A DNA stretch of 64,000 nucleotides from a bacterium (GTDB lineage: Bacteria > Campylobacterota > Campylobacteria > Campylobacterales > Sulfurimonadaceae). The notes below the pieces were generated by a model. The model was not told where the DNA came from, did not search any database, and saw only the letters and a program-made list of their open reading frames with translations. Shown in pieces: positions 1-64,000 of the stretch. Within the stretch, counting starts at the first letter, position 1, and every line of letters begins with the position of its first letter. The stretch covers positions 1 through 64,000 of the forward strand of contig JAHJEG010000005.1 in NCBI GenBank assembly GCA_018825665.1, in the 5' to 3' direction. A program made the position numbers and the translations under genes.

Positions 1-630
1 AAGATAGAACAGTTCGACAGGGATGTGATTACCACGTCCAACAAGCTCAAACGTGCGCTCAAACGCTTTAATGACGAAGAAACGGACATCCTGGTGGGAA
101 CGCAGATGCTCAGTAAAGGACACGATTACCACGGTGTGACCCTGGCCGTTGTTTTGGGGATGGACAATATGCTCAATATGAGCGATTACAGAGCCAGAGA
201 AAAAGCGCTCTCTTCGCTTATACAAGTCTCCGGACGGAGCGGGAGAAAAAAAAGTTCAACAGTCTTGGTGCAGAGTTTTAATGAAGAATTCTTCAACGCA
301 TATATCAACGATTATGAGAATTTTTTAGAGGAGGAAAAACACTACAGAGAAGCTCTGTACCCTCCCTACAAAAAACTCTGCCGCATTCTTTTTTCACATA
401 AAAACGGTGCAAAAGCAAGAGAAGAGATGAGCAGGATGCACGAAGCTCTTTTAAAAGAGCCCCATATAGAGTTGGTGGGTTTTGGCAAATGTGCCATTGA
501 AAGAGTCGCAAACAAGTACAGATTTGAGATACTTCTCAGAGCGGATAAAAGCACGGATCTGCTCAAGGCTATTGCCAGAACAAAGGTCGATATGGCTGAG
601 GTCGATATGGACCCTATAGAGTTTGGATAG
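1..630 (+). CDS. priA: Primosomal replication helicase PriA, C-terminal part (5' truncated)
   Basis: The reading frame is open from base 1, so the gene starts before the window; 209 residues are visible. PriA is the 3'-5' DNA helicase that recognises stalled forks and reloads DnaB. Visible are helicase motif V (GTQMLSKGHDY), motif VI (QVSGRSGR, about residue 75 of the visible part) and the family's C-terminal domain (LYPPYKKLCRI). The zinc-binding cysteines and Walker motifs must lie upstream. The last 17 bases overlap the convergent Nudix gene. The fragment is long and typical, so the identification is firm. Confidence 0.93.
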   Translation, partial: KIEQFDRDVITTSNKLKRALKRFNDEETDILVGTQMLSKGHDYHGVTLAVVLGMDNMLNMSDYRAREKALSSLIQVSGRSGRKKSSTVLVQSFNEEFFNAYINDYENFLEEEKHYREALYPPYKKLCRILFSHKNGAKAREEMSRMHEALLKEPHIELVGFGKCAIERVANKYRFEILLRADKSTDLLKAIARTKVDMAEVDMDPIEFG

Positions 631-1180
631 TGTCAAAAAACCAGTAAAACGCCATTATCATGCCGGGTGTCTTATGAAAAGACTCATCAAACATAAACGT
701 TTTCGAATCTCGCAGAGGGAGATAGATCACTTCTATCTCCTCCTCATGAAGGCCGCCGCCTTCATGAACCTTCATACTCTCGTCTATCCTGGCAAAATAC
801 AGAGTCTGTTTTGCACCTAAAATTCCGACGCTTGTGTAAAAAGATGTGATTTTTTGTATATGTTCCAGGGGCACGTCAAAGCCGCACTCTTCAAAGATCT
901 CCTCTTTTGCTATTTGCACGCGGCTGGTATCTTTATCGACGATTCCCGCACAAAGTTCATAGGTGTATCCGTTGTCATTGTCTTGGTTGAGCACGGTGGC
1001 ACGGAGCTGTTTTACGGCGACAAAAGCTTCCAGTTCCACATGCCAAAGCAGGATTGCCACACTGTCGTGGCTGAGCACGGCTTCCCACTCTTTTTGCACA
1101 CCTTTTTGAGTATAGTTTATTTTTACGGGTTGTATGAAGTTTGGATTTTCAAGGGAGGTGACAGAATCAATCTTACCCAT
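614..1180 (-). CDS. Nudix hydrolase resembling NUDT14 (UDP-sugar/ADP-ribose diphosphatase)
   Basis: A 188-residue Nudix hydrolase, expected to cleave a nucleoside diphosphate linked to a sugar. The Nudix box lies at about residues 79-101 and is divergent: it starts AGIVDKDT and ends EEIFEECGF. The usual first Glu is Thr and the usual Arg of REUXEE is Glu. Flanking motifs YELCAG, GGGLHEEEIEV and KTPG strongly recall the animal UDP-glucose pyrophosphatase NUDT14, which has a similarly divergent box; this comparison is from memory. Its start overlaps the end of the upstream M23 peptidase gene by 8 bases, so the two are probably cotranscribed. One copy of the TTCCACATGCC motif (1034-1044) lies inside it. 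Confidence 0.82.
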   Translation of the reverse strand: MGKIDSVTSLENPNFIQPVKINYTQKGVQKEWEAVLSHDSVAILLWHVELEAFVAVKQLRATVLNQDNDNGYTYELCAGIVDKDTSRVQIAKEEIFEECGFDVPLEHIQKITSFYTSVGILGAKQTLYFARIDESMKVHEGGGLHEEEIEVIYLPLRDSKTFMFDESFHKTPGMIMAFYWFFDTIQTL

Positions 1181-2375
1181 CCGTTTTTATCACTTCTTTT
1201 GTTTTGCAGTTATTGAAATAGCAGACTGTTTCCCTGCTTTTTTTCTTTACAAAGGCTGTTTTGTTTGCGATGTGAGACTCTACGTTTTTATCGTAATCGG
1301 TTTTGAGCTTCAAAAAGGATTCTTTTTCTTTGCCTTTTAGCTTTTTCGTCGCTACCTGAACCACTCGAAGGGGATTGATTGCACGTCCTTGTTTATACAG
1401 ACCAAAATGCAGATGCGGACCTGTGGAGAGACCCGTGTTTCCGACATACCCTATAACCTGGCCTTTTTTAACGTATCTGCCTTTTTTTATGCCGCTTCGG
1501 AATGATTTCTGGTGTGCGTATAAAGTCATATATCCGTCGCTGTGTCGTATCTTTATCAGGTTTCCGTAGCCTCTTGTATAGCCCGCAAATATGATTTTTC
1601 CGCTTCCCGCGGCCATAATCGGGGTTCCTCTTCTAGCGGCATAATCAACACCCAGATGGGCACGGTATTTTTTCAAAATCGGATGAAAACGGCGGTTTGA
1701 AAAATAGGAGGAGATTCTTGCATTCTTTACCGGACGGGCAAGCAGAAATCCTTCAACCTCATGACCCTTTTCATTGTAATATCTCTCATCGTCATTGAGA
1801 TAAATAAAATGTTTTTTACCTCGCATCTCAATCATCGCCACTTTGAGCGTAGGCATGGAAAATGGTTCTCCCAAGCGGTATTTTTGATCATATATAACGA
1901 CCAGGGTATCGCCTTTGCGCAAATCTCTTTTAAAGTTTAGAGAGTTTCTGAAGCTTGCGACAAAAATCTGCGCCAGTTTTTTTGAGCCTGTGGCCTTGAC
2001 TATGTCGTAGTAAGGGGAGTGGTTTATCTGTATGGTAAATGCTTCCTCTTTTGTTTCGCTGATTATAGGGATAGCCTCAAAATCATAGGAGCCGTTATTT
2101 TTGTAGATATGAATCTGCAGGTCGTCATTCATAGGGATGAGCACTTGTTCGATAAGAGCGTTTTCATCTCTTAAAATTTGATAGTTTACGCCCGTTCTGA
2201 CCTCTTCTGTGAGTTTTTGGTCGTCTTTGTCGAGGTTGTAGTACAGCTCTTTTGTCGGCAGATTCAATCTTTCCAAAAATACTAAAAATGTTTCACCGTT
2301 TGCCCAGCGAAGATTTTCAACCTGTGCGCCGTAAAGTGAGAGAGATAAGAGAAAAAGGATGAAAAATCGTATCAT
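1173..2375 (-). CDS. Periplasmic M23 (LytM) peptidoglycan endopeptidase, Csd3/Pgp3-like
   Basis: A 400-residue exported murein hydrolase. Residues 1-17 form a signal peptide (MIRFFILFLLSLSLYGA). The middle region matches the mixed alpha/beta part of Helicobacter Csd3. The C-terminal LytM domain has H240 and D244 (HLGVD), H288 (YAH) and H321/H323 (HLHFG), the complete zinc and catalytic set. Length matches H. pylori Csd3 (about 403 residues), which trims cross-links and shapes the cell. The downstream Nudix gene overlaps by 8 bases. The divergent PgbA-like gene and glcD repeat the order I recall around HP0506-HP0509. Function in helical cell shape is inferred. Confidence 0.87.
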   Translation of the reverse strand: MIRFFILFLLSLSLYGAQVENLRWANGETFLVFLERLNLPTKELYYNLDKDDQKLTEEVRTGVNYQILRDENALIEQVLIPMNDDLQIHIYKNNGSYDFEAIPIISETKEEAFTIQINHSPYYDIVKATGSKKLAQIFVASFRNSLNFKRDLRKGDTLVVIYDQKYRLGEPFSMPTLKVAMIEMRGKKHFIYLNDDERYYNEKGHEVEGFLLARPVKNARISSYFSNRRFHPILKKYRAHLGVDYAARRGTPIMAAGSGKIIFAGYTRGYGNLIKIRHSDGYMTLYAHQKSFRSGIKKGRYVKKGQVIGYVGNTGLSTGPHLHFGLYKQGRAINPLRVVQVATKKLKGKEKESFLKLKTDYDKNVESHIANKTAFVKKKSRETVCYFNNCKTKEVIKTDG

Positions 2376-2444
2376 AAAAATTGAACCTAAAATAAAAAGA
2401 TAAAAAATAGTTTTGAAACATTATCAAAATTTGGCTTAGTTTGC

Positions 2445-2450
2445 TATAAT
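2445..2450 (+). promoter_or_regulatory. Extended -10 promoter for the pgbA-like/glcD operon
   Basis: TGCTATAAT ends at 2450, about 28 bases before the ATG at 2479. No clear -35 box is seen, which is usual for housekeeping promoters in Campylobacterota. Confidence 0.6.
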
Positions 2451-2478
2451 CGCGTTATATTAAAACAAAGAAGTCTGG

Positions 2479-3285
2479 ATGAAGTATATTTTTTTATTCT
2501 CAATTTTAATTATTGAGTTGTTCGCATCTGTGGTACAAGCCCCGATAATCAGTGTGGACAAAGATGAAGCAAGTATAAAAATAGATAAGATTGATGTCGG
2601 GATGAGCGGTTTTATCGTCCATGAGTTGGGGGAAAACCACAAGAGCATTCTCAAAAATGCGGTTGTGACTTCTTTTGACAAGGCAAGCGGGACAGCCGTG
2701 CTTAAGATGAGTGATTTTGATGCCCTCAAGAACAACTCCCTCCCAAAAGGCAACTGGCATGTGGAAGTTGGCGATAGTGCAATTCTTGCTTTTGGTTATT
2801 CACGAGGTTTTTTAATAGCTCCGAGTGAAGAGATCTATCACAGGATTACAAAGAGTACACAGACCCTGCAATGGATACATCCCGATATCTTTGCCACGCT
2901 TCTTTCTTTAAACGGGCATCCTACACCCGTAAAAGAGGATTTTGACAATCTAAGAAATTCTTTATCGGTGGGGCTTGTCTTTATCTATCTCAATCAGAAA
3001 CTCTTTATGCTTGATGTGAAAAGCCTGAAAATTTTAAACATATCAGAAGCACCTCTTAAGCAGGTGCAGGAGAATGTCGTTTTGCCTTTTTATACAAGAG
3101 TTGAAGAGATAGACGCCGCCTGGTGGGGTGAGGGAAGTGACAGACTGCAGGAATATGAACCCCATTATTATAGATTGTTGCTAAAATACAATGAAGATAA
3201 CAAGGAACTCAAAGAGATTCTCAAAGGTGTCTCTTTGGAGGAAAAGAAAACTCCCTTAAGCGAAGTAAAACAGACAGAGGAATAA
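2479..3285 (+). CDS. PgbA N-terminal domain protein (exported)
   Basis: A 268-residue exported protein beginning with a hydrophobic signal segment (MKYIFLFSILIIELFA). The body resembles the N-terminal domain of H. pylori plasminogen-binding protein PgbA (features such as VGMSGFIVHEL and AWWGEG). The Lys/Glu-rich C-terminal tail of PgbA is reduced here to a short charged end. In a free-living organism plasminogen binding is unlikely to be the native role, so the family name should not be read as function. Three bases separate it from glcD, indicating an operon. A TTCCACATGCC motif copy in inverse orientation (2756-2766) lies inside the gene. Confidence 0.75.
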   Translation: MKYIFLFSILIIELFASVVQAPIISVDKDEASIKIDKIDVGMSGFIVHELGENHKSILKNAVVTSFDKASGTAVLKMSDFDALKNNSLPKGNWHVEVGDSAILAFGYSRGFLIAPSEEIYHRITKSTQTLQWIHPDIFATLLSLNGHPTPVKEDFDNLRNSLSVGLVFIYLNQKLFMLDVKSLKILNISEAPLKQVQENVVLPFYTRVEEIDAAWWGEGSDRLQEYEPHYYRLLLKYNEDNKELKEILKGVSLEEKKTPLSEVKQTEE

Positions 3286-3288
3286 AAG

Positions 3289-4674
3289 ATGATAGAACAA
3301 AAATTTTTAACACATTTTGAGAATATAGTCGGCAAAGAGAATGTTTACAGCGATAAAGCCCATCTGATTGCCTACTCTTATGATGCAACGCGTGAGCATT
3401 TTGAGCCTGATGCGGTTGTCTTTCCAAGAGATGAAGAGGACATAAGCAAGATTTTAAAATACTGCAACGAACATAAAATCATCATTGTTCCCCGCGGTGC
3501 AGGCAGCGGATTTACGGGTGGAGCACTTCCGAGCAAGGGCGGAATAGTGCTGGCTATGGAAAAACATATGAATAAAATTTTAGAGATCGATATGAAAAAC
3601 ATGGTGGCAGTTGTACAGCCGGGTGTGATAAATATGGATCTGCAACGTGCAGTAGAAGAGGTGGGACTGTTTTATCCGCCGGATCCTGCGAGCCAGGAAT
3701 ACTCTACAATTGGTGGAAACGTAAGTGAGAATGCGGGCGGTATGAGAGCTGCAAAATACGGAATAACAAAAGACTATGTCATGGCTACCCGTGCAGTCTT
3801 GCCAAACGGCGATGTTATAAAAGCGGGAAAAAGAACCATCAAAGATGTAGCCGGATATAACATCAGCGGTATTTTGATTGCGAGCGAGGGAACGCTTGCC
3901 GTTTTAAGCGAGATTACCCTAAAACTTATCCCTAAGCCAAAGATGACAAAAACTGCGATGGGAATCTTTCCTACGGTCCATATGGCGATGGAGGCTGTTT
4001 ATAAAACAATGGCAAGCGGGATTACCCCTGTTGCTATGGAGTTTTTGGACAATCTTACTATCCGTGCTGTTGAGCAGACATTTCACAAAGGACTGCCTGT
4101 GGACGCGGGAGCTTTGCTTGTGACGGATGTCGATGGAAATCTTGAAGAGGATTTAAACTTTCAGCTTGCCCAGATAGAAAAAGTATTCCGTGAAAACGGA
4201 TGCAGCGAGTTTAAAATCGCAAAAGATGAGAGCGAGGCAAAGGATATCTGGTTTGCCCGTCGCAATGCTTCACCGGCTCTGAGTGTTTATGGAAGTAAAA
4301 AACTCAATGAAGATGTAACCGTGCCAAGAGCCGTTCTTCCTGAACTTTTGGAAAGATTTTACGCAATCGCCGACAAGTACAATGTAAAAATCCCGTGTTT
4401 TGGGCATACAGGCGATGGAAATGTCCATACGAACGTAATGGTGGACGGTAAAGATCCTGAGCAGGTCAAGATTGCATATCAGGCGATAGAAGAAGTTTTT
4501 CAGGCTACAATCGATTTGGGCGGGACTTTAAGCGGTGAACACGGTATCGGTCTTGCAAAAGCCCCTTACATGCACATGGCTTTTACGGAGGAAGAGATGA
4601 ATCTGTTCAAATCAATAAAAAAAGCATTTGATCCGAACAATATTTTAAACCCTTCAAAAATGGGGCTTGACTAG
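3289..4674 (+). CDS. glcD: FAD-linked glycolate/D-lactate oxidase subunit GlcD
   Basis: A 461-residue FAD-dependent 2-hydroxyacid dehydrogenase of the GlcD/Dld family, oxidising glycolate or D-lactate. It has the PCMH FAD-binding motif PRGAGSGFTGGALP (about residues 66-79), GGNVSENAGG, and the C-terminal catalytic motifs CFGHTGDGNVHTN and SGEHGIG. Full family length. No glcE or glcF follows; the next gene is yihY. The exact substrate cannot be read from sequence. Confidence 0.9.
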   Translation: MIEQKFLTHFENIVGKENVYSDKAHLIAYSYDATREHFEPDAVVFPRDEEDISKILKYCNEHKIIIVPRGAGSGFTGGALPSKGGIVLAMEKHMNKILEIDMKNMVAVVQPGVINMDLQRAVEEVGLFYPPDPASQEYSTIGGNVSENAGGMRAAKYGITKDYVMATRAVLPNGDVIKAGKRTIKDVAGYNISGILIASEGTLAVLSEITLKLIPKPKMTKTAMGIFPTVHMAMEAVYKTMASGITPVAMEFLDNLTIRAVEQTFHKGLPVDAGALLVTDVDGNLEEDLNFQLAQIEKVFRENGCSEFKIAKDESEAKDIWFARRNASPALSVYGSKKLNEDVTVPRAVLPELLERFYAIADKYNVKIPCFGHTGDGNVHTNVMVDGKDPEQVKIAYQAIEEVFQATIDLGGTLSGEHGIGLAKAPYMHMAFTEEEMNLFKSIKKAFDPNNILNPSKMGLD

Positions 4675-4701
4675 TCGTATTCGTACAAAAAGAAGGTGCC
4701 G

Positions 4702-5568
4702 ATGTATAAAAATAAAATGTATAATCTTTACAGACATATCAAGTTTTTTATCGGTACCTTTATTGACAAAGAGCTGACCCTTTATGCGGCAAGTCTGAGT
4801 TTTTATACCATCTTTACTATTATCCCGCTGCTTTTGATTATGCTCACTCTTTTGACATCGCTTCCCTCTTTTTCCGAGTACTACGAAAAGATTCAGGAGT
4901 TCATTTTCTCCAATCTTATGCCCGTAAACTCTGAGGTGGTGATGCTGCAGATCAACGGTTTTTTGCAGAACTCTTCGGAAATGGGCACGATGAGCTTTGT
5001 AATGGTGATCGTCTCCTCCCTCTTGTTTTTTCAAAACTTCGAATATATCGCAAACAAGATTTTTCATGTCAAAAAAAGGGGACTCTGGGAATCCGTCACG
5101 ACATTTTGGACGCTCTTAACCCTTACTCCTATCGCCTTGGGGGTGTCTTTTTATATTACGGGATATGTTGCTCTCTTGATGGCAGGCAGTGACCTGACAT
5201 CGGGTATAAATATCCTTCCCTATATACCTTATGCGATAATATGGGGACTCTTTTTTATTATATTTCAAATCAGTGCAAATACCAAGGTTTATGCAAAAGC
5301 ATCCGCAATCAGCTCATTTATAATCTCCATAGTATTTAGTATCTCTAAAAATGCTTTTATCTATTATGTGTTTTACAATAAAACATATATGACAATGTAC
5401 GGCTCTTTTGCCATCGTGCTATTTTTGTTTTTGTGGATTTATGTATCGTGGATTATTTTTATATACGGTCTGAAACTATGCTACATTATAAACCGCGTAT
5501 ATGAAAAGAGAGCTGCTATAAAAAAGCAAAAGCGCGAGAAAGGGGCTCTTCCAAATCTCTTTGAGTGA
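4702..5568 (+). CDS. YihY/BrkB-family inner-membrane protein
   Basis: About 288 residues with several membrane segments and a basic C-terminal tail (KRAAIKKQKREKG). It belongs to the YihY/virulence factor BrkB family (formerly mis-called RNase BN); its molecular function is unknown. The start is taken at ATG 4702 because AGAAGG lies five bases upstream; a GTG two codons earlier (4696) is less well placed. Its last 93 bases overlap the convergent comEC gene, so its charged tail is antisense to the hydrophobic end of ComEC. Confidence 0.85.
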   Translation: MYKNKMYNLYRHIKFFIGTFIDKELTLYAASLSFYTIFTIIPLLLIMLTLLTSLPSFSEYYEKIQEFIFSNLMPVNSEVVMLQINGFLQNSSEMGTMSFVMVIVSSLLFFQNFEYIANKIFHVKKRGLWESVTTFWTLLTLTPIALGVSFYITGYVALLMAGSDLTSGINILPYIPYAIIWGLFFIIFQISANTKVYAKASAISSFIISIVFSISKNAFIYYVFYNKTYMTMYGSFAIVLFLFLWIYVSWIIFIYGLKLCYIINRVYEKRAAIKKQKREKGALPNLFE

Positions 5569-6774
5569 GACGGAAAATATTTGGGGGATTGCAAGAAAGG
5601 AGAGCGCGATATGTACAAAAAGCCATATCTGCTGAAGCCGTACAAAACCGCTAAACTCTGCAAAGGATAGAAACATCTCAAGAAGGGTGTCAAAAGAATC
5701 CCCGAAACCTGCAAGATGCAAAAAAATACTCAGAGGATAAAAGAGGCTAAAAAGAGTTGTCCAAACTATTGAGAGCGGATGGTACAGACTAAAGCCCCCG
5801 AAGATGGACAAAGAAAAAGGGAGCATTAAAAGATAGACCCAAAACGGCATCAGGACAAACTGCCAGACTTTGTTCAAATCCTTAAAATACATAAGAAATA
5901 AAAAGATATAGAACACTCCGCCGGCCGAGAGCCAAAATCCAAGTGAAAAGACAAGCCTCGGGAAAAAAGACAAAAGCAGGACAACTGTCAAAAAAAGTGT
6001 CTGCATGGATACGATTTTTATCCCCCTCTCATAAAGAAAAAATCCTATAAGCAGCATAGCAAATGCACGTAAAAGCGAGGGCGGAGAATCCAAAAAGAGC
6101 AGATAGCAAAGCAAGACAAAAGAGATGAGCATAAAGGAATCCAAAGTATAGCTTCTGTAGGGAAAGTATCTGTCTTGAAAGAATTTATAGGGGACTCTCA
6201 GCAGAAAAAAAAGAACACCGCTTAAAACGCCCAGATGAAATCCGCTGATTGCCAAGAGATGAGAAACCCCCAGTGCTGAAAAAGCAGCTTGGAGGTGTGT
6301 ATGCAGAGGCTGTGCGGTATAAAGAGCCTGATAGATATTCGCTATATCCTCATTGGCGTGGCTTGAGGCAATATGATTGTTTAGTCTTTGTTTGAGTGTT
6401 TCATCTGTTTGGATCCCCAACACTTTTGTATAGGCATAAAAACCGTTGAGATACTCATAAAAACTTATCTTTGCGGCCCAGATCTCCAGCTTGAGTCTTT
6501 TATCTTTTACCTGCTGAAAGTTTTCTTTTGCAGAGGTGAAAAACGAGAAACCTTCTTCGCTTTTGAGTTTCAATACCTGATATGTTTTTTCATCTTTTGT
6601 TTTTGTGTATTGACGCAGGACCGTAGCCGTGAGGAGATTTGAATCAAATCGTGTCAAGTTTTTGTAGTTGTTAAACTCTATGAGCAGGGAGTAGCTTAGA
6701 ACAATTCCACATGCCAGGATGAAAAAGAAAAAGTCTCTTTTTTTTGTAAAAAGCGAGACTCTTTCTTTGAGCAT
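5476..6774 (-). CDS. comEC: Competence DNA channel protein ComEC (short form)
   Basis: A 432-residue polytopic membrane protein of the ComEC/Rec2 family, which carries single-stranded DNA across the inner membrane during natural transformation. The Competence domain signature HLLAISGFHLGVL lies near residues 172-184, followed by multiple membrane helices. It lacks the C-terminal metallo-beta-lactamase domain found in Bacillus ComEC; as I recall, H. pylori ComEC is similarly short, so this is not a truncation. It follows dnaB directly on the same strand, the order recalled for HP1362-HP1361. It contains one copy of the TTCCACATGCC motif (6705-6715) and implies that the organism can take up DNA. 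Confidence 0.9.
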   Translation of the reverse strand: MLKERVSLFTKKRDFFFFILACGIVLSYSLLIEFNNYKNLTRFDSNLLTATVLRQYTKTKDEKTYQVLKLKSEEGFSFFTSAKENFQQVKDKRLKLEIWAAKISFYEYLNGFYAYTKVLGIQTDETLKQRLNNHIASSHANEDIANIYQALYTAQPLHTHLQAAFSALGVSHLLAISGFHLGVLSGVLFFLLRVPYKFFQDRYFPYRSYTLDSFMLISFVLLCYLLFLDSPPSLLRAFAMLLIGFFLYERGIKIVSMQTLFLTVVLLLSFFPRLVFSLGFWLSAGGVFYIFLFLMYFKDLNKVWQFVLMPFWVYLLMLPFSLSIFGGFSLYHPLSIVWTTLFSLFYPLSIFLHLAGFGDSFDTLLEMFLSFAEFSGFVRLQQIWLFVHIALSFLAIPQIFSVSLKEIWKSPFLALLLFYSSSLFIYAVYNVA

Positions 6775-9255
6775 CTAGAGCGCGGGCATGGATACCATAT
6801 CATTTCCCGTATCCATAGAGGCTGAACGTGTATCGACATTTTCAAAGACCGTCTCATAGGCAGGTGCATGTTTTGGAGCATCGACAAAACGGGTAAGCTT
6901 TTTCTGAAAAACAAGTTTTACATGACCTGTAGGGCCGTTTCTTTGCTTGCCTATAATAATCTCTGCGTCTTCTTCTTCTTTTTCTATGTAGCTTGAGACA
7001 AACTCTTTGCCCTCGGCTTTGGCGGCTTTTTCACGCTCTTTTTCCTCTTTATAAAGATAAACATCGTCTCTGTAAACAAAAAGGATAATGTCGGCATCCT
7101 GCTCAATAGAACCAGACTCACGGATATCGCTTAGCATCGGACGTTTATCGTTTCTGCTCTCTAGTCCGCGGTTGAGCTGAGAGAGTGCGACTATAGGCAT
7201 ATTGAGCTCACGTGCAAGCATCTTAAGTCCGCGTGACATCTCCGAAACCTGCAGGTGTCTGTCCTGATTACCCACACCGCTCATAATCTGAAGGTAGTCG
7301 ATAACGGCTATCTCAATCTCCGGATGCTGGTTTTTGAGCTTTCTTAGTTTGGAGCGGAGCTGATTTATATTCACGCTTCCTGCATCGTCCACAAAGAGTT
7401 TGGCCGTATTCATCTTGTCAATCGCATTATTGAGGTTGGACCATTGGTCATCGTTCATATCGCCGACACGAAGCTTTTGAAGAGGTATGGATGTTTGTAT
7501 GCTCAGCATCCTGAGCATCAACTGTTCAGCCGGCATTTCCAGAGAAAAGAATGCGACACCTTTGCCCTGTGTTATAAGATTGTTGACGGTATTCAAAATA
7601 AAAGAGGTGTTGTGTGTAACAGTCATATCTTCAAGTAAAAACAGATGATTGCCGTCTATTGTAAAGCCATAATAATCATCGACCTTGTCATACTCAACTT
7701 TGATACCGGTATGTTTTATATCTCTTGGAGCTTTTAATTTTCTGGCTTTTTTTCTTTTGATTTTTGTAGGAATAGAATCTAAATCACCAACGATTTTTAG
7801 CCTATATACATCACATTCGTAGTTGATTTTCTTTATTTTTGCTTTTTTTACTTTAAGTGACACTCCAAAGCCTAAAGAATCCGCTAAAAATTTAATTTGC
7901 TTTGTAAGCTTCTCATCTTTTTGCACTATCTCAAACACATTAAACTTTTCATCATAGTAGCCATCACTGTCAAGCAGTCCTGCTAAAAGTTGGAGTCTGT
8001 TTCGGCGAGAGTTTTGTATATAAGAGTGCGGGATGTGTTTGTTGTCTAAAACCCCAAGTTTTCTCATTCTGGTTTGAAGAGAGTTGTCATCTTTGTAATA
8101 ACCGCCTCTTTGTCCGCTAGTGATGCTGTGCATAGGACATTTATCTTCATTTTTAGACTTTGTTACTTGAAGATTTAGCTCTTTTGCATAAGAGTTTAAA
8201 TAATCAACCACTTCTATATCCTGTGATGCTATGGAGATATTTGAACAAGTACCGTCACCTAGCCAAATACCAAGAAAATAAGGGTCGATTTCGAGATGTT
8301 GCTCTAAAAAATCTATACCGACTTTATAGCCTTTGTAGTTTGAGTGAAATTTGTCAGATTTTTTATTGTACTCTTTAACTGATATATTTAGTACATCTCC
8401 ATGCTTATGTTTGTCCTCGTTTCGTGAGCGTTTTAGTGAGAGTATATGTGATTCATTAACACGGTAATCAATCCCTTTGTTTTGGCGTACCCAATACATC
8501 TTTTCTCGTCCGCGAGCCAGTGAGAGAACATTGCGGGGTGTTGAATCATCACCCATAAGTTGGTCGCCAACCTCTACATCTTCAACATTTTTCATGGTTC
8601 CGTCAAACATAACTACTTTTGTGCCGCGACCTAAACATTTCCCCATCGCAGGCCTAGCCGCGATAATCACCAGGTCACCTTTTCCAAAACCCGTCGTCAT
8701 CTTGTTGAGTTCGTGAAAACCGGTATCGACTCCGACAAGTACGCTGTTTCCGCGTGCTTTCATCTCTTTGATGTATTCCATGGTGTCAAAGGTCATGGTT
8801 GGAGAATCTTTGAAATCGCTTGTCTGGTTATTCTGCGTAATCTCGTAGAGCTTCTTTTCCACAATATCGATGACATCGGCACTTGGCAGTTCCTCTTCGA
8901 CCGTGACTCTTTTTATCTCTGTCGTGAGGGTTAAGAGATGGCGTTTGAGCGATTTGTCTTTTATCTCGTTGACATAGGCTTTTGTGTTTGAGATAGGATT
9001 GGCGGAGAGGATCTCGAGCATGATCTGCTCATCAAACTTCTTCATCTTAAGAAGTTCTTTTTTTATGAACTCTTCATCAATAGGCTCATCTTTTTGCAAA
9101 AGTGTAAGCATAGAGGCAAAAATATCCTGATGCGCAGGCAGATAAAAATCATCTTTTTTCAGAGTGCTGCTCAGTTCGTCAAACTGTCCGGGTTCGAATA
9201 CGATTGAGCTTAGGATGCTTCTCTCAAAGGCCAGATTATATAGATTATCCTGCAC
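6775..9255 (-). CDS. dnaB: Replicative DNA helicase DnaB interrupted by an intein
   Basis: An 826-residue precursor: N-extein residues 1-206, intein 207-549, C-extein 550-826, giving a 483-residue mature helicase. The N-terminal domain (FERSILSSIVF) and RecA-like motor domain are complete. The intein splits Walker A between AARPAMGK and TSF, so ATP binding requires splicing. Later motifs are intact: FFSLEMP, AVIDYLQIM (Walker B) and RESGSIEQDAD, the last being another known intein site that is empty here. The GTG start overlaps the ispG stop by one base. comEC follows immediately. Confidence 0.95.
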   Translation of the reverse strand: MQDNLYNLAFERSILSSIVFEPGQFDELSSTLKKDDFYLPAHQDIFASMLTLLQKDEPIDEEFIKKELLKMKKFDEQIMLEILSANPISNTKAYVNEIKDKSLKRHLLTLTTEIKRVTVEEELPSADVIDIVEKKLYEITQNNQTSDFKDSPTMTFDTMEYIKEMKARGNSVLVGVDTGFHELNKMTTGFGKGDLVIIAARPAMGKCLGRGTKVVMFDGTMKNVEDVEVGDQLMGDDSTPRNVLSLARGREKMYWVRQNKGIDYRVNESHILSLKRSRNEDKHKHGDVLNISVKEYNKKSDKFHSNYKGYKVGIDFLEQHLEIDPYFLGIWLGDGTCSNISIASQDIEVVDYLNSYAKELNLQVTKSKNEDKCPMHSITSGQRGGYYKDDNSLQTRMRKLGVLDNKHIPHSYIQNSRRNRLQLLAGLLDSDGYYDEKFNVFEIVQKDEKLTKQIKFLADSLGFGVSLKVKKAKIKKINYECDVYRLKIVGDLDSIPTKIKRKKARKLKAPRDIKHTGIKVEYDKVDDYYGFTIDGNHLFLLEDMTVTHNTSFILNTVNNLITQGKGVAFFSLEMPAEQLMLRMLSIQTSIPLQKLRVGDMNDDQWSNLNNAIDKMNTAKLFVDDAGSVNINQLRSKLRKLKNQHPEIEIAVIDYLQIMSGVGNQDRHLQVSEMSRGLKMLARELNMPIVALSQLNRGLESRNDKRPMLSDIRESGSIEQDADIILFVYRDDVYLYKEEKEREKAAKAEGKEFVSSYIEKEEEDAEIIIGKQRNGPTGHVKLVFQKKLTRFVDAPKHAPAYETVFENVDTRSASMDTGNDMVSMPAL
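7609..8637 (-). mobile_element. DnaB P-loop intein with LAGLIDADG homing endonuclease domain
   Basis: A 343-residue protein-splicing element in frame within dnaB. It begins with Cys1 (CLGRGTKVVMFDG) and ends with TVTHN, followed by extein Thr +1. The block B-like motif is NESHILSL. Two DOD endonuclease motifs are visible: FLGIWLGDG (intein residues about 121-129) and LLAGLLDSDGYYD (about 217-229), each with an acidic residue, so the endonuclease may be active. The region lacks the dispersed CCACATGCC motif. The insertion point, directly after the P-loop Lys, corresponds to the P-loop dnaB intein site known from mycobacteria. Confidence 0.95.
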
Positions 9256-10316
9256 TATTTGCTCTCTTTTGACATTTTTTCAACTTCGCTAACAAACCTG
9301 TCTACAAGTTCACTCTCATTCAGGTTGGCGACAACTTCGCCTTTAACCATCACAAGACCTTTGCCTTTTCCGTAGGCTATGGCAACATCGGCATGCGCGG
9401 CTTCTCCAATGGCATTGACCACACACCCCATTACAGAGACGTTCAAAGGAGTCTTTATATGTGCTGTGCGTTTTTCTATCTCGCTCACTGCACTTACCAA
9501 ATCTGCTTCGATTCTTCCGCAGGTAGGACAGGAGATGATGTTGAGTCCCTCGGGCATAGCTCCGCTGTCTTTTAAAATGGCGCGGGCTACGTTTATCTCT
9601 TCTTCAAGTTCGCCCGTAATAGATACGCGCATGGTATCGCCGATACCATCAAGCAAAAGTGCGCCAAGACCTATAGAGCTTTTTACGGTCGCATGAAAGA
9701 GTGTTCCGGCTTCAGTAACTCCCAGATGAAAAGGGTAGTCGTTTTTTGGACGAAGCATTCTGTAGGCCGCAACTGTCCTTTGGACGTCAGAGGCTTTGAG
9801 AGATATCTTTATATCACTGAATCCCAGGTCTTCGAGATATTTTATATTATACTCGGCAGAAGCTACCATCCCCTCTGCGGTTTGGCCGTATTTGTCTAAG
9901 AACGGTTTTTCAAGACTTCCGGCATTTACACCGATTCTAATGGGAATATTACGCGCATGACAGGCCTTTACAACCTCTGCCACTTTCTCTTTTGAACCGA
10001 TGTTGCCCGGATTGATACGGATACAATCCACAACTTCAGCAGCTATGAGGGCCAGCTTGTGATTGAAATGGATATCTGCAACCAGAGGCAGGGCTATCTG
10101 TTCTTTTATCGATTTGAGCGCAAGTGCGTCTTGCATATCGGGAACGGCAACGCGAACGATGTCGCAACCGGCAAAATGAAGTCTGTTTATCTGTGCGACC
10201 GTCTCTGCAACGTCCGCTGTCTGGGAGTAGGTCATAGACTGCGTGCTTATAGGAGCATCACCGCCGATGGCAACATTTCCGACATATATTTTTTTAGTAG
10301 GGATTCTTTTTATCAT
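9255..10316 (-). CDS. ispG: 4-hydroxy-3-methylbut-2-enyl diphosphate synthase IspG
   Basis: A 353-residue 4Fe-4S enzyme of the MEP isoprenoid pathway, converting MEcPP to HMBPP. Signatures include [30 protein letters not shown] and FHLGVTEAG. Iron-sulphur cysteines are in SCPTCGR and SVMGC. It is the bacterial short form with TIM barrel and reductase-like domain. No Shine-Dalgarno precedes the ATG; instead a -10-like TAAAAT lies seven bases upstream, suggesting a leaderless message. Its stop overlaps the dnaB start. Confidence 0.96.
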
Positions 10317-10323
10317 AGGAGAG

Positions 10324-10329
10324 ATTTTA
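10324..10329 (-). promoter_or_regulatory. -10 element for probable leaderless ispG mRNA
   Basis: On the minus strand TAAAAT is followed by seven bases and then the ispG ATG (10316), so transcription would begin at or next to the start codon. No purine-rich ribosome site is present between them. Confidence 0.5.
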
Positions 10330-10384
10330 TCTTTTTTGGGATAAAAATGTGCTTTATAGATTTTTTACTCCAAGAAAGATAAGC

Positions 10385-10423
10385 TTTATTTCCACATGCC
10401 GCGCTTTGGCATGTGGAAATAAA
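10385..10423. repeat. Perfect inverted pair of the TTCCACATGCC motif
   Basis: The left arm (10385-10400) and right arm (10408-10423) are exact reverse complements over 16 bases around a 7-base loop. Both arms contain TTCCACATGCC. The element lies just beyond the 3' end of the TonB receptor gene and upstream of ispG. The stem is flanked by A runs rather than a T tract on either transcript, so it is not a canonical intrinsic terminator, though it could still slow polymerase. Confidence 0.9.
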
Positions 10424-10436
10424 AAGCGAACGGTTT

Positions 10437-12404
10437 TTAGAATTTAAAATCCAGGTTTGTATATACATATCTTCCGGGTTCATTCAGAAGCATTGTGTCC
10501 GTACCTGCACTTAGGAGGATTAAATCCACATACGTGTTGGATTGCGCATAGGTCTCGTCTAAAAGATTATTTACGCCAAGGGTAAAGAAAATATTTTTGT
10601 TTACAGCGTGTTTTACTTTTGCATTGATGATTCCCCATGCTCCAAGCTCCTGCTCGCCGTTGTCCGCATCATAGTCGCTCCATTTGCTAGAGAGCAGAGT
10701 CTCAACTGTTGCGATACTCTCATTTTTGTACTCATAGTTAAGAGCCAAATTTCCTCTTAGCGGAGCCATATCTGCGAGGTCTTTATCTGTCTGACCTGCA
10801 AGCGCCTCATCTTTTTGCCCTTTTTTATACGAAGCACCCATATCAAGCGTGATATCATCCGTAGCATATACCGAAGAGCTCAGCTCTGCACCGTAAACTT
10901 TTGCATCGATATTTTGAAAAGTGGAACCTTTTTGCAAATAGATATAATCTTTTAATACGGAGTAAAATGCTTTGATCTTAAACTTCATAGAATCGTTGTT
11001 AAGCTCATATCCCAAGTCCACTTCACGGTTTGTCGTCTGCTCAAGGTTTTCATTTGCCGTAGGAGCCAAATACAACTCTCTGGCATCAGGAACACGTGAA
11101 GCCTGGCCTACGCCTAAAAAGATTTTATTCTCTTTATTGAGGTTATAGGATGTCATCAGGTTTGCGTTTAGGGCATTGTAATCGTTTGATTTGTATGTGA
11201 GAGTAGAAGTGTTGTCGGGGTTCACATGTGTCGCATCATATCTGGAACCAATCTCAACACTAAGGTCTCCAAAAGATTTTTCAAGTTTTGCAAAGAGCGC
11301 TCTGTTGTCCGTAGTTGTGTGTGTCAGCATCAAAGAAGAAGGTCCATCTATCCCTGAGAGCACGTCTGTTGCGAATTTTTCACCCTCCCACGTTCTTCTG
11401 CTTCCATCCAGACCTACTAAAAGTTTGTAAGAGTTTAAATCAAATTTGTTCTTTAGTTTAACTCCCTGCATCGTCGTCTGGAGCTGTGCTGTCATATATG
11501 TTGTCGCACCCGACATCCTGAATTTTGTATCCATAGGATGGTCAACGTCAGAGTAGTAGTATTGCAGGTTTATGTTCTTGTACTCATCGCTGATATCTTT
11601 TATATCATAGGCAATGCTGTAAATATTTGAATAGTCGTAGGCAGCATCCATTTTTGAGTTTGGATATAAGACATCATCACTTTTGTTTTTTGTGACGCTG
11701 AGCTGAAGCTCCTGCTCATCGGTTACATTCACATACATTTTTGCCATAACGCTTTTTTTCTTGTACGCCTGCATCTCTTCATACTGCGGCTGGTATTGTG
11801 CCATTCCCGATAGAGGATTGTTTGCAACCTGTTCGGCCAGAGTATCGCCGTTACCGTCTTTGTACTGGCCGCTTGCTTCACTCGAACCGCTTATCAAGAC
11901 TCTTATGGTATCGTTACCGCCGCTGAGAGTAGCCCCGATTTTTGTATATCTCCAGCTTCCTAAGCCGAAGTTTATCTCACCGTGTACATCTTTTTTAGGC
12001 TTCTTTGTCGTTATTTTAAGCCCGCCGCTCATTGTTCCAAAAGTTTCCACATCATAAGGACCTTCGATAACTTTTATCTCATCGATCTGATTTGCGAGTA
12101 TATGCGAAACAGGAGGATCCATTCTGTTTGGACATGCTCCGCATACTTTAGTGCCGTCAACTTCTACAGAGATATTATCTCTTTTTTGTCCGCGGATATA
12201 AATATCGTTTGCTATGCCGCTTCGGCGGTTCATGTCTATACTCGGCACGCTTTTGCTGAGTGCGTCCGAAAGGTCGGCAGATACCTGTGCGTTTTGGCTT
12301 ACTTCTTTGAGTACGGTTGATTCCACGCTGATTGTTGAGAGTTCAACTTCGTTTGCGTAGAGACTTGAGAGTGCTATAAGAGAGAGTGGGATGATTTTTT
12401 TCAT
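10437..12404 (-). CDS. TonB-dependent outer-membrane receptor, OprC/NosA-like (copper)
   Basis: A 655-residue TonB-dependent receptor with signal peptide (residues 1-17), plug domain and beta barrel ending in the aromatic YTNLDFKF. The plug contains C91-PNR-M95 within GACPNRMDPP, and the barrel has H289-P-M291. Together these reproduce the CxxxM and HxM motifs that bind copper in Pseudomonas OprC and resemble NosA. Copper uptake, perhaps to supply copper enzymes such as nitrous oxide reductase, is inferred. It is a single gene followed by the inverted motif pair at 10385-10423. No tonB/exbBD is nearby. Confidence 0.85.
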   Translation of the reverse strand: MKKIIPLSLIALSSLYANEVELSTISVESTVLKEVSQNAQVSADLSDALSKSVPSIDMNRRSGIANDIYIRGQKRDNISVEVDGTKVCGACPNRMDPPVSHILANQIDEIKVIEGPYDVETFGTMSGGLKITTKKPKKDVHGEINFGLGSWRYTKIGATLSGGNDTIRVLISGSSEASGQYKDGNGDTLAEQVANNPLSGMAQYQPQYEEMQAYKKKSVMAKMYVNVTDEQELQLSVTKNKSDDVLYPNSKMDAAYDYSNIYSIAYDIKDISDEYKNINLQYYYSDVDHPMDTKFRMSGATTYMTAQLQTTMQGVKLKNKFDLNSYKLLVGLDGSRRTWEGEKFATDVLSGIDGPSSLMLTHTTTDNRALFAKLEKSFGDLSVEIGSRYDATHVNPDNTSTLTYKSNDYNALNANLMTSYNLNKENKIFLGVGQASRVPDARELYLAPTANENLEQTTNREVDLGYELNNDSMKFKIKAFYSVLKDYIYLQKGSTFQNIDAKVYGAELSSSVYATDDITLDMGASYKKGQKDEALAGQTDKDLADMAPLRGNLALNYEYKNESIATVETLLSSKWSDYDADNGEQELGAWGIINAKVKHAVNKNIFFTLGVNNLLDETYAQSNTYVDLILLSAGTDTMLLNEPGRYVYTNLDFKF

Positions 12405-12484
12405 TGTGTTTCACCTTTTAAATTCTTGTGCCTATAATATGAAATAAGTGTTACAAAAGTATTAATTTTAGGAGAAAACTGTGC

Positions 12485-12490
12485 TAAAAT
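12485..12490 (+). promoter_or_regulatory. Extended -10 element before the 46-residue membrane ORF
   Basis: TGCTAAAAT ends six bases before ATG 12497, the same spacing as at alr and two other + strand genes here, consistent with leaderless transcription. Confidence 0.4.
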
Positions 12491-12496
12491 TTCGCT

Positions 12497-12637
12497 ATGA
12501 GTAAAATTGAAAAGATAAAAAAAATCATACTGATAGCTTTAGGCTTTGGACTTTCCACCTATTTGATAATAAACGGAATGGCCATTTTGGACAAAAAAGA
12601 GGAGAACAACAGTACAAAAAGTGTAGAGCTTAAATAA
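12497..12637 (+). CDS. Small single-span membrane protein (46 residues), unknown
   Basis: A 46-codon frame with a basic N-terminus (MSKIEKIKK), one hydrophobic segment (about residues 9-24) and a charged polar tail. A TGCTAAAAT -10 lies directly upstream. The 3' end overlaps the convergent agmatine deiminase gene by 8 bases. Supporting evidence is the promoter-like spacing and the typical topology; no family is recognised and it could be a chance frame. Confidence 0.4.
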   Translation: MSKIEKIKKIILIALGFGLSTYLIINGMAILDKKEENNSTKSVELK

Positions 12638-13625
12638 TCTCTACGCCTTTTGCAAAATTCATAGTCACACAGTGAAGGGAACCGTGTTGGCGTATTAAAA
12701 CACAACAGTCTACCCCTACGACATCCAGCTCTTTAAAACTCTTTCTAAAAATATCCAGAGCTTCCTCATCCTGAGGAACATTATACGTCGGTACGATAAC
12801 CGCACCGTTTACAAAAAGAAAATTCGCATACGTCGCAGGGATTCGCTCCCCATCATAATAGACGGGCTGGGTCATAGGAAGCGCAATGAGTTTGAACCCG
12901 TGTGATTTTTGCAAGCCACGGAGCTCCTCTTCCATAAGTTTGAGTTCTTTGTAATGCTCATCATCTTTGTCTTTGCACTGAACATACATAATGGTTTCTT
13001 TATCGATGAATCTGGCTAAAGTATCTATATGCGAATCCGTGTCATCACCCGCAAGATAGCCGTGGTTGAGGTACAAGACTTCAGTCGCGCCAAGTGTTTG
13101 GGAGAGTTTTTTTGTCACTCCCTCCTTGTCAAACGAAGCGTTGCGGTTTGTATTTAAAACACATTCCGAAGTTGTCAGGATAATTCCCTCTCCATTGCTC
13201 TCTACGCCGCCCCCTTCAAGGATAAAATCGATGCTCTCAAGAGGACGTGAATAATGGCTTCTTAGGGCTTTGCTCATAGCGTTATCCAAAGAAGCGTCAA
13301 ATTTTCCGCCCCAGCCCGTAAAAGTGAAATCTTGAAGTTTGATACCGCTTTCATCCTCGATGCATAAGGCGGAACAGTCCCTGGCCCAGGTATCGTTCGT
13401 CTGATACTCTGCAAAATAAAGATTGTCATTTTCGCTGAAATAGCTCTTGACGCTTTGGATATCATCACAAACGACGAAACACTTCTGATACTTGATAATC
13501 TCGTTGATTATATGTACAAAAGTTTCTTTTGCTTCGTCCAAATACTCCAGCCAATCGCTCTTGGCATGTGGAAATATAATCTGCGTAAAACTTTGTTCTT
13601 CAAACTCTGCAATGAACCTTCTCAT
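12630..13625 (-). CDS. aguA: Agmatine deiminase (PAD_porph family)
   Basis: A 331-residue guanidino-group hydrolase that converts agmatine to N-carbamoylputrescine and ammonia, a route to putrescine. Family motifs are visible: NDTWARD (substrate-binding Asp), LEGGGVESNGEG, DDTDSHIDT (catalytic His) and the C-terminal HGSLHCVTMN with the nucleophilic Cys. The ATG at 13625 is preceded by AAAGGA. Only 16 bases separate it from the divergent alr start, so each promoter must lie in the other gene's leader or coding sequence. Peptidyl-arginine deiminase relatives are possible, but length and motifs favour agmatine deiminase. Confidence 0.88.
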   Translation of the reverse strand: MRRFIAEFEEQSFTQIIFPHAKSDWLEYLDEAKETFVHIINEIIKYQKCFVVCDDIQSVKSYFSENDNLYFAEYQTNDTWARDCSALCIEDESGIKLQDFTFTGWGGKFDASLDNAMSKALRSHYSRPLESIDFILEGGGVESNGEGIILTTSECVLNTNRNASFDKEGVTKKLSQTLGATEVLYLNHGYLAGDDTDSHIDTLARFIDKETIMYVQCKDKDDEHYKELKLMEEELRGLQKSHGFKLIALPMTQPVYYDGERIPATYANFLFVNGAVIVPTYNVPQDEEALDIFRKSFKELDVVGVDCCVLIRQHGSLHCVTMNFAKGVEII

Positions 13626-13629
13626 CTGG

Positions 13630-13635
13630 TATAAT
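13630..13635 (+). promoter_or_regulatory. Extended -10 element for leaderless alr
   Basis: TGGTATAAT ends six bases before ATG 13642. The same bases, read on the other strand, provide the AAAGGA ribosome site of the divergent agmatine deiminase gene. Confidence 0.6.
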
Positions 13636-13641
13636 TCCTTT

Positions 13642-14667
13642 ATGGCTTATATAACTTTGAATAAAAATAATTTTTTTAATAATCTTGACATTATCGCTAG
13701 ATTTACCAAAAGCGTAGATAAAATTGCGCTGGTTTTAAAAGATAATGCTTACGGGCACGGACTCGTGGAAATGGCTTCTTTGGCAAGTGCGTACGGAGTG
13801 AAAAAAGCCGTAGTACAAAAGACGCAAGAGGCAAAAAAGATAGAACAGTATTTTGATTATATTCTGGTCCTGGCGGATATTCCCTCTGCACATGAGAGTC
13901 CGAGTGGGAAAATACGCTATACGATCAATGATATAAACTCGATAGAGAAGTTTCCACATGCCAGCCTGGTAGAGCTCAAAGTCGATACGGGGATGCACCG
14001 AAACGGCATAGCCGTGGGTGAACTCCAGGAGGCCTTTAGCAGGATAAAAGAGCAGGGACTTGTGCTGGAAGCGGTTTTTACCCATCACAGAAGTGCAGAT
14101 GAACTCAGCAGCGAGTGGTTTTGGCAAAATGATATTTTTAAAAAGGTAAAAGAAGAGGCGCTGAAACTGGCATGTGGATTTGGTTTTGGTGCACTCAGGT
14201 TTCATTCGGCAAATTCTGCTTCGCTTTTTAGACATACCGATTTTAAAGAGGATATGGCAAGAATAGGAATCGCCGCTTATGGGTGCATGACTTTGCCAGC
14301 ATCTTTGCATGTAGAGGGTTTCAGGCCCGTTTTATCGGTTTATGCCAATAAAATCTCATCAAGGGCTCTCAAAGCCGGTCAGTGCGTCGGTTACGGCGGC
14401 ACTTTTGAAGCAAAAGAGGATTGTGTCGTCGCCAATTATGATTTTGGATACGGGGACGGATTCTTGAGAATATGCTCCAATAAGTACACTACCTCTTCGG
14501 GTAAAGAGCTTATCGGGAGAATCTCCATGGACAACAGCTCTTTTTTGTGTGAAGATGAGGAGATTCTTATATTCGATGATGCCTCAAAGCTGGCAGAATC
14601 TGCAAAAACCATAAGTTATGAGGTGCTTACATCTTTAAAAGCGGATATAAAAAGAGAGATACTCTAG
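13642..14667 (+). CDS. alr: Alanine racemase
   Basis: A 341-residue fold-type III PLP enzyme making D-alanine for peptidoglycan. The PLP lysine is in VLKDNAYGHG (about residues 31-40), and VDTGMHRNG and SANSAS follow. The C-terminal domain has the catalytic Tyr region (CVGYGGTF) and GRISMDN. The frame remains open upstream, but ATG 13642 is chosen because it begins the conserved MAYITLNKN and is placed one -10 spacing after TATAAT. Three motif-rich sites lie in this area (13563-13573, 13952-13962, 14169-14177). The 3' end overlaps the convergent small gene by 4 bases. Confidence 0.94.
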   Translation: MAYITLNKNNFFNNLDIIARFTKSVDKIALVLKDNAYGHGLVEMASLASAYGVKKAVVQKTQEAKKIEQYFDYILVLADIPSAHESPSGKIRYTINDINSIEKFPHASLVELKVDTGMHRNGIAVGELQEAFSRIKEQGLVLEAVFTHHRSADELSSEWFWQNDIFKKVKEEALKLACGFGFGALRFHSANSASLFRHTDFKEDMARIGIAAYGCMTLPASLHVEGFRPVLSVYANKISSRALKAGQCVGYGGTFEAKEDCVVANYDFGYGDGFLRICSNKYTTSSGKELIGRISMDNSSFLCEDEEILIFDDASKLAESAKTISYEVLTSLKADIKREIL

Positions 14668-15056
14668 GAGTTTATTTTTATAATCGCATTTGTAAAGATA
14701 ACCCCGTCAACCCCTAAAACAGCCAAATCTTCTATCTCGTCCTCATCTTTGATACTTACGAGTATCTTGGCATCAAAGAGATAGTTGTTTGCTATCTTTT
14801 GGGCAGTTGAGGCAAGCTCTCTTGGCACTACGATAAACGAGGCATTAAAAGAGGATGCATAGAGTATCTGGGTCACTTCTTTTACCTTCAGGGCAAATGG
14901 AACAGAGTTTTGATTGGCATGCGTGATGATATCGAGATTATCCTCTGTAAAAGGCAGGTAAATAACCGAAGAGGGAGGTGTGTTTTGTATCGAATCGATA
15001 TCTGCAATATGATAAAAATGGATACTCGGTATAAATCTGTGTCCGTAAATCAGCAT
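14664..15056 (-). CDS. Conserved hypothetical protein, 130 residues
   Basis: A 130-residue soluble protein starting MLIYGHRFIPS. The start at 15056 is preferred because its ATG overlaps the stop of the upstream gene (TAATG), like the other junctions in this operon. The ending (DLAVLGVDGVIFTNAI) and the early GHR recall the last strand and first motif of glycerophosphodiester phosphodiesterase barrels, but the chain is far too short for a full barrel and catalytic residues are not evident. I do not assign a function. It is the third gene of a run with rsmG. Confidence 0.75.
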   Translation of the reverse strand: MLIYGHRFIPSIHFYHIADIDSIQNTPPSSVIYLPFTEDNLDIITHANQNSVPFALKVKEVTQILYASSFNASFIVVPRELASTAQKIANNYLFDAKILVSIKDEDEIEDLAVLGVDGVIFTNAIIKINS

Positions 15057-15271
15057 TATCTTTTCTCCAAACACTCTTTTGAACAGTAGTATTTTCCATT
15101 GCTTAAAATAGAATCATCTATCTCGCTGTAGATTCCACATGCCGAGCATTCTATCATGTCGTTGCTTTGGAGTTTTGAATTATCCGCATCGTTTTTGAGA
15201 GGTTTTTTCTTTATAAATATAAAATAGACTATTGCGATTACGGCTATTACAAGTAAAAGTTTTAATATCAT
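15056..15271 (-). CDS. Small membrane-anchored zinc-ribbon-like protein (PP0621-like)
   Basis: A 71-residue protein: one N-terminal membrane helix (about residues 2-20), a basic cytoplasmic stretch (KKKPLK) and four cysteines arranged CSAC and CSKEC, expected to bind zinc. It resembles the PP0621 family of small proteins. Its ATG overlaps the rsmG stop and its own stop overlaps the next start, so it is translationally coupled in a three-gene operon. One copy of TTCCACATGCC (15133-15143) covers the region encoding the first cysteine pair. Confidence 0.8.
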   Translation of the reverse strand: MILKLLLVIAVIAIVYFIFIKKKPLKNDADNSKLQSNDMIECSACGIYSEIDDSILSNGKYYCSKECLEKR

Positions 15272-15849
15272 TATTCTTCTCCCAGAAGTAAGTAGTGTCT
15301 GTTTTTGGTTTGGATAATCTTGTGTTTCATGTTTTTATCCACTTCGTCATAAACCTTTTCACCCTTATAAAAAAGAAGCTTTGAGTTCTCATCACGAAAA
15401 TTTTCACTTAGTTTCAAGAGCATATTGGTATCGGTTACCGCTCTTGATGTTATAAGTTCAAAGATTTGCGGAGGCATCTCTTCGACTCTTTTTTTAATGA
15501 CCGTTACATTCTGAAGTCCCAAATCTGCTTTGATAAACTGCAAGAAGCTGGCCCGTTTTGCAAGCGGTTCTACCAAAGTCACCTGTGTCTGCGGAAGCGC
15601 CAATGCCAAAATCATACCAGGAAACCCGGCTCCTGTCCCTATATCCATAAGATTTTTTGTTTTTGGTAAAAAACTGACGGGAAAGACCGCATCGTATATA
15701 AATTCATTGATTGTCTTTTCATCTTTTGCACCGGTGAGATTGTGGATTTTATTCCATTTAAAAAGATGCTCTTTATATTTTTGTACATTATGAAAAAAGT
15801 TGTCCGGCAATGTAATATTGTCTTTGTTGAGTGTAGCTTTTAAATCCAC
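15271..15849 (-). CDS. rsmG: 16S rRNA m7G527 methyltransferase RsmG
   Basis: A 192-residue SAM-dependent methyltransferase (GidB) modifying G527 of 16S rRNA. The SAM site is [26 protein letters not shown] and ELITSRAV are family motifs. The start is a GTG with AAAGGA eight bases upstream, and that ribosome site is buried in a perfect 26-base palindrome (15851-15876). First gene of a tightly coupled three-gene operon. Confidence 0.94.
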
Positions 15850-15850
15850 T

Positions 15851-15876
15851 AAAATATCCTTTAAAAAGGATATTTT
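15851..15876. promoter_or_regulatory. 26-base palindrome covering the rsmG ribosome binding site
   Basis: AAAATATCCTTT (15851-15862), AA, then AAAGGATATTTT (15865-15876): 12-base perfect arms. On the rsmG message the right arm contains the Shine-Dalgarno AAAGGA, so folding would hide it. It could also act as an operator, or as a weak AT-rich terminator for the upstream PAS gene. Confidence 0.65.
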
Positions 15877-15913
15877 ATCTTAATTTTACTGAGTAGGTAT
15901 TAAGAAAGGGTGT

Positions 15914-16477
15914 TTATGAAAATAACTTTTTCATAGCAGTGAAAAATACTTTGAAAAGACCGGAATTGCCTACAAGATTATTTATAAGCTCATCGTAAGT
16001 GGTATGGTTTTCTTCAAGATATCCGCGAAGATATTTTTCACTCGCTTCCATTCCCCCCTCTTTTTCTATTTCCAATAATTTTTTGTAAAGAGGGATAACA
16101 GCGTCAATCGCTTTTTGAGGCGCAGCTTTTCTGAAAGCTGTATGAGAGATTATCTCATTTGTTATAGGATCTATTTTTGGCTCAAACTCGGTTACAACCC
16201 AATAGTAACTACCGCTTTTTGCCATGTTTTTAACAACGGCCATAATATTCTGACCCTTGTTGATTCTGTCCCACATCATTTTAAAAACCACTTTGGGCAT
16301 ATCAGGATGTCTTACGATAGAGTGAGGCTTCCCTATAAGTTCAGCTTCACTGTAGCCTGAAATTTCAACAAAGTAGTCATTTCCATATTCTATGATACCT
16401 TTCGCGTCAGTTTTTGAAACAATGTATCTTTTAGAACTCAGCTTAATTTCGTTATCTATTGGTGTTGGATGGCTCAA
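15914..16477 (-). CDS. PAS-domain sensor protein (Aer/CetB-like)
   Basis: A 187-residue soluble protein with one Aer-type PAS domain (about residues 15-120): YFVEISGYSEAELIGKPHSIVRHPDMP followed by MMWDRINKGQ, which in Aer and Campylobacter CetB binds FAD and reports redox state for energy taxis. The C-terminal part is helical and has no output domain, so it must signal through a partner. The start is TTG preceded by AAAAGGATA. It is divergent from the CZB gene. Flavin binding is inferred from the family. Confidence 0.82.
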   Translation of the reverse strand: MSHPTPIDNEIKLSSKRYIVSKTDAKGIIEYGNDYFVEISGYSEAELIGKPHSIVRHPDMPKVVFKMMWDRINKGQNIMAVVKNMAKSGSYYWVVTEFEPKIDPITNEIISHTAFRKAAPQKAIDAVIPLYKKLLEIEKEGGMEASEKYLRGYLEENHTTYDELINNLVGNSGLFKVFFTAMKKLFS

Positions 16478-16560
16478 AAAAATATCCTTTTGTAAAGTTG
16501 ATAATAATTGTATAGTTTTTTTTATTAAACTTATGTAATAATAAAGAAATTTTTTTAAAG

Positions 16561-17016
16561 ATGTGGATTATGGACAAAGCTAAAACATTAGAATCGATTC
16601 AAAACGCAAGAAGGTCCCATGAAGCCCAGATGGCAAAGATTGAGACTCTTATCGCAGGGAAAAGTATAGATGATCCGACAGCCGTCTCTAAGACTAAGTG
16701 CGGGTTTGGAATGTGGCTGTATGCTGAAGAAAACCATGTAAAAGAGATTTTAGGTTCGCAATTTTATAATAATCTTGAATCTCTTCATGCGCAGTGGCAT
16801 AATGATTATTTTCGAATCTATCAGATATTTTTTAAAGAAGAAAAGAAAAAGGGGTTTTTCTCAAAGTTTCTTCCTTTTAATAAAGTTGATCAGATGGAGA
16901 TAGATAAAGCCAAATTATATTTCTCGGAGCTTCAGGTCTTGACAAATGAGCTTCTGCATGCTCTTGGTTCATCCGAGAGAAGAATTTCCGCACTAAACGA
17001 ATCTAAATTTTTTTAG
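16561..17016 (+). CDS. Stand-alone chemoreceptor zinc-binding (CZB) domain protein
   Basis: About 148-151 residues. The CZB pattern is visible: a His in RRSHEAQM, Cys in KTKCGFGMWLY, and two His in LHAQWHNDYF, a 3His/Cys zinc site that in chemoreceptors and diguanylate cyclases senses zinc or oxidants. No membrane segment or methyl-accepting domain is present, so it is a free adaptor-like CZB protein. Two starts are possible (16561 or 16570). It overlaps the convergent GGDEF-EAL gene by 14 bases, and CZB domains are known to control c-di-GMP enzymes; a link is inferred. Confidence 0.85.
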   Translation: MWIMDKAKTLESIQNARRSHEAQMAKIETLIAGKSIDDPTAVSKTKCGFGMWLYAEENHVKEILGSQFYNNLESLHAQWHNDYFRIYQIFFKEEKKKGFFSKFLPFNKVDQMEIDKAKLYFSELQVLTNELLHALGSSERRISALNESKFF

Positions 17017-19117
17017 ATCCGTTTAGGAAGTTTGGAATTTCATCACCGGGCATGGGTCTGGCATAGAAAAAGCCCTGTATGATATGGCATCCGTTTTGGG
17101 TGAGGAACTCCATTTGCTCCTGTTTTTCAACGCCTTCGGCTATTATTTTTAAATTTAGGCTTGTTCCCAGAGCGATGATGGCTTTTGTTATAGCTGCATC
17201 ATCGTCATCCTCGGGAATATCCCTTACAAAAGACTGGTCTATTTTTAGTTTGTCAAGCGGAAGTTTTTTAAGATACGTCAAAGATGAATAACCGGTTCCA
17301 AAGTCGTCTATAGCTATCTCAATACCGTAACTGCTGATTTTATTCAATTTCTCTATAGAAGCTTGCGGGTTGTTCATAACCTGGCTTTCAGTCACTTCCA
17401 GCTCCAGCCATTCAGGTTTAAATCCAAGTTGATTCATCGTCTTTAGCATCTCATAGACAAAAGTATCCGAATTGAGTTGTTTCATGGCCAGGTTCAAAGA
17501 AAGGATACCGGGATTGAGCCCCTCTTTATACCATTGTACAAATTGGGACATAGATTTTTGCATCACTATTTTGTCTATGTCTATAATAAATCCGTTCTCT
17601 TCGGCTAAGGGGATGAACTTTCCTGGAAGCACTAAGCCGATTTGGGGGTGCATCCATCTCACAAGCGCCTCAAAGCCTATGATAGTGTTATCGATACTGT
17701 TGATTTGAGGCTGATAATAGACAATAAACTGCTCTTCTTTTATCGCGATCTTCAGACTGCTCTCCATCACAACTTTTTCAAATGCGAGGGCCGTCATATC
17801 TGCTGAGTAAAACTGAAAGTTGTCCCTTCCTTCATCTTTTGCCTTATACATTGCCGCATCTGCAAACTTCATCAAGTCATCTTCGGTCTGTGCATTTTTC
17901 GGAAAGAGACTGATACCCACACTCGCAGATATAAAGAGTGTATGCTCATGCGTCTCAATCGGCTCTTTTATTGTATCTATGATAATCTGGGCTACCCTCG
18001 AGGCTATCTGTATATCTTGTATATCTTTTAAGATTATGGCAAATTCATCACCGCCGAGTCTTGCCAGTGTATTGTTGATTTTAAGAGAACTGTTGATTCT
18101 ATTGGCGATTTCTATGATTATCTCATCTCCAATATGGTGGCCGATAGAATCATTTATTTTTTTAAACTGGTCTAAATCAACAATCAGCAGGGCAAACTGC
18201 TTCTGCTCTTTTTTAGATAGAGAGATACTTTGGGAAAGCATGTTTTTAAAAAGAGTTCTGTTTGGGAGGTTTGTCAATTTATCATAATTCGCCTGATGGT
18301 TTAGCTTGATATTTTGTTCTTTGAGCAGCTGTTCGGTCTCTTTTTTATCTGATATATCTACATCAAACACCACATAGGCGCTCTCTGTATTATAGGTAAT
18401 ACTGTGTATGTAGGATTGCACATGGTACATGGAGCCGTCTTTTCTTCTGTGGATGGTCTGGTTTGCAACACCGTGATTTTTTTCATGAATTATTTTTAAG
18501 AGGTTGACCTTTTCTATTGTAAGGGTAGGATTTATATCAAAAACATTCAATTGCAACAGCTCTTCTCTGGAATACCCCAAAGCGTTGCAGGCACCGTCAT
18601 TGACATAAAGATATTCAAAGGTGTCCTCTTTAAGGATGTATATTTCGCTTGATGAGTGGTCAATGATATTTGACAACTCCTGAGAATGGTTTTTTAAAGA
18701 GACATAGTCCGTAATATCCTGGGATGTTCCTATAAGTTTGGCGGGAATATTATTCTCATCAAAGATAACCTGACCGTTGATTACAAGGTTTGCTATATCT
18801 CCGTTTGCTCTTTTGATGCGACACTCAAAAGTGGTGACTTCGCCTGAGGTCATGGCCTGCTGCAGGGTTTTGTGCGCATTTACCAAATCTTCGGGCATCA
18901 CACGTGAAAAGAACAGAGCCAAATCCGGTTCGACTTCGTTCTTGTCAAAACCGTAAATTTTGTAACTCTGGTCCGACCAGATACTTTTTTTTGTTTTGAG
19001 GTCAATTTCCCAGCTGCCAAGATGGGATATGGATTCTACTCTTTTAAGACTGTCCTCTCTTGCCTTGAGTTTTGACAGAGCAGTCTTCAGATCATCTTTT
19101 AAAATGTCGATAGGCAT
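17003..19117 (-). CDS. PAS-PAS-GGDEF-EAL cyclic-di-GMP enzyme
   Basis: A 704-residue cytoplasmic signalling protein without membrane helices. Order: coiled N-terminus, PAS/PAC 1 (about 30-140), PAS/PAC 2 (about 150-265), GGDEF (about 275-435) with intact RLGGDEF, and EAL (about 450-695) with intact FEALVRW, LEVTES, IDDFGTGYSSL and KIDQSF. Both catalytic signatures are present, so it could make or degrade c-di-GMP depending on the PAS input. The start ATG itself lies within a motif copy (19113-19123) and is preceded by AGGAG. The 3' end overlaps the CZB gene. Confidence 0.93.
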   Translation of the reverse strand: MPIDILKDDLKTALSKLKAREDSLKRVESISHLGSWEIDLKTKKSIWSDQSYKIYGFDKNEVEPDLALFFSRVMPEDLVNAHKTLQQAMTSGEVTTFECRIKRANGDIANLVINGQVIFDENNIPAKLIGTSQDITDYVSLKNHSQELSNIIDHSSSEIYILKEDTFEYLYVNDGACNALGYSREELLQLNVFDINPTLTIEKVNLLKIIHEKNHGVANQTIHRRKDGSMYHVQSYIHSITYNTESAYVVFDVDISDKKETEQLLKEQNIKLNHQANYDKLTNLPNRTLFKNMLSQSISLSKKEQKQFALLIVDLDQFKKINDSIGHHIGDEIIIEIANRINSSLKINNTLARLGGDEFAIILKDIQDIQIASRVAQIIIDTIKEPIETHEHTLFISASVGISLFPKNAQTEDDLMKFADAAMYKAKDEGRDNFQFYSADMTALAFEKVVMESSLKIAIKEEQFIVYYQPQINSIDNTIIGFEALVRWMHPQIGLVLPGKFIPLAEENGFIIDIDKIVMQKSMSQFVQWYKEGLNPGILSLNLAMKQLNSDTFVYEMLKTMNQLGFKPEWLELEVTESQVMNNPQASIEKLNKISSYGIEIAIDDFGTGYSSLTYLKKLPLDKLKIDQSFVRDIPEDDDDAAITKAIIALGTSLNLKIIAEGVEKQEQMEFLTQNGCHIIQGFFYARPMPGDEIPNFLNGSKKI

Positions 19118-19137
19118 GTGGAAAAGCTCCTCTTAAT

Positions 19138-19701
19138 TTAGATCAGATGACCCATCTCATCTTTTTTTACGTCCAGATAATCTTTATTATGTCTATTGGA
19201 TTCCATAATAATCGGCACTCTCTCAATAATTTCAATATCGCTTATGGAATTTATTTTATCAGGATTGTTCGTCAGAAGCCTGATTTTATGAACATTAAAG
19301 TGGTGCAGTATAAAAGTAACCATCTCATAGGTCCTCTCATCCGCACGAAACCCCAATTGATGATTAGCCTCTATGGTATTATAGCCTTTATCCTGAAGAG
19401 CGTATGCATTGATTTTATTTAACAGACCTATATTTCTGCCCTCTTGTCTGAGGTAGATTACCATTCCGTTTGTTTTGGAGGCTAAATCTAACGCATATTC
19501 CAACTGGTCACGGCAGTCACATTTAAGGCTGCCGATTGCATCGCCGGTTAAACATTCGGAATGAACCCTGACTATAGGCGTATCAGACATATTATCTGTA
19601 TAAATAACCAGATGTTCTTTTTCGCCCTCTTTGAACGCTTTTACTTTAAAATTACCAAATCTTGAAGGAAGATTGGCAACATTTGAAATTTTTATATTCA
19701 T
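19138..19701 (-). CDS. ribA: GTP cyclohydrolase II
   Basis: A 187-residue RibA opening GTP in the first step of riboflavin synthesis. Zinc cysteines are in CLTGDAIGSLKCDC; RQEGRNIGLLNKI and ANHQLGFRADER are active-site motifs. Single-domain form with no RibB fusion. Divergent from hemB; a TGCTATAAT promoter lies about 45 bases upstream. The riboflavin gene ribH is elsewhere in this window. Confidence 0.94.
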   Translation of the reverse strand: MNIKISNVANLPSRFGNFKVKAFKEGEKEHLVIYTDNMSDTPIVRVHSECLTGDAIGSLKCDCRDQLEYALDLASKTNGMVIYLRQEGRNIGLLNKINAYALQDKGYNTIEANHQLGFRADERTYEMVTFILHHFNVHKIRLLTNNPDKINSISDIEIIERVPIIMESNRHNKDYLDVKKDEMGHLI

Positions 19702-19744
19702 TTATTTAAACTTTAAAACGGTAAAATATTTTTATTAAAAAATT

Positions 19745-19750
19745 ATTATA
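19745..19750 (-). promoter_or_regulatory. Extended -10 promoter for ribA
   Basis: On the minus strand TGCTATAAT occurs 44 bases upstream of the ribA ATG in the ribA/hemB divergent region. Confidence 0.5.
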
Positions 19751-19767
19751 GCAAAAAAAGGTTTATC

Positions 19768-20742
19768 ATGTTTCGTAAATTTCGTAGAACTCGTTTAAAT
19801 AAAAATCTCCGTTCTCTGGTTCGTGAAACAAGAGTTGATGTAGAAGATTTTATATATCCTCTTTTTATCCGCAGCGGCGAAGGGATAAAAACAGAAGTTG
19901 CCTCGATGCCCGGAGTGTATCAAATGAGCATTGATGAGGTCTTAAAAGAGTGCGATGAGTTAAAATCACTGGGAATTTACTCTATTATACTTTTTGGGAT
20001 TCCTGACGTAAAGGACTCTGTGGGTTCGGATGCTCTGTGCGAACACGGGATCATAGCTTCTTCTATCAGAACAATCAAAGAGGCGCACCCTGATATGTTT
20101 GTAGTAACGGATTTATGTTTTTGCGAATATACAGACCATGGACATTGCGGGATAATAGACCATAAGCACGATACCGTAGACAATGACTCTACCTTGAAGA
20201 TGTCTGCACAGCAGGCAGTTGTCCATGCAAAAGCCGGAGCGGATATGATAGCTCCCTCAGGAATGATGGACGGAATCATCCTCACACTCAGAGAAGCGCT
20301 TGATAGTGCGGGATATTCCAATGTGCCTGTGATGAGTTATTCAACCAAGTTTGCAAGCGGTTATTACGGGCCTTTTCGTGATGTTGCGGAATCTACTCCA
20401 AGTTTTGGAGACCGCGCCTCGTATCAGATGGATCCGGCAAACCGCCGCGAGGCACTTGCAGAGAGTATTGAGGATGAGGCTCAGGGAGCAGATATCCTAA
20501 TGGTCAAACCGGCTCTTGCATATCTTGATATCGTCAGAGAGATAAAAGATAACACCTCTCTGCCTCTTGCCGTTTACAATGTGAGCGGCGAATACGCAAT
20601 GCTCAAACTTGCCCAGAAGCATGATCTGATAGATTATGAAAGAGTCGTCATGGAAACAATGGTCAGCTTCAAAAGAGCAGGTGCTGATATTATTATCTCT
20701 TATCACGCAAAAGAAGTTGCAAGAATGCTCAGGAGCAGGTAG
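19768..20742 (+). CDS. hemB: Delta-aminolevulinic acid dehydratase (porphobilinogen synthase)
   Basis: A 324-residue enzyme joining two 5-aminolevulinates to porphobilinogen in haem synthesis. The zinc-type active site is seen as [14 protein letters not shown]. Schiff-base lysines lie in [15 protein letters not shown] and [12 protein letters not shown]. Preceded by AAAAGG before ATG 19768. Haem demand fits the multihaem cytochromes and hemJ in the window. Confidence 0.96.
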
Positions 20743-20804
20743 TTTTTGTTAAATTAAAGAAAACTATATTAGAATATGTAATTATTAAATTTTAGGAAAA
20801 ACAA

Positions 20805-21731
20805 TTGAGACACTTTTTAACACTTAAAGATTTCACAAAAGAGGAAATCTTAGAGATCATAGATATTGGTCTTGCAATAAAAAAAGATTTAAAGGCCGGC
20901 ATCTATAAAAGGGAACTGTCAAATCAGACCTTGGCTATGATATTTGAAAAAAGTTCAACCAGAACAAGGGTCAGTTTTGAGACCGGGATGTTTCAGCTTG
21001 GCGGGCATGCTTTGTTCTTGTCCAACAGGGATATACATTTGGGTAGGGGTGAGCCTGTAAAAGATACGGCAAGAGTGATATCAAGTATGTGTGATATGGT
21101 GATGATTCGAACCTTTGAGCACTCTATGGTAGAGGAGTTTTCTTCTTTTTCAAAAGTTCCCGTTATTAACGGACTGACCGATTCTTTTCATCCTGTGCAG
21201 CTTTTGGCCGATTACATGACTATGGTTGAGTACGGCGTAAGCGAGAACGCGGTTGTTGCGTATGTGGGTGATGGAAACAATATGACACACTCCTGGATGA
21301 TGCTTGCGGCTAAGATCGGCTTTGATCTTAGGATTGCAACACCAAAGGGCTATGAGGTTGATGGCACAATCTTGGAGGAGGCTCTAAAGATTGCAAAAAT
21401 AAGCGGAGCGGCTATTACTGTTACAAATGACCCCAAAGAAGCAGTGAAGGGTGCAAGTATCGTGACAACGGACACTTGGGCTTCCATGGGACAAGAGGAA
21501 GAAAAAGAGGAAAGAGTAAAAGCCTTCAAGGGTTTTATGGTTGATGATTTGATGATGTGCTTAGCCCAAAAAGGAGCTAAGTTTTTACATTGTTTACCTG
21601 CATATCGTGGACAAGAGGTAAGCGAATCGGTCTTGGAAGGGCATGCTGACATCGTTTTTGATGAAGCAGAAAACAGACTTCACGCACAAAAAGGTCTAAT
21701 GGTATGGTTAGATAAACAAAGAGGAGAATAG
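20805..21731 (+). CDS. argF: Ornithine carbamoyltransferase
   Basis: A 308-residue OTCase making citrulline from ornithine and carbamoyl phosphate. Signatures: [13 protein letters not shown] (carbamoyl phosphate loop), [11 protein letters not shown], and the ornithine-site HCLPAYRG. The start is TTG at 20805 with AGGA upstream, beginning the conserved [10 protein letters not shown]. The pentahaem cytochrome gene begins at the very next base after the stop. Confidence 0.95.
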
Positions 21732-22922
21732 ATGAAAATTATTTTAAGTATTTTGCTGGCATTTACTGCGCTTTTTGCCGCCAAAGCAGTTGAGGTTGGT
21801 GAAAGATTTGAAGATTCACAAAAATGTAAGGCTTGTCATTTACACATAGTAAAAGACTGGGAAAAATCGTGGCATGCAAAATCTCACTATGAGAGTGATG
21901 AGTATTTTAAAGCTACAATAGACTATGTAAGCAGAAAAACAAGAAAAAGTCTCAACAGTGTCAAGGTACAATGTGCCACATGCCATAATCCGAGAATTTC
22001 TGTAACAAGCACCGGAATCGATTATGAGATAATGGCTGTTATGGAACTCGATAAAGACTCCAAAGTAAATCAGGCTTTAAAAAGTGATGCTATAGATGAG
22101 GGCATCAATTGTGTGGTGTGTCATAATATTGATAAAATTCATTCGGATAAAGATGAAAGTTTTAGAGGGATAAACCGCGTAGAATGGACGAAGTCGGGAA
22201 CTATGACAGGTCCTTATGATGACGCGATGTCGCCTTACCATAAAGTGGAACATCGTGATTTTATGGATAATAATTCAGACCAGTTATGTTTTGTTTGTCA
22301 CGCCAATGACAGGGCAGTAAAAGGCCTGGTATTTACAGATATGCAGAGTGAGTACAAAAAAAGTGACAAAGGGTGTGTAGACTGCCATATGGGGCCAAAA
22401 ACCATGGGTGTTGCCGCTACTTTGAAACTTGATAACGGAAAAGCAAAAAAACGGGAGATTAGAAGTCATGGATTTGCCGGGGGGCATGTTGCAAGCATGT
22501 GGGAAGATGCCCTAAATATTAATGCACGCCAAAAAGGAAACGATATCGTTGTTTCCATATCCAATCCTCAACCCCATAATATCCCTAGCGGTTTTGGCTC
22601 ACGAGAGTTGCTCTTGGAGATGGTCTTTAAAAAAGGTCATCAGGATATAGGAAACAAATCTATCTCTCTTACGCGTACATATACGAGCAAAAGGGATAAA
22701 CCGACTATACCTCATTTGGCTGTTAAAGCTTCGGAAGACCTGAGTATTCCCGCAAACGGCAAAAAAATATTAAAAGTTTCAAATGAAGCAGGAGCTACAA
22801 GCGTCGAGATTAAACTGTACTACCGTTTAGTAAATGATGAGGTACGCTCCATTTTAAAACTTAAAGACCCTATCTGGTCTGATAAAAGTTTTATAGCATC
22901 AAAAACTTTAAAACTCAAATAA
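21732..22922 (+). CDS. Periplasmic pentahaem c-type cytochrome
   Basis: A 396-residue exported cytochrome with signal peptide (residues 1-16) and five CxxCH motifs: CKACH, CATCH, CVVCH, CFVCH and CVDCH, all in the first two thirds. The C-terminal 150 residues carry no haem and look beta-rich. The arrangement resembles cytochrome c-554-type multihaem proteins; electron partners are unknown. It abuts argF with no gap, an unusual operon partner. The stop precedes a bidirectional terminator. One CCACATGCC (21976-21984) here is explained by the haem codons of CATCH. Confidence 0.88.
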   Translation: MKIILSILLAFTALFAAKAVEVGERFEDSQKCKACHLHIVKDWEKSWHAKSHYESDEYFKATIDYVSRKTRKSLNSVKVQCATCHNPRISVTSTGIDYEIMAVMELDKDSKVNQALKSDAIDEGINCVVCHNIDKIHSDKDESFRGINRVEWTKSGTMTGPYDDAMSPYHKVEHRDFMDNNSDQLCFVCHANDRAVKGLVFTDMQSEYKKSDKGCVDCHMGPKTMGVAATLKLDNGKAKKREIRSHGFAGGHVASMWEDALNINARQKGNDIVVSISNPQPHNIPSGFGSRELLLEMVFKKGHQDIGNKSISLTRTYTSKRDKPTIPHLAVKASEDLSIPANGKKILKVSNEAGATSVEIKLYYRLVNDEVRSILKLKDPIWSDKSFIASKTLKLK

Positions 22923-22928
22923 GATTTT

Positions 22929-22953
22929 AGGGGTGGCTTATATCCACCCTTTT
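22929..22953. terminator. Bidirectional terminator between cytochrome and NIT-like gene
   Basis: GGGTGG (22931-22936), a 7-base loop, CCACCC (22944-22949), then TTTT; on the other strand the hairpin is followed by CCTAAAA. The arm is also part of the last codons of the convergent NIT-like gene. Confidence 0.75.
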
Positions 22954-23789
22954 GAGTCCGCCAAAACTGCCTTGTTGTTTGAGTTGAATATATTGATAAG
23001 CATAGAGATGATATCTGTTCCCTGCGTGAAATAGTCATCTGCATTCAGGCTCGAACTGTCTTGTAAAACAGAGTTTTTGGTTACGTTGGTGTATTCAAGA
23101 ATAGATTTTTGTGCACTGATAAGATTCCTGTCAATACCGCTGTCATATTTGTCTTTGTTCTTGGCTAAGATAGTTCTCATATCTGTCTGCATCTTGGAAT
23201 CCAAATCTTCAATCTCACTCAGCATGGCTAAGATTGCAAATTTCTGATTATTCTTTATACTGCCTTTTGCAATAATCCCTGAGCCCATTCCTCTCATTCG
23301 TCCTATCTGCTCTGTCAGAGGCAAGATCACTTCCATCATAAGGGCAGAGGCTTCTTTGCCAAGAGGATTGAGATCCTGGGAGCCCTGCTTACTGATAGTC
23401 TGTGCAAGCATAAGAATCTGCTCAACCTGTTCTGTATAGCTATCGAATGCAACACTAGGTTCAAGTTTAAAAGCTTTGTTGTTGAGCTTAATAAGCGCTT
23501 GAGAGATGTTCGTAGCTCTATCCATCACAATCGGGTTGGATGCCAGAGGAAGTGACTCCATTACCCCTATGGCATTTTTCATATCTCTTTGATTCCCATG
23601 GATAAGGAGAAGAGCACTTTCGTTGCCGTTGAGGTAGCTATTTGTTAAGCCGCGAGTTTTCTGGGTTGCAACGACGAGATCTTTTAATGAGTTAATATAG
23701 GTAGAATTACTCATTTGATCATTATTGCTAAAAAGAGACTTCGCGTCTAAACTAAACAATAATACAGCTAATACGATAAAAATACGCAT
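22938..23789 (-). CDS. Exported protein with nitrate/nitrite-sensing (NIT)-like domain
   Basis: A 283-residue protein with signal peptide (MRIFIVLAVLLFSLDAKS) and an all-helical body. Segments such as TQKTRGLTNSYLNG and RGMGSGIIAKGS resemble the NIT domain found in nitrate/nitrite-responsive receptors, where an Arg-Gly pair begins a helix. No membrane anchor or output domain follows, so it would be a soluble periplasmic binding or sensing protein. A CRP/FNR-type box sits 60 bases upstream, fitting control by nitrogen oxides or oxygen. The domain call is tentative. Confidence 0.65.
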   Translation of the reverse strand: MRIFIVLAVLLFSLDAKSLFSNNDQMSNSTYINSLKDLVVATQKTRGLTNSYLNGNESALLLIHGNQRDMKNAIGVMESLPLASNPIVMDRATNISQALIKLNNKAFKLEPSVAFDSYTEQVEQILMLAQTISKQGSQDLNPLGKEASALMMEVILPLTEQIGRMRGMGSGIIAKGSIKNNQKFAILAMLSEIEDLDSKMQTDMRTILAKNKDKYDSGIDRNLISAQKSILEYTNVTKNSVLQDSSSLNADDYFTQGTDIISMLINIFNSNNKAVLADSKGWI

Positions 23790-23848
23790 TTCAATAACAC
23801 CTTTGAATTTATTTGAAAGCGATTTTAACTGATTTTGTGCAAGCTGTA

Positions 23849-23862
23849 TTGACTTATATCAA
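23849..23862. promoter_or_regulatory. CRP/FNR-family operator upstream of the NIT-like gene
   Basis: TTGACTTATATCAA is a near-perfect TTGAT-N4-ATCAA palindrome (one mismatch), centred about 66 bases upstream of the NIT-like start codon at 23789. Confidence 0.6.
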
Positions 23863-23885
23863 GATAAGGCATATTTTATAAGTAT

Positions 23886-24851
23886 TTAGTATCGAATTCC
23901 TGTTACGCTTCTGATTTTTTCTATCATCGGAAGTGCGGATTCTCTTGCCTTGTTTGCTCCAAGGTTTAAAATCTCTCTTACTTCGTTTTGATTCTTTTGA
24001 TAATATTCCCGTTTTTCTCTAAAGTCTCCAAAATATTCCCACATGACATCGGCAAGGTAGAGTTTAAAATGTCCATGACCCTCTCCGCCTCTTTTGTATC
24101 TGTTTTGAAGTTCCTCTAATGCATCATCGTCCAAAAACAATTTTGCGATATTATAGACATTACACGTCTCGTACTCTTTTGGATCCTCCATTGCAACATT
24201 TTGGGTGACAATTTTTTTGATTGTTTTGAGCTGCTGTTTTTCTTCGCCGAAAATATTGACGGTATTGCCGTAGCTCTTTGACATTTTTTGTCCGTCTGTC
24301 CCCGGAACCGTTGCAACATGCTCTTCAACTTTGAATTCCGGAAGTTTTAGAATATCACCATACTGATTATTAAATTTAATGGCGATATCTCTGGCGATTT
24401 CCACATGCTGAATCTGATCTTTTCCGACAGGGACGATATCGGGTGAAAAAAGCAGAATATCAGCTGCCATCAGCACCGGGTAAGAAAGTAGGGAATGGTT
24501 TGTGGCAAATCCGCGGGCAGTTTTATCCTTGTAGCTGTGCGCTCTCTCAAGAAGCCCCATAGGCGTAAAGGATGATAAGGTCCAATACAGCTCCAATACC
24601 TCTTTTACATCTGACTGCACCCAAAATGTAGACTTGTTTGGATCAATGCCAAGAGCCAAAAAATCTGTTGCAGCCTGCATAGTCAATTTAGATAATTTGT
24701 CACCCTCACTCAGACTGGTCATCGCATGATAGTTTGCTATAAAAGCAAAAGTTTCACTGTCTTTTTGAGCTTCTACCATCTGTTTTACAGAACCGAAGTA
24801 GTTTCCTATGTGTAAATCTCCCGATGGTTGAATGCCTGTGAGTACTCTCAT
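23886..24851 (-). CDS. trpS: Tryptophanyl-tRNA synthetase
   Basis: A 321-residue class I aminoacyl-tRNA synthetase. The HIGH-equivalent is in PSGDLHIGNYFG and the KMSKS motif in DGQKMSKSYGN. Full bacterial length. Single gene with its own start at ATG 24851; contains one near match to the dispersed motif (TTCCACATGC, 24399-24408). Confidence 0.96.
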   Translation of the reverse strand: MRVLTGIQPSGDLHIGNYFGSVKQMVEAQKDSETFAFIANYHAMTSLSEGDKLSKLTMQAATDFLALGIDPNKSTFWVQSDVKEVLELYWTLSSFTPMGLLERAHSYKDKTARGFATNHSLLSYPVLMAADILLFSPDIVPVGKDQIQHVEIARDIAIKFNNQYGDILKLPEFKVEEHVATVPGTDGQKMSKSYGNTVNIFGEEKQQLKTIKKIVTQNVAMEDPKEYETCNVYNIAKLFLDDDALEELQNRYKRGGEGHGHFKLYLADVMWEYFGDFREKREYYQKNQNEVREILNLGANKARESALPMIEKIRSVTGIRY

Positions 24852-24966
24852 ATAAATTTCCTAATTTTTTGTGACATTATAGCTAACCTAAATTACCATT
24901 TCAGCTTAATTGTGTTAGCATGACAAAATATAAAAGCGAGGGATCTCGCCCAAAAAAGGATTTATT

Positions 24967-25296
24967 ATGAATGTACAAATTCGTTCAAAAGATGTAACTG
25001 TTCACGCAGATACAAAAGCACACATTGAGAGTGCTGTTGAAGCATTTAAAAAATTTCAGTTGGATATAACTACGGTTAATGTAAATATTGAAACACAAAA
25101 AAAAGGGGTGTCAATAGAATTTGATATCCATATCGCACATGCGCAACCTGTTGTTATTAACCAGAGTGATGATGATTTGCATACGGCTATAGATTTAGCA
25201 ATAGACAGAGCCTCAAAAGCACTTCGTCGTTTACATGGAAAAGTAACGGAAAAACAAGCTACTTCTATAAAAGATCTTGAAACACTAGACGCTTAA
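24967..25296 (+). CDS. Short ribosome hibernation factor (HPF/RaiA type)
   Basis: A 109-residue S30AE-domain protein (MNVQIRSKDV, AIDLAIDRASKALRRLHGK) that binds the 30S decoding region in starved cells. It lacks the C-terminal dimerisation domain. A second, long HPF is encoded at 47142-47675, so this genome has both types. The 60-base leader carries a small hairpin (GCGAG, GGAT, CTCGC at 24936-24949) and AAAAAAGGA before the ATG. Confidence 0.9.
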   Translation: MNVQIRSKDVTVHADTKAHIESAVEAFKKFQLDITTVNVNIETQKKGVSIEFDIHIAHAQPVVINQSDDDLHTAIDLAIDRASKALRRLHGKVTEKQATSIKDLETLDA

Positions 25297-25298
25297 TC

Positions 25299-25323
25299 TT
25301 GTATGCCCTTTACGGGTGTACAA
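25299..25323 (+). terminator. Hairpin after short HPF gene
   Basis: TTGTATGCCC, loop TTTAC, GGGTGTACAA: a 10-pair stem with two G-U pairs just after the stop codon. There is no T tract, so termination strength is doubtful. Confidence 0.4.
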
Positions 25324-25357
25324 ATATCTCTTCAATCCCCCTTCTTAGGAAATATTT

Positions 25358-25957
25358 TTGAAATATTTTGTTTTATTCTTTTTATTTTTAAATTTAACTG
25401 CACAGGATGAGTATTCATTTAGAGCTGCGTACGGTAAGGTTACCGAGAGTGACTTTGGCGAAGTTCTAACCGGATATATACAGCCTCATCCTTATGACCT
25501 GAGAGTTTTGGCTCTTGATGGGGGGTATCTTTTAAAAGAAAACAGTTTTGATATGCCCATAGACGTATATTTAAAAGTCGGATTGAGCGTTTTTGATGAG
25601 GGGGGTAATCAGGATGATGTTTTTGAGGGTACCTTGTATTTTAAATTTTACTGGAATATTGATTTTTTGGATAACAAAGCCAGAATCGGTTTTGGAGAAG
25701 GAGTTTCCTATACAAACTCCATTCTATATACTGAATATCTTGAAGCACTGCCAAAGAATGGGAATAATTCAAAGTATTTGAACTATATAGACTTTAGTTT
25801 GGATTTGGATGCCGGAAGGCTGTTCCGATACAAGCCGCTTTATGAGACTTTTATGGGCTTTGGGGTAAAACACAGGTCCGGAGTGTATGGTTTAATAAAC
25901 AATGTAAAAAAAGGCGGATCAAACTATATCTGCTTTTATGTAGAAACAAATTTTTAA
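25358..25957 (+). CDS. Probable outer-membrane beta-barrel protein, unknown function
   Basis: A 199-residue exported protein: signal peptide (MKYFVLFFLFLNLTAQ) and alternating hydrophobic strands ending with an aromatic F (YICFYVETNF), typical of a small outer-membrane barrel. The segment FGVKHRSGVYGLI loosely recalls the His/Ser region of lipid A deacylase-like barrels (PagL), but a full catalytic triad is not evident. The start is TTG 25358 preceded by TTAGGA. Confidence 0.65.
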   Translation: MKYFVLFFLFLNLTAQDEYSFRAAYGKVTESDFGEVLTGYIQPHPYDLRVLALDGGYLLKENSFDMPIDVYLKVGLSVFDEGGNQDDVFEGTLYFKFYWNIDFLDNKARIGFGEGVSYTNSILYTEYLEALPKNGNNSKYLNYIDFSLDLDAGRLFRYKPLYETFMGFGVKHRSGVYGLINNVKKGGSNYICFYVETNF

Positions 25958-25970
25958 CGAGTCATACAAA

Positions 25971-26086
25971 GGAATTTGCAAAGGAATTTACTTCCTTTGC
26001 AGGGGAGAATATTTCTCTTGCCGATAGGCAAAGCTTTAGTGAGAGGAATTTGCAAAGGAATTTACTTCCTTTGAAAAGGAGAATAT
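25971..26086 (+). repeat. Tandemly duplicated hairpin leader of hemJ
   Basis: Two 42-base copies (25971-26012 and 26045-26086) with three mismatches, 74 bases apart. Each contains a perfect 8- or 9-pair hairpin (CAAAGGAA, TTTAC, TTCCTTTG) followed by GGAGAATAT. In the second copy AAAAGGAG is the hemJ ribosome site. The 3' hairpin arm TTCCTTT could pair either with the upstream AAAGGAA or with this Shine-Dalgarno. Confidence 0.75.
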
Positions 26087-26090
26087 AATA

Positions 26091-26537
26091 ATGTACGATT
26101 GGATTGTTTGGTTTCATATAATATCTTTGATATCTTGGTTCGCGGTTTTGTTTTACATGCCGAGACTTTTTGTTTATCATGCAGAAAATGCTGATAATGC
26201 CGGATTTATTGAAGTTGTAAAAGTGATGGAGTTTAAAATTTATCAATATATTGGTGTTCCTGCCATGTGGGCAACTGTTATAAGCGGTGTTGCCTTGATA
26301 TTTTTATCTACTTCGCATTATGGCGGAGTGAATATTTTATCTACAGGCGGTTGGCTGCATGCCAAAATATTTTTTGTAGTCTTGTTGATGGCTTACTTTT
26401 TTTCTCTTGGTACTATTAGAAAGAAACTGCTTAAAGATGCCTGTGTAAAAAGCGGAAAATTTTTCAGGTTTTACAATGAGATACCGACAATATTATTAAT
26501 GATAATTATTGCGATGGTTATGATTAGACCGTTTTAA
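26091..26537 (+). CDS. hemJ: Protoporphyrinogen oxidase HemJ
   Basis: A 148-residue integral membrane protein with four helices, oxidising protoporphyrinogen IX in haem synthesis. Family features: WIVWFHIISLISWFAVLFYMPRLFVYH with conserved His, and the ending IPTILLMIIIAMVMIRPF. The ribosome site AAAAGGAG lies in a duplicated hairpin leader. The stop lies in the loop of an intrinsic terminator. Confidence 0.92.
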   Translation: MYDWIVWFHIISLISWFAVLFYMPRLFVYHAENADNAGFIEVVKVMEFKIYQYIGVPAMWATVISGVALIFLSTSHYGGVNILSTGGWLHAKIFFVVLLMAYFFSLGTIRKKLLKDACVKSGKFFRFYNEIPTILLMIIIAMVMIRPF

Positions 26538-26551
26538 TACGGTCTATTTTT
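26525..26551 (+). terminator. Intrinsic terminator of hemJ
   Basis: TAGACCG (26525-26531), an 8-base loop, CGGTCTA (26540-26546), then TTTTT. The stop codons of both hemJ and the convergent der gene lie within it. Confidence 0.8.
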
Positions 26552-28019
26552 CCCCTCTTTTTTTCGCCTTAAAGAGTACAGGTGTTCCGCTAAAATTAAA
26601 AGCTTCACGAAGTTTATTTGTCAAGTATCTTCTGTATGTAAAATGAAGTCCTCGAGGTTTATTCATAACAATAGCTATTTTTGGAGGTCTTGTCTCATAT
26701 TGCGTCGCATAATATATACGGATTACTTGACCGCTCATACTCGGTAGCTGGTGGCGTCTAAGAGCTTTTTCCATCACTTCATTGAGTTTGGAAGTTGGTA
26801 TTCTTTGAGAATAGTTGTCGTTTATCTCCAAAATCATGTCGTGAAGCTTATCTACTCTTTGGTGTGATTTTGCCGAGAGTGTTATAATAGGCGCATATGC
26901 CAGAAACTTAAATCTGTCTCTGACCTCTTTAATAATTTTGTCATGCTCATCTTTTTTAGAGATATCCCACTTGTTCAAAACGATGATGGAAGCCAGTCTG
27001 TTGCTGTCAACGAGTCCTGCAATCTTCTCGTCAAGATCTAAAAAAGGCTCACTTGCATCTAAGACTATTAGAGCCATATTCGCATTTTCAAGCATCTCTG
27101 TGGTTCTCATAAGAGCATATTTTTCTATGCCGAGTATCTTGCCTCTGCGTCTTAGACCTGCCGTGTCAACAAAGGTAAGTTGTTTTCCTTTATAGTCAAT
27201 CGTCTCATCAATAGGATCGATAGTCGTTCCTGCAACACTGCTGACCACGGATCTTTCTTCGCCTAAAAGGGCATTTAAAAGTGAGCTTTTTCCAACATTT
27301 GTGCGGCCGATTATTGCTATTTTAATGTGATTGACATCATTTTCATCAAATTCTTTTATTAGATCGTTCTGGGCAAATATTGAATTGTCTTCTACTTCAT
27401 CCTCATCTTCGTCTGTATAAAAGAAACCATCATCCTCTTCATCATGCGCGTATTGTGCAAAGTAGTCGTCATCAATTTCAGGTTCAATAACCTCGATTTC
27501 CTCTTCTTCATCTACTTCTTTGATGATATCGCTCTCAGGAATTTTATCATAGAGCCAATCCATAAGCTCTACCGTATTTCTATTGTGAGCTACAGAGATT
27601 CCAAAAATCGCATCTGTTCCAAACTCATAATAGTCCCACAGGTTCTCTTTCATCTTATCATTATCTATTTTATTCACTACAAGGGCTATATCTTTTCCCA
27701 TGGTCTGGAGTTCATAAAAGAGTTTTTTATCCTCATCTTCAGGAATCCCCTTTCCATCAACCATATATAAAATTATGTCGGCTTTGTATGCGGCTTTGAG
27801 TGACATCTCTTTTATCTTGTCAAAAAGCTCACACCCCTTGTCCAGTCCGCCGGTATCAAGCAGCTCAACTTGCTTGTTAAGTATGATTGCATTTTTTCTT
27901 TTAACATCTCTGGTTGTTCCGGCCAGATCAGATGTAATAGCATCTCTTTTTTTTACCAAACGGTTAAAAAGTGAGCTTTTACCGACATTAGGACGACCAA
28001 TAATTGCAATTTTTTTCAT
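26544..28019 (-). CDS. der: Ribosome-associated GTPase Der (EngA)
   Basis: A 491-residue double-Era GTPase required for 50S maturation. Two G domains: first P-loop GRPNVGKSSLFN at residues 7-18, second GRTNVGKSSLLN near 237-248, each with NKxD (NKID, NKWD), then the KH-like C-terminus (GLHFTYRRYLTNKLREAF). The linker between the domains is long and very acidic (about residues 165-225). Confidence 0.96.
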   Translation of the reverse strand: MKKIAIIGRPNVGKSSLFNRLVKKRDAITSDLAGTTRDVKRKNAIILNKQVELLDTGGLDKGCELFDKIKEMSLKAAYKADIILYMVDGKGIPEDEDKKLFYELQTMGKDIALVVNKIDNDKMKENLWDYYEFGTDAIFGISVAHNRNTVELMDWLYDKIPESDIIKEVDEEEEIEVIEPEIDDDYFAQYAHDEEDDGFFYTDEDEDEVEDNSIFAQNDLIKEFDENDVNHIKIAIIGRTNVGKSSLLNALLGEERSVVSSVAGTTIDPIDETIDYKGKQLTFVDTAGLRRRGKILGIEKYALMRTTEMLENANMALIVLDASEPFLDLDEKIAGLVDSNRLASIIVLNKWDISKKDEHDKIIKEVRDRFKFLAYAPIITLSAKSHQRVDKLHDMILEINDNYSQRIPTSKLNEVMEKALRRHQLPSMSGQVIRIYYATQYETRPPKIAIVMNKPRGLHFTYRRYLTNKLREAFNFSGTPVLFKAKKRGEK

Positions 28020-28124
28020 GATTTGCCTTGTGATTTGAGTGTGTACTTTATAGAAGTGTTCTAAAAATGTTTATTATTAAACGGAATTATATCAAAATAA
28101 GTGAAGTTTATAAGAGGTTTTTAT

Positions 28125-28148
28125 AAATTCTCTCAGGAGAGAGAATTT
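28125..28148 (-). terminator. Hairpin at the end of the lipoprotein operon
   Basis: AAATTCTCTC (28125-28134), loop AGGA, GAGAGAATTT (28139-28148): perfect 10-pair stem touching the stop codon of the last lipoprotein gene. The T run on the minus strand is short. Confidence 0.5.
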
Positions 28149-28555
28149 TAATCCAGAACCATCCATACGAAAAATTCCTGGCTCATTGGATCTTGCCAGA
28201 TCTCTTCTATATGCGCGGTGATGGTGTTGTTGGCAGTATAGTCGCTTTTGACGTCCAATGAAGAGCTTGCTCTGTCATTTACGACTTGAACTTCCTTCTC
28301 CATACGGAGGTTTACTTTTACACCCTGCTGCAGGGTTAATTCATCCAAGGCACGGGTAATCGCTAATTTTCTTTGATAAGCCAGACCCTTATAGTGTCTA
28401 TAAGCAGTCCCAACGGCACCGATTTTCCCATTTTGACTTGGCTTCATTATCCAAGAGGGCTGATCGAACTTTGAGTTTTTTTCTTTAACAGGCTGAGTGT
28501 TGCAGCCTGTTAAAACTAACAAAGCGAGAATAATAGAGGTAAAAATTAACTTCAT
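28148..28555 (-). CDS. Small lipoprotein of the LPP20 group
   Basis: A 135-residue lipoprotein: signal with lipobox LVLTGC and mature Cys18. The body contains the GAVGTAYRHYKG and AITRALDEL pattern typical of the LPP20 fold (compare GVGVAAKSAAG in the next gene), which includes a small alpha/beta domain. Its ATG overlaps the preceding stop by one base. Function unknown; in H. pylori a similar group of lipoproteins surrounds lpp20. Confidence 0.8.
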   Translation of the reverse strand: MKLIFTSIILALLVLTGCNTQPVKEKNSKFDQPSWIMKPSQNGKIGAVGTAYRHYKGLAYQRKLAITRALDELTLQQGVKVNLRMEKEVQVVNDRASSSLDVKSDYTANNTITAHIEEIWQDPMSQEFFVWMVLD

Positions 28556-29133
28556 TATTCAGTTGGAAATTCTTTTTCAAGACCTTCTAAAGCATTTTTT
28601 GATTGAAATTGTTGCCATAAAGCCTGATCGTTTTTGAAGCTAGTCTTAACGGCAGCTTTTACCTCACTGTTTACTGTTGCTTCAGGAACAGTCACTAAAA
28701 GGTAAAGAGCACCTGATGGTGCAGTCCATGCATCTATAGCCTTTGAACCCTGAAGGTCGATTTTAGCTACCTGCTTGGAAACGGCAGTAGTTACCTGGTC
28801 AACAGTTTCCTGATCTCCTGCACCTGTAGCACGAGTGAAGGTCTCTACCTTGTCTTTTACCTGAGATTTGATTTGCTGAGCTAAGTCAGAACGGCCGTTA
28901 GCAGTTGCAACTCTTCTCATATGACCCATGCCAGCAGCACTTTTAGCAGCAACACCTACACCGGCATAAGCACCCTCGGCCATAGGCACACAAGTCCAAG
29001 TAGGAGCTAATGTATTTTCTTGTTTACAACGAAAATCTGCTTCCTCTTTTTTTGGTTCCGGCGCCGCACCACATCCGGAAATACCTGCAGCAATTAAGCC
29101 TGCTAAAGCAATTGATGAAATAGTTTTGATCAT
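28555..29133 (-). CDS. LPP20-family lipoprotein
   Basis: A 192-residue lipoprotein with lipobox AGISGC and the LPP20 features GAYAGVGVAAKSAAGMGHMRRVATANGRSDLAQQI, with two extra cysteines (RCKQ, WTC) after the lipid anchor. LPP20 is an outer-membrane or surface antigen in H. pylori with no settled biochemical role. Preceded by an AGGAGA-type site before ATG 29133. Middle member of a three-lipoprotein set. Confidence 0.85.
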   Translation of the reverse strand: MIKTISSIALAGLIAAGISGCGAAPEPKKEEADFRCKQENTLAPTWTCVPMAEGAYAGVGVAAKSAAGMGHMRRVATANGRSDLAQQIKSQVKDKVETFTRATGAGDQETVDQVTTAVSKQVAKIDLQGSKAIDAWTAPSGALYLLVTVPEATVNSEVKAAVKTSFKNDQALWQQFQSKNALEGLEKEFPTE

Positions 29134-29205
29134 TTTAGATCTCCTTGTTTTTTTATTGATTAAATTATACTTAGATAATCTTAATTAATATTTATTAACT
29201 AACTT

Positions 29206-30195
29206 TTATTTTGCCACTTTGAGCCCGATAAAATCAAATATGCCAAGTTTTTGAATTTTTGATTTTGTATGGAGAGCCGATTGTTCTTTGGCTTCTTTGT
29301 AATCTTTTCTTGATTTGCCTATAAAGGTGTGTTGTCTAAAGGCTATTTCATTTTTGTCTCTGTCATAAGTGGTAAGCTTGAGTAGGCTTTTTGACTGCAT
29401 AAAGCTGTAATCTATGGAGTCTTCAGTTATTGAAGTCACAAGAATTTTTAAGGATTCTTTACTCTTGGGTTTGTTGCTGATACCCAATCCCTCGCCTTGC
29501 AAAGAGGACTTGATACTGTGAACAAAAGGGATGGAATTTGCATCGCTTAATACGTAAAAGCTTATTTCAGATTTGAGTTTAGCATAGGAGTCTTTGATAT
29601 TTTTCAATAGTTCAAATTCATCGCCTGCGCTGTAAGTTGTTATAGTCAACTCTTTGAGCTGTGCGTATGAGGCAAGTTCTGCGTACTGCTTTGCCAAGGG
29701 CTTTAGAGTAATAAACCTTTGTATCGCAATCTCATCTTTTTGTTTGTCATAGTCCTTTTGAAGAGTCAGAAATTTTTCTTCCGAAATTGTTTTTATATTT
29801 TCAAATACGGCTTTTTTTGAGAGCTTTACCAAAACAAAGCTTTTGCCCTGAAATGTTTCTGCTTTTTCAATTTTTATATTTCTCATGGAAAGAGTCTTGC
29901 AGAGATGTTCATTCGATTTGAGCAGTGCGGATAAGGTTTCATCATCCGTAAATCCGAGTCTGTGTTTAGGAGTTTGAAATTTTGCGTTTAATTCTGCTAT
30001 TAACATCTTTCTTAATGAATAAATCGCAATATTTTTGGCTTTTTGGGTGTCTTCTCCTGCTCCGACAGCATAAAAGAATTCGTAATGCTGCGGAGGTGCT
30101 ATAAACCAATCAGGCAGAGTCTTAGGCGCCGGCGCTGTACTGCACCCTGCAAATAGGGCTATGATAAATGCGAAGAGTATATTTTTATACAGCAT
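29206..30195 (-). CDS. Large LPP20-like lipoprotein, 329 residues
   Basis: Lipobox LFAGC with mature Cys18, then LPDWFIAPP and FFYAVGAGEDTQKAKNIAIYSL, the same N-terminal module as LPP20 proteins, followed by about 200 residues of unrecognised sequence. The start overlaps the upstream mscS end by 11 bases. The order mscS, large lipoprotein, LPP20, small lipoprotein suggests an envelope operon resembling HP1454-HP1457. Confidence 0.78.
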   Translation of the reverse strand: MLYKNILFAFIIALFAGCSTAPAPKTLPDWFIAPPQHYEFFYAVGAGEDTQKAKNIAIYSLRKMLIAELNAKFQTPKHRLGFTDDETLSALLKSNEHLCKTLSMRNIKIEKAETFQGKSFVLVKLSKKAVFENIKTISEEKFLTLQKDYDKQKDEIAIQRFITLKPLAKQYAELASYAQLKELTITTYSAGDEFELLKNIKDSYAKLKSEISFYVLSDANSIPFVHSIKSSLQGEGLGISNKPKSKESLKILVTSITEDSIDYSFMQSKSLLKLTTYDRDKNEIAFRQHTFIGKSRKDYKEAKEQSALHTKSKIQKLGIFDFIGLKVAK

Positions 30196-31378
30196 TTTCT
30201 GTACTTTTTGATTCGTTTTGTTCTATGTAGATGGATTGGGACGGGAATGCGAAAGAGGCACCGTTTGTCTCAATGATTTTCATAAACTCCAGATAGATAC
30301 GTTCTTTGACCTGCATATGCTCTCCCCAGACAGTTGTCTTGGTAAAGAAATAGCAGAATATCTCAAGGGAACTTTGGGCAAAATCACTGAAGTATACATG
30401 AATTGTGGTCTGATCAATATCCGCATCGTTTTTCAAGAGTTCTCTTATATCGCTTAGTATATTTTGCATCTGCGTTGATGTCGTGGAGTATGTGACGCCA
30501 AGAGAAAGTTTTATTCTTCTTCTGTCCATCTTGGACCAGTTGAGGATGGCAGAGTCAGCCAGATTTCCATTTGGCACACTGACTAAAGCTTGTGCAAAGG
30601 TTCTGACCTTTGTCGAACGCATCCCTATGTCTTCAATCGTGCCCTCCACATCGGGTGTATGAATCCAGTCCCCCACTTTAAAAGGAGCATCCGTAAAAAT
30701 CATAATGGAGCCGAAGATATGTCTGGCTGAATCTTTGGCAGCTAGGGCAATAGCCATGCCCACAAGACCAAGAGAGGCCAAAAGCCCGCCTATATTGTAC
30801 CCCCATGTCTGAAGAAGAACTATAAAGGTCACCAGGACAACAATCACTTTTACGATGGTTACCGAGAGCTTGACGAATGTGTCCCTCATATCCAAAATAC
30901 CGTCATCCCATAACTGTATATATGATTCATGTACAAAGTCGACCAAAAGAATCAGAGCCCAGCTTATAAGCAGGGTATTCATGGAACCGTTGAGTGTAAA
31001 ATATAATTTATCCGTAGATTCCGAAAATTCCAGAATGCTGTAAGAAGCGCTGAATCCTATAAGCAGGATTTTCCACATAAGCGGTTTGTAAAAAATACGA
31101 AAAAATTTATGACCGAGTTTTGGATAAAACTTTTTGGATATTTTTGTGATGAAATATTCTGATATCTTTATGAATTGAATTCGAAACAAGTAGATCAGGG
31201 TAAAGATAAGGACTGCACCCAAGCAGTCTGCCAAGCTGTTGCTGAATATTTTAAAATCTAGGATATTTTGAATGTATTGAGGAGTTTCAATCCACTCAGA
31301 GATAAAGGCACTCAAAGAATTAAATGATTTATTTGTGATATTTTCTATAGTTGCCGCATCGTTTACTGCTTCTTGCAT
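30185..31378 (-). CDS. MscS-family mechanosensitive channel
   Basis: A 397-residue channel with an extended N-terminal membrane region (three or four helices, residues about 45-190) before the pore-lining TM3 (GLLASLGLVGMAIALAAKDSARHIFGS) and the beta domain (FKVGDWIHTPDVEGTIEDIGMRSTKVRT). It releases solutes on hypo-osmotic shock. Overlaps the following lipoprotein gene by 11 bases; divergent from the phosphoribosyltransferase gene. Confidence 0.93.
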   Translation of the reverse strand: MQEAVNDAATIENITNKSFNSLSAFISEWIETPQYIQNILDFKIFSNSLADCLGAVLIFTLIYLFRIQFIKISEYFITKISKKFYPKLGHKFFRIFYKPLMWKILLIGFSASYSILEFSESTDKLYFTLNGSMNTLLISWALILLVDFVHESYIQLWDDGILDMRDTFVKLSVTIVKVIVVLVTFIVLLQTWGYNIGGLLASLGLVGMAIALAAKDSARHIFGSIMIFTDAPFKVGDWIHTPDVEGTIEDIGMRSTKVRTFAQALVSVPNGNLADSAILNWSKMDRRRIKLSLGVTYSTTSTQMQNILSDIRELLKNDADIDQTTIHVYFSDFAQSSLEIFCYFFTKTTVWGEHMQVKERIYLEFMKIIETNGASFAFPSQSIYIEQNESKSTENAV

Positions 31379-31440
31379 AAATTTCCTCGCTCTTTTAATT
31401 AGAAATTATACCTGTGAAGTTTTAAATAACTGTTAATTGG

Positions 31441-31446
31441 TATAAT
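31441..31446 (+). promoter_or_regulatory. Extended -10 element for leaderless phosphoribosyltransferase gene
   Basis: TTGGTATAAT ends seven bases before ATG 31454, with no Shine-Dalgarno between. Confidence 0.6.
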
Positions 31447-31453
31447 TGCATTT

Positions 31454-31897
31454 ATGAAATATTATAGTTACGAAAATTTTAAAAACGATACAAATCAGTT
31501 GCTCAAACAGTTAAAAGAATTTAACCCAGAAGCAATAGTTAGCATAGCCAGAGGCGGTCTGACTCTTTCACATGCCGTGGCTGAAGGCTTAGATGTAAGG
31601 GATGTGCAGAGCATCAGAACAGAGCTGTATGACAAAACCGAAAAAAGGGAAAACCTTAGCATATACGGAGAATGTTCTTTTGGCGGGGTAAAAAGAGTTT
31701 TGGTCCTTGATGACATATCAGACAGCGGAGACACGCTCAAAGCCGTGATGAACCATCTGGCATGTGGATTTGAAGAGATAGAGTTCAGGTCCGCAACGCT
31801 TTTTTATAAAAAAACATCCGTATACGAACCGGATTTTTGGATCAATGAAGCCGATGACTGGATAGATTTTTTTTGGGAGAGAGATTTTAAGAGTTAG
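31454..31897 (+). CDS. Purine-type phosphoribosyltransferase (Gpt-like)
   Basis: A 147-residue type I phosphoribosyltransferase. The PRPP loop is VLVLDDISDSGDTL; SIARGGLTLSHAVAEGL is the first hood/substrate motif. The length and the pattern match small xanthine-guanine phosphoribosyltransferases of Campylobacterota, so purine salvage is likely, but the base is not certain. It appears to be leaderless. One CCACATGCC copy (inverse, 31759-31767) encodes part of LACGF. Convergent with the cytochrome gene (4-base overlap). Confidence 0.82.
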   Translation: MKYYSYENFKNDTNQLLKQLKEFNPEAIVSIARGGLTLSHAVAEGLDVRDVQSIRTELYDKTEKRENLSIYGECSFGGVKRVLVLDDISDSGDTLKAVMNHLACGFEEIEFRSATLFYKKTSVYEPDFWINEADDWIDFFWERDFKS

Positions 31898-32256
31898 TCG
31901 GCGTGATGTTCACTGCTGTTTTTAAAATCTGTTTCATAAATATATCCGGAAATCGTTCTTAGCGTCTCAATATCAAAGGCAAGTTCAGGCATAAGCCCGT
32001 GTTTTTCTATGGCTTCGAGCATTATGGACGTTTCCTCTTTTGGATGCAAGACCCAAGCAGACATATACTCCACGAAATCTTCCTTTTTGGGAAACGCCGA
32101 TATGTATTTGTCTCTAAAATACACAACCGAGGGAGCAGATACGGTCTTGTTCTCAAAATGGCAGGTTGTACAGTTGCCGTGAAAGAGCAGGGACCCCATC
32201 TCGTCCGCCTCTATATGGAGGATAAGTACAAAAAATACAAACAGAGCTTTTTTTAT
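31894..32256 (-). CDS. Monohaem c-type cytochrome with apparent ATA start
   Basis: The body (MGSLLFHGNCTTCHF to the end at 31894) has one CTTCH haem site and a distal Met (GLMPEL), a small class I-like cytochrome of about 100 residues. The first ATG/GTG/TTG (32199) would leave it without a signal peptide. Reading further upstream gives KKALFVFFVLILHIEADE, a good signal peptide, and the codon in the Met position is ATA (32256-32254), overlapping the TAA stop of the J-domain gene as ATAA. An ATG to ATA change, an AUA start, or start at CTG (32244) are the options. Confidence 0.7.
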   Translation of the reverse strand: MKKALFVFFVLILHIEADEMGSLLFHGNCTTCHFENKTVSAPSVVYFRDKYISAFPKKEDFVEYMSAWVLHPKEETSIMLEAIEKHGLMPELAFDIETLRTISGYIYETDFKNSSEHHAD

Positions 32257-33005
32257 TTTCTAACCTTTTTAATCATCTCATACGCCTGATTTATTTCTTG
32301 GGTCTTTGCCGTTGCTTCTTGCAGATACGCTTCGTCTTTGTTCTGTGATTTTATGATGTCGGGATGGTACTGTTTTACAAGTTTTCTATAGGCTTTTTTG
32401 ATTGTATCCATATCATCACTCTCGCTTACGCCCAAAAGCTTGTATGCATCATTGATATTTGCCTTTGGTTTTACGTTTTGCATTATCTTTTCAAACTGGT
32501 CAAATATCGCATGGTAGGCATTCGGGTCAAATTCAAAGGCTTCGGCGATAAGCATCAGGAGTTCATTTTCACTCTCGCTTACACTGCCATCAACAAATGC
32601 AAGCTGGATTAAAAAGCCCATAAACTGCTGCTGTTTTGTCTTGTCCCTTTTTATAGCCTGACCCAAAGTCCTGGCAATGGATTGGGCATTGTCCGTTCTT
32701 TCTTTTTCCTCGGCAAAGATCTCTTTTAAAATATCTTTTGTTTTATGAGGCTCCGGAAATACCGATGATATATCATCAAACATTATCCCTACGAGCTGAG
32801 CTTCAAGAGCATCGACCTTTCCATCAGCCTTTGCAACCTTGGCAACGAGGGCTACAAAGAGCCCCAGTTCGCTGTTTTTCAGCGATTCTTTTGAGACTGA
32901 AAAGTTTTTAAACGCTTCTTTTGAATATGCGGTATATTTTGAGTAGCTTTTAAAGATCCAGTAAAAAATTGCACCTAATATCGCAAAGAGTATTATATTT
33001 CCCAT
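32253..33005 (-). CDS. Membrane-anchored TerB/J-domain protein (DjlA-like)
   Basis: About 250 residues: N-terminal membrane helix (GNIILFAILGAIFYWIF), a TerB-like helical region (about 45-165) and a C-terminal J domain (about 180-250) with the HPD motif in KQYHPDI, which stimulates DnaK. Domain order matches DjlA. ATG 33005 is selected for its AAAGGAAAA ribosome site; longer versions with non-conserved N-termini are possible. The cytochrome frame overlaps its stop. Confidence 0.85.
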   Translation of the reverse strand: MGNIILFAILGAIFYWIFKSYSKYTAYSKEAFKNFSVSKESLKNSELGLFVALVAKVAKADGKVDALEAQLVGIMFDDISSVFPEPHKTKDILKEIFAEEKERTDNAQSIARTLGQAIKRDKTKQQQFMGFLIQLAFVDGSVSESENELLMLIAEAFEFDPNAYHAIFDQFEKIMQNVKPKANINDAYKLLGVSESDDMDTIKKAYRKLVKQYHPDIIKSQNKDEAYLQEATAKTQEINQAYEMIKKVRK

Positions 33006-33101
33006 GATTTTCCTTTTTTTAGTGATGCAATTATAGAAAGTTGAGGTTAACGGACAGGTAAAAGTATTCAATATCTTTGAATTTTATATTTTTCCTTTGG
33101 C

Positions 33102-33107
33102 TATAAT
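33102..33107 (+). promoter_or_regulatory. -10 element for leaderless DMT transporter gene
   Basis: TTTGGCTATAAT ends seven bases before ATG 33115. The frame is open to a TTG at 33097, but that lies inside the promoter. Confidence 0.55.
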
Positions 33108-33114
33108 TGCGCCT

Positions 33115-33999
33115 ATGAAACATGTTAATGAATTAAACGCAGGCGTAAAATATATGCTGCTTTCCTCTTTTTTATTTGCTCTTATGGGAGCTTTTGCGAA
33201 GCTTGCGAGTGAACATATGAGTTCTTTGGAAGTTGTATTCTTTAGAAACGTTTTTGGCGTGGTTTTAATCGGTCTTGCTATTTACAAGTCTCCTATGAAA
33301 CATAGGGGAGGGAAACCCTTTTTACTCTTTTTTAGGGGATTTATGGGCTTTAGCGCCCTGCTTGCATATTTTTACAATATTGCAAATATCCCTCTTGGTG
33401 ATGCCGCGACTTTTTCAAAGACGGCACCTATCTTTACAGCCATTTTCGCATGGATATTTTTGCATGAAAAAATAACATTCAAAGGATGGATAGCTGTATT
33501 TATAGGCTTTTTGGGAATACTCTTTATCACGCAGCCGACAGGCGGATTCAGTAAATACGACCTGCTTGGAATCTTCAGCGGCGTAGGTGCTGCCCTTGCG
33601 TATACCTCTGTGCGGGAGCTTAGAAAATACTATGACACAAGAGCCATTGTCATGTCCTTTATGCTGGTGGGAACCGTGGGCCCTTTAATCCTTCTGCTGA
33701 TTTCACCCTATGTTTATATGCCTTCACTTGATTTTATGTTTGGTGAATTCATTATGCCCGAGGGTATTGTCTGGTTGTATGTAGCCGGAATGGGGATTTT
33801 GGCTACCCTTTCGCAGTATTACATGACAAAGGCCTACGGTGAGACCAAGGCAGCTATTGTCGGTGTAGTCAGTTATACAAACATAATCTTTGCTATTTTT
33901 GTAGGAGTGGCTCTTGGGGATGCCTGGCCTGATATGATTGTGGCATGTGGAATTGTGCTGATTATCTTTGCTGGGATAATGGTTGCAAGGGCTAAATAG
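33115..33999 (+). CDS. EamA/DMT-superfamily transporter
   Basis: A 294-residue inner-membrane protein with two EamA repeats and about ten helices (SSFLFALMGAFAKLASE in repeat one; GVGAALAYTSVRELRKY opening repeat two). The substrate is unknown; relatives export amino acids or metabolites. ATG 33115 is taken as start because it follows a TATAAT at leaderless spacing. One motif copy (inverse, 33942-33952) encodes VACGI in the last helix. Confidence 0.88.
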   Translation: MKHVNELNAGVKYMLLSSFLFALMGAFAKLASEHMSSLEVVFFRNVFGVVLIGLAIYKSPMKHRGGKPFLLFFRGFMGFSALLAYFYNIANIPLGDAATFSKTAPIFTAIFAWIFLHEKITFKGWIAVFIGFLGILFITQPTGGFSKYDLLGIFSGVGAALAYTSVRELRKYYDTRAIVMSFMLVGTVGPLILLLISPYVYMPSLDFMFGEFIMPEGIVWLYVAGMGILATLSQYYMTKAYGETKAAIVGVVSYTNIIFAIFVGVALGDAWPDMIVACGIVLIIFAGIMVARAK

Positions 34000-34008
34000 G
34001 CTTTTGAG

Positions 34009-34713
34009 TTAAAAGTTTCTGTAGAGTATATTGAGGTTTTCGCTTGTGATTTTTTTTATATCAAAGCTGTCATGTCTTTTCGTCAGATTTTGGAAGTTTT
34101 TTTCACTCTCTACAAAGTTCTGGAGGCAGTAGTCGCCTCTGTAGTTGAGAGATTCCAAAACATCAACCATATTCTGTATGTCATCCAAGCCAAGCAAATC
34201 CTGATGAACAGTCGTTCTTACTTCAAACTTGGTATCGTGTTTGATGAGTATTTTCAGGGAGTTCAAGAAGAGCTTGTAGGAATAGGTCTTGTTCTTCGTT
34301 ACGAGCTGAAACTTGTTTTTGGGCGCTTTAAAGTCCAGTGCTATAAAGTCCAGAACCTTTTCATCGAGGAGCCTTTGCAGGGCCTTGAAGTTCACACCGT
34401 TTGTATCAAGTTTTACCAAAAAACCCATCTCCTTGATCTCTTTGATAAAATGCAGCATCTCATCATCAAAACTAAAAAGAGGCTCTCCGCCGCAAAGCAC
34501 CACACCCTGAAGAAGTCCTTTTCTTGTTTGTAAAAACTTTAGCGCATCCTCGTAGGTATAGTTCGCGTGGCCCGTTACGATCTCGGTGTTGTAGCAGTAC
34601 CCGCATCGCATACCGCAACCGCTGAACCAGACTACGCAGGCTACTTTGCCCGGAAAATCAAGTAAGGTAAAGGGCGTGAGGTTATAGATGTGCTTTTTCA
34701 AGACAGGTTTCAT
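34009..34713 (-). CDS. nrdG: Anaerobic ribonucleotide reductase activating protein NrdG
   Basis: A 234-residue radical SAM enzyme that installs the glycyl radical on class III ribonucleotide reductase. The cluster motif is CGMRCGYC (CxxxCxxC) after FPGKVACVVWFSGC; VLCGGEPLF is the SAM-binding GGE motif. Longer than the E. coli form, as in other NrdG of the PflA-like type. Overlaps the upstream 60-residue glycyl-radical gene by 32 bases, so the three nrd genes form one operon. Confidence 0.93.
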   Translation of the reverse strand: MKPVLKKHIYNLTPFTLLDFPGKVACVVWFSGCGMRCGYCYNTEIVTGHANYTYEDALKFLQTRKGLLQGVVLCGGEPLFSFDDEMLHFIKEIKEMGFLVKLDTNGVNFKALQRLLDEKVLDFIALDFKAPKNKFQLVTKNKTYSYKLFLNSLKILIKHDTKFEVRTTVHQDLLGLDDIQNMVDVLESLNYRGDYCLQNFVESEKNFQNLTKRHDSFDIKKITSENLNILYRNF

Positions 34714-34864
34714 TTTCTATAAAATATGTTCTTTGTCTGTGCTCACCGACTTTTCCGATGTTAAAACTCTCAATCGGTCTATGGTATCCCATAACTCTTG
34801 TATAGACTATACATTTTGTTCTTTTGGTTTTACTTGCTTGCAAGATCTCATTTGTACGCATCAT
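34682..34864 (-). CDS. Separate glycyl-radical domain of class III ribonucleotide reductase
   Basis: A 60-residue protein whose centre, KCIVYTRVMGYHRPIESFN followed by IGK and GEHRQR, matches the C-terminal glycyl-radical loop of NrdD (RVxGY, P, FNxGKxxE). The radical glycine would be G26. The nrdD gene just upstream ends right after its zinc cysteines, without this loop. The two frames are in phase, separated by TAA and nine bases that include the ribosome site AAGGAAAAA before ATG. A genuine split gene is favoured over a sequencing error, but readthrough is possible. Confidence 0.85.
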   Translation of the reverse strand: MMRTNEILQASKTKRTKCIVYTRVMGYHRPIESFNIGKVGEHRQRTYFIENETCLEKAHL

Positions 34865-34873
34865 TTTTTCCTT

Positions 34874-36967
34874 TTATTTATTTTGGTGGTCTTGAAGAAT
34901 CGCTTCGTCACATTTTGGACAATACTCATGCTCACCGCTTATATATCCGTGTATCGGACAAACACTAAAGAGCGGGGTTACGGTCACGTAGGGCAGTTGA
35001 AAATTTGTAATGACAGATTTTAAAAACTCTCTGCAGCTGTCTCCGCTTTGGAGCTTTTCGTTCATATACAGATGCAGTACCGTGCCTCCGGTGTATTTGC
35101 ACTGTAGTTCATCCTGATGGGTCAATGCCTCAAACGGATCGGCCGTATAATCGACCTGTAGCTGTGAAGAGTTGGTGTAATATATATTTTCGCCGCTTCC
35201 TGCTTGTAAAATATCCCCATACCGTTTTTTATCCTCCTTTGCAAATCTGTAGGTTGTTCCCTCTGCGGGAGTCGCTTCGAGATTATAGAGATTGCCGCTC
35301 TCCTCTTGGTAGCTGCTCATAAGCTCTCTTATGAAGTTGAGAATTTCAAGTGAGAAAGTCTTGCCAAATGCATCTGAGATGTCATGCGTGTCATTTGTAA
35401 AGTTTCTCACCATCTCATTGAGACCGTTGACCCCGATGGTGGAGAAATGGTTGTTGAAGTTTCTGAGATATCTGCTTGTATATGGGTAGAGGCCCCGCTC
35501 AAACATCTGGTTTACAAAGACTCTTTTTTTCTCCAAGGTGGATTTTGAGAGATCACAAAGCTCTTTGACTCTTTGCAAAAGTGCTTCTTTGTCTCCCCGG
35601 TAAAGATATCCGAGTCTTGCCATGTTGAGTGTAACCACTCCGATGCTTCCCGTCATCTCGGCACTTCCAAAGAGTCCGCCGCCCCTTTTTAAAAGTTCAC
35701 GCAAGTCTAGCTGCAGTCTACAGCACATACTCCTTACGTGTCCGGGTTTATAGGCATTTGGGTTTTCACTCAAATTTCCAAACGCATCTTTTGTGTATTG
35801 GCTTCCTATAAAGTTTTGAAAATAGCTTGAGCCTATTTTTGCCGTGTTTTCAAAAAGTATTTCCGTATTTTCACCGTACCAGTCAAAGTCCTCGGTGATA
35901 TTTACGGTGGGGATAGGAAAGGTAAAAGGCTGTCCTCCCTTGTCCCCTTCGGTCATAATCTCGTAGTAGGCCTTGTTGATGAGGTTGATCTCTTTTTGAA
36001 AATATTTGTATGTCATCTCCTCTAAAGAGTCTACACCCCTTTGTCTGGCTTCTTCGAGCAGTTCACTGTCTTGGATCTCCCTAAAGAGATGTTTTTGGTT
36101 CTTTGTGGGAATCTGATCTTTTAAGTCACTTGGCACGACCCAGTCGATCGTGATATTCGTAAAAGGGCTTTGTCCCCATCTTGCAGGTACATTCAGATTA
36201 TATACAAAGCTTCTGATCGCTTTTTTGATATCGATAAAATCCAGCTTGTCTTTAAAGACATAGGGTGCCAAATAGGTATCAAAAGAGCTAAAAGCCTGCG
36301 CTCCCGCCCATTCGCTCTGAAGTATCCCGAGGAAGTTTGCCATCTGCCCGAGTGCTTCTCTGAAATGGTTGGGGGCTGAACTCTCCACTCTGCCTCTTAT
36401 GCCGTTGAAACCTTCATCCAGAAGTACTCTGAGGCTCCATCCGGCGCAGTATCCTGTGAGACAATCCAGGTCGTGGATATGGATATCACCGTTTCTGTGC
36501 GCGTTTCCTTCTATCTTTGTGTAGATCTTGTCCAGCCAGTAGTTTGCTATAAGTTTTCCCGCTAGATTATTCACCATTCCCGCATTTGAATATCCGGTAT
36601 TTGCGTTGGCGTTGATGCGCCAGTCGGCTTTGTTTATATACTCCTCCACGGAGTTTGTCGAGTTTACATAGGTCGTGTCCTCATCCAGACCCAAAATATG
36701 TTCTCTTTGCATCTTGTGTAAAAATCTGTAGGTTATGAAAGATTTGGCAACATCAAAATACCCTGCATCGAAGAGCCGTTTTTCAATAAGGTCCTGGATC
36801 TCCTCTACGGTCTGAATGTTTTTGATTAGAATGTCATCAAGTACAAGAGTAACTATTTTTTCATCATATGCAGCCAAAACGCTTTTAAAAGCTTTTTTAA
36901 CCGCATCTTCTATTTTGTATTTTTTAAACTCTTCCCTGCTTGAATCTCTCTTATAAATAAATTGCAT
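34874..36967 (-). CDS. nrdD: Class III (anaerobic) ribonucleoside-triphosphate reductase, catalytic part
   Basis: A 697-residue protein reducing NTPs to dNTPs without oxygen. An ATP-cone occupies about residues 1-90 (QFIYKRDSSREEF, YKIEDAVKKAF). The ten-stranded barrel follows, with NGDIHIHDLDCLTGYCAGWSL and the ending SVCPIHGYISGEHEYCPKCD, the zinc site. The glycyl-radical loop that should follow is missing and is encoded by the next gene. A CRP/FNR-type box lies upstream at 37029-37044, shared with nnrS. Confidence 0.94.
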   Translation of the reverse strand: MQFIYKRDSSREEFKKYKIEDAVKKAFKSVLAAYDEKIVTLVLDDILIKNIQTVEEIQDLIEKRLFDAGYFDVAKSFITYRFLHKMQREHILGLDEDTTYVNSTNSVEEYINKADWRINANANTGYSNAGMVNNLAGKLIANYWLDKIYTKIEGNAHRNGDIHIHDLDCLTGYCAGWSLRVLLDEGFNGIRGRVESSAPNHFREALGQMANFLGILQSEWAGAQAFSSFDTYLAPYVFKDKLDFIDIKKAIRSFVYNLNVPARWGQSPFTNITIDWVVPSDLKDQIPTKNQKHLFREIQDSELLEEARQRGVDSLEEMTYKYFQKEINLINKAYYEIMTEGDKGGQPFTFPIPTVNITEDFDWYGENTEILFENTAKIGSSYFQNFIGSQYTKDAFGNLSENPNAYKPGHVRSMCCRLQLDLRELLKRGGGLFGSAEMTGSIGVVTLNMARLGYLYRGDKEALLQRVKELCDLSKSTLEKKRVFVNQMFERGLYPYTSRYLRNFNNHFSTIGVNGLNEMVRNFTNDTHDISDAFGKTFSLEILNFIRELMSSYQEESGNLYNLEATPAEGTTYRFAKEDKKRYGDILQAGSGENIYYTNSSQLQVDYTADPFEALTHQDELQCKYTGGTVLHLYMNEKLQSGDSCREFLKSVITNFQLPYVTVTPLFSVCPIHGYISGEHEYCPKCDEAILQDHQNK

Positions 36968-37028
36968 TGTATCCTCTGAAAATTATGGGATTGATTTGCG
37001 TATGTTATCAAAAGGGGGGAGATTTTAC

Positions 37029-37044
37029 TTTGATGTTTGTCAAA
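37029..37044. promoter_or_regulatory. CRP/FNR-family box between nrdD and nnrS
   Basis: TTTGATGTTTGTCAAA is a symmetric TTGA-N6-TCAA site, 62 bases upstream of nrdD and 73 upstream of nnrS, positioned to act on either divergent promoter. Both genes belong to anaerobic or nitric-oxide responses. Confidence 0.6.
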
Positions 37045-37117
37045 TAAAATAAGGGTGACGTGAATCAAGAAAATAGAAAAGGATATTGTATATAATTTAC
37101 AAAAAGGAAGTGATGCT

Positions 37118-38287
37118 ATGTTTACTCCAACAAAACCCAAAAACTATTTTTTATCTCAGGTTCACCAGCCGTTTTTTCTTTTTGGTGTCATCTATGCGGT
37201 TGTTGTTATGCTGCTGTTTATGCTTTCCTATAAAGGGATTCTCACGCTTAGGGTGGATACGCTCTCCTTTCACAGCTACTCACTGATCTATGTCGTATTC
37301 ACGCAGTTTTTTACGGGGTTTATATTTACGACCTTTCCAAGGTTTACCCAGGGTGAGGTGATCGGGCAAAAGAGTTATATGCGTGTTTTTATCATCCACC
37401 AAGCAGGTTCGCTGCTCTTTGTCCTTGGTTCGGTATATTCCATCTATATGCTTTATGGCGGCTTGTTCTTTTTGTTTTTTGCCAACAGCATGATCGTAAA
37501 CATATTGCAAAAAATCTATATGCAGAGCCATACCAGCCTGAGAAGCGATCCCAGGTGGATTCTCGTCGGTTTTTATTTCGGTGTTTTTGGTCACTTCCTG
37601 TTTATATTGTCTTTTTTACAGCTTGGGGTCAATGCCGCTCCTTTTGCCTTGAATCTTTATCTTGTCTTTGTCACTTTTTCTGTAGCCCAAAGGATGGTGC
37701 CTTTTTTTAGCCACTCCTTCGCCCCGAAAAATGAGAATTTTGCTCCGATTGTTTTTATAGGGCTGCTCCTAAAAGTAGTCGCGAACTATCTCTCGCTTGT
37801 GTATGTGGAATCGATTATCGATATTGCCCTTGGACTTTATATCGGATATGAGATAAAAAGATGGAAGCTCGGCTTTAAAAACGGTGCCGCAATATTAAAG
37901 ATACTTCATCTGTCTCTCTATTGGCTTCTCGTCTCTTTGATTTTGGGAGCCGTATTTCATCTTTTAGAGGGTGTATTTGGTTTAAACTTTATGCAGATGC
38001 AGGTGCATCTTTTGGCTCTTGGTTTTGTAACGACCATGCTTATCGGGTTTGGAACCCGTGTTACTTTGGGTCATTCGGGTCAGCCTCCACATGCCGACGG
38101 TATTACGCTGAAGATTTTTTATATTCTTCAGGCTGTCGTCATCGGGCGAATCATATTCTCTATTGCCATGGGTGCCCAGACGCAGATGTTCTGGCTTTTT
38201 GATCTTTCCAGCGCACTTTGGCTTGTATTGTTTGTCTTTTGGGCACTGCGTTTTGGACCGGTTTTGACAAGGGCTAAAAAGCTTTGA
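37118..38287 (+). CDS. nnrS: NnrS-family haem/copper membrane protein (nitric oxide response)
   Basis: A 389-residue protein with about twelve membrane helices. Family signatures: HQPFFLFGV at the N-terminus, QRMVPFFSHSF, MQMQVHLLALGFVTTM and LIGFGTRVTLGHSGQPPHAD, with conserved histidines likely to bind metal. NnrS protects against nitrosative stress and is normally under NNR/FNR-type control. ATG 37118 has AAGGAAG upstream and a TATAAT around 37090. One motif copy (38086-38095) encodes PPHAD. Confidence 0.9.
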   Translation: MFTPTKPKNYFLSQVHQPFFLFGVIYAVVVMLLFMLSYKGILTLRVDTLSFHSYSLIYVVFTQFFTGFIFTTFPRFTQGEVIGQKSYMRVFIIHQAGSLLFVLGSVYSIYMLYGGLFFLFFANSMIVNILQKIYMQSHTSLRSDPRWILVGFYFGVFGHFLFILSFLQLGVNAAPFALNLYLVFVTFSVAQRMVPFFSHSFAPKNENFAPIVFIGLLLKVVANYLSLVYVESIIDIALGLYIGYEIKRWKLGFKNGAAILKILHLSLYWLLVSLILGAVFHLLEGVFGLNFMQMQVHLLALGFVTTMLIGFGTRVTLGHSGQPPHADGITLKIFYILQAVVIGRIIFSIAMGAQTQMFWLFDLSSALWLVLFVFWALRFGPVLTRAKKL

Positions 38288-38338
38288 TGAAAATATTTGT
38301 AAAAGAGACACCCTAACTTATATTTAAATCCATTATGA

Positions 38339-38344
38339 TATAAT
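38339..38344 (+). promoter_or_regulatory. -10 promoter of the kdsA-ribH-nusB operon
   Basis: TATAAT 29 bases before the kdsA ATG; upstream sequence is AT-rich without a clear -35. Confidence 0.5.
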
Positions 38345-38373
38345 CATTTCCTATTTTTTTAAAGGCAAATATT

Positions 38374-39165
38374 ATGAAATTGTTGGCTGGACCCTGTGTT
38401 ATTGAGAGTGAAGAAAATATTTTTAAGATTGCCAAATCTTTAGAAACTTATCATAATGATGCAGCGATTGATTTTTATTTTAAGTCTAGTTTTGACAAGG
38501 CAAACAGAACTTCATTGGAGAGCTTCCGCGGGCTTGGAATCGATGAGGGTCTGAGGATCTTAGAAAAGGTCAAAAATGATTTTGGCTACAAAATAGTAAC
38601 GGATGTACATGAATCACAGCAGGTGGCTCAGGTGGCGGAAGTAGCGGACATGCTCCAGATTCCCGCTTTTTTATGCCGTCAGACAGATCTGCTCGTGGCA
38701 TGTGCAAAAACGGATAAGGAAGTAAATATCAAAAAAGGGCAGTTTATAAACCCGCCCGATATGAAACACTCCGTTATGAAAGTCTTAAAGACGCGCGGCT
38801 GTGATGAAGTGAGTTATGAAAACTCCAAAAAATACGGAGTGTATCTTTGCGAGAGAGGTTCCTCTTTCGGATACGGAAACATTATCGTGGATATGCGCTC
38901 TTTGGTGATTATGAGAGAGTTTGCACCGACTATTTTTGATGCTACGCACTCTGTTCAAATGCCGGGCTCTTTGGGCGGCAAAACAGGCGGAGACAGTTCT
39001 ATGGTGCCTTATTTGTCAAAAGCTGCCGCGGCGGTTGGAGTGGACGGGTTTTTCTTTGAAACGCACTTCGACCCGAGTATAGCGTTGAGCGACGGGCCAA
39101 ACATGATAAAACTTGACGAGCTAGAAGCTCTCATAGCAACGATTAAAAAAATTCAAGAAATTTAA
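38374..39165 (+). CDS. kdsA: KDO-8-phosphate synthase
   Basis: A 263-residue aldolase condensing arabinose 5-phosphate and PEP for lipopolysaccharide KDO. Motifs: [11 protein letters not shown], where the Cys marks the metal-dependent class, SFDKANRTS, and [18 protein letters not shown]. First gene of a + strand run continuing into ribH and nusB. Confidence 0.95.
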
Positions 39166-39174
39166 GGAGAAAAT

Positions 39175-39639
39175 GTGAAATTAGTAGAAGGTAAGTTAAA
39201 AGTAGTAAACGGCAAGAGAGTTGCGATTGTAAGCACAAGATGGAATCACTTTATAGTTGACAGACTCGTAGAAGGCGCGAAAGACGCATTCGCACGTCAT
39301 GGCGGAAATGAAGAGGACCTTACGCATGTTTTGGTTCCGGGTGCTTTTGAGCTTCCTATGGTTGTAGACCAGCTTCTTTCGAGCGGCAAATATGACGCTG
39401 TATGTGCTTTGGGCGCTGTTATCCGCGGAGCTACGCCTCACTTTGACTATGTTTCTGCTGAAGCGACAAAAGGTCTTGCCACAGTGAGTTTAAAATATCA
39501 GAAACCTGTATCTTTCGGTCTTTTGACTACGGACACTATAGAGCAGTCTATTGAGCGTGCGGGGACAAAAGCGGGTAACAAAGGTTTTGAAGCGATGACG
39601 GTTGTTATCGAACTTTTAGATTTATATGAGACTATGTAA
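39175..39639 (+). CDS. ribH: 6,7-dimethyl-8-ribityllumazine synthase
   Basis: A 154-residue lumazine synthase, penultimate step of riboflavin synthesis. Motifs: [36 protein letters not shown] and [17 protein letters not shown]. Start is GTG 39175 after AAGGAG. The stop overlaps the nusB ATG (TAATG). Confidence 0.96.
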
Positions 39640-40037
39640 TGGCGACTAGACATCAGGCAAGAATGGCAGTCGTCAGTTTGTTGTACGCTTTTGATTTAGG
39701 AAACGGAAATATAGCCCAACACTCGGATGAGATCTTGGAAGAGAAAAAAATCCGTAACAAGCAAAAAGATTTCGCAATGGGTCTTTACGAGGGTGTTATG
39801 CAAAATCTTGAGGCTGTCGACAAGGCGATAATCGAGCATTTAAAAGAGTGGGATTTTGAGAGACTCGGAAGCATTGAACGGGCAACTTTAAGACTTGCTT
39901 CTTATGAGATACTTTTTGGTGAACTTGATTCTGCCGTTGTTATCAATGAAGCGGTAGAGATTACCAAAGCATTCGGAACTGAACAGTCTCCAAAATTTAT
40001 CAACGGTGTTCTTGACGCAATATCAAAAGATAAATAA
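39639..40037 (+). CDS. nusB: Transcription antitermination protein NusB
   Basis: A 132-residue all-helical protein that joins NusE on boxA of rRNA transcripts. Motifs: ATRHQARMAVVSLLYAFDLG, LGSIERATLRLASYEILF and VVINEAVEITKAFG. Overlaps ribH by one base; the cytochrome gene follows after eight bases. Confidence 0.95.
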   Translation: MATRHQARMAVVSLLYAFDLGNGNIAQHSDEILEEKKIRNKQKDFAMGLYEGVMQNLEAVDKAIIEHLKEWDFERLGSIERATLRLASYEILFGELDSAVVINEAVEITKAFGTEQSPKFINGVLDAISKDK

Positions 40038-40045
40038 AAGTCATT

Positions 40046-42454
40046 ATGCTGAAGTTTGCCCTTTCATTTTTGTTTTTTTGTACGCTTGTATCGGGGGCAA
40101 ACGAATGTATTACATGCCATAAAGGGATAGAACCCATTCGCGAGGAAAACTCGGGGATGATGCGGGCTATACTTGAAGTGGCACAAAAAGCAGGATATGA
40201 AGGCAATGACTGTATCGTCTGCCACGGAGGCAATCCGACTGCCAAAACGAAAAACGAAGCACATTCGGGCACGGTAGAATACTTTAAGAATAACAAGGGT
40301 CCAAAAGAGTATTATCCCGCGCCCGGCAGTACCTGGATCAATCACAACACATGCGGGATGTGCCACGAAAATCAGGTGAACTCCCAAATGAATTCTCTTA
40401 TGATGACCGAACAGGGAAAGATTCAGGGCGCTCTTTGGAGTTTTGGAGCTAAAAACGGCTACGAGCACGATATAGGAAACTACAAAACAAAAAACCCGCA
40501 AGACCCACATAAACGCCTCGGAACTGATTCTTACAAAAAATATATGGATAAACTCTCACGTATGGAGCCTCAGGCATTTCCAAAAGAGATGCAGGAACTG
40601 CCGGATGCACCGACAGCCGAAGAAGTTGAAAAAGACCCCTCTTTGGCAGTGTATACGTATCTCCGCCAGGAGTGTCTGCGATGCCATACCGGTTCAAAAG
40701 GGCGTTTGGTTCGGGGTGATTACAGGGGTATAGGCTGTGCCTCCTGCCATATTCCGTACTCCAACAACGGCTATTATGAGGGAGATGACAAGAGTATAGA
40801 CAAAAAAAATCCTGGGCATCTTCTGGTGCACTCCATTCAGTCTTCCCGCGGGACAAAGGTGAAAGTGCATGAACAAGAGTATTCGGGTGTTCCGGTCGAG
40901 ACATGTTCCACATGCCATAATCGCGGAAAGCGTATAGGTGTATCATATCAGGGTTTGATGGAGCAAGCTTATTCTTCCCCCTTTGACGATGAGGGAAATG
41001 AACAGCCTAAGCTCCATACGAAACGATATATGCATATGCAAGAAGATATCCATTTTCAAAAAGGGATGCTTTGTCAGGACTGTCACACATCCAACGATAT
41101 GCACGGTGACGGATTTTTAAGCGGGGCAAATCTTGCAGCCGTTGAGGTGGAGTGTCAGGATTGTCATGGAACTACAAAGGCTTATCCTTGGGAACTGCCT
41201 CTTGGATATTCGGATGAGTTTAACACAACTGCAATGACAGGAGAGGCCAGGGGAACGACCAAAACGGTATCCGAGTATCTTAAACAGGGCAGTGTGAGTG
41301 AAGCAAATGAGGGGTATTTACTTACCGCCAGAGGGAACCCTTTCGTCCATGCCACCCGAGTCGGCGAACAAGTGAAAATAGAGCTTGCAAGCGGCAAAGA
41401 TATACTTTTGACACCTCTTAAAAAGTTAAAAGAGGAGGAAAAACTCTCCAAAAAAGGGCTTTTAGCCATGGACGGTATAGCTGCGCATAATGACAATATG
41501 GAATGCTACACCTGCCACGCTGCCTGGGCTCCCCAGTGTTACGGCTGCCATGTGAAGATCGACTACTCCAAGGGAAAACAAAATCCGGATTATCTCAAAG
41601 CTTCCCATGATCAGGATATCCACGGAAGAACAGGCGGGATGAAGGATCTTAAAAAGTATCTTGTAGACGGAGAGGTAACCGAGAGCAGAAGTTTTATGCG
41701 CTGGGAAGATCCCCCCTTGTCTCAAAACGGTGAAGGGCGTATCAGCCCTACGATCCCTGGATGTCAGACTACGATTACCGTGATTGGAAAAGATGGAAAA
41801 GCACTTTTGCAAAACCATATCTTTAAAGTTCCACATGCCGAGGGTGCCGCAGAAGAAGGACAAAATGCTATAGATATGTCCCCCGTTCAGCCGCATACCA
41901 TTACCAAAGAGGCGAGAACATGTGAGAGCTGTCATACGAATCCAAAATCCATGGGGATGGGAATAAGCGGTTCAAAAACCACAAAAGACCCATCAATGAA
42001 AACTATTGTGGATATTATGAGTGCGGATGCAAAAGTGATGCCGGGCATACTCGATACTCAAATCGAAGCGATACCCAATCTGCAGTTTGATTATTCAAGA
42101 TTTTTGGATGAAAATGCAACGCAGCTTCAAACAGTCGGACATCACTTTACGCTTTCGGGGCCCTTGAGCAAAGCACAACGCGACAAGCTCGATAGAAGCG
42201 GAATCTGTTTCTCCTGTCACCAGGATATCCCCAAGGGAGATCTGGGCGTATCTGCTTTGAATCATATGGCGGAGATGGCGGAGATAAACATCGACAACAC
42301 GAGGCATAAAGAGATAGTAAATAAGAGCTTAAAAATCTCAGCTTGGACACAGCTCTTAGGTGGAATTATTACAGGAGTGCTTATTATGCTGTTTGTATAT
42401 TACAAATTTATAAAAGAAGCGCCCCAAAATCCAAGAAACAAAGGATGGAAATAG
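40046..42454 (+). CDS. Membrane-anchored dodecahaem c-type cytochrome
   Basis: An 802-residue periplasmic cytochrome with twelve CxxCH motifs: CITCH, CIVCH, CGMCH, CLRCH, CASCH, CSTCH, CQDCH twice, CYTCH, CYGCH, CESCH and CFSCH. The signal peptide is residues 1-18 and one membrane helix lies near 775-795 (QLLGGIITGVLIMLFVYY), with a short basic tail inside. It should pass electrons between quinone-side and periplasmic partners or act as a terminal reductase; no substrate is assigned. It is followed with one-base overlap by a DUF302 protein. Two motif copies lie inside (40906-40916, partly explained by CSTCH, and 41829-41839). Confidence 0.9.
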   Translation: MLKFALSFLFFCTLVSGANECITCHKGIEPIREENSGMMRAILEVAQKAGYEGNDCIVCHGGNPTAKTKNEAHSGTVEYFKNNKGPKEYYPAPGSTWINHNTCGMCHENQVNSQMNSLMMTEQGKIQGALWSFGAKNGYEHDIGNYKTKNPQDPHKRLGTDSYKKYMDKLSRMEPQAFPKEMQELPDAPTAEEVEKDPSLAVYTYLRQECLRCHTGSKGRLVRGDYRGIGCASCHIPYSNNGYYEGDDKSIDKKNPGHLLVHSIQSSRGTKVKVHEQEYSGVPVETCSTCHNRGKRIGVSYQGLMEQAYSSPFDDEGNEQPKLHTKRYMHMQEDIHFQKGMLCQDCHTSNDMHGDGFLSGANLAAVEVECQDCHGTTKAYPWELPLGYSDEFNTTAMTGEARGTTKTVSEYLKQGSVSEANEGYLLTARGNPFVHATRVGEQVKIELASGKDILLTPLKKLKEEEKLSKKGLLAMDGIAAHNDNMECYTCHAAWAPQCYGCHVKIDYSKGKQNPDYLKASHDQDIHGRTGGMKDLKKYLVDGEVTESRSFMRWEDPPLSQNGEGRISPTIPGCQTTITVIGKDGKALLQNHIFKVPHAEGAAEEGQNAIDMSPVQPHTITKEARTCESCHTNPKSMGMGISGSKTTKDPSMKTIVDIMSADAKVMPGILDTQIEAIPNLQFDYSRFLDENATQLQTVGHHFTLSGPLSKAQRDKLDRSGICFSCHQDIPKGDLGVSALNHMAEMAEINIDNTRHKEIVNKSLKISAWTQLLGGIITGVLIMLFVYYKFIKEAPQNPRNKGWK

Positions 42455-42885
42455 TGAAAAAGTTTTTGTTGTTTTTGGCATGTGCAATAACACTAAGTGC
42501 CAATGAGCTAATAATCAAACAAAGCAAATACGGTGTATCCCAGACTATACAGAATATTAAAGAGATAGTGACAAAAGAGGGGATGGGCGTATTTGCGATT
42601 ATAAACCATCACGGAAATGCCGGCATGGTGGGGATGGAGATGCGTGAGGCCAAGCTTATAATCTTTGGCAATCCCAAGATGGGAACAAAACTGATGCAGG
42701 AAAACATACTGCTGGGGCTTGATCTGCCTATGAAGGTATTGGTTTTCAGGGATAAAGATGAAAAAGTCAAACTGGCATACAGAAACGCTTCCTGGCTAAA
42801 AGATGCACATGCCCTGAAAAACGAAACACTTATACAAGAAGCAGACAAGAGATTAGACGATATTACAGACAAAGCAAGCAAATGA
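42454..42885 (+). CDS. Exported DUF302 protein
   Basis: About 143 residues with signal peptide (MKKFLLFLACAITLSA) and a DUF302 domain: INHHGNA, LIIFGNPKMGTKLMQEN, LDLPMKVLVF. DUF302 proteins are often found with sulphur and respiratory genes, but their role is unknown. The GTG at 42454 overlaps the cytochrome stop and is preferred because it gives a clean signal peptide; an ATG nine bases earlier is an alternative. Coupled to the cytochrome and, by ATGA, to mqnC. Confidence 0.85.
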   Translation: MKKFLLFLACAITLSANELIIKQSKYGVSQTIQNIKEIVTKEGMGVFAIINHHGNAGMVGMEMREAKLIIFGNPKMGTKLMQENILLGLDLPMKVLVFRDKDEKVKLAYRNASWLKDAHALKNETLIQEADKRLDDITDKASK

Positions 42886-43931
42886 ATAAAAGATTGACAA
42901 AAGAAGATGCACTGTATTTATTGAAAAATGCAGATCTTAAAGAACTCGGACGTATGGCAAGCGCCAGAAAGAAGGAACTTCATCCAAAAGGTGTGACAAC
43001 TTTTGTGGTTGACAGAAACATAAACTATACAAACATCTGTTGGGTGGATTGCAAGTTTTGTGCATTTTACAGACATGAAAAAGATGCGGACGCCTACGTG
43101 CTCACATTTGACGAGATAGACGCAAAGATAGATGAGCTTTTAGAGATAGGGGGAACGCAGATCCTTTTTCAGGGAGGAGTGCATCCCAAGCTTAAAATCG
43201 AGTGGTACGAGGATCTGGTGGAGCATATCCATACGAAATATCCTCAAATCACCATACACGGATTTTCCTCTATAGAGATAGATTTTATCGCCAAAGTCTC
43301 ACGTATCAGCGTAGAAGAAGTGCTTACCCGATTAAAAGCCAAGGGTCTGGCTTCTATACCCGGAGCGGGAGCGGAGATACTGAGCGATGAGGTCAGAGAT
43401 ATTATCGCACCTAAAAAAATAGATTCCGATGTGTGGGTGGATATACACAGAAAAGCGCATAAACTTGATATCAAGTCCACTGCTACGATGATGTACGGAA
43501 CGGTTGAGACGGATGAGGATATTATCGACCACTTTGATATGATACGCGAACTTCAGGATGAGACGGGCGGTTTTAGAGCTTTTATCATGTGGAGTTTTCA
43601 GGGACAAAACACGGAGCTTCTAAAACAGATTCCTGACATGGAAAAACCCTCATCCAACAGATATTTAAGACTTTTGGCTGTTGCAAGACTTTATCTGGAC
43701 AATGTCCAAAACATCCAAAGCTCATGGGTGACACAGGGTCCTTATATCGGCCAGATGGCTTTGAGATTTGGAGCCAATGATTTGGGTTCTACGATGATGG
43801 AAGAAAATGTCGTACGAAGTGCCGGAGCCGGTTTTAGAATGGCAAAGGAAGAGATGGTAAGACTTATACGCGATCTTGGTGAGACACCGGCTATCCGCAA
43901 TACAGCTTATGAAACTTTAGAACTTTTTTAA
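42882..43931 (+). CDS. mqnC: Cyclic dehypoxanthine futalosine synthase MqnC
   Basis: A 349-residue radical SAM enzyme of the futalosine menaquinone pathway. Cluster motif CWVDCKFC within NYTNICWVDCKFCAFYR; IGGTQILFQGGVHP and GAGAEILSDEVR are family features. The related MqnE has a different C-terminus, and this one keeps the MqnC pattern (MMEENVVRSAGAGF). Overlaps DUF302 by four bases; followed by an M16 gene as I recall for HP0656-HP0657. Confidence 0.93.
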   Translation: MNKRLTKEDALYLLKNADLKELGRMASARKKELHPKGVTTFVVDRNINYTNICWVDCKFCAFYRHEKDADAYVLTFDEIDAKIDELLEIGGTQILFQGGVHPKLKIEWYEDLVEHIHTKYPQITIHGFSSIEIDFIAKVSRISVEEVLTRLKAKGLASIPGAGAEILSDEVRDIIAPKKIDSDVWVDIHRKAHKLDIKSTATMMYGTVETDEDIIDHFDMIRELQDETGGFRAFIMWSFQGQNTELLKQIPDMEKPSSNRYLRLLAVARLYLDNVQNIQSSWVTQGPYIGQMALRFGANDLGSTMMEENVVRSAGAGFRMAKEEMVRLIRDLGETPAIRNTAYETLELF

Positions 43932-43933
43932 CA

Positions 43934-45217
43934 ATGAAAAAAATACTATTTACACTACTAATTTTAGGACAGATAATAATGGCAGCAACTATAGAATATA
44001 TTGAGACCAACGGTATAAAGGTACCTCTTATTTTTGAGGAAGACAAACGCCTGCCGCTTGTGACAACGCAGTTTATTTTTACAAACAGCGGAAGCATAAC
44101 AGATACGAATAAAGCAGGTTTGGCAAAGTTCAGCGCGAAGCTTATGGGCGAAGGTACCAAGAAAATGGGTTCAAGTGCTTTTGCGGATGCGCTTGAGGCA
44201 AAGGCGATACATATATCTTCTTCCGTTGGAACCGAAACTTTTGTTATAGAGCTTGGATGTTTAAAGGAGGAGTTTGATGATGGCTTGAAATACCTGGATT
44301 TACTTCTCAAAGATCCCAATTTCACCCAAGAGGCCATAGACAAGGTCAAAGCGACCACCATCGGTTCACTCAGTTCAAAAGAGAGTGATTTTGATTATGT
44401 GGCATCCAATGAGTTAAAGGCGCTTATGTTTGAACAAAGCGTACTCGCGCAACCTGCAGCAGGTACCGTACAGAGCGTTAAAAGCATAGAACTCTCAGAC
44501 GTAAAGGAGTTTGTAGCCCAAAACATAGTAAGGTCAAAACTTATTGTGGTGATTGGCGGAGATATCGATCTGAGCACTGCAAAAAATAAAATTGCCAAGA
44601 TTATCGACGCTATGCAAAAGGGTGAAAAAAGCGAAACCAAATACATCAGCGCTTCGCAAAAACCTAAAGAAAACATCCTTATAAAAGATACCCAGCAGGC
44701 ATATATCTATTTTGGTTCCCCTTATAATATGAGGGAAAACGATAAAGAATATTATAAAGCAAGAGTAGCGACATACATCTTGGGAACAGGCGGTTTTGGC
44801 TCAAGACTTATGGAAGAGATACGGGTAAAAAGGGGTCTTGCATACTCAGCCTATGCCAATGTTCAGGTGACAAAATCAAGCAGTTACTTCAGCGGCTATC
44901 TGCAGACGAAGATAGAATCCCTTAAAGAGGCTCAAAAAACAGTAAACGAAGTGATCGCCGAGTTTGTAAAGAACGGCGTGAGCGAGGCTGAACTGGAACA
45001 GACCAAAAGATTCCTGCTCGGGAGTGAACCGCTAAGGGTTGAGACTATGAGTCAGAGACTCAACCGTACTTTTATGGAGTTTTACAAAGGGCAGGAACTT
45101 GGCTATTCCGATAAAGAGCTTGAACTTATAAAAGAGCTGAAACTTGAAGATTTGAATGCATATATCAAGCATCACAAAGAGATACAGGAACTGACATACG
45201 CAATTGTGACGAAATAA
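43934..45217 (+). CDS. M16-family peptidase-like protein lacking the zinc motif
   Basis: A 427-residue exported protein (signal MKKILFTLLILGQIIMA) with the two-domain M16 fold. At the place of HxxEH the sequence reads GLAKFSAKLMGEGTKK, so the zinc ligands are missing. The C-terminal half retains the R/Y type segment FGSRLMEEIRVKRGLAYSAYA, which in heterodimeric M16 proteases completes the partner's active site. It is therefore probably the non-catalytic subunit of a pair whose partner lies outside the window. Confidence 0.87.
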   Translation: MKKILFTLLILGQIIMAATIEYIETNGIKVPLIFEEDKRLPLVTTQFIFTNSGSITDTNKAGLAKFSAKLMGEGTKKMGSSAFADALEAKAIHISSSVGTETFVIELGCLKEEFDDGLKYLDLLLKDPNFTQEAIDKVKATTIGSLSSKESDFDYVASNELKALMFEQSVLAQPAAGTVQSVKSIELSDVKEFVAQNIVRSKLIVVIGGDIDLSTAKNKIAKIIDAMQKGEKSETKYISASQKPKENILIKDTQQAYIYFGSPYNMRENDKEYYKARVATYILGTGGFGSRLMEEIRVKRGLAYSAYANVQVTKSSSYFSGYLQTKIESLKEAQKTVNEVIAEFVKNGVSEAELEQTKRFLLGSEPLRVETMSQRLNRTFMEFYKGQELGYSDKELELIKELKLEDLNAYIKHHKEIQELTYAIVTK

Positions 45218-45299
45218 AATCTTTTTAAAATATTGCAAAATGAAATATATTTGCATAAGGTATAAAAAAATAGCTACTCTTTTATACTAAGGATATAAG

Positions 45300-47096
45300 A
45301 TGAATTACACAAAAGAGCAAGAAGAAAAGTTTAAAAAACTAGGTATCAACAGCATCTCGGAACTTGCTCTTAGTGTTCCCTCCTCATACGAAGACTTTCG
45401 TATTCATGATACACTCAAACTCCACATGCCGCAGGTGATAGATGCGACGGTAGAGTCGGTGCATCGCGCTCCAAATTCCATACAGATAACATTTTTCGCA
45501 CATAATTTCGGATACAGGATCCAAGGCGTGCTGTTTCGCCCCAAGCCCTATATGATGCATCAGTTTAAAGCGGGTGAGAGAGATTATTTTTATGGGCTCA
45601 TCGACTGCAAGGGGGGAGTCTGCAGTATGAGTATGCCCAAAAAAGTGATCAAAACAGGCGCCATTTATCCAAAATACAAATCCAGTCTCAGAAGTGACGT
45701 CATGAACCGTTTTATAGAAAAAAACCTTAATGCTGAGAACTTAAAGGCGGAGGGTTTAAAAGATGAGATAGTCACAGAACTTTTAAAGCCGCATTTCCCG
45801 CGAGATGAATATTTGCAAAGTAAAGAGCTTGACACAAAAATACTGCATGCCCTGAAGTATACGGAGCTGTTTTGCTATATGAAACTGCTCGCGGGAAAAA
45901 GACGCTACTTTAAGCCTTTGATATCCAAAGAGGGGCATTACAGCCAATGGGCAAAGAGTCTGCCCTTTAAGCTTACGGATGAGCAGATAAGTACCATAGA
46001 GGATATAAAAAAAGATTTCGCCAAAGAGGTGGCGGCAAAGCGTATGGTCGTGGGTGATGTGGGAAGCGGAAAGACCATGGTTATTTTAGCTTCAGCCCTT
46101 ATGATGATGCCTGAGCGCTCAATACTTATGGCGCCCACGACCATCCTCGCAAACCAACTTTTTGAAGAAGCGCTAAGATTTCTGCCCGGAATCAGATGTG
46201 TTCTTGTCAGCAATAAGAGCAAAAAAATAGATTTGCAAGAGTTCGATTTTATAATCGGCACACATGCCTTGCTCTACAGAGAACTTCCACATGCCAAGCT
46301 GGTAATGGTGGATGAACAGCACCGTTTTGGAACCCAGCAAAGAAATCTGCTTGAGAAACTAGTGAGCAGCGGCGATAAAAAACCGCATTTTTTACAGTTT
46401 TCCGCCACCCCCATTCCAAGAACGCAGGCTATGATAGAAACGGCACATATTGACGTAAGCCTGATTACCACCACCCCTTTTAAGAAAAATATTGCCAGCA
46501 AGGTGATTCACAAGAGCGATTTTAAGGAGTTGCTCGAACATATAAAAGATGAGATACAAAAGAAGCATCAGGTGTTACTCGTCTATCCGCTGGTGGAGCA
46601 AAGCCGGCTTATGGAGTATCAGAGTATTGAAGAAGCCCGCGGCTACTGGGAAAAAAACTTTGAGGGTGTGTATGTGACACACGGAAAAGACAAGGAAAAA
46701 GAGCAGGTACTTCTGGATTTTAGAGAGAAGGGGACGATACTTATAGCCACAACCGTTGTGGAGGTGGGTATTTCTTTGCCAAGACTCAGTACCGTGGTTA
46801 TAGTGGGTGCGGAGAGGCTCGGGCTTTCAACCCTGCATCAGCTCAGAGGCAGAGTGAGCAGAACAGGGCTTCAAGGGTATTGTTATCTTTATACAAATCA
46901 AACTTCATCTGCAAGACTTGAGCAGTTTGTGGAGACTTTCAGCGGATTTGACATAGCAAATCTGGATTTGAAGTTTAGAAAAAGCGGAGACTTGCTAAAG
47001 GGCTCAAATCAAAGCGGAAGTCAGTTTAAATGGGTTGATATTGCCGAAGACGAAGAGATTGTAAAGAGTGTAAAAAAAGATTTGAATATTATCTGA
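45300..47096 (+). CDS. recG: ATP-dependent DNA helicase RecG
   Basis: A 598-residue branch-migrating helicase for fork regression and recombination. Walker A VGDVGSGKTMV, DEQH box VDEQHRFG, FSATPIPRT, and motif VI LHQLRGRVSRTG. Shorter than E. coli RecG, with a compact wedge domain as is usual in this phylum. Two motif copies inside (45421-45430, 46285-46295) and one immediately after the stop. Confidence 0.95.
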   Translation: MNYTKEQEEKFKKLGINSISELALSVPSSYEDFRIHDTLKLHMPQVIDATVESVHRAPNSIQITFFAHNFGYRIQGVLFRPKPYMMHQFKAGERDYFYGLIDCKGGVCSMSMPKKVIKTGAIYPKYKSSLRSDVMNRFIEKNLNAENLKAEGLKDEIVTELLKPHFPRDEYLQSKELDTKILHALKYTELFCYMKLLAGKRRYFKPLISKEGHYSQWAKSLPFKLTDEQISTIEDIKKDFAKEVAAKRMVVGDVGSGKTMVILASALMMMPERSILMAPTTILANQLFEEALRFLPGIRCVLVSNKSKKIDLQEFDFIIGTHALLYRELPHAKLVMVDEQHRFGTQQRNLLEKLVSSGDKKPHFLQFSATPIPRTQAMIETAHIDVSLITTTPFKKNIASKVIHKSDFKELLEHIKDEIQKKHQVLLVYPLVEQSRLMEYQSIEEARGYWEKNFEGVYVTHGKDKEKEQVLLDFREKGTILIATTVVEVGISLPRLSTVVIVGAERLGLSTLHQLRGRVSRTGLQGYCYLYTNQTSSARLEQFVETFSGFDIANLDLKFRKSGDLLKGSNQSGSQFKWVDIAEDEEIVKSVKKDLNII

Positions 47097-47125
47097 TTCC
47101 ACATGCCAAGCTTTGCCTGGCATGT
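47097..47125. repeat. Partial inverted pair of the TTCCACATGCC motif after recG
   Basis: A full TTCCACATGCC (47097-47107) faces a degraded arm: ACATGCCA (47101-47108), 9-base loop, TGGCATGT (47118-47125). It lies in the 45-base gap between the convergent recG and hpf genes. Confidence 0.8.
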
Positions 47126-47141
47126 TCTGTAAAAATGACTA

Positions 47142-47675
47142 TTAATAAAGTCCGAATTTACCGTCGTTTCTTTTGTAGAGAACACGTGTTTTGTCTTCAT
47201 TGTCCAAGAATATCTCAAACATTTTTCCGCTTTCTTTCAAGTCGTTTAAAACATCTTCAACTTCACGAGGTTTGTAAAGATCTAACTCAACAGGTACGAT
47301 CTCATCTTCACTGGCTTCTGCTGCAGCTTTAACGTCTACGTTCTCAGCTTTGAGTCCGTTGAGTCCTACTTTATGGTGTGCAGAATCACGGTCATGCATA
47401 CGACCCATAGCTTTTTGAGCTCTACTGATTGCCAGATCTATAGCAGCATACAAATCACTGTCACTTTGTTTGATAATGATCGAGTTTTTATGAGCGAGAT
47501 GGATAGCAAATTCAACTACCATATGCTCTTTGCCCTTTTTATTTTGGGCAGTTGCAACGACATTTGCTGAGATTATGTCCATGTTAAACTTGGCAAGTGT
47601 TTCGATTGATGTATTCATATGAGATTTGATAGCTTCTGTAAGCTCCAAATGTCTTCCTGTCAGGGAAATATTCAT
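47142..47675 (-). CDS. hpf: Long ribosome hibernation promoting factor
   Basis: A 177-residue long-form HPF: N-terminal S30AE domain (MNISLTGRHLELTEAIKSHM; AIDLAISRAQKAMGRMHD) and the C-terminal dimerisation domain ending VLYKRNDGKFGLY. Long HPF alone dimerises 70S ribosomes to 100S. Paralogue of the 109-residue protein at 24967-25296. Confidence 0.93.
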   Translation of the reverse strand: MNISLTGRHLELTEAIKSHMNTSIETLAKFNMDIISANVVATAQNKKGKEHMVVEFAIHLAHKNSIIIKQSDSDLYAAIDLAISRAQKAMGRMHDRDSAHHKVGLNGLKAENVDVKAAAEASEDEIVPVELDLYKPREVEDVLNDLKESGKMFEIFLDNEDKTRVLYKRNDGKFGLY

Positions 47676-47741
47676 AATAAAATCCTTTTTATATAGTAAA
47701 AAATAATTATATCATTAAAAGGTTTAGAAAAATTTATTTTA

Positions 47742-48224
47742 TTAAAGTTTTTGAATACTTCTTCTGAAAAATCTTACAGGCTCTGTAGCAACGGTCGTGT
47801 CATTGACGCTTACGGTGATATCCATCACTACGGAGCCGTTTTGCTCGGGGGTAGTTACCGTCGCATAGTCTGCATTTGCAATTGCTGCACATGGCGAGGG
47901 AGCGGTATAGATGTATTGTAGGCTGATATTAATATCAAAATAATCAGCGGTGCCGTCTCCATCAAGATCTGGAGAAAATATCAGGTCGTTTAGATGGGTG
48001 CAGCTTCCATCCTGTGCAATTCTAAGCAAGGCATACTCCGCCGCACTTTTGGAAAGCAGTACCGCCTGTTCATGGATATACAGGTCGGTTGTTCTTTTTG
48101 TTGTTTGTGATGTAAGAGACAGCGCGATTGCCATAATCGTAGCTATAATGACGATTACGGCAATCGCAATAATCATTGCCATTGCGTTTCGAGAAGATTT
48201 TAAAAGATTGTTTTTTCTTTGCAT
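47742..48224 (-). CDS. PilX/MshP-like minor pilus-assembly protein
   Basis: A 160-residue protein with a hydrophobic N-terminal segment (AMAMIIAIAVIVIIATIMAIALSL) followed by a polar region with a cysteine pair. The topology is that of MshP/PilX minor pseudopilins, which lack the Phe-Thr-x-x-Glu cleavage site. Last gene of the operon; its start overlaps the preceding pseudopilin by 25 bases. Assignment rests on position and topology. Confidence 0.7.
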   Translation of the reverse strand: MQRKNNLLKSSRNAMAMIIAIAVIVIIATIMAIALSLTSQTTKRTTDLYIHEQAVLLSKSAAEYALLRIAQDGSCTHLNDLIFSPDLDGDGTADYFDINISLQYIYTAPSPCAAIANADYATVTTPEQNGSVVMDITVSVNDTTVATEPVRFFRRSIQKL

Positions 48225-49102
48225 AAAGAGTACTCCTCAACTAAATCACTTTTTGTACATACCTGTATCTTTACCACGGAGCCCGCAGCCATAAACTGAA
48301 AAGTACTTACATTCTCCATGATTACAGATTCATTGCCGTCCGTATACGCTTCACCCTGCCAAGGCTGGTAATTGTAATGCAAGACCAAATTACCCATTTT
48401 GCTTGTCGTATTGTAATCTTCAATAGATATCGCATAGGCACTCCAGGCTAATTGGTAGTACTCATAAATATCGATACCGCTGAAATTATCCACTGCCGGA
48501 GCAAACTGGGTTATATCTCCCGCAACATCGACAACGGGATGCATAGCCCCCTCTTGTAAATCTATAGCAGTGGTATTGCCGTCCCAGGCATAGTCTGTTT
48601 TGATATCACTGTTTGAACCGATAAAATAAAGGGCTGCATCATCAATTGTGGCTGTTGAATGAGACAATATTTGTATCAGAGCATCTGCAGCGCTTGTATT
48701 CGTTTCCGGAGAAACTAAGATGCTGTTTGTGGCATTGGGGTGGTTCAAATCTACGATACCGCTCCAATAAGGGGTGGAATCTCCACGAAATCCTGCTATA
48801 TCCGCACCGACCCATTCCAAAACCGTGTAACTGCTGGCAACAGTTGGATCTACGCCTGCCAGAGCTTCAAATGTTCCGTCGGCTTTTTTGGCGATTATCG
48901 AGTCTTTTATGCGGTATTGAAGTCTTGCAGCTATTGATTCGACCGCAAACTGGCTATTGGACTGCAGGGTATGGTTTATATTTGAGAATATAAAGCTTTT
49001 ATATGCCTGAGCCAAAAATTCCACTCCGAATTTTCCAAGAATTCCCATAATTACAATAACAAAGAGAAGTTCGAGCATTGTAAAGGCACTGCGGTTTATC
49101 AT
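48200..49102 (-). CDS. Type IV pseudopilin (MshO-like)
   Basis: A 300-residue prepilin with leader MINRSA followed by FTMLELLFVIVIMGILGKFG; Glu5 is present and Ala rather than Gly precedes the cleavage point, as is common in this phylum. The large C-terminal domain is unrecognised. Size and place before the MshP-like gene fit MshO. The ATG overlaps the previous stop (TGATG). Confidence 0.82.
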   Translation of the reverse strand: MINRSAFTMLELLFVIVIMGILGKFGVEFLAQAYKSFIFSNINHTLQSNSQFAVESIAARLQYRIKDSIIAKKADGTFEALAGVDPTVASSYTVLEWVGADIAGFRGDSTPYWSGIVDLNHPNATNSILVSPETNTSAADALIQILSHSTATIDDAALYFIGSNSDIKTDYAWDGNTTAIDLQEGAMHPVVDVAGDITQFAPAVDNFSGIDIYEYYQLAWSAYAISIEDYNTTSKMGNLVLHYNYQPWQGEAYTDGNESVIMENVSTFQFMAAGSVVKIQVCTKSDLVEEYSLCKEKTIF

Positions 49103-49722
49103 CAGTAGCTCCTCTTGTAATAATCAACTTCACCTATGTTGGCACTATAGGTTACCAAAGAAGTGATTATATCCCCGTCTGAATTTTTAATACTCACTGC
49201 AATGCGTTTTATATCGGGATTGTTTGCAATGCCAAAGTCGGCATCGGGCGTTATTGTTATTTTACTTGTATAGGCATTTTTGTACCCCGATTCTCCGGGA
49301 GTGTTGTTGATAAAAATATTCTCATAGTTTGCCTGATGCATATCATCGAGGGAATCATTGGCATTGATATTTGCATTTGAGGCTCCGGTGCCACCATTGT
49401 CAAGGCATCTTCTGTGTAAGGGCTGGTCTATGTGACCGGGTCTTAGTCTATATCTTGGTGAAGATGTATTGTTGTCGCAATCTCCCGTCGTATCTATAAC
49501 CCTCGCCAAAGTTGCACCCGCTTCTATCGAATTGTCATCCCAATTTGCGGTTGTAACCTGGTTTAATTCCGTCGTGGCTGCGAAGATAGCTTCTTGAACG
49601 ATATTGCTATCTATGGCAGAAGAGAGTACAGTCGTCATCCTGGGAAGGGAAATAACAGCTATCGCAATGATGACAATCGCAAAGATAAGCTCTATCATCG
49701 TGAATGCATATCTCTTTACCAC
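49102..49722 (-). CDS. Type IV pseudopilin, 206 residues
   Basis: Prepilin leader MVKRYA then FTMIELIFAIVIIAIAVIS with Glu5. The C-terminal domain has two cysteines. The GTG start at 49722 overlaps the end of the giant MshQ-like gene (ATGTGGTAA). Likely a minor pseudopilin of the same fibre. Confidence 0.82.
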   Translation of the reverse strand: MVKRYAFTMIELIFAIVIIAIAVISLPRMTTVLSSAIDSNIVQEAIFAATTELNQVTTANWDDNSIEAGATLARVIDTTGDCDNNTSSPRYRLRPGHIDQPLHRRCLDNGGTGASNANINANDSLDDMHQANYENIFINNTPGESGYKNAYTSKITITPDADFGIANNPDIKRIAVSIKNSDGDIITSLVTYSANIGEVDYYKRSY

Positions 49723-52700
49723 ATAAGTCTCCTGTTGGTTTTAGTAGATGCATTTGGATTTGTCGTCGTATTGGTTTCACGCATTCCGGCCCATGAAGCA
49801 GAATCACCCAGGAATTCGACTTCAAACTCATTGCTGGTAGCAGCGTTATATTTATTAAATATCAGCCAGCTCGATGCATTGTTTTGCATCGTAGTCTTAT
49901 ACGGATAGCCTTTTGTGGCCGATGCATTGTAGGTGAGATTTACCGTCTCAGGATTCGTGGCAGACGCAGCGCCTGCACTTACAATGTTGAGTCCGTTTTT
50001 TTGTACTATATTTGAGATATTTCCGTCATTGGCAACAACATGGGCGGCGTTTGTAAACCATCTCGGATCATCTGAAAATGTAGAGGCAGTTCCGTTTGGC
50101 AGCAGTGATTTGTCACATGTGTTTCCGTTTGGATCGGTTCCAAAACAGTAAGACTCATAGTAGATAAGGGCAGAACCGTTGTTGCCGGTAATCATGGTTC
50201 TTGGAGAATGCGTACGCCCATACACAAAAGTAGTATTGTTGAGAGCCGTTGCATTCCCCGCTACATTTGCCGCATTGCCTGATGTGGCTGCGGTGTATAC
50301 GGAGCTGGCAGTCACAGTTAGGGTATTTCCGTTTACAAGGACAGGATTCAGTTCATTGTTTACAGTTCTGTTGAAATTGAACATAAGTTTTTTGGAGTCA
50401 TTGCTTTCGTTCCATGGAACCGTAAGCGCGCCGTTGGCAAAACCAAGGTTGAGTGTTTCATTGATATCATCTTGATGTGATGTCATACCCGCTACTGCAG
50501 GAACATTTATGAATATGTCCACAGGGTTTTCCCAGGAATTACTGTCGAAATTATTTGTAGTATCGCCTGCTGAGTTTTTAGCTTCTATCGTCAAGGCAAT
50601 ATGTGCAGACATATTAAGGTCGTTTGAGATGTAGGTATAGTTTGAATCATTGTTATTATGCAGGGTGATTCCGGCAAAAGAAAAATAGCTTGGAATAAAA
50701 GTGGCATTCACATCGCCACATACCCATGCACCGCTCGCAGAACACTCAGGAAGCGTGTCTGCGTTGTTTATATCTATCTGAGCCCATGTCTTGTCTATAA
50801 GTTTGAGATTGACCTGTCCAACATCGGAGAAGCTCATTTTTACTACGTCCAGTGCTTCTCCCGAGATGATATTAAAGGCGTACAGGGCATCGAAATTTAA
50901 ATCCCCCGCAAGTGTCCCTGATCCGTCTGAGCCATCCGGATTATAGAGCAGCAGTTCATTCTCAAGTATCGAATTTGCACCAAGTACATCATAACCTATA
51001 GTTGCAGTCGTTGCAGAGGCCTGTGCCGCCGTAAGTGAGAACATATAATTTTGACCGGCGGTTAAGAGTTCTATATCTTCTCCCGCAGGGGTACCTAAAA
51101 TAAATCTGTCCGGACGAATTGCAAAACTGTCAAGGGAACAGGCAAATTTAGTACCGCCATTGTAGGCGACTTTAAATGAAACACTCTGACTGGCATTGTT
51201 ATGGCTCAGATTCAAAATCTTACTGCTTTCATTTGTAAAGGTAACATCGGCAGTGGCGGAGATGGAGGGCTGTGCGTCGCAGAGACTCTGCTTACAAGTT
51301 GCGTTGTCGCCACATGAAGGATAATCAGGTGTCGCAATCAAAGAAACCGTGACATCACCCGTATAAGCGCTGAGCGCATCATTTGTAGAGTTCAGGGAGA
51401 TCAGTTTTACATTAAAAGGTCTTGCAGCTACTTGTGTAACGAGCCATGTCTGATTGCTGCTTGCATCATTGAAATCGGAAGCTCCGCCTGTCTCATTCAC
51501 GACATTGAAGGCTCCTAATATTCCTGAAACGCCCAAGGATGTGTTAACATCCTTACAGATACCGATATTAAGAGGCGACTCATCCCCAAATCTAACACCC
51601 AGCAAGCTGTTTTCATAAGAGACCTTATAGATATTCTCTATGCTTATATCTCCTGATTGGAGCAGTTTTGTTTGGAAACTGACAAATGATTTGAGGCTGT
51701 CAGAACCCGTGACATTTGGAAGCAGCTGTCCCCCGTCCACCGAACTAGCACCGGTTCCTACTCTCCACTTCGTAGTGTCCGTGTCCGTAAAGTAATCCAC
51801 TTTGTCACTGCTGGATGTGTTGGGACTGTCTGTCTGTGCAGTGTAAACGGACTCACCTATATTTTTCATTAAAAATGTATTTGGAACATATTCAAGGTTT
51901 TGTGTATCTAGTTCCATCGTGATTTCAACTTTGTCGGCTATTTCAAGGTTACCATCAGCCGCATCTTTTTTCATATTGGATATCCAGGTGTTGACGGTAA
52001 TAGTGTCTCCGACGCTCACACTCTCAAGAACATTTCCGCTCGCATCCAAAAACTGCTGTCTGTAGCAGACTCTAGGTTCATAAAGCTCCGTGGTAAAGGC
52101 GACCATACTAGGATAATAGGCATCAGAAGATGATGTCATATTGATGGTCGCGCTTTGTTGGCCGTTTTGGATTATATTTAAGCCGCTTGTTCCGACATCA
52201 TGGTTTTGAATATCTATACCGGAGTTGTTTGCCAAACTTGGATCGGCTGTAAATCCGCTTGTAGAGGAGTTAAAGGCATTCGTGCTGTTGATTGGCTCTC
52301 CATCCAGATTAAGTTTGTCTCCCGTGTAGGCGATATCTCCCTCCCCTACAAAAAGAGAAAGGGTAGATGCGATATCTCCGCTTGTAGGAGTTAAAAAACC
52401 ATCCACCGTGATATCTACATTTTTATAGGCAGTTTGGGAGGAAACTCTTTTGTAGCCGTCAAAGACGGATATATTTTTTAGAGTTTCCGTGCTGCTTGCA
52501 GAGTTGTCCTGATAAATAACAACCAAAGACCATGCCCCAAAATAACCTAGGTTACTATGTTTCCCCTCTGTTGCTTTTATATTGGCTCCGGTGAACCATC
52601 CGTTTGCCTGGGAACCTGAGAGTCCAAGGAGCTCTGATACTTCATTAAAAGTGGAGTAGGTGTATTGGTTGCTGGAATATTCAAAGACATCGATCACATT

Positions 52701-55667
52701 TGGAAGAAGCTCAATTACAGTTCCATCAGGAGTTGTGAGTTTAGATGCAGAGGCTTGTAGGTCGGCTATCGTGTTATCCATACTCTTTGCCAAAAATCCC
52801 TGTGTATAAAAACCTGCCCAAACAATTTTTGCATTTGCGGGGATACCTGAGATTTCCGCTTTTGAAGAGTTTTGTGTTGTCGTGTCCGAATCTATATCAA
52901 TATAGCTTAGGTTCAAGTTATTGTTTGACTGTGTCGTAGCCTTACATGTGCTGCCCCCGTCTTTCCAGCATAAAACGGTATTTCCTATAACTTTTAGATT
53001 CCCCTTGATATTTCTTGTGTTTATAGGATTTCTTATAGTGAACTCTCTTTCCTGGCTTGTAATAGTGCTACATTCTCCCACCCCGTTTTGATCCAGACCC
53101 GTGCTGTCATAAACGAAGGTTTGATTATTTCTCATGACTATGTTGCCCTCTGCGGTGATACCGCCTTTCCAGCCGTCTGTGTTGTTTGAGTTTCCATCAA
53201 GATTGAAGTTTTTTTGCGTGTAGAAGAAAGCCGTTATGTCATATTGTCCGCTGCTGCTTGTAAAGGTGATATCCCCTCTTGAGAATATTATAAAATCAGA
53301 TGCCGTACCGTTATCATTCATAGTGATGGGATGACCGCCGAAAGTAGCTCCGTTTTCTAAAAATATACGTACCTGACCTTGTATCTCAACAACAAACTTA
53401 TCCCCGTGGTGAATCCACTCTCCGATATAGTAATCCCCGCTTTTGAAGATATATGTAACGTCACTTGTGGAACTTTGAAGAGATTTTATTTTCATATAGC
53501 TTGTACCCGAATCGTTGTAGACAGAGCCCGGGTCAAAGGTGACGGTAGTTTTTGCGTTTACGGTTATATCACCGTAGTCTGCATCGCCAAGGGTAGTGGC
53601 ACTTGTAATGCTGAGTGCCGCGGCATTGCTTGAGGCATAAAAAGGAACGGCAAACTTATCAAATTCAGGCGTATTCACATTACAGTCGACTCCGTCACAG
53701 CTTACCTTACTTGTAAGCGGTGAGGGATTGGTAGTTGTAGCAACGACAGAATCTACGTTAAGTATCGTTGTCCCGCTGCTGGCCGAACTAAGGTCTAGTG
53801 TTTGGTAGGTCGCTAAAGCACTCGGGAAGATACCGCACTGCGAGATAGCGGGATCTGTAACAGGAGGAGCACACTCTCCAAGTACACCGCTGTAGGTCGT
53901 TCCGTTTTTTACATAAGTAGCCTGCAGGGTACCGCTTGTACTGAAAAAACTGTTCATTATATCTATAAAGCTGCTGCCTTTATAGACACTGACGCTGCGA
54001 TTTTGATTTGCTGTTACCCCATTAAGCTCAAAAGTCCAGCCGCCGTTGTTAAACATACTGATGGGACCGATTGTGTTTCCATTGCTGTCCTCATTACAAT
54101 TGTCACCCTTTGCACCTGCGTCTACAGAACAATCATCAAAACTGCCAAAGGAGAATAGGCTCGATGTGTCAAAGTACACTATAACATTTTCAAGGCTGTC
54201 TGTGCCGTTTAGATTGTTTATAGGTGTTGTAGTTTGGCAGATTTGACCGGAGCGTCTACTGCTGACACAATTCTCGGTTGGAGTGCCATAACACATATCA
54301 TCGGCATTTGCAATGACACAGACCGTTTGATTGCTGCCGCTGTCTATCCCTTTTACACGGCTGTCATATGTAACCGAAGTGTACGCATCAAGATAGATAT
54401 TGTTTTTTGCAATGATAGCTCCGTTTACAGCGGCATTATTGCTGGCCAGGCGTACATCGCCTTCTGAAATGACCAATCCCGAGACTTTCGTATTTCCGTT
54501 GAGCTGGATTCCGTTTTTGGAATAAAGAAGGAATTTGGAAGGATCTCCCCCCTCGTTCATCTTCATACCCAGTCCGCTGCTGCTGTCGCTAAAAGAGCTG
54601 TAGGTAAAAATGCGGACGGTGCCGTCGCCTGTAGGGATTATTTGAACGTTGCTTCCGATGATAAGATTTTGGAAGTAGTAGTCACCGGGTGCAAGATAGA
54701 TGATTGAATTGTATTTGAAATTTACCGTACCATTGACTTTCATCGCGATGCGAGATTGTCTGTTTGTATCGATTTTTACAACACCGTTTTCGGTGATACT
54801 GAGCTCCCCGTTGATATAAATCGTATCGGCATGAATGTCGAAGTTTTGTACCTTGAGTCCCTGTGCGTAAAAACTGTCGGCGCTTGCAATATTTATCGAT
54901 GTATTGCCCGTACCTGCGTCTATACCGTCTTTAAACTTGTAGTCTCCGTTTGATCCGCCGATATTGAGCGTGGCTCCGTCTCCGCTCATTTTCCAGCTTC
55001 CGGCATCGATTGTCTTGGCATCGGGAAGATTGACCGTGGAGTTATCCCCCTGAGTGAGCCTTCGGGTCTGAAAGGAAGAGGCGTTGTTGAGTGTCAAAGA
55101 GGTTTGAGAGTTTATCCCTCCGCTGGCATCTTCAATCTCAACGGCATAGGAACTTGACTTATTGACAATCAGTTGGGAGTTTGTGTCATGGATTGCAAGT
55201 GATTTGATTTTGAATGTTGAAGTGTTGCTTTTGACATTCATCTTTACGGTTGCGTAACTGCGGACTTTGACATCATCAAATTCTTTTACATTGTTTTCGG
55301 TGGTATCGCTTGTGTAGTCTTTATCCGTCCTGCTGTTATTTCTGAATGACTGGTCTATACTAGGGCTTGAAGGACTCGGAGTGTTTAAAAAGCTGCTAAA
55401 TGAGATCGGTGCTCCATCTGCCGTACATCTTGTTCCCTGCGCTTTACAGGAATCCGAAGCGGTATCTGCCGCATTGACCACAAAAGAGGTGGAGAGGGCG
55501 CTGTCGGGATTGTTATAAATATAACTTTGTCCCCCGAAATTGATTCTGCTTGATGAACCGTAGGTGTTCACCGCATCATCGATACACATCCCTGAACCGG
55601 ATACGGCAAACACCATTGCAAGACCAAGAACGGCCGGCAGGCGCGTAAAATTTTTAAAAGCTTTCAT
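49716..55667 (-). CDS. Giant MshQ-like surface protein (DUF6701)
   Basis: About 1983 residues, exported by signal peptide (MKAFKNFTRLPAVLGLAMVFA). Two similar beta-rich modules (about residues 130-460 and 750-945) each contain a GDYYF/GDYYI repeat followed by glycine/asparagine-rich strands, like stacked beta-helix repeats. Then comes a region with DUF11-like character (SVGDTITVNTWISN to LEYVPNTFLMKN) and a C-terminal DUF6701 region, ending as in MSHA protein MshQ. The start at 55667 is fixed by AAAGGAGG. It is first in an operon with three pseudopilin-type genes, probably a fibre tip or adhesin. Confidence 0.82.
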   Translation of the reverse strand: MKAFKNFTRLPAVLGLAMVFAVSGSGMCIDDAVNTYGSSSRINFGGQSYIYNNPDSALSTSFVVNAADTASDSCKAQGTRCTADGAPISFSSFLNTPSPSSPSIDQSFRNNSRTDKDYTSDTTENNVKEFDDVKVRSYATVKMNVKSNTSTFKIKSLAIHDTNSQLIVNKSSSYAVEIEDASGGINSQTSLTLNNASSFQTRRLTQGDNSTVNLPDAKTIDAGSWKMSGDGATLNIGGSNGDYKFKDGIDAGTGNTSINIASADSFYAQGLKVQNFDIHADTIYINGELSITENGVVKIDTNRQSRIAMKVNGTVNFKYNSIIYLAPGDYYFQNLIIGSNVQIIPTGDGTVRIFTYSSFSDSSSGLGMKMNEGGDPSKFLLYSKNGIQLNGNTKVSGLVISEGDVRLASNNAAVNGAIIAKNNIYLDAYTSVTYDSRVKGIDSGSNQTVCVIANADDMCYGTPTENCVSSRRSGQICQTTTPINNLNGTDSLENVIVYFDTSSLFSFGSFDDCSVDAGAKGDNCNEDSNGNTIGPISMFNNGGWTFELNGVTANQNRSVSVYKGSSFIDIMNSFFSTSGTLQATYVKNGTTYSGVLGECAPPVTDPAISQCGIFPSALATYQTLDLSSASSGTTILNVDSVVATTTNPSPLTSKVSCDGVDCNVNTPEFDKFAVPFYASSNAAALSITSATTLGDADYGDITVNAKTTVTFDPGSVYNDSGTSYMKIKSLQSSTSDVTYIFKSGDYYIGEWIHHGDKFVVEIQGQVRIFLENGATFGGHPITMNDNGTASDFIIFSRGDITFTSSSGQYDITAFFYTQKNFNLDGNSNNTDGWKGGITAEGNIVMRNNQTFVYDSTGLDQNGVGECSTITSQEREFTIRNPINTRNIKGNLKVIGNTVLCWKDGGSTCKATTQSNNNLNLSYIDIDSDTTTQNSSKAEISGIPANAKIVWAGFYTQGFLAKSMDNTIADLQASASKLTTPDGTVIELLPNVIDVFEYSSNQYTYSTFNEVSELLGLSGSQANGWFTGANIKATEGKHSNLGYFGAWSLVVIYQDNSASSTETLKNISVFDGYKRVSSQTAYKNVDITVDGFLTPTSGDIASTLSLFVGEGDIAYTGDKLNLDGEPINSTNAFNSSTSGFTADPSLANNSGIDIQNHDVGTSGLNIIQNGQQSATINMTSSSDAYYPSMVAFTTELYEPRVCYRQQFLDASGNVLESVSVGDTITVNTWISNMKKDAADGNLEIADKVEITMELDTQNLEYVPNTFLMKNIGESVYTAQTDSPNTSSSDKVDYFTDTDTTKWRVGTGASSVDGGQLLPNVTGSDSLKSFVSFQTKLLQSGDISIENIYKVSYENSLLGVRFGDESPLNIGICKDVNTSLGVSGILGAFNVVNETGGASDFNDASSNQTWLVTQVAARPFNVKLISLNSTNDALSAYTGDVTVSLIATPDYPSCGDNATCKQSLCDAQPSISATADVTFTNESSKILNLSHNNASQSVSFKVAYNGGTKFACSLDSFAIRPDRFILGTPAGEDIELLTAGQNYMFSLTAAQASATTATIGYDVLGANSILENELLLYNPDGSDGSGTLAGDLNFDALYAFNIISGEALDVVKMSFSDVGQVNLKLIDKTWAQIDINNADTLPECSASGAWVCGDVNATFIPSYFSFAGITLHNNNDSNYTYISNDLNMSAHIALTIEAKNSAGDTTNNFDSNSWENPVDIFINVPAVAGMTSHQDDINETLNLGFANGALTVPWNESNDSKKLMFNFNRTVNNELNPVLVNGNTLTVTASSVYTAATSGNAANVAGNATALNNTTFVYGRTHSPRTMITGNNGSALIYYESYCFGTDPNGNTCDKSLLPNGTASTFSDDPRWFTNAAHVVANDGNISNIVQKNGLNIVSAGAASATNPETVNLTYNASATKGYPYKTTMQNNASSWLIFNKYNAATSNEFEVEFLGDSASWAGMRETNTTTNPNASTKTNRRLMW

Positions 55668-55742
55668 AACAGCCTCCTTTGAAGCAAAAAAAACAAGCAC
55701 ACAAAAAGTGGGCTCAGTAGCAATCATTACTATACATACTTA

Positions 55743-55748
55743 ATTATA
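55743..55748 (-). promoter_or_regulatory. -10 promoter of the MSHA-like operon
   Basis: On the minus strand GTAGTATAAT lies about 76 bases upstream of the mshQ-like ATG; the leader carries the strong site AAAGGAGG (55673-55680). Confidence 0.5.
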
Positions 55749-55847
55749 CTACCATCTGACCTTGTTTATTACTTAAAGTGAATGGATTTGTTCAAATATG
55801 ATACAAATAAACAGAGTGAAGCCTTGGCATACGGCTGTAAAAAGTTT

Positions 55848-55884
55848 TATTTCCACATGCCGCACTCTTTGGCATGTGGAAATA
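55848..55884. repeat. Perfect inverted pair of the TTCCACATGCC motif at the end of fliW
   Basis: Arms 55848-55861 and 55871-55884 are exact 14-base reverse complements around a 9-base loop; both contain TTCCACATGCC. Located 11 bases beyond the fliW stop. The nearest T run on the fliW transcript comes several bases after the stem, so terminator function is weak. Confidence 0.9.
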
Positions 55885-55895
55885 TTTATGCTGGG

Positions 55896-56276
55896 TTATT
55901 TTTTCAAAAAAGCGGAAATTTTTTCAGCCACGCCGTATTTTGTGGATTCGGGAAGGATAATCTGAATAGCTTTTTTGTTATCGGTATTAAAGACAAGCGG
56001 TCCTATGAAGTTTACAATCGAATCTTCGATAGGGGTTTGAATTAGCACGATGTTTAAAACCAGCAGGTTTGAATCTTTGGCGGCGCCGATAGCATCTTCT
56101 ACGCTCTTTGTTACTTCAAAATCGTACTCTCTAAGGACAAAAGGATCTATAAGCGTAAAAGAGATATGTTCATCTTCTACAGCTTGCATTTTCATAAAAA
56201 TATCATCTATCTTTTCTAGTTTAACTTGCTTTATGCTTTCAAAGCCTAAAATTGGCGCACTTATATCAAATATCAT
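55896..56276 (-). CDS. fliW: Flagellar assembly factor FliW
   Basis: A 126-residue protein that binds flagellin and antagonises CsrA. Motifs: ISFTLIDPFVLREYDFEV and LNIVLIQTPIEDSIVNFIGPLVFN, the core of FliW. Divergent from bamD and lon, as I recall for HP1377-HP1379. Implies a flagellated, motile cell. Confidence 0.92.
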   Translation of the reverse strand: MIFDISAPILGFESIKQVKLEKIDDIFMKMQAVEDEHISFTLIDPFVLREYDFEVTKSVEDAIGAAKDSNLLVLNIVLIQTPIEDSIVNFIGPLVFNTDNKKAIQIILPESTKYGVAEKISAFLKK

Positions 56277-56421
56277 AAAAAAACCTTTTATCGAGACACC
56301 TTTTTTGGTGTTTAAAATTTAGTGATTATAACAGTTTAAGCATAAAATGTACCCACTTTAATAAGAGATAGAGTTCTTTTTGATAAAATAGCAAGTTATT
56401 TAAAACTAGGAAAATATTTAT

Positions 56422-57159
56422 ATGAATGTAAAAATTAATTTTACTTTGGTCGTACTGGCTGTTTCTATCTTTTTTGGAGGATGTTCCAAAGATGTAGAAG
56501 AATATAATAAACCGGCTATTTATTGGTATGGTAAGATCGTGAAGTCAATCTCAGACGGAAGCCTGGAAAAGGCGGACAGTTACTACAGCTCTCTTCAGGG
56601 AGAGCATATAGGCTCTCCTCTTTTGCCTGAAGCTACGATGATTTTGGCAATTGCCCACATGCAGTATGAAGAGTATCTGCTGAGCGAGCATTTTTTGGAT
56701 GAGTATATAAAACGCTATGCCAATCCAAATGAAAAAGAGTTTGCAGAGTTTATCAAGATAAAATCAAAATATCTGGCTCTGCCCAACCCCAGAAGAGACC
56801 AGGCCCTAATCGATGAGGCGATAAGCGATGCCAAGGCATTCAAGCTTAATTATCCTTATTCTATGTATTACACGATAGTCGATACTATGCTCACCAACCT
56901 TTATATGGCACAGACATCATTAAACGAATCTATAGCAGATTTGTATGAGAGACTCGATAAGCCAAAAAGTGCAAGCTATTACAGAGCTATGAAGCCGCAG
57001 CCTTGGATCAACTGGGATGATGTGGATCAGGCGAATATCCCTTGGTACAGAGCCTGGTTTGAAGGTGACGGTACACAGAGTTGGTACGGATTTATAGTAC
57101 CTGATACCAGAAGTGTCGTATCAAGAAACTCTGTTCATGATGAAAATGAAACAAAATAA
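56422..57159 (+). CDS. bamD: Outer-membrane assembly lipoprotein BamD (ComL)
   Basis: A 245-residue lipoprotein: lipobox FFGGC (Cys21) and tetratricopeptide-type helices (WYGKIVKSISDGSLEKADSYYSSL). Essential BAM subunit, docking outer-membrane proteins on BamA. A TGATAAAAT promoter ends at about 56389 and AGGAAAA precedes the ATG. lon follows after 24 bases. Confidence 0.92.
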   Translation: MNVKINFTLVVLAVSIFFGGCSKDVEEYNKPAIYWYGKIVKSISDGSLEKADSYYSSLQGEHIGSPLLPEATMILAIAHMQYEEYLLSEHFLDEYIKRYANPNEKEFAEFIKIKSKYLALPNPRRDQALIDEAISDAKAFKLNYPYSMYYTIVDTMLTNLYMAQTSLNESIADLYERLDKPKSASYYRAMKPQPWINWDDVDQANIPWYRAWFEGDGTQSWYGFIVPDTRSVVSRNSVHDENETK

Positions 57160-57183
57160 ATAATTTAACAAATAGGAAGATGA

Positions 57184-59601
57184 ATGAAACTAAGCAATTA
57201 TGGTGAATTTCCTGCAGATATTCCGGTTATAGCAGAAGATGAACTTTTTTTATATCCATTTATGATATCACCGCTTTTTTTAAGCGATGAAAGCAATATA
57301 AAGGCGGCCGCAAAAGCGATAGAGGATGATTCTTTGGTGATAGTCTGCTCTACAAAGCCGTCCCACGAGGGGGAGAGAACCTACGATTCTCTTTATGATA
57401 CGGGAGTTGTCGGTTCTATTATGAGAAAAGTGGCACTTCCCGATGGAAGATTCAAGGTGCTTTTTCAGGGACTCGCACGTGCAAAAATACTTCATCAGGT
57501 GGGTGAAGCGCCTTTGATCGCGCATGTCGATGTCTTAAACCCGACAAACGTGAACTCACTTAAAATCGATGCTATTTTAGAAGTGGTTCGCGAAAAGGTG
57601 AGAACATTATCCACCGTGAGCAACTATTTCCCGCCTGACCTGCTCAGAACCATAGAAGAAAACCATGACCACAACCGTATCATAGACCTTATATGCAGTA
57701 CCGTAAAACTAAAAAAAGAACAGGCCTACAAGCTGTTTGTCGAGGTGGATACGGAGCAGAGATTCCTGCATCTTATCGATTATCTTATAGAGGAGATAGA
57801 AGCGAACAAACTTCAAAAAGAGATTCGTTCAAAAGTGCATACGCATATAGAAAAGGTCAATAAAGAATACTTTTTAAAAGAGCAGTTGAAGCAGATTCAA
57901 AAAGAGCTTGGCACGGACACCTCAAGAGATGAAGAGATAGAAGAATACCGTAAAAAACTTGAAGCCAAAAAAGACAAAATGGGTTCAGAGGCCTACAAGG
58001 AGATAAGCAAGCAGATTGAGAGATTCTCAAGAATGCATCCGGATTCTTCTGATGCGTCTATGACTCAGACCTATTTGGATTGGGTTTTGGAGATTCCATT
58101 CGGTGAGAAGGCGAAAAAAGCTCTTAAGATAGCAGATGTCGAGACTCAGCTTGACAGCGACCACTTCTCGCTTGAAAAACCAAAGAAAAGAATAGTAGAG
58201 TATTTCGCAGTAAAAGAACTTTTGGAGCTAAGAGGCATAAGCAATGCAAATTCAAGCGGAGCTATCCTTTGTTTTTCGGGACCTCCGGGTGTGGGTAAGA
58301 CCTCCCTTGCAAACTCTATCGCCACAGCGCTCAAGCGTCCTCTTGTAAGAATCGCACTAGGCGGGCTTGAAGACGTGAATGAGCTTCGCGGACACAGAAG
58401 AACCTATGTCGGAGCAATGCCTGGGCGTATTACACAAGGTCTGATAGATGCCAAAAAAATGAACCCTGTCGTGGTTCTGGATGAGATAGACAAGGTGAGC
58501 CGCTCTCAAAGAGGAGACCCAACGGCAGCACTTTTAGAGATTTTGGACCCTGAGCAAAATAAAGATTTCAGAGATTACTATCTGAACTTCAACATAGACC
58601 TGAGCGACGTTATCTTTATAGCAACAGCCAATGACGTAGGGCGCATACCTGCACCGCTTCGTGACAGAATGGAGTTTATCACGGTCAGCTCATACACTCC
58701 TCAGGAGAAGTTTGAGATAGCAAAAAGATACCTTATCCCTCAGGAACTTAAAAAACACGGGCTTAAAAGCTCTGAGGTAAGTATCTCCAAACCGGCGCTC
58801 AAAGAACTGATACACAGTTATACGCGTGAAGCAGGGGTAAGAAATCTTCGCCGAAGAATTGCAGATATGAGCAGAAAGGCGGCAAAAGAAATTTTACAAC
58901 ATCCTGACGTTCAGAAGATTTCCGTGACTCTGAAAAATTTAAAAGACTACTTTGACAAAAGCGTATTCGAGATTGAAAAAACAAACAAAATCCCTGTCGT
59001 AGGAGTTGTCAACGGCCTTGCATGGACGGCGGTCGGCGGAGATGTCTTAAAAATAGAGAGCATCCGCATTAAGGGCAAGGGCAATCTGCAGCTTACGGGC
59101 AGTCTTGGCGATGTTATGAAAGAATCGGCGAGAATTGCCATGAGTGTTGTAAAGACTTTGATAGACACTAAAAAGCTTAAAATTTCCGATGATAATCTGC
59201 CTATGAGTTTTAAAGAGCTCGAAGAGAAGATCAAAGTGGACCCGAGCGAAGTGTATAAACGCTATGACCTGCATATACATGTCCCAGACGGTGCGACGCC
59301 AAAAGACGGTCCAAGTGCAGGTATAGCGATGGTGAGCGTCATCTCATCGATACTCAGCTCACAAAAGATACGTTCAGAAATCGCAATGACGGGAGAGGTT
59401 TCACTAAGCGGAGACGTTTTGCCTATAGGCGGACTCAAAGAGAAACTGATCGCCGCGCATAAGGCGGGTATGACAAAGGCGATTATCCCTGCCAAAAATT
59501 ATGAAAGAGATTTGGAAGATATTCCAAAAGAGGTCAGAGACGCCGTTGAGATTGTCGGTGTCAGCAGAGTGGAAGAAGTCTTAAAAATGGTTTTAGTGTA
59601 G
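57184..59601 (+). CDS. lon: ATP-dependent protease Lon
   Basis: An 805-residue AAA+ protease. N-terminal substrate domain (about 1-200), coiled segment, Walker A GPPGVGKTSLAN, Walker B VVVLDEIDK, and the Ser-Lys catalytic dyad in DGPSAGIAMV and KEKLIAAHKAG. Complete. The last 9 bases overlap the convergent epimerase gene. Confidence 0.97.
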   Translation: MKLSNYGEFPADIPVIAEDELFLYPFMISPLFLSDESNIKAAAKAIEDDSLVIVCSTKPSHEGERTYDSLYDTGVVGSIMRKVALPDGRFKVLFQGLARAKILHQVGEAPLIAHVDVLNPTNVNSLKIDAILEVVREKVRTLSTVSNYFPPDLLRTIEENHDHNRIIDLICSTVKLKKEQAYKLFVEVDTEQRFLHLIDYLIEEIEANKLQKEIRSKVHTHIEKVNKEYFLKEQLKQIQKELGTDTSRDEEIEEYRKKLEAKKDKMGSEAYKEISKQIERFSRMHPDSSDASMTQTYLDWVLEIPFGEKAKKALKIADVETQLDSDHFSLEKPKKRIVEYFAVKELLELRGISNANSSGAILCFSGPPGVGKTSLANSIATALKRPLVRIALGGLEDVNELRGHRRTYVGAMPGRITQGLIDAKKMNPVVVLDEIDKVSRSQRGDPTAALLEILDPEQNKDFRDYYLNFNIDLSDVIFIATANDVGRIPAPLRDRMEFITVSSYTPQEKFEIAKRYLIPQELKKHGLKSSEVSISKPALKELIHSYTREAGVRNLRRRIADMSRKAAKEILQHPDVQKISVTLKNLKDYFDKSVFEIEKTNKIPVVGVVNGLAWTAVGGDVLKIESIRIKGKGNLQLTGSLGDVMKESARIAMSVVKTLIDTKKLKISDDNLPMSFKELEEKIKVDPSEVYKRYDLHIHVPDGATPKDGPSAGIAMVSVISSILSSQKIRSEIAMTGEVSLSGDVLPIGGLKEKLIAAHKAGMTKAIIPAKNYERDLEDIPKEVRDAVEIVGVSRVEEVLKMVLV

Positions 59602-60630
59602 CTTATCTGCTTTGAGCGTGATAGCACAGCCATTATAGTCAAAATCAAGTTCACCTGGAAGTCCTTTGCAGAGCAAAGGACTGTCCAAGTCCACATGCCG
59701 AATCACATCCCGATATGCAAAAGCCAGATGCAGTGCGGTATTGATTGAACAGGGACCTTCAAGCATAGAGCCGAGCATACACTCTATCCGGTTTTCTCTG
59801 GCATAATCGAGTATCTCTATCGCCTTGGTCACTCCCCCGCATTTCATAAGCTTGATATTTATCATATCCGCACATTTGTGCAAGGTCACATTTTTTACAT
59901 CATCCAAGGTATACACGGCCTCATCCGCGAGTATCGGTATCTCTGAATATGCAGTGATTTTTTTGAGACCGCTCAAATCATCTGCAGCTACAGGCTGCTC
60001 AATCAGCTCAATATCCAAATCTTTTACGGCATCTATAAATTTTAGCGTATTTTGCACATGCCAGGCCTGATTGGCATCTACGAGTATCTTTGCACCTTTT
60101 ATATTCTGTGATATGCTTTTTACAACTTCTATGGCATGTGCAATATCGCTTCCGAGTTTTACTTTTAAAATCCACATGCCCCCATCAAAGGCTTTTTTTG
60201 CGTCAGCGAGCATGGCATGTGGATCCTTCAGACTGATTGTTATCGCGGTATGAATCGGGCTAAAATCAGAGGCTTGAAAATACTCATACAGCTCCTTATT
60301 GTTCGCCTGGGCAAGCAGACTTACACATGCCATATCGATAGCGGCCTTTGCGCTTGAACCTATGTGAGAGGCATGCAGGAGTTTCAGGGCATCTTTGGGA
60401 GTTTGAAAAAGAAGGGAGTGTTTTATTTTTTTGACAGAGGACAAGATGCTTGGTATATCCTCACCCGTAACGGCCTTGGTCGCGGGTGCCTCTCCGTAGG
60501 CAAACAATCCGTTCTCACATCGGAGTGTCACACGCACATATTCAACGGAATCCACTCTTCTAAGGGCAGTAATAAAGGGTGTTTTTAAAGGGATATGTTT
60601 TAGCTCTGTGGATATGCTGAGTATTTTCAT
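59593..60630 (-). CDS. L-Ala-D/L-Glu (dipeptide) epimerase, enolase superfamily
   Basis: A 345-residue muconate-lactonizing-type enolase-superfamily enzyme. Catalytic lysines in LKVKLG, metal ligands in VDANQAW, IEQP and LADEAV. The pattern fits dipeptide epimerases that convert L-Ala-D-Glu from murein tripeptide to L-Ala-L-Glu for catabolism. The neighbouring DUF819 transporter overlaps by four bases, consistent with murein peptide recycling. The region is dense in the dispersed motif (59690-59699, 60171-60180, 60214-60222). Confidence 0.85.
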   Translation of the reverse strand: MKILSISTELKHIPLKTPFITALRRVDSVEYVRVTLRCENGLFAYGEAPATKAVTGEDIPSILSSVKKIKHSLLFQTPKDALKLLHASHIGSSAKAAIDMACVSLLAQANNKELYEYFQASDFSPIHTAITISLKDPHAMLADAKKAFDGGMWILKVKLGSDIAHAIEVVKSISQNIKGAKILVDANQAWHVQNTLKFIDAVKDLDIELIEQPVAADDLSGLKKITAYSEIPILADEAVYTLDDVKNVTLHKCADMINIKLMKCGGVTKAIEILDYARENRIECMLGSMLEGPCSINTALHLAFAYRDVIRHVDLDSPLLCKGLPGELDFDYNGCAITLKADKLH

Positions 60631-61757
60631 TTGCTCATCCCCACCAAAACAGTACCGATAATCAGTCCGCCAAAGGTGCCTATGAGATATCCCATAACAG
60701 CCATCAACACACCTACGCTTACAAGGGATTTATTGTATGCCGCGGCTAAAATAGGTGCAGAAGCTACTCCTCCGATATTCGCCAAAGAAGCCACTGCAAC
60801 TGAAAAAAGGTCAAGTTTGAATATTTTCGCACCTGCCGTCATGATGAGGGCATGGACGACAAGGATACAAAAGCCCGCCAAAACATACACCCCGACCTCA
60901 CTAAAGCTCTCAAATACAGCCTTGGAACCTATAAGTGCAATCATAATATAGAGCATGGTAGAAGAAACCTCGCTTGAGCCGTTTATGCTTTTTAGTTTTG
61001 TAAATGAGCCAAGCACCCCAAAAAGGGTGGCAAGAAGAACCACCGTCGTTGTTTGACTGAGTATCTCTATATGTGTAGCGATTATCTGCGATATCAAAGA
61101 AACAAGCACTGCAAAGAGGATTAAAAGCCAGTATCTTTTAGCTCCCATATTGCAGGCACATCCAATCTGCGAAAAAAGGGCTTCACTCTTTTTGGCGCCT
61201 GAGAAGGTGTTGAATTTTTTGGCAAAAGGGACCAGAAACAACAAGAACATAACCCAAACCGTATAATTGACACTGTCAACGATAAGCGCGTAGCCGTAAG
61301 CCTCGTTTGATACATTCAATGCGGAACCGACTGCAATCATATTGGCTGTTCCGCCCATCCAGCTTCCCGAGAGTGCCCCAAATGCCGCAGCCTCGGTTTG
61401 GTTGAAATCAAAAAGCGCCGCTATGAGGATAAATCCAAGAGCAAGACTTAAAACAGCCAAGATATAGGAGAGGAGCAGGGTCTTTCCAAGTTTTAGAAAA
61501 TGGGAAAAGTCAACCTGAAGCAGCATTAAAAAAAGCATGGCCGGAAGAAGATTGGACTTTGCAAGAGAATAGACGGCATCAATCTGTTCATTTTTTTCAT
61601 AGATGCCCAAACCCGCAAGAAGCATGCTAAATGCATAAATCATAACCACACCCGGGACAAACTGGAATATTTTAGCCCTGCTTTTTGATTCTAGGAGATG
61701 AAAAATTGAAGCAATAAGTGCCAAAGAAAAAAGATAAACAGCTCCGGAGCTAATCAC
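60627..61757 (-). CDS. DUF819 family membrane transporter
   Basis: A 376-residue protein with about ten membrane helices and the DUF819 pattern (GALSGSWMGGTANMIAVGSAL; ASLANIGGVASAPILAAAYN), two similar halves. The substrate is unproven; coupling to the dipeptide epimerase suggests transport of murein-derived peptides or their products. ATGA overlap with the next gene. Confidence 0.88.
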   Translation of the reverse strand: MISSGAVYLFSLALIASIFHLLESKSRAKIFQFVPGVVMIYAFSMLLAGLGIYEKNEQIDAVYSLAKSNLLPAMLFLMLLQVDFSHFLKLGKTLLLSYILAVLSLALGFILIAALFDFNQTEAAAFGALSGSWMGGTANMIAVGSALNVSNEAYGYALIVDSVNYTVWVMFLLFLVPFAKKFNTFSGAKKSEALFSQIGCACNMGAKRYWLLILFAVLVSLISQIIATHIEILSQTTTVVLLATLFGVLGSFTKLKSINGSSEVSSTMLYIMIALIGSKAVFESFSEVGVYVLAGFCILVVHALIMTAGAKIFKLDLFSVAVASLANIGGVASAPILAAAYNKSLVSVGVLMAVMGYLIGTFGGLIIGTVLVGMSK

Positions 61758-61877
61758 AATGCTCTCCTTGTATATTTTTGACAGTGTAGCATATATTTAA
61801 AAGAGTAAAACAGACAAAATTGAAGCAAAAAGAGGATATTTATAGGGTTTTAATTATAAAATGAATATATTACGGGC

Positions 61878-62264
61878 ATGAGTTTACATACAATAACTAA
61901 GCAGAAATTATTATCAGAACCATTTAGTTATGAAGCTCTCAGGCTTGCCCGTGCCATTTACAATACCTATGTCAATTTAGATAAAGAGTTGTCGATGGAG
62001 ATAAAAATCAAGTCCGTTGAAAATCTTTTAAAACTTGATTCGGGCGTTGATACGGTTTCATATATCAAAAAGTTGTTTGAGGAATTGAATGAACCGCTGG
62101 CGGTAAGAGATTTTAAATTTTACGCGCAGGTCTATCCCATCAGGTTTATTACTTTTTGTAGATACACCATAAAAGATACTCTCATTGAGATTGAACTAAG
62201 TGAAGAGTTTTTGCATGCGGAGAGTGAGTACATGCTTGAACCCTTTTTAACAGATAAAAGGTAA
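61878..62264 (+). CDS. Conserved hypothetical protein, 128 residues
   Basis: A soluble 128-residue protein, mostly helical, with no motif I recognise. It ends three bases before the exonuclease gene, so the pair is probably cotranscribed. It is preceded by about 120 bases without other features. Real by length, position and composition; function unknown. Confidence 0.7.
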   Translation: MSLHTITKQKLLSEPFSYEALRLARAIYNTYVNLDKELSMEIKIKSVENLLKLDSGVDTVSYIKKLFEELNEPLAVRDFKFYAQVYPIRFITFCRYTIKDTLIEIELSEEFLHAESEYMLEPFLTDKR

Positions 62265-62267
62265 ATT

Positions 62268-63011
62268 TTGGCAAAGAAATATGTGATTTTAGACACGGAA
62301 ACAACAGGTGCAGGCGAGACGGACAAAGTGATACAGCTTGGATATATAGTTCTTGGGGCCAAAGAGATTGAGGTGCACAATGAGCTTTGCAGTACGGATA
62401 TCCCTATTGGTTACGGAGCTATGGAAGTACACGGAATCGTACCGAGTATGATTGAGGGAAAACCCCTGTGCCGGGAAACTTCAGCCTATAAAAGACTGCT
62501 TGAGTTAAATACGGCGGATAACTATATGATAATCCACAATGCACCTTTTGACTTGGGGATGCTTGAAAAAGAGGGTTTCAACACAAAGATGAAAGTGATA
62601 GACACGCTTAGGGTGGCAAAACATATATTTGCCGATGAAGAAGCGCACAGACTGCAGTACTTTCGTTATAAACTTGAGCTTTATAAAGAGGAACAAAAAG
62701 AGGCTGATGCCCTTGGTATCGTCGTAAAAGCGCATGATGCCATAGGAGATGTCCTCATTCTCAAGCTGTTTTTGTCAAAACTCAAAGATGAGGTTTTAAA
62801 ACAGTTTCCACATGCCAATCCGGTTGAGAAGATGGTGGACTTGACCAATACGCCGATTCTGATAAAAACCTTTAGATTTGGGAAATACAAAGGCAAGAGC
62901 CTCGAAGAGGTGGCGGCAAGCGATGCCGGTTATCTGAGATGGATGCTAAGCAATATGGAAAATCTTGATGAAGATATGAGATATTCCATCAATTGCGTCA
63001 TGGGCGTTTAA
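62268..63011 (+). CDS. DEDDh 3'-5' exonuclease with ExoX-like C-terminus
   Basis: A 247-residue DnaQ-family nuclease: Exo I VILDTETTG, Exo II IIHNAPFDLGML, Exo III HDAIGDVLI with catalytic His. The C-terminal FRFGKYKGKSLEEVAASDAGYLRWML is the domain found at the end of exodeoxyribonuclease X. It could be a proofreading-like or repair exonuclease. Start is TTG 62268. One motif copy (62806-62816) encodes FPHA. Overlaps the nhaC stop by four bases. Confidence 0.87.
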   Translation: MAKKYVILDTETTGAGETDKVIQLGYIVLGAKEIEVHNELCSTDIPIGYGAMEVHGIVPSMIEGKPLCRETSAYKRLLELNTADNYMIIHNAPFDLGMLEKEGFNTKMKVIDTLRVAKHIFADEEAHRLQYFRYKLELYKEEQKEADALGIVVKAHDAIGDVLILKLFLSKLKDEVLKQFPHANPVEKMVDLTNTPILIKTFRFGKYKGKSLEEVAASDAGYLRWMLSNMENLDEDMRYSINCVMGV

Positions 63012-64000
63012 AACACACTAAAAACAATAAACAGCACAAGTGCGATGAAGCCGCTGATAAGTGCGTAGGGGAGTTGCGTCCTGACATGCTCTATCACTTC
63101 GCAGTCGCTTGCCATAGAAGATATGATGGTCGTATCGGATATGGGCGAGCAGTGGTCACCAAAGACTCCGCCTGAGATAACCGCTCCGATACAAAGAGCG
63201 ACATCCGCATCCATCCCGACCGCCATAGGCACCGCTATGGGAATCATGATGCTAAAAGTCCCCCAGCTTGTACCCGTAGAAAAGGCCATGACCGAGCTTA
63301 GCAAAAAAATGACTGCTCCAAGCAAAGAGATGCTCAAACTATCACTTGCCAAAGATGCAAGATACAAACCTGTCTTAAGCTCACCCGTCACCTCTCCGAT
63401 AGCAAAGGCAAATAAGAGTATGGCAGCAATCGGGAGAAGCTTCTTTGCTCCAAGATACGAAGTCTTGCCCCAGTAGGAGAAGCTCATATTTTTTGTGCCG
63501 ACAAAATACAAAAGGGTAAAAACAAGGGTTGCGATCATGGTATAAAAAATGGAACTTGAACCGCTGCCTTTTAAAATATTCCCATCGCCGGTGATATACA
63601 AAAATAAAAAAGTAAAAAATACTATCAGAACAATCGGCAAAACCATAAAATACATACTCTCACTTTTTTGATGCCTGCTTTTTGTTTTGTCCGGCGTGTA
63701 TCGTGTAGTTTTCATCGCCCCTATGTCTGCATTGAACCAAATATACACAAAGGTAACAAGCAAAGCACTCATGGCATAAAAGTTATAAACAACGGAGTCT
63801 ATAAGAATATCTACGCTGTTTCCGCCAATCATTCCCTGTGTGATTTGGGCAGAGATCAGACCAAGCAGCAAGGCTCCCCAGCCGTTAAATACAATCAAAG
63901 AACTGATAGGCGCTGAAGTGGAATCGCATACAAAGGCAAGCTTGGCATGTGGAATCTTGTAGGCATCGCACAGGGGTTTTCCCACTGCACCGGAAATAAG
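63008..64000 (-). CDS. NhaC-family Na+/H+ antiporter (N-terminus outside window)
   Basis: At least 330 residues of an NhaC-type antiporter; the frame is open to the window edge, so the N-terminus is missing. Signatures: STGTSWGTFSIMIPIAVPMA and SGGVFGDHCSPISDTTIISSMAS. Multiple membrane helices. Exports sodium for pH or salt homeostasis, fitting a marine or brackish habitat (inference). Confidence 0.9.
   Translation of the reverse strand, partial: LISGAVGKPLCDAYKIPHAKLAFVCDSTSAPISSLIVFNGWGALLLGLISAQITQGMIGGNSVDILIDSVVYNFYAMSALLVTFVYIWFNADIGAMKTTRYTPDKTKSRHQKSESMYFMVLPIVLIVFFTFLFLYITGDGNILKGSGSSSIFYTMIATLVFTLLYFVGTKNMSFSYWGKTSYLGAKKLLPIAAILLFAFAIGEVTGELKTGLYLASLASDSLSISLLGAVIFLLSSVMAFSTGTSWGTFSIMIPIAVPMAVGMDADVALCIGAVISGGVFGDHCSPISDTTIISSMASDCEVIEHVRTQLPYALISGFIALVLFIVFSVF

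Follow-up and report, generated by a model that had tools for sequence, protein, structure and literature searches.

What does an inverted pair of a repeated word do at the end of a gene, where it can fold into a strong hairpin that lacks the T tract of a classical terminator? This question is raised by a site between a TonB-dependent receptor gene and ispG, in a window of 64,000 nt from a member of the Sulfurimonadaceae (contig JAHJEG010000005.1, positions 1 to 64,000 of the forward strand, assembly GCA_018825665.1; the genome is designated G000 here).

The hairpin between the TonB receptor gene and ispG

The first-pass annotation of the window had described this site as a perfect 16-base hairpin formed by two full motif copies, and the description proved correct: the arms (10385-10400 and 10408-10423) are complementary at 16/16 positions, lie 7 nt apart and each contain the 10-mer GGCATGTGGA (Table 1). 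The stem starts 13 nt 3' of the receptor stop codon, and ispG is the next gene downstream. When 71 nt around the site were folded as RNA, energies of -25.7 kcal/mol (- strand) and -27.6 kcal/mol (+ strand) were obtained, and on neither strand did any of 200 dinucleotide shuffles reach such stability. Scanning the window for Rfam families and tRNAs gave no matches.

Outside the stem lie AAGCG on the + strand and GCTTATCTTTC on the - strand. The latter flank is mildly T-rich farther out, with 5-6 T within 10 nt 3' of the stem on the coding strand, and no T run exceeds three, in agreement with the earlier remark that a terminator T tract is missing here. The A runs that had been said to flank the stem on both strands are in fact part of it, as AAATAAA is the end of the 3' arm of each strand. 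A loose terminator-consensus scan flagged the site as terminator-like; the same scan returned 22 sites in 20 kb where shuffles gave 16.9 (sd 4.1), which leaves it without discriminating power.

A -10-like TAAAAT was recognised by eye right before the start of ispG, and in 18 of 19 ispG upstream regions, this one included. We infer that it is a promoter element, in which case the TonB receptor gene and ispG probably belong to different transcription units with the hairpin between them. An imperfect inverted repeat (21 nt, 86%) at 10327-10382, between the motif hairpin and ispG, overlaps the -10-like element and forms a second stem in the - strand fold.

Table 1. Features of the window referred to in the text
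Feature	Position	Strand	Basis
ComEC-like competence protein, DNA import channel family	5476..6774	-	Pfam Competence, E 1.3e-26
ispG (GcpE), downstream gene	9255..10316	-	ORF; Pfam GcpE
TAAAAT, -10-like element right before ispG start	10324..10329	-	by eye
Hairpin of two inverted motif copies (perfect 16-bp stem, loop of 7 nt), without real T tract on either strand	10385..10423	both	
Motif copy GGCATGTGGA, left arm	10391..10400	-	
Motif copy GGCATGTGGA, right arm	10408..10417	+	
TonB-dependent receptor, hairpin at its 3' end	10437..12404	-	ORF; Pfam TonB_dep_Rec_b-barrel, Plug
Second head-to-head pair, 9-nt gap, 15 nt 3' of fliW stop	55852..55880	both	
fliW, followed by motif pair here and in G437	55896..56276	-	

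An abundant word of a few Sulfurimonas-type genomes

The word GGCATGTGGA has 721 exact copies in G000 (2.34 Mb), 345 and 376 on the two strands, 25 of them in the window; the reversed control has 0. In 1.136 Mb of G000 sequence it occurs 404 times vs 0.8 expected under an order-3 model, within an extended consensus of about YY[TC]GGCATGTGGA-A-W-T, that is, pyrimidines 5' of the core and A-W-T 3' of it. One-letter variants are scarce in the same sequence, except GGCATGTGCA (56 vs 1.2 expected), which is possibly a second dialect of the word; it is found at window positions 38697, 42477, 42804, 60053 and 60133, and makes gene-end hairpins of its own. Coding copies make up 297/404 and intergenic copies 107/404 in the G000 stretches analysed, where intergenic space is 6-7% of the sequence, and with respect to the host gene 136 copies are sense and 163 antisense. 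In the window, at a mean spacing of about 2.5 kb, the exact word is absent over two stretches of more than 8 kb (19113-31758 and 47098-55851). Three gaps free of the word were read by eye; signalling and sulfur-metabolism-like genes are among their contents.

When 77 genomes of the genus were counted, G000 included, five held 401-1302 copies (G000, G045, G056, G327 and G437), three held 31-71 (G035, G036 and G041) and the other 69 held 0-13. No genome above 11 copies was found outside the genus in an order sample of 398 genomes. In a named genome collection of 257 Gb the head-to-head pair occurs at at least 80 loci; among the 80 listed, 72 belong to records titled Sulfurimonas, Sulfuricurvum, Sulfurimonadaceae, Helicobacteraceae, Campylobacterales or 'bacterium', and the remaining 8 are scattered over other groups, about the chance level for 257 Gb. 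The viral collection gave 0 matches to this pair. The motif-rich genomes are compatible with one group in an IspG gene tree of 19 genomes, whose support is weak. In pieces of 3.7-20 kb from motif-poor relatives no other over-represented word stood out, although a rarer one could escape pieces so small.

The copies are well conserved. In G056, at 75% DNA identity, 26 of the 33 coding copies that can be aligned are unchanged, compared with 5.8% of same-frame control 10-mers, and so are 10/10 intergenic copies, the G056 stretches counted having been picked around pairs.

Copies far above chance, in both orientations and with inverted pairs at gene ends, are the marks of a DNA uptake sequence, and in its genomic profile GGCATGTGGA is of this kind, within the Campylobacterota; it may serve in uptake. 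PMC1852404 and PMC3630211 describe the DUS of Neisseriaceae as alike in several ways, being 10-mers with many hundreds of copies, on both strands, tolerated in genes and gathered as inverted pairs at gene ends. DUS are unlike GGCATGTGGA in word and phylum, and their pairs have T tails where GGCATGTGGA pairs have none. The USS pairs of Pasteurellaceae share an abundant core, an AT-leaning 3' flank and the use of both inverted orders; their word is AAGTGCGGT, whose preceding A run gives T tails, whereas GGCATGTGGA is preceded by pyrimidines. Compared by eye with GCCGTCTGAA, AAGTGCGGT and ACAAGCGGT, in their printed forms, GGCATGTGGA has no common core CTG or GCGG, and by sequence is neither DUS nor USS. 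Among the titles listed by our literature searches we saw no uptake word described for Sulfurimonas or for Campylobacterota, which does not prove absence.

Competence genes are present and, in the genomes searched, do not track the word. DprA was found in G000, which also has a ComEC-like gene in the window, and ComEC and DprA occur in 18/18 genomes searched, motif-rich or motif-poor alike; pilin-type genes occur in 17/17, and their count per genome does not split motif-rich from motif-poor. This lends some support to the view that the word is instead a site for a chromosome-organising or other DNA-binding protein or for a methylase, with the hairpins arising incidentally where palindrome-forming mutation (template switching) acts on free sites. 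We consider this very unlikely: a word with hundreds of near-exact occurrences in a handful of species and hardly any in their close relatives follows the known uptake-sequence pattern, as do the mostly genic, exactly conserved copies and the gene-end inverted pairs. A link to GC skew, as expected of Chi or KOPS, is also absent: a Chi/KOPS-type oriented motif was rejected, the orientation of GGCATGTGGA having a correlation of 0.003 with local GC skew (plus-strand share 0.45 at positive and 0.44 at negative skew), measured along contigs.

Other observations are the following. One pilin-type cluster resembles a type II secretion operon by eye. At window positions 49037-55727 (-), two pilin-type N-terminal methylation signals stand beside a 2003-aa ORF, with a weak, below-cut-off match to DUF7305. 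A DnaB helicase gene at 6775-9255 (-) carries an in-frame intein: its two DnaB halves enclose Hint and LAGLIDADG homing-endonuclease domains.

Inverted pairs are in excess and lie at gene ends

Pairs were taken as two GGCATGTGGA copies with a gap of 0-30 nt, and expectations were derived from uniform placement at the genome counts. The whole G000 genome contains 25 head-to-head and 15 tail-to-tail pairs against about 1.7 expected of each, so that 40 inverted pairs face 3.4, a roughly 12-fold excess, as compared with 7 same-strand pairs vs about 3.5 (2-fold). In the G000 stretches, random placement within coding and intergenic space likewise gave 3.4 inverted pairs, with a maximum of 9 in 500 trials, against the 40 observed. 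An excess over random spacing, on which the first-pass annotation had made its idea depend, is therefore real. G056 has 23 head-to-head pairs, two of which overlap, 25 tail-to-tail pairs and 18 same-strand pairs, the last count taking in tandem arrays; G045 has 10, 8 and 7, respectively, and head-to-head pairs number 47 in G437 and 18 in G327. The tandem arrays consist of three to five same-orientation copies in 18-bp steps (G056 C20:449078-449160 and C32:13358-13421; G045 C97:3466-3511).

Both inverted orders occur at similar frequency (head-to-head/tail-to-tail 25/15 in G000, 23/25 in G056 and 10/8 in G045), hence there is no preference for the order that would yield a T tail. Practically all DUS pairs, by contrast, are in the A/T-tail order, with 226 vs 5 pairs in N. 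meningitidis Z2491, while the USS pairs of H. influenzae number 50 and 25 in the two orders (PMC1852404). Table 5 of that paper has Neisseria, and to a lesser degree Pasteurellaceae, favouring the order that gives a T tail.

As to position, convergent genes flank 13 of the 40 G000 pairs, codirectional genes 21 and divergent genes 0; a further 5 are genic and 1 is at a contig end. In G000 and the G056 stretches taken together, 12/71 pairs are inside called genes, and 53 of the 59 others have at least one stop codon no more than 60 nt away, at a median distance of 11.5 nt; 23 of these 53 sit between two convergent ends. The genome-wide survey of inverted pairs that had been proposed thus confirms their gene-end position, and T tracts are missing from them as well. 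In the G000 stretches an exact inverted partner lies within 30 nt of 69 of the 107 intergenic copies vs 11 of the 297 coding ones; these stretches were selected to contain pairs, and the fair comparison is the whole-genome one. Single copies are mostly genic but only 5/40 pairs are, which ties pairing to gene 3' ends. One head-to-head pair with a 29-nt gap and a related spacer recurs in four genomes (G000 C54:45689-45737, G056 C32:25502, G327 C51:43445 and G437 C10:95178), and in G000 it falls within a called gene.

These positions bear on a reading in which the function of the pairs is DNA uptake: inverted copies would be favoured by a receptor that is dimeric or binds a dyad with higher affinity, and gene ends would simply be DNA that can change freely. 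The uptake-like behaviour of GGCATGTGGA and its crowding into the small intergenic space agree with such a role, which nevertheless appears quite unlikely to us. The space between divergent genes is free too and contains none of the 40 pairs, with single copies there at 7/404 in the G000 stretches; an origin of the hairpins as mutational by-products leaves the same absence unexplained. Moreover, head-to-head gaps spread widely over 0-29 nt with no favoured dyad geometry, and the 2-5 nt between tail-to-tail copies are as compatible with a tight hairpin loop as with a DNA dyad.

T-poor hairpins and the RNA 3' end

The pairs resemble intrinsic (Rho-independent) terminators in having a strong G+C-containing stem soon after a stop codon, often between convergent genes, and differ from them in lacking a U tract 3' of the stem. 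In the 5 nt 3' of the second core, read in gene direction, the mean number of T is 1.43 for head-to-head and 1.06 for tail-to-tail pairs in G000, and 1.07 and 0.82 in G056; Table 4 of PMC1852404 gives 3.05-3.18 T for the T tail of the matching regions in Neisseria. Since pyrimidines precede the core and A-W-T follows it, neither inverted order produces a T tract.

As a yardstick, the best hairpin 3' of each gene end was scored from simple ORF calls, and T was counted over the 9 nt that follow the outermost G-C pair. Strong hairpins were found at 116/363 ends in G000 (49 with the motif), 50/151 in G056 (33 with the motif), 37/211 in motif-poor relatives and 39/71 in E. coli (three 50-kb pieces). 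Six or more of these 9 nt are T behind 1/49 motif and 9/67 non-motif hairpins in G000, 5/37 in motif-poor relatives and 15/39 in E. coli. T behind the G000 motif hairpins is below background (mean 2.35 of 9 vs 3.01), and rank tests on T gave p = 5e-5 for motif vs non-motif hairpins in G000 and p = 0.34 for motif-poor relatives vs E. coli. Poor T tracts are thus widespread in the genus, which contrasts only modestly with E. coli, and those of the motif hairpins are poorer still. The missing T tract, which had been presented as a peculiarity of the motif, loses part of its distinctiveness, since gene-end hairpins that lack the motif are mostly T-poor too in the genus.

This result also speaks for what we regard as the main rival explanation, namely that uptake words have been recruited into ordinary intrinsic terminators, as they have in Neisseria and Pasteurellaceae, in a clade whose RNA polymerase tolerates poor U tracts so that a long stem alone releases the RNA. 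Stable stems at gene ends, as PMC1852404 reports for Neisseria, and the 5-6 T near the stem behind the TonB receptor gene point the same way. Motif hairpins with fewer T than the background and no U tract, in pairs that favour neither inverted order, argue against it, and we think it possible but rather unlikely.

The absence of a T tract in either order suggests that the hairpin is probably not a classical intrinsic terminator. According to PMC10319736, 3'-5' exonucleases typically process the transcripts that Rho has terminated, so a strong stem after the stop codon would define and protect their end. The explanation we put forward, with a confidence evenly poised between right and wrong, is that GGCATGTGGA is a clade-specific uptake-like word whose gene-end inverted pairs act as U-less 3'-end hairpins, stopping exonuclease trimming after factor-dependent termination. 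A strong RNA hairpin would result from two inverted copies 3' of a stop codon, and pairs of this kind would be made and kept at operon 3' ends. At 10385-10423 the hairpin would close the TonB-receptor transcript, and ispG would probably start anew behind it; Rho would terminate farther downstream, and trimming of the 3' end would halt at the stem, which would leave that end fixed and protected.

The first-pass annotation had proposed that motif pairing is selected for itself or creates a different RNA end. A different RNA end fits the excess of pairs, their location at gene ends, their T-poor flanks and complementarity extending beyond the motif, and a role of the hairpin in forming the RNA 3' end may be inferred from these features; selection of pairing for itself is less supported. 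The extended complementarity is clear in tail-to-tail pairs (1.44 within pairs vs 0.72 between; 5/2000 shuffles as high) and weak in head-to-head pairs (2.21 vs 1.90; 75/2000), the inner side of which showed no extra complementarity (683/2000). This last result counts against the 3'-end reading, as do the 12/71 pairs within called genes, which make no sense as mRNA ends.

REP/BIME-type repeats are palindrome-forming DNA 3' of genes with T-poor flanks, and have been proposed as blocks to 3' exonucleases. The GGCATGTGGA pairs are like them in being repeated, palindrome-forming, T-poor in their flanks and located at gene ends, and unlike them in that the word is not extragenic, three quarters of its copies being genic.

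If the uptake character of the word is genuine, it would be a third case of an uptake sequence, in another phylum, and its patchy distribution within one genus would open the origin of such systems to study; comparison of motif-rich species with their near-motif-free close relatives would then allow a search for the receptor. We give about equal credence to the truth and the falsity of the wider proposition, that self-marking uptake sequences arose independently a third time, beyond Neisseriaceae and Pasteurellaceae, in a small number of Sulfurimonas-type species of the Campylobacterota, and that their inverted pairs were turned into a U-less class of mRNA 3' ends. Gene-end pairs free of T tails pull apart two possibilities that are coupled in the known cases, retention of uptake-word pairs for T-tailed terminators and retention for the hairpin itself.

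Orthologous sites give a mixed picture. In motif-poor relatives, a hairpin score of at least 14 is reached at 1/8 ends orthologous to G000 pairs vs 16/68 other ends, so most pair sites are not older hairpin sites; the 1/8 is a further point against the 3'-end reading. In G056, 4/4 orthologous ends have a hairpin, 3 of them with the motif. The order TonB receptor-pair-ispG is common to G000 and G056, in favour of the 3'-end reading, and a pair before ispG is also found in G045 and G437; G327, though motif-rich, has none there, which again counts against the reading. The receptor gene directly precedes ispG in six motif-poor relatives, five of which (G292, G048, G021, G009 and G040) have another T-poor hairpin at the site by eye, with none visible in the sixth, G051. 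A general replacement of older terminators by pairs was considered and finds no support at the 8 orthologous ends, although it looks right by eye between the receptor gene and ispG. The arrangement of fliW followed by a pair is common to G000 and G437, and in G437 the gene downstream is ispG, unlike here; that the pair is kept despite a different downstream gene indicates that there the hairpin goes with the upstream gene.

Follow-up and report, generated by a model that had tools for sequence, protein, structure and literature searches.

A distant ExtM-type 12-haem cytochrome of Sulfurimonas and its relatives with a candidate haem 10–cysteine pocket

Analysis of the window, a 64-kb stretch of Sulfurimonadaceae DNA, identified a gene for a large 12-haem cytochrome that is probably best read, at a probability of about 0.5, as a periplasmic multihaem redox enzyme of an ExtM-type branch, tethered to the inner membrane and carrying a pocket built from haem 10 and Cys573. 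This reading rests mainly on the repeated joint disappearance of these two elements among homologues. The cytochrome occurs in approximately 60% of the sampled Sulfurimonas genomes and in several other families, and the genus and its relatives play a major part in sulphur and nitrogen cycling at redoxclines and vents. The coupled loss indicates which residues to mutate and provides inactive controls from nature, which makes the function of the ExtM-type family directly testable.

Sequence features and family placement of the cytochrome

The features of the locus are listed below by their window coordinates.

39639..40037, + strand: nusB, upstream flank of the variable site (family match)
40046..42454, + strand: 12-haem ExtM-type membrane cytochrome gene, 802 aa (ORF, 12 CxxCH, NCBIfam ExtM match)
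40046..40099, + strand: signal-peptide-like N-terminus, residues 1-18 (sequence; helix 2-15 in the model)
40106..40120, + strand: haem site 1, CITCH, residue 21 (motif)
40211..40225, + strand: haem site 2, CIVCH, residue 56 (motif)
40352..40366, + strand: haem site 3, CGMCH, residue 103 (motif)
40673..40687, + strand: haem site 4, CLRCH, residue 210 (motif)
40736..40750, + strand: haem site 5, CASCH, residue 231 (motif)
40904..40918, + strand: haem site 6, CSTCH, residue 287 (motif)
41015..41017, + strand: His324 (conserved in haem-10 forms)
41072..41086, + strand: haem site 7, CQDCH, residue 343 (motif)
41153..41167, + strand: haem site 8, CQDCH, residue 370 (motif)
41504..41518, + strand: haem site 9, CYTCH, residue 487 (motif)
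41537..41551, + strand: haem site 10, CYGCH, residue 498, proposed catalytic haem (co-loss with Cys573)
41762..41764, + strand: Cys573, non-haem cysteine in the motif PGCQ, proposed active-site thiol (co-loss with haem 10)
41921..41935, + strand: haem site 11, CESCH, residue 626 (motif)
42206..42220, + strand: haem site 12, CFSCH, residue 721 (motif)
42341..42403, + strand: predicted C-terminal transmembrane helix, about residues 766-786 (hydropathy 1.94; model helix 751-789)
42454..42885, + strand: exported DUF302 protein, 143 aa from GTG, optional neighbour (Pfam PF03625)
42882..43931, + strand: mqnC, downstream flank of the variable site, ATG 42882 (family match)

The first-pass annotation had counted twelve CxxCH sites in the cytochrome; motif counting returned the same number at the same coordinates. 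Shuffling the 802 residues gave 0.03 such motifs on average and never more than 1, which excludes chance. The C-terminal anchor, also claimed earlier, is predicted here from a single hydrophobic helix, and export from a signal-peptide-like stretch. Within the mature part, Cys573 is the sole cysteine outside the CxxCH motifs, and the mass per haem is 7.4 kDa.

Pfam gave general cytochrome matches only. The NCBIfam model for ExtM (NF040943) matched the window cytochrome with 229 bits (E 8.7e-68), far under its curated cut-off of 800 bits, and the same profile matched 43 of 43 aligned homologues. Judged from these profile matches, the protein belongs to a stand-alone branch that is only distantly related to the other 12-haem ExtM proteins. 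The first-pass annotation had been unable to place it in a known reductase family; profile searches indeed found no clear match to a characterised reductase, but the cytochrome is placeable as a distant ExtM type. No description of it was found in the literature on Sulfurimonas, DUF302, ExtM and multihaem cytochromes.

Matches to the ExtM model were detected in 62 of 397 Campylobacterota genomes, counting together the two kinds of relatives found there, namely ExtM-like proteins of about 590 aa and stand-alone proteins of about 800 aa, the latter including the window protein. One operon (L049) encodes an ExtM-like protein together with a PhsA-like molybdoenzyme, a Rieske protein, an ExtP-like cytochrome b and an ExtN-like 8-haem protein. 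At three Campylobacterota loci (L138, L139 and L049), ExtM-like 12-haem proteins are joined with ExtN-like 8- or 10-haem proteins. The NCBIfam model for ExtO (NF040968, 416 positions) matches the same stretches as the ExtN model (415 positions) and looks as if it had been built on ExtN sequences, ExtO itself being a 14-kDa Rieske protein (PMC5877670).

Named records among the near relatives of the window cytochrome were mostly Sulfurimonas. In a clade at about 44% identity the cytochrome has no C-terminal helix; here it is usually adjoined by two or three exported thioredoxin-fold proteins and a sensor kinase/response regulator pair (L086, L089, L090, L091, L094 and L095), and both kinds of neighbour are confined to this clade. 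CcsBA and SurA-like neighbours of some homologues were discarded as a functional clue, as only a handful of loci have them and simple synteny may account for their presence. The plasmid-borne relatives were likewise set aside: they are Sphingobium and Sphingopyxis proteins with about 30% identity over residues 320-506. One of these, on the Sphingobium plasmid pMSHV (L103), has 1329 aa, ten haems and a long C-terminal repeat region and is clustered with other cytochromes.

The window also encodes a pentahaem cytochrome (21732-22922, + strand) that matches the ExtKL model NF040886 below its cut-off (65 bits, E 4.8e-18), so that two Ext-like cytochromes, one 12-haem ExtM-type and one pentahaem ExtKL-like, lie within one 64-kb window. 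Homologues of the ExtKL-like gene, paralogues included, occur in 99 of 120 Sulfurimonas genomes; the gene is too widespread to be informative.

The structure model of the whole protein reached a mean pLDDT of 72.8 and a pTM of 0.73, and that of residues 326-722, based on 61 sequences, a pLDDT of 83.3 and a pTM of 0.79. In the latter, Cys573 sits in the beta-rich part that separates haem 8 from haem 11. In a Foldseek search of the PDB, neither the whole model nor that of residues 326-722 matched any entry below E 0.001. Using VIA-align against multihaem proteins, only 1sp3 was recovered, and weakly, with Z 5.6 over 195 aa (rmsd 5.8) for the whole model and Z 5.2 over 170 aa (rmsd 6.5) for residues 326-722; such Z values lie below those often reached by unrelated models and are a hint only. 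PDB sequence searches yielded local haem-pair matches only, and similarity to the NrfA profile was local, at haems 7-8 (E 0.02).

Joint loss of haem 10 and Cys573

Cys573 was present in all 56 homologues with haem 10 and in none of the 16 without it. The haem-10-less proteins include shortened, intact forms with 10 haems of about 680 aa (L104-L108), 754 aa (L114) and about 610 aa (L030, L110), in all of which haem site 4 has been lost alongside site 10. A further 10-haem group of 738-753 aa comes from other families (L096, L130-L132), and forms of 423-447 aa retain 7 haems (L051, L111, L112). Two loci (L113, L120) are true pseudogenes. The most precise natural variant, L016, is full-length (797 aa) and carries C498R, C501R and C573Y, with His324 lost as well; of the 187 positions showing at least 97% conservation, just two more are altered, P186A and D248G, and 181 are kept.

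When the columns for haem 10, Cys573 and haem 4 are left out of the alignment, the resulting cytochrome tree shows five independent losses, with haem 10 and Cys573 disappearing together each time. The 610-aa and 7-haem groups are joined on this tree by long branches but stand apart on the housekeeping tree, which would raise the number to six. For five independent pairs, the sign test gives p = 0.0625, the lowest value attainable.

Of 151 conserved non-haem positions, those lost in all five groups other than L016 were V299, R548, C573, E122 and R220, while Arg296, Tyr309, Lys504 and His324 were lost in four of the five. His324 is found in 56 of 56 haem-10 forms and is missing or changed in five of the six haem-10-less groups; most haem-10-less forms still have the motif NGEG next to it. 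Such a pattern resembles the disappearance of a single pocket more than it does general decay. The dN/dS ratio is 0.05-0.06 for full forms, 0.13-0.19 for reduced forms and 0.078 for L016 against its sister; full and reduced forms are thus both under purifying selection. In Sulfurimonas, the reduced forms retain the membrane anchor.

The haem-10 motif CYGCH and the PGCQ cysteine also occur in the Campylobacterota ExtM-like proteins, whose core regions are 25-29% identical to the cytochrome. In a distant homologue from Sphingobium, the haem-10 motif is present and the PGCQ cysteine is not, so the coupling of the two is valid inside the ExtM-type family and not beyond it.

Genomic site and the DUF302 neighbour

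Family matches verified that the cytochrome lies between nusB and mqnC, as first annotated. All Sulfurimonas copies with readable flanks occupy this nusB-cytochrome-mqnC site, with one exception (L109). Loci that have no cytochrome still show the gene order kdsA-ribH-nusB-mqnC-M16, with kdsA-ribH-nusB-mqnC intact at L053, L058, L061 and L064, and in other families the cytochrome is sited elsewhere, without mqnC. For these reasons mqnC is uninformative on the electron donor, and the earlier suggestion of menaquinone, drawn from the mqnC link, is not supported: mqnC only borders a site of variable content inside a housekeeping operon. The L109 exception belongs to genome G490, in which the copy at the usual site (L108) has no haem 10; L109 is a full 12-haem copy elsewhere, on a contig of 4262 bases, and groups on the tree with L093 from another family. 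It is possible that it represents regain by transfer, or contamination.

Other genes of the window include NnrS (37118-38287, + strand), located just upstream of the kdsA-ribH-nusB operon, and a 2003-aa ORF (49716-55727, - strand) for which a weak DUF7305 hit was the sole family match and which three prepilin-like ORFs adjoin (47742-49722); it is possibly a pilus-tip type protein.

The DUF302 gene (PF03625, 63.5 bits, E 1.7e-17) is coupled to the cytochrome gene by one base, as had been proposed: the last base of the TAG stop (42452-42454) is the first base of the GTG start (42454). An in-frame ATG at 42445 offers an alternative start, and the end of the gene overlaps the start of mqnC (ATG 42882). 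This arrangement had been taken to define a compact module. Across 120 Sulfurimonas genomes, some incomplete and many represented by draft or metagenome-derived loci, the cytochrome was present in 73 and a close DUF302 in 42; 34 genomes had both, 39 the cytochrome only, 8 DUF302 only and 39 neither. In all 34 genomes with both, DUF302 lies directly downstream of the cytochrome. The DUF302-only loci (L054, L122-L128) occupy the same site where it could be read, the nusB frame of L124 and L127 having been missed by simple ORF choice.

With kinship ignored, the two genes are associated in the 120 genomes (odds ratio 4.25, p 9e-4). This raw association was rejected as evidence for pairing, since it vanishes on a housekeeping tree of five proteins from 55 genomes, with presence scored at the site itself. 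On that tree the cytochrome requires at least 10 changes and DUF302 at least 17, and the two traits are uncorrelated; among 9 independent pairs, 2.4 changed in the same direction and 1.9 in the opposite one. Beside the cytochrome in the other-family loci examined, no window-type DUF302 was detected. A two-gene module fed by menaquinol, with DUF302 as the obligate partner of the cytochrome, would suit the overlap in the window and the constant 3' placement in co-bearing genomes, but it is very improbable in view of the 39 and 8 genomes that have one gene without the other, the absence of correlation on the tree and the other-family loci. DUF302 is an optional gene beside the cytochrome and serves a use of its own. 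In Acidithiobacillia, a DUF302 protein is likewise found in a sulphur oxidiser and thought to be periplasmic (PMC5037610); there it adjoins sox genes, whereas here it adjoins a 12-haem cytochrome and mqnC.

Proposed function and comparison with known systems

We hypothesize that the cytochrome is held at the periplasmic face of the inner membrane by its one C-terminal helix, and that eleven haems would serve as a wire while haem 10 (CYGCH, residue 498) would be the catalytic haem. From the conservation pattern, the candidate catalytic pocket would comprise haem 10, the Cys573 thiol, His324, Arg220, Arg548 and Glu122, possibly with Arg296, Lys504 and Tyr309. The arginine, lysine, tyrosine, glutamate and histidine residues could form an anion-binding shell around haem 10, and Cys573 might be a haem ligand, as in TsdA and SoxAX, or lie adjacent to the haem. 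The substrate would most likely be a sulphur anion such as thiosulphate, a polythionate, polysulphide or sulphite, and the remaining haems would exchange electrons with the quinone/cytochrome c pool. DUF302 and mqnC would be operon neighbours outside the mechanism.

Sulphur chemistry is the most likely assignment, favoured because of the cysteine, the thioredoxin-fold and PhsA-like neighbours of relatives, and the organism; the one structural neighbour, the weak match 1sp3, is itself an octahaem tetrathionate reductase. Haems with His/Cys ligation are uncommon and are regarded as important for sulphur metabolism; TsdA has such a haem at its active site (PMC5146829). As to the direction of the redox reaction, our guess is reduction over oxidation at about 60:40. 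The shortened haem-10-less forms may have been selected as carriers only; in a TsdA paralogue, CccC, the cysteine is replaced and the protein is an electron carrier, a donor to an oxidase (PMC5146829). More tentatively, the protein may represent an undescribed, widespread Campylobacterota family of 12-haem enzymes with a new active site, made of haem 10 and the PGCQ cysteine 70 residues further on in a beta-rich stretch, acting on sulphur oxyanions or polysulphides and repeatedly reduced in nature, by loss of this site, to a plain carrier.

The main competitor is a pure electron-transfer wire that links a quinol-oxidising complex to periplasmic reductases, with Cys573 as an axial ligand or structural thiol. 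The haem-10-less forms, under purifying selection and, in Sulfurimonas, still anchored, suggest that part of the function does not need haem 10, and the encoding of ExtM with Rieske and cytochrome b genes in the Geobacter ext cluster suggests electron transport (PMC5877670). We nevertheless regard a mere wire as less likely than an enzyme: a ligand role leaves the loss of Arg220, Arg548 and Glu122 unexplained, as well as that of Arg296, Tyr309 and Lys504 in most groups, and nearby genes encode no quinol-oxidising partner. In addition, the mass per haem falls in the range above 7 kDa associated with catalytic multihaem proteins (PMC7096707), a weak criterion given that some reduced forms also exceed 7 kDa.

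Respiration of metals or metalloids (selenite, tellurite, Mn(IV)), as for the Geobacter ext gene cluster, is suggested by the family name of the ExtM model and by the ExtKL-like cytochrome in the same window; a Sulfurimonas isolate is also cited in PMC11748539 as reducing Mn(IV) oxide with sulphide. It is improbable, however, as the operon contains no porin or outer-membrane cytochrome, the anchor is predicted to be inner-membrane and the ExtM score is far below cut-off; moreover, the selenite/tellurite phenotype was shown for the porin ExtI and not for ExtM (PMC5877670). Slightly less probable again is a nitrogen-oxide or hydroxylamine reductase of the NrfA, HAO or octahaem type, which would agree with the local NrfA similarity and with the sole structural neighbour, 1sp3, whose type reduces nitrite and hydroxylamine according to a reference title in PMC8840924. 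The window cytochrome has 12 haems and no CxxCK, the motif typical of NrfA except in some clades whose first haem has CxxCH, and Pfam and NCBIfam returned no NrfA or HAO family match. The conserved active-site-like cysteine, moreover, is not known as a feature of NrfA.

This proposed enzyme can be set against several known systems. Octahaem tetrathionate reductase of Shewanella oneidensis (1sp3) has 8 haems against 12 here, and a PDB search found no sequence match between the two. MccA sulphite reductase of Wolinella is likewise a large multihaem protein of Campylobacterota, and cytochrome c synthase-like genes adjoin some homologues of the window cytochrome; it differs in haem number and in its CX15CH haem site, which the window protein does not have. 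TsdA and SoxAX also tie a conserved cysteine to one c-type haem, the cysteine ligation being putative here, but they are small di-haem proteins of another type for which no sequence match to the window cytochrome was found. Within its own family, the comparison is with ExtM (NF040943; GSU2935, in the extHIJKLMNOPQS cluster), in Geobacter sulfurreducens a 68-kDa protein with 12 haems whose gene accompanies those of Rieske and cytochrome b proteins (PMC5877670). It likewise has 12 haems and is alignable over haems 4-11, and the 12 CxxCH sites follow the same order in the ExtM family, as compared with the Campylobacterota ExtM-like proteins rather than with Geobacter ExtM itself. The window cytochrome is about 200 aa longer and adds the C-terminal membrane helix. 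The ExtM context of ExtN, the Rieske protein ExtO and the cytochrome b ExtP is absent from the locus, which is flanked by nusB and DUF302/mqnC; clusters of the ExtN/ExtO/ExtP type are present elsewhere in Campylobacterota.
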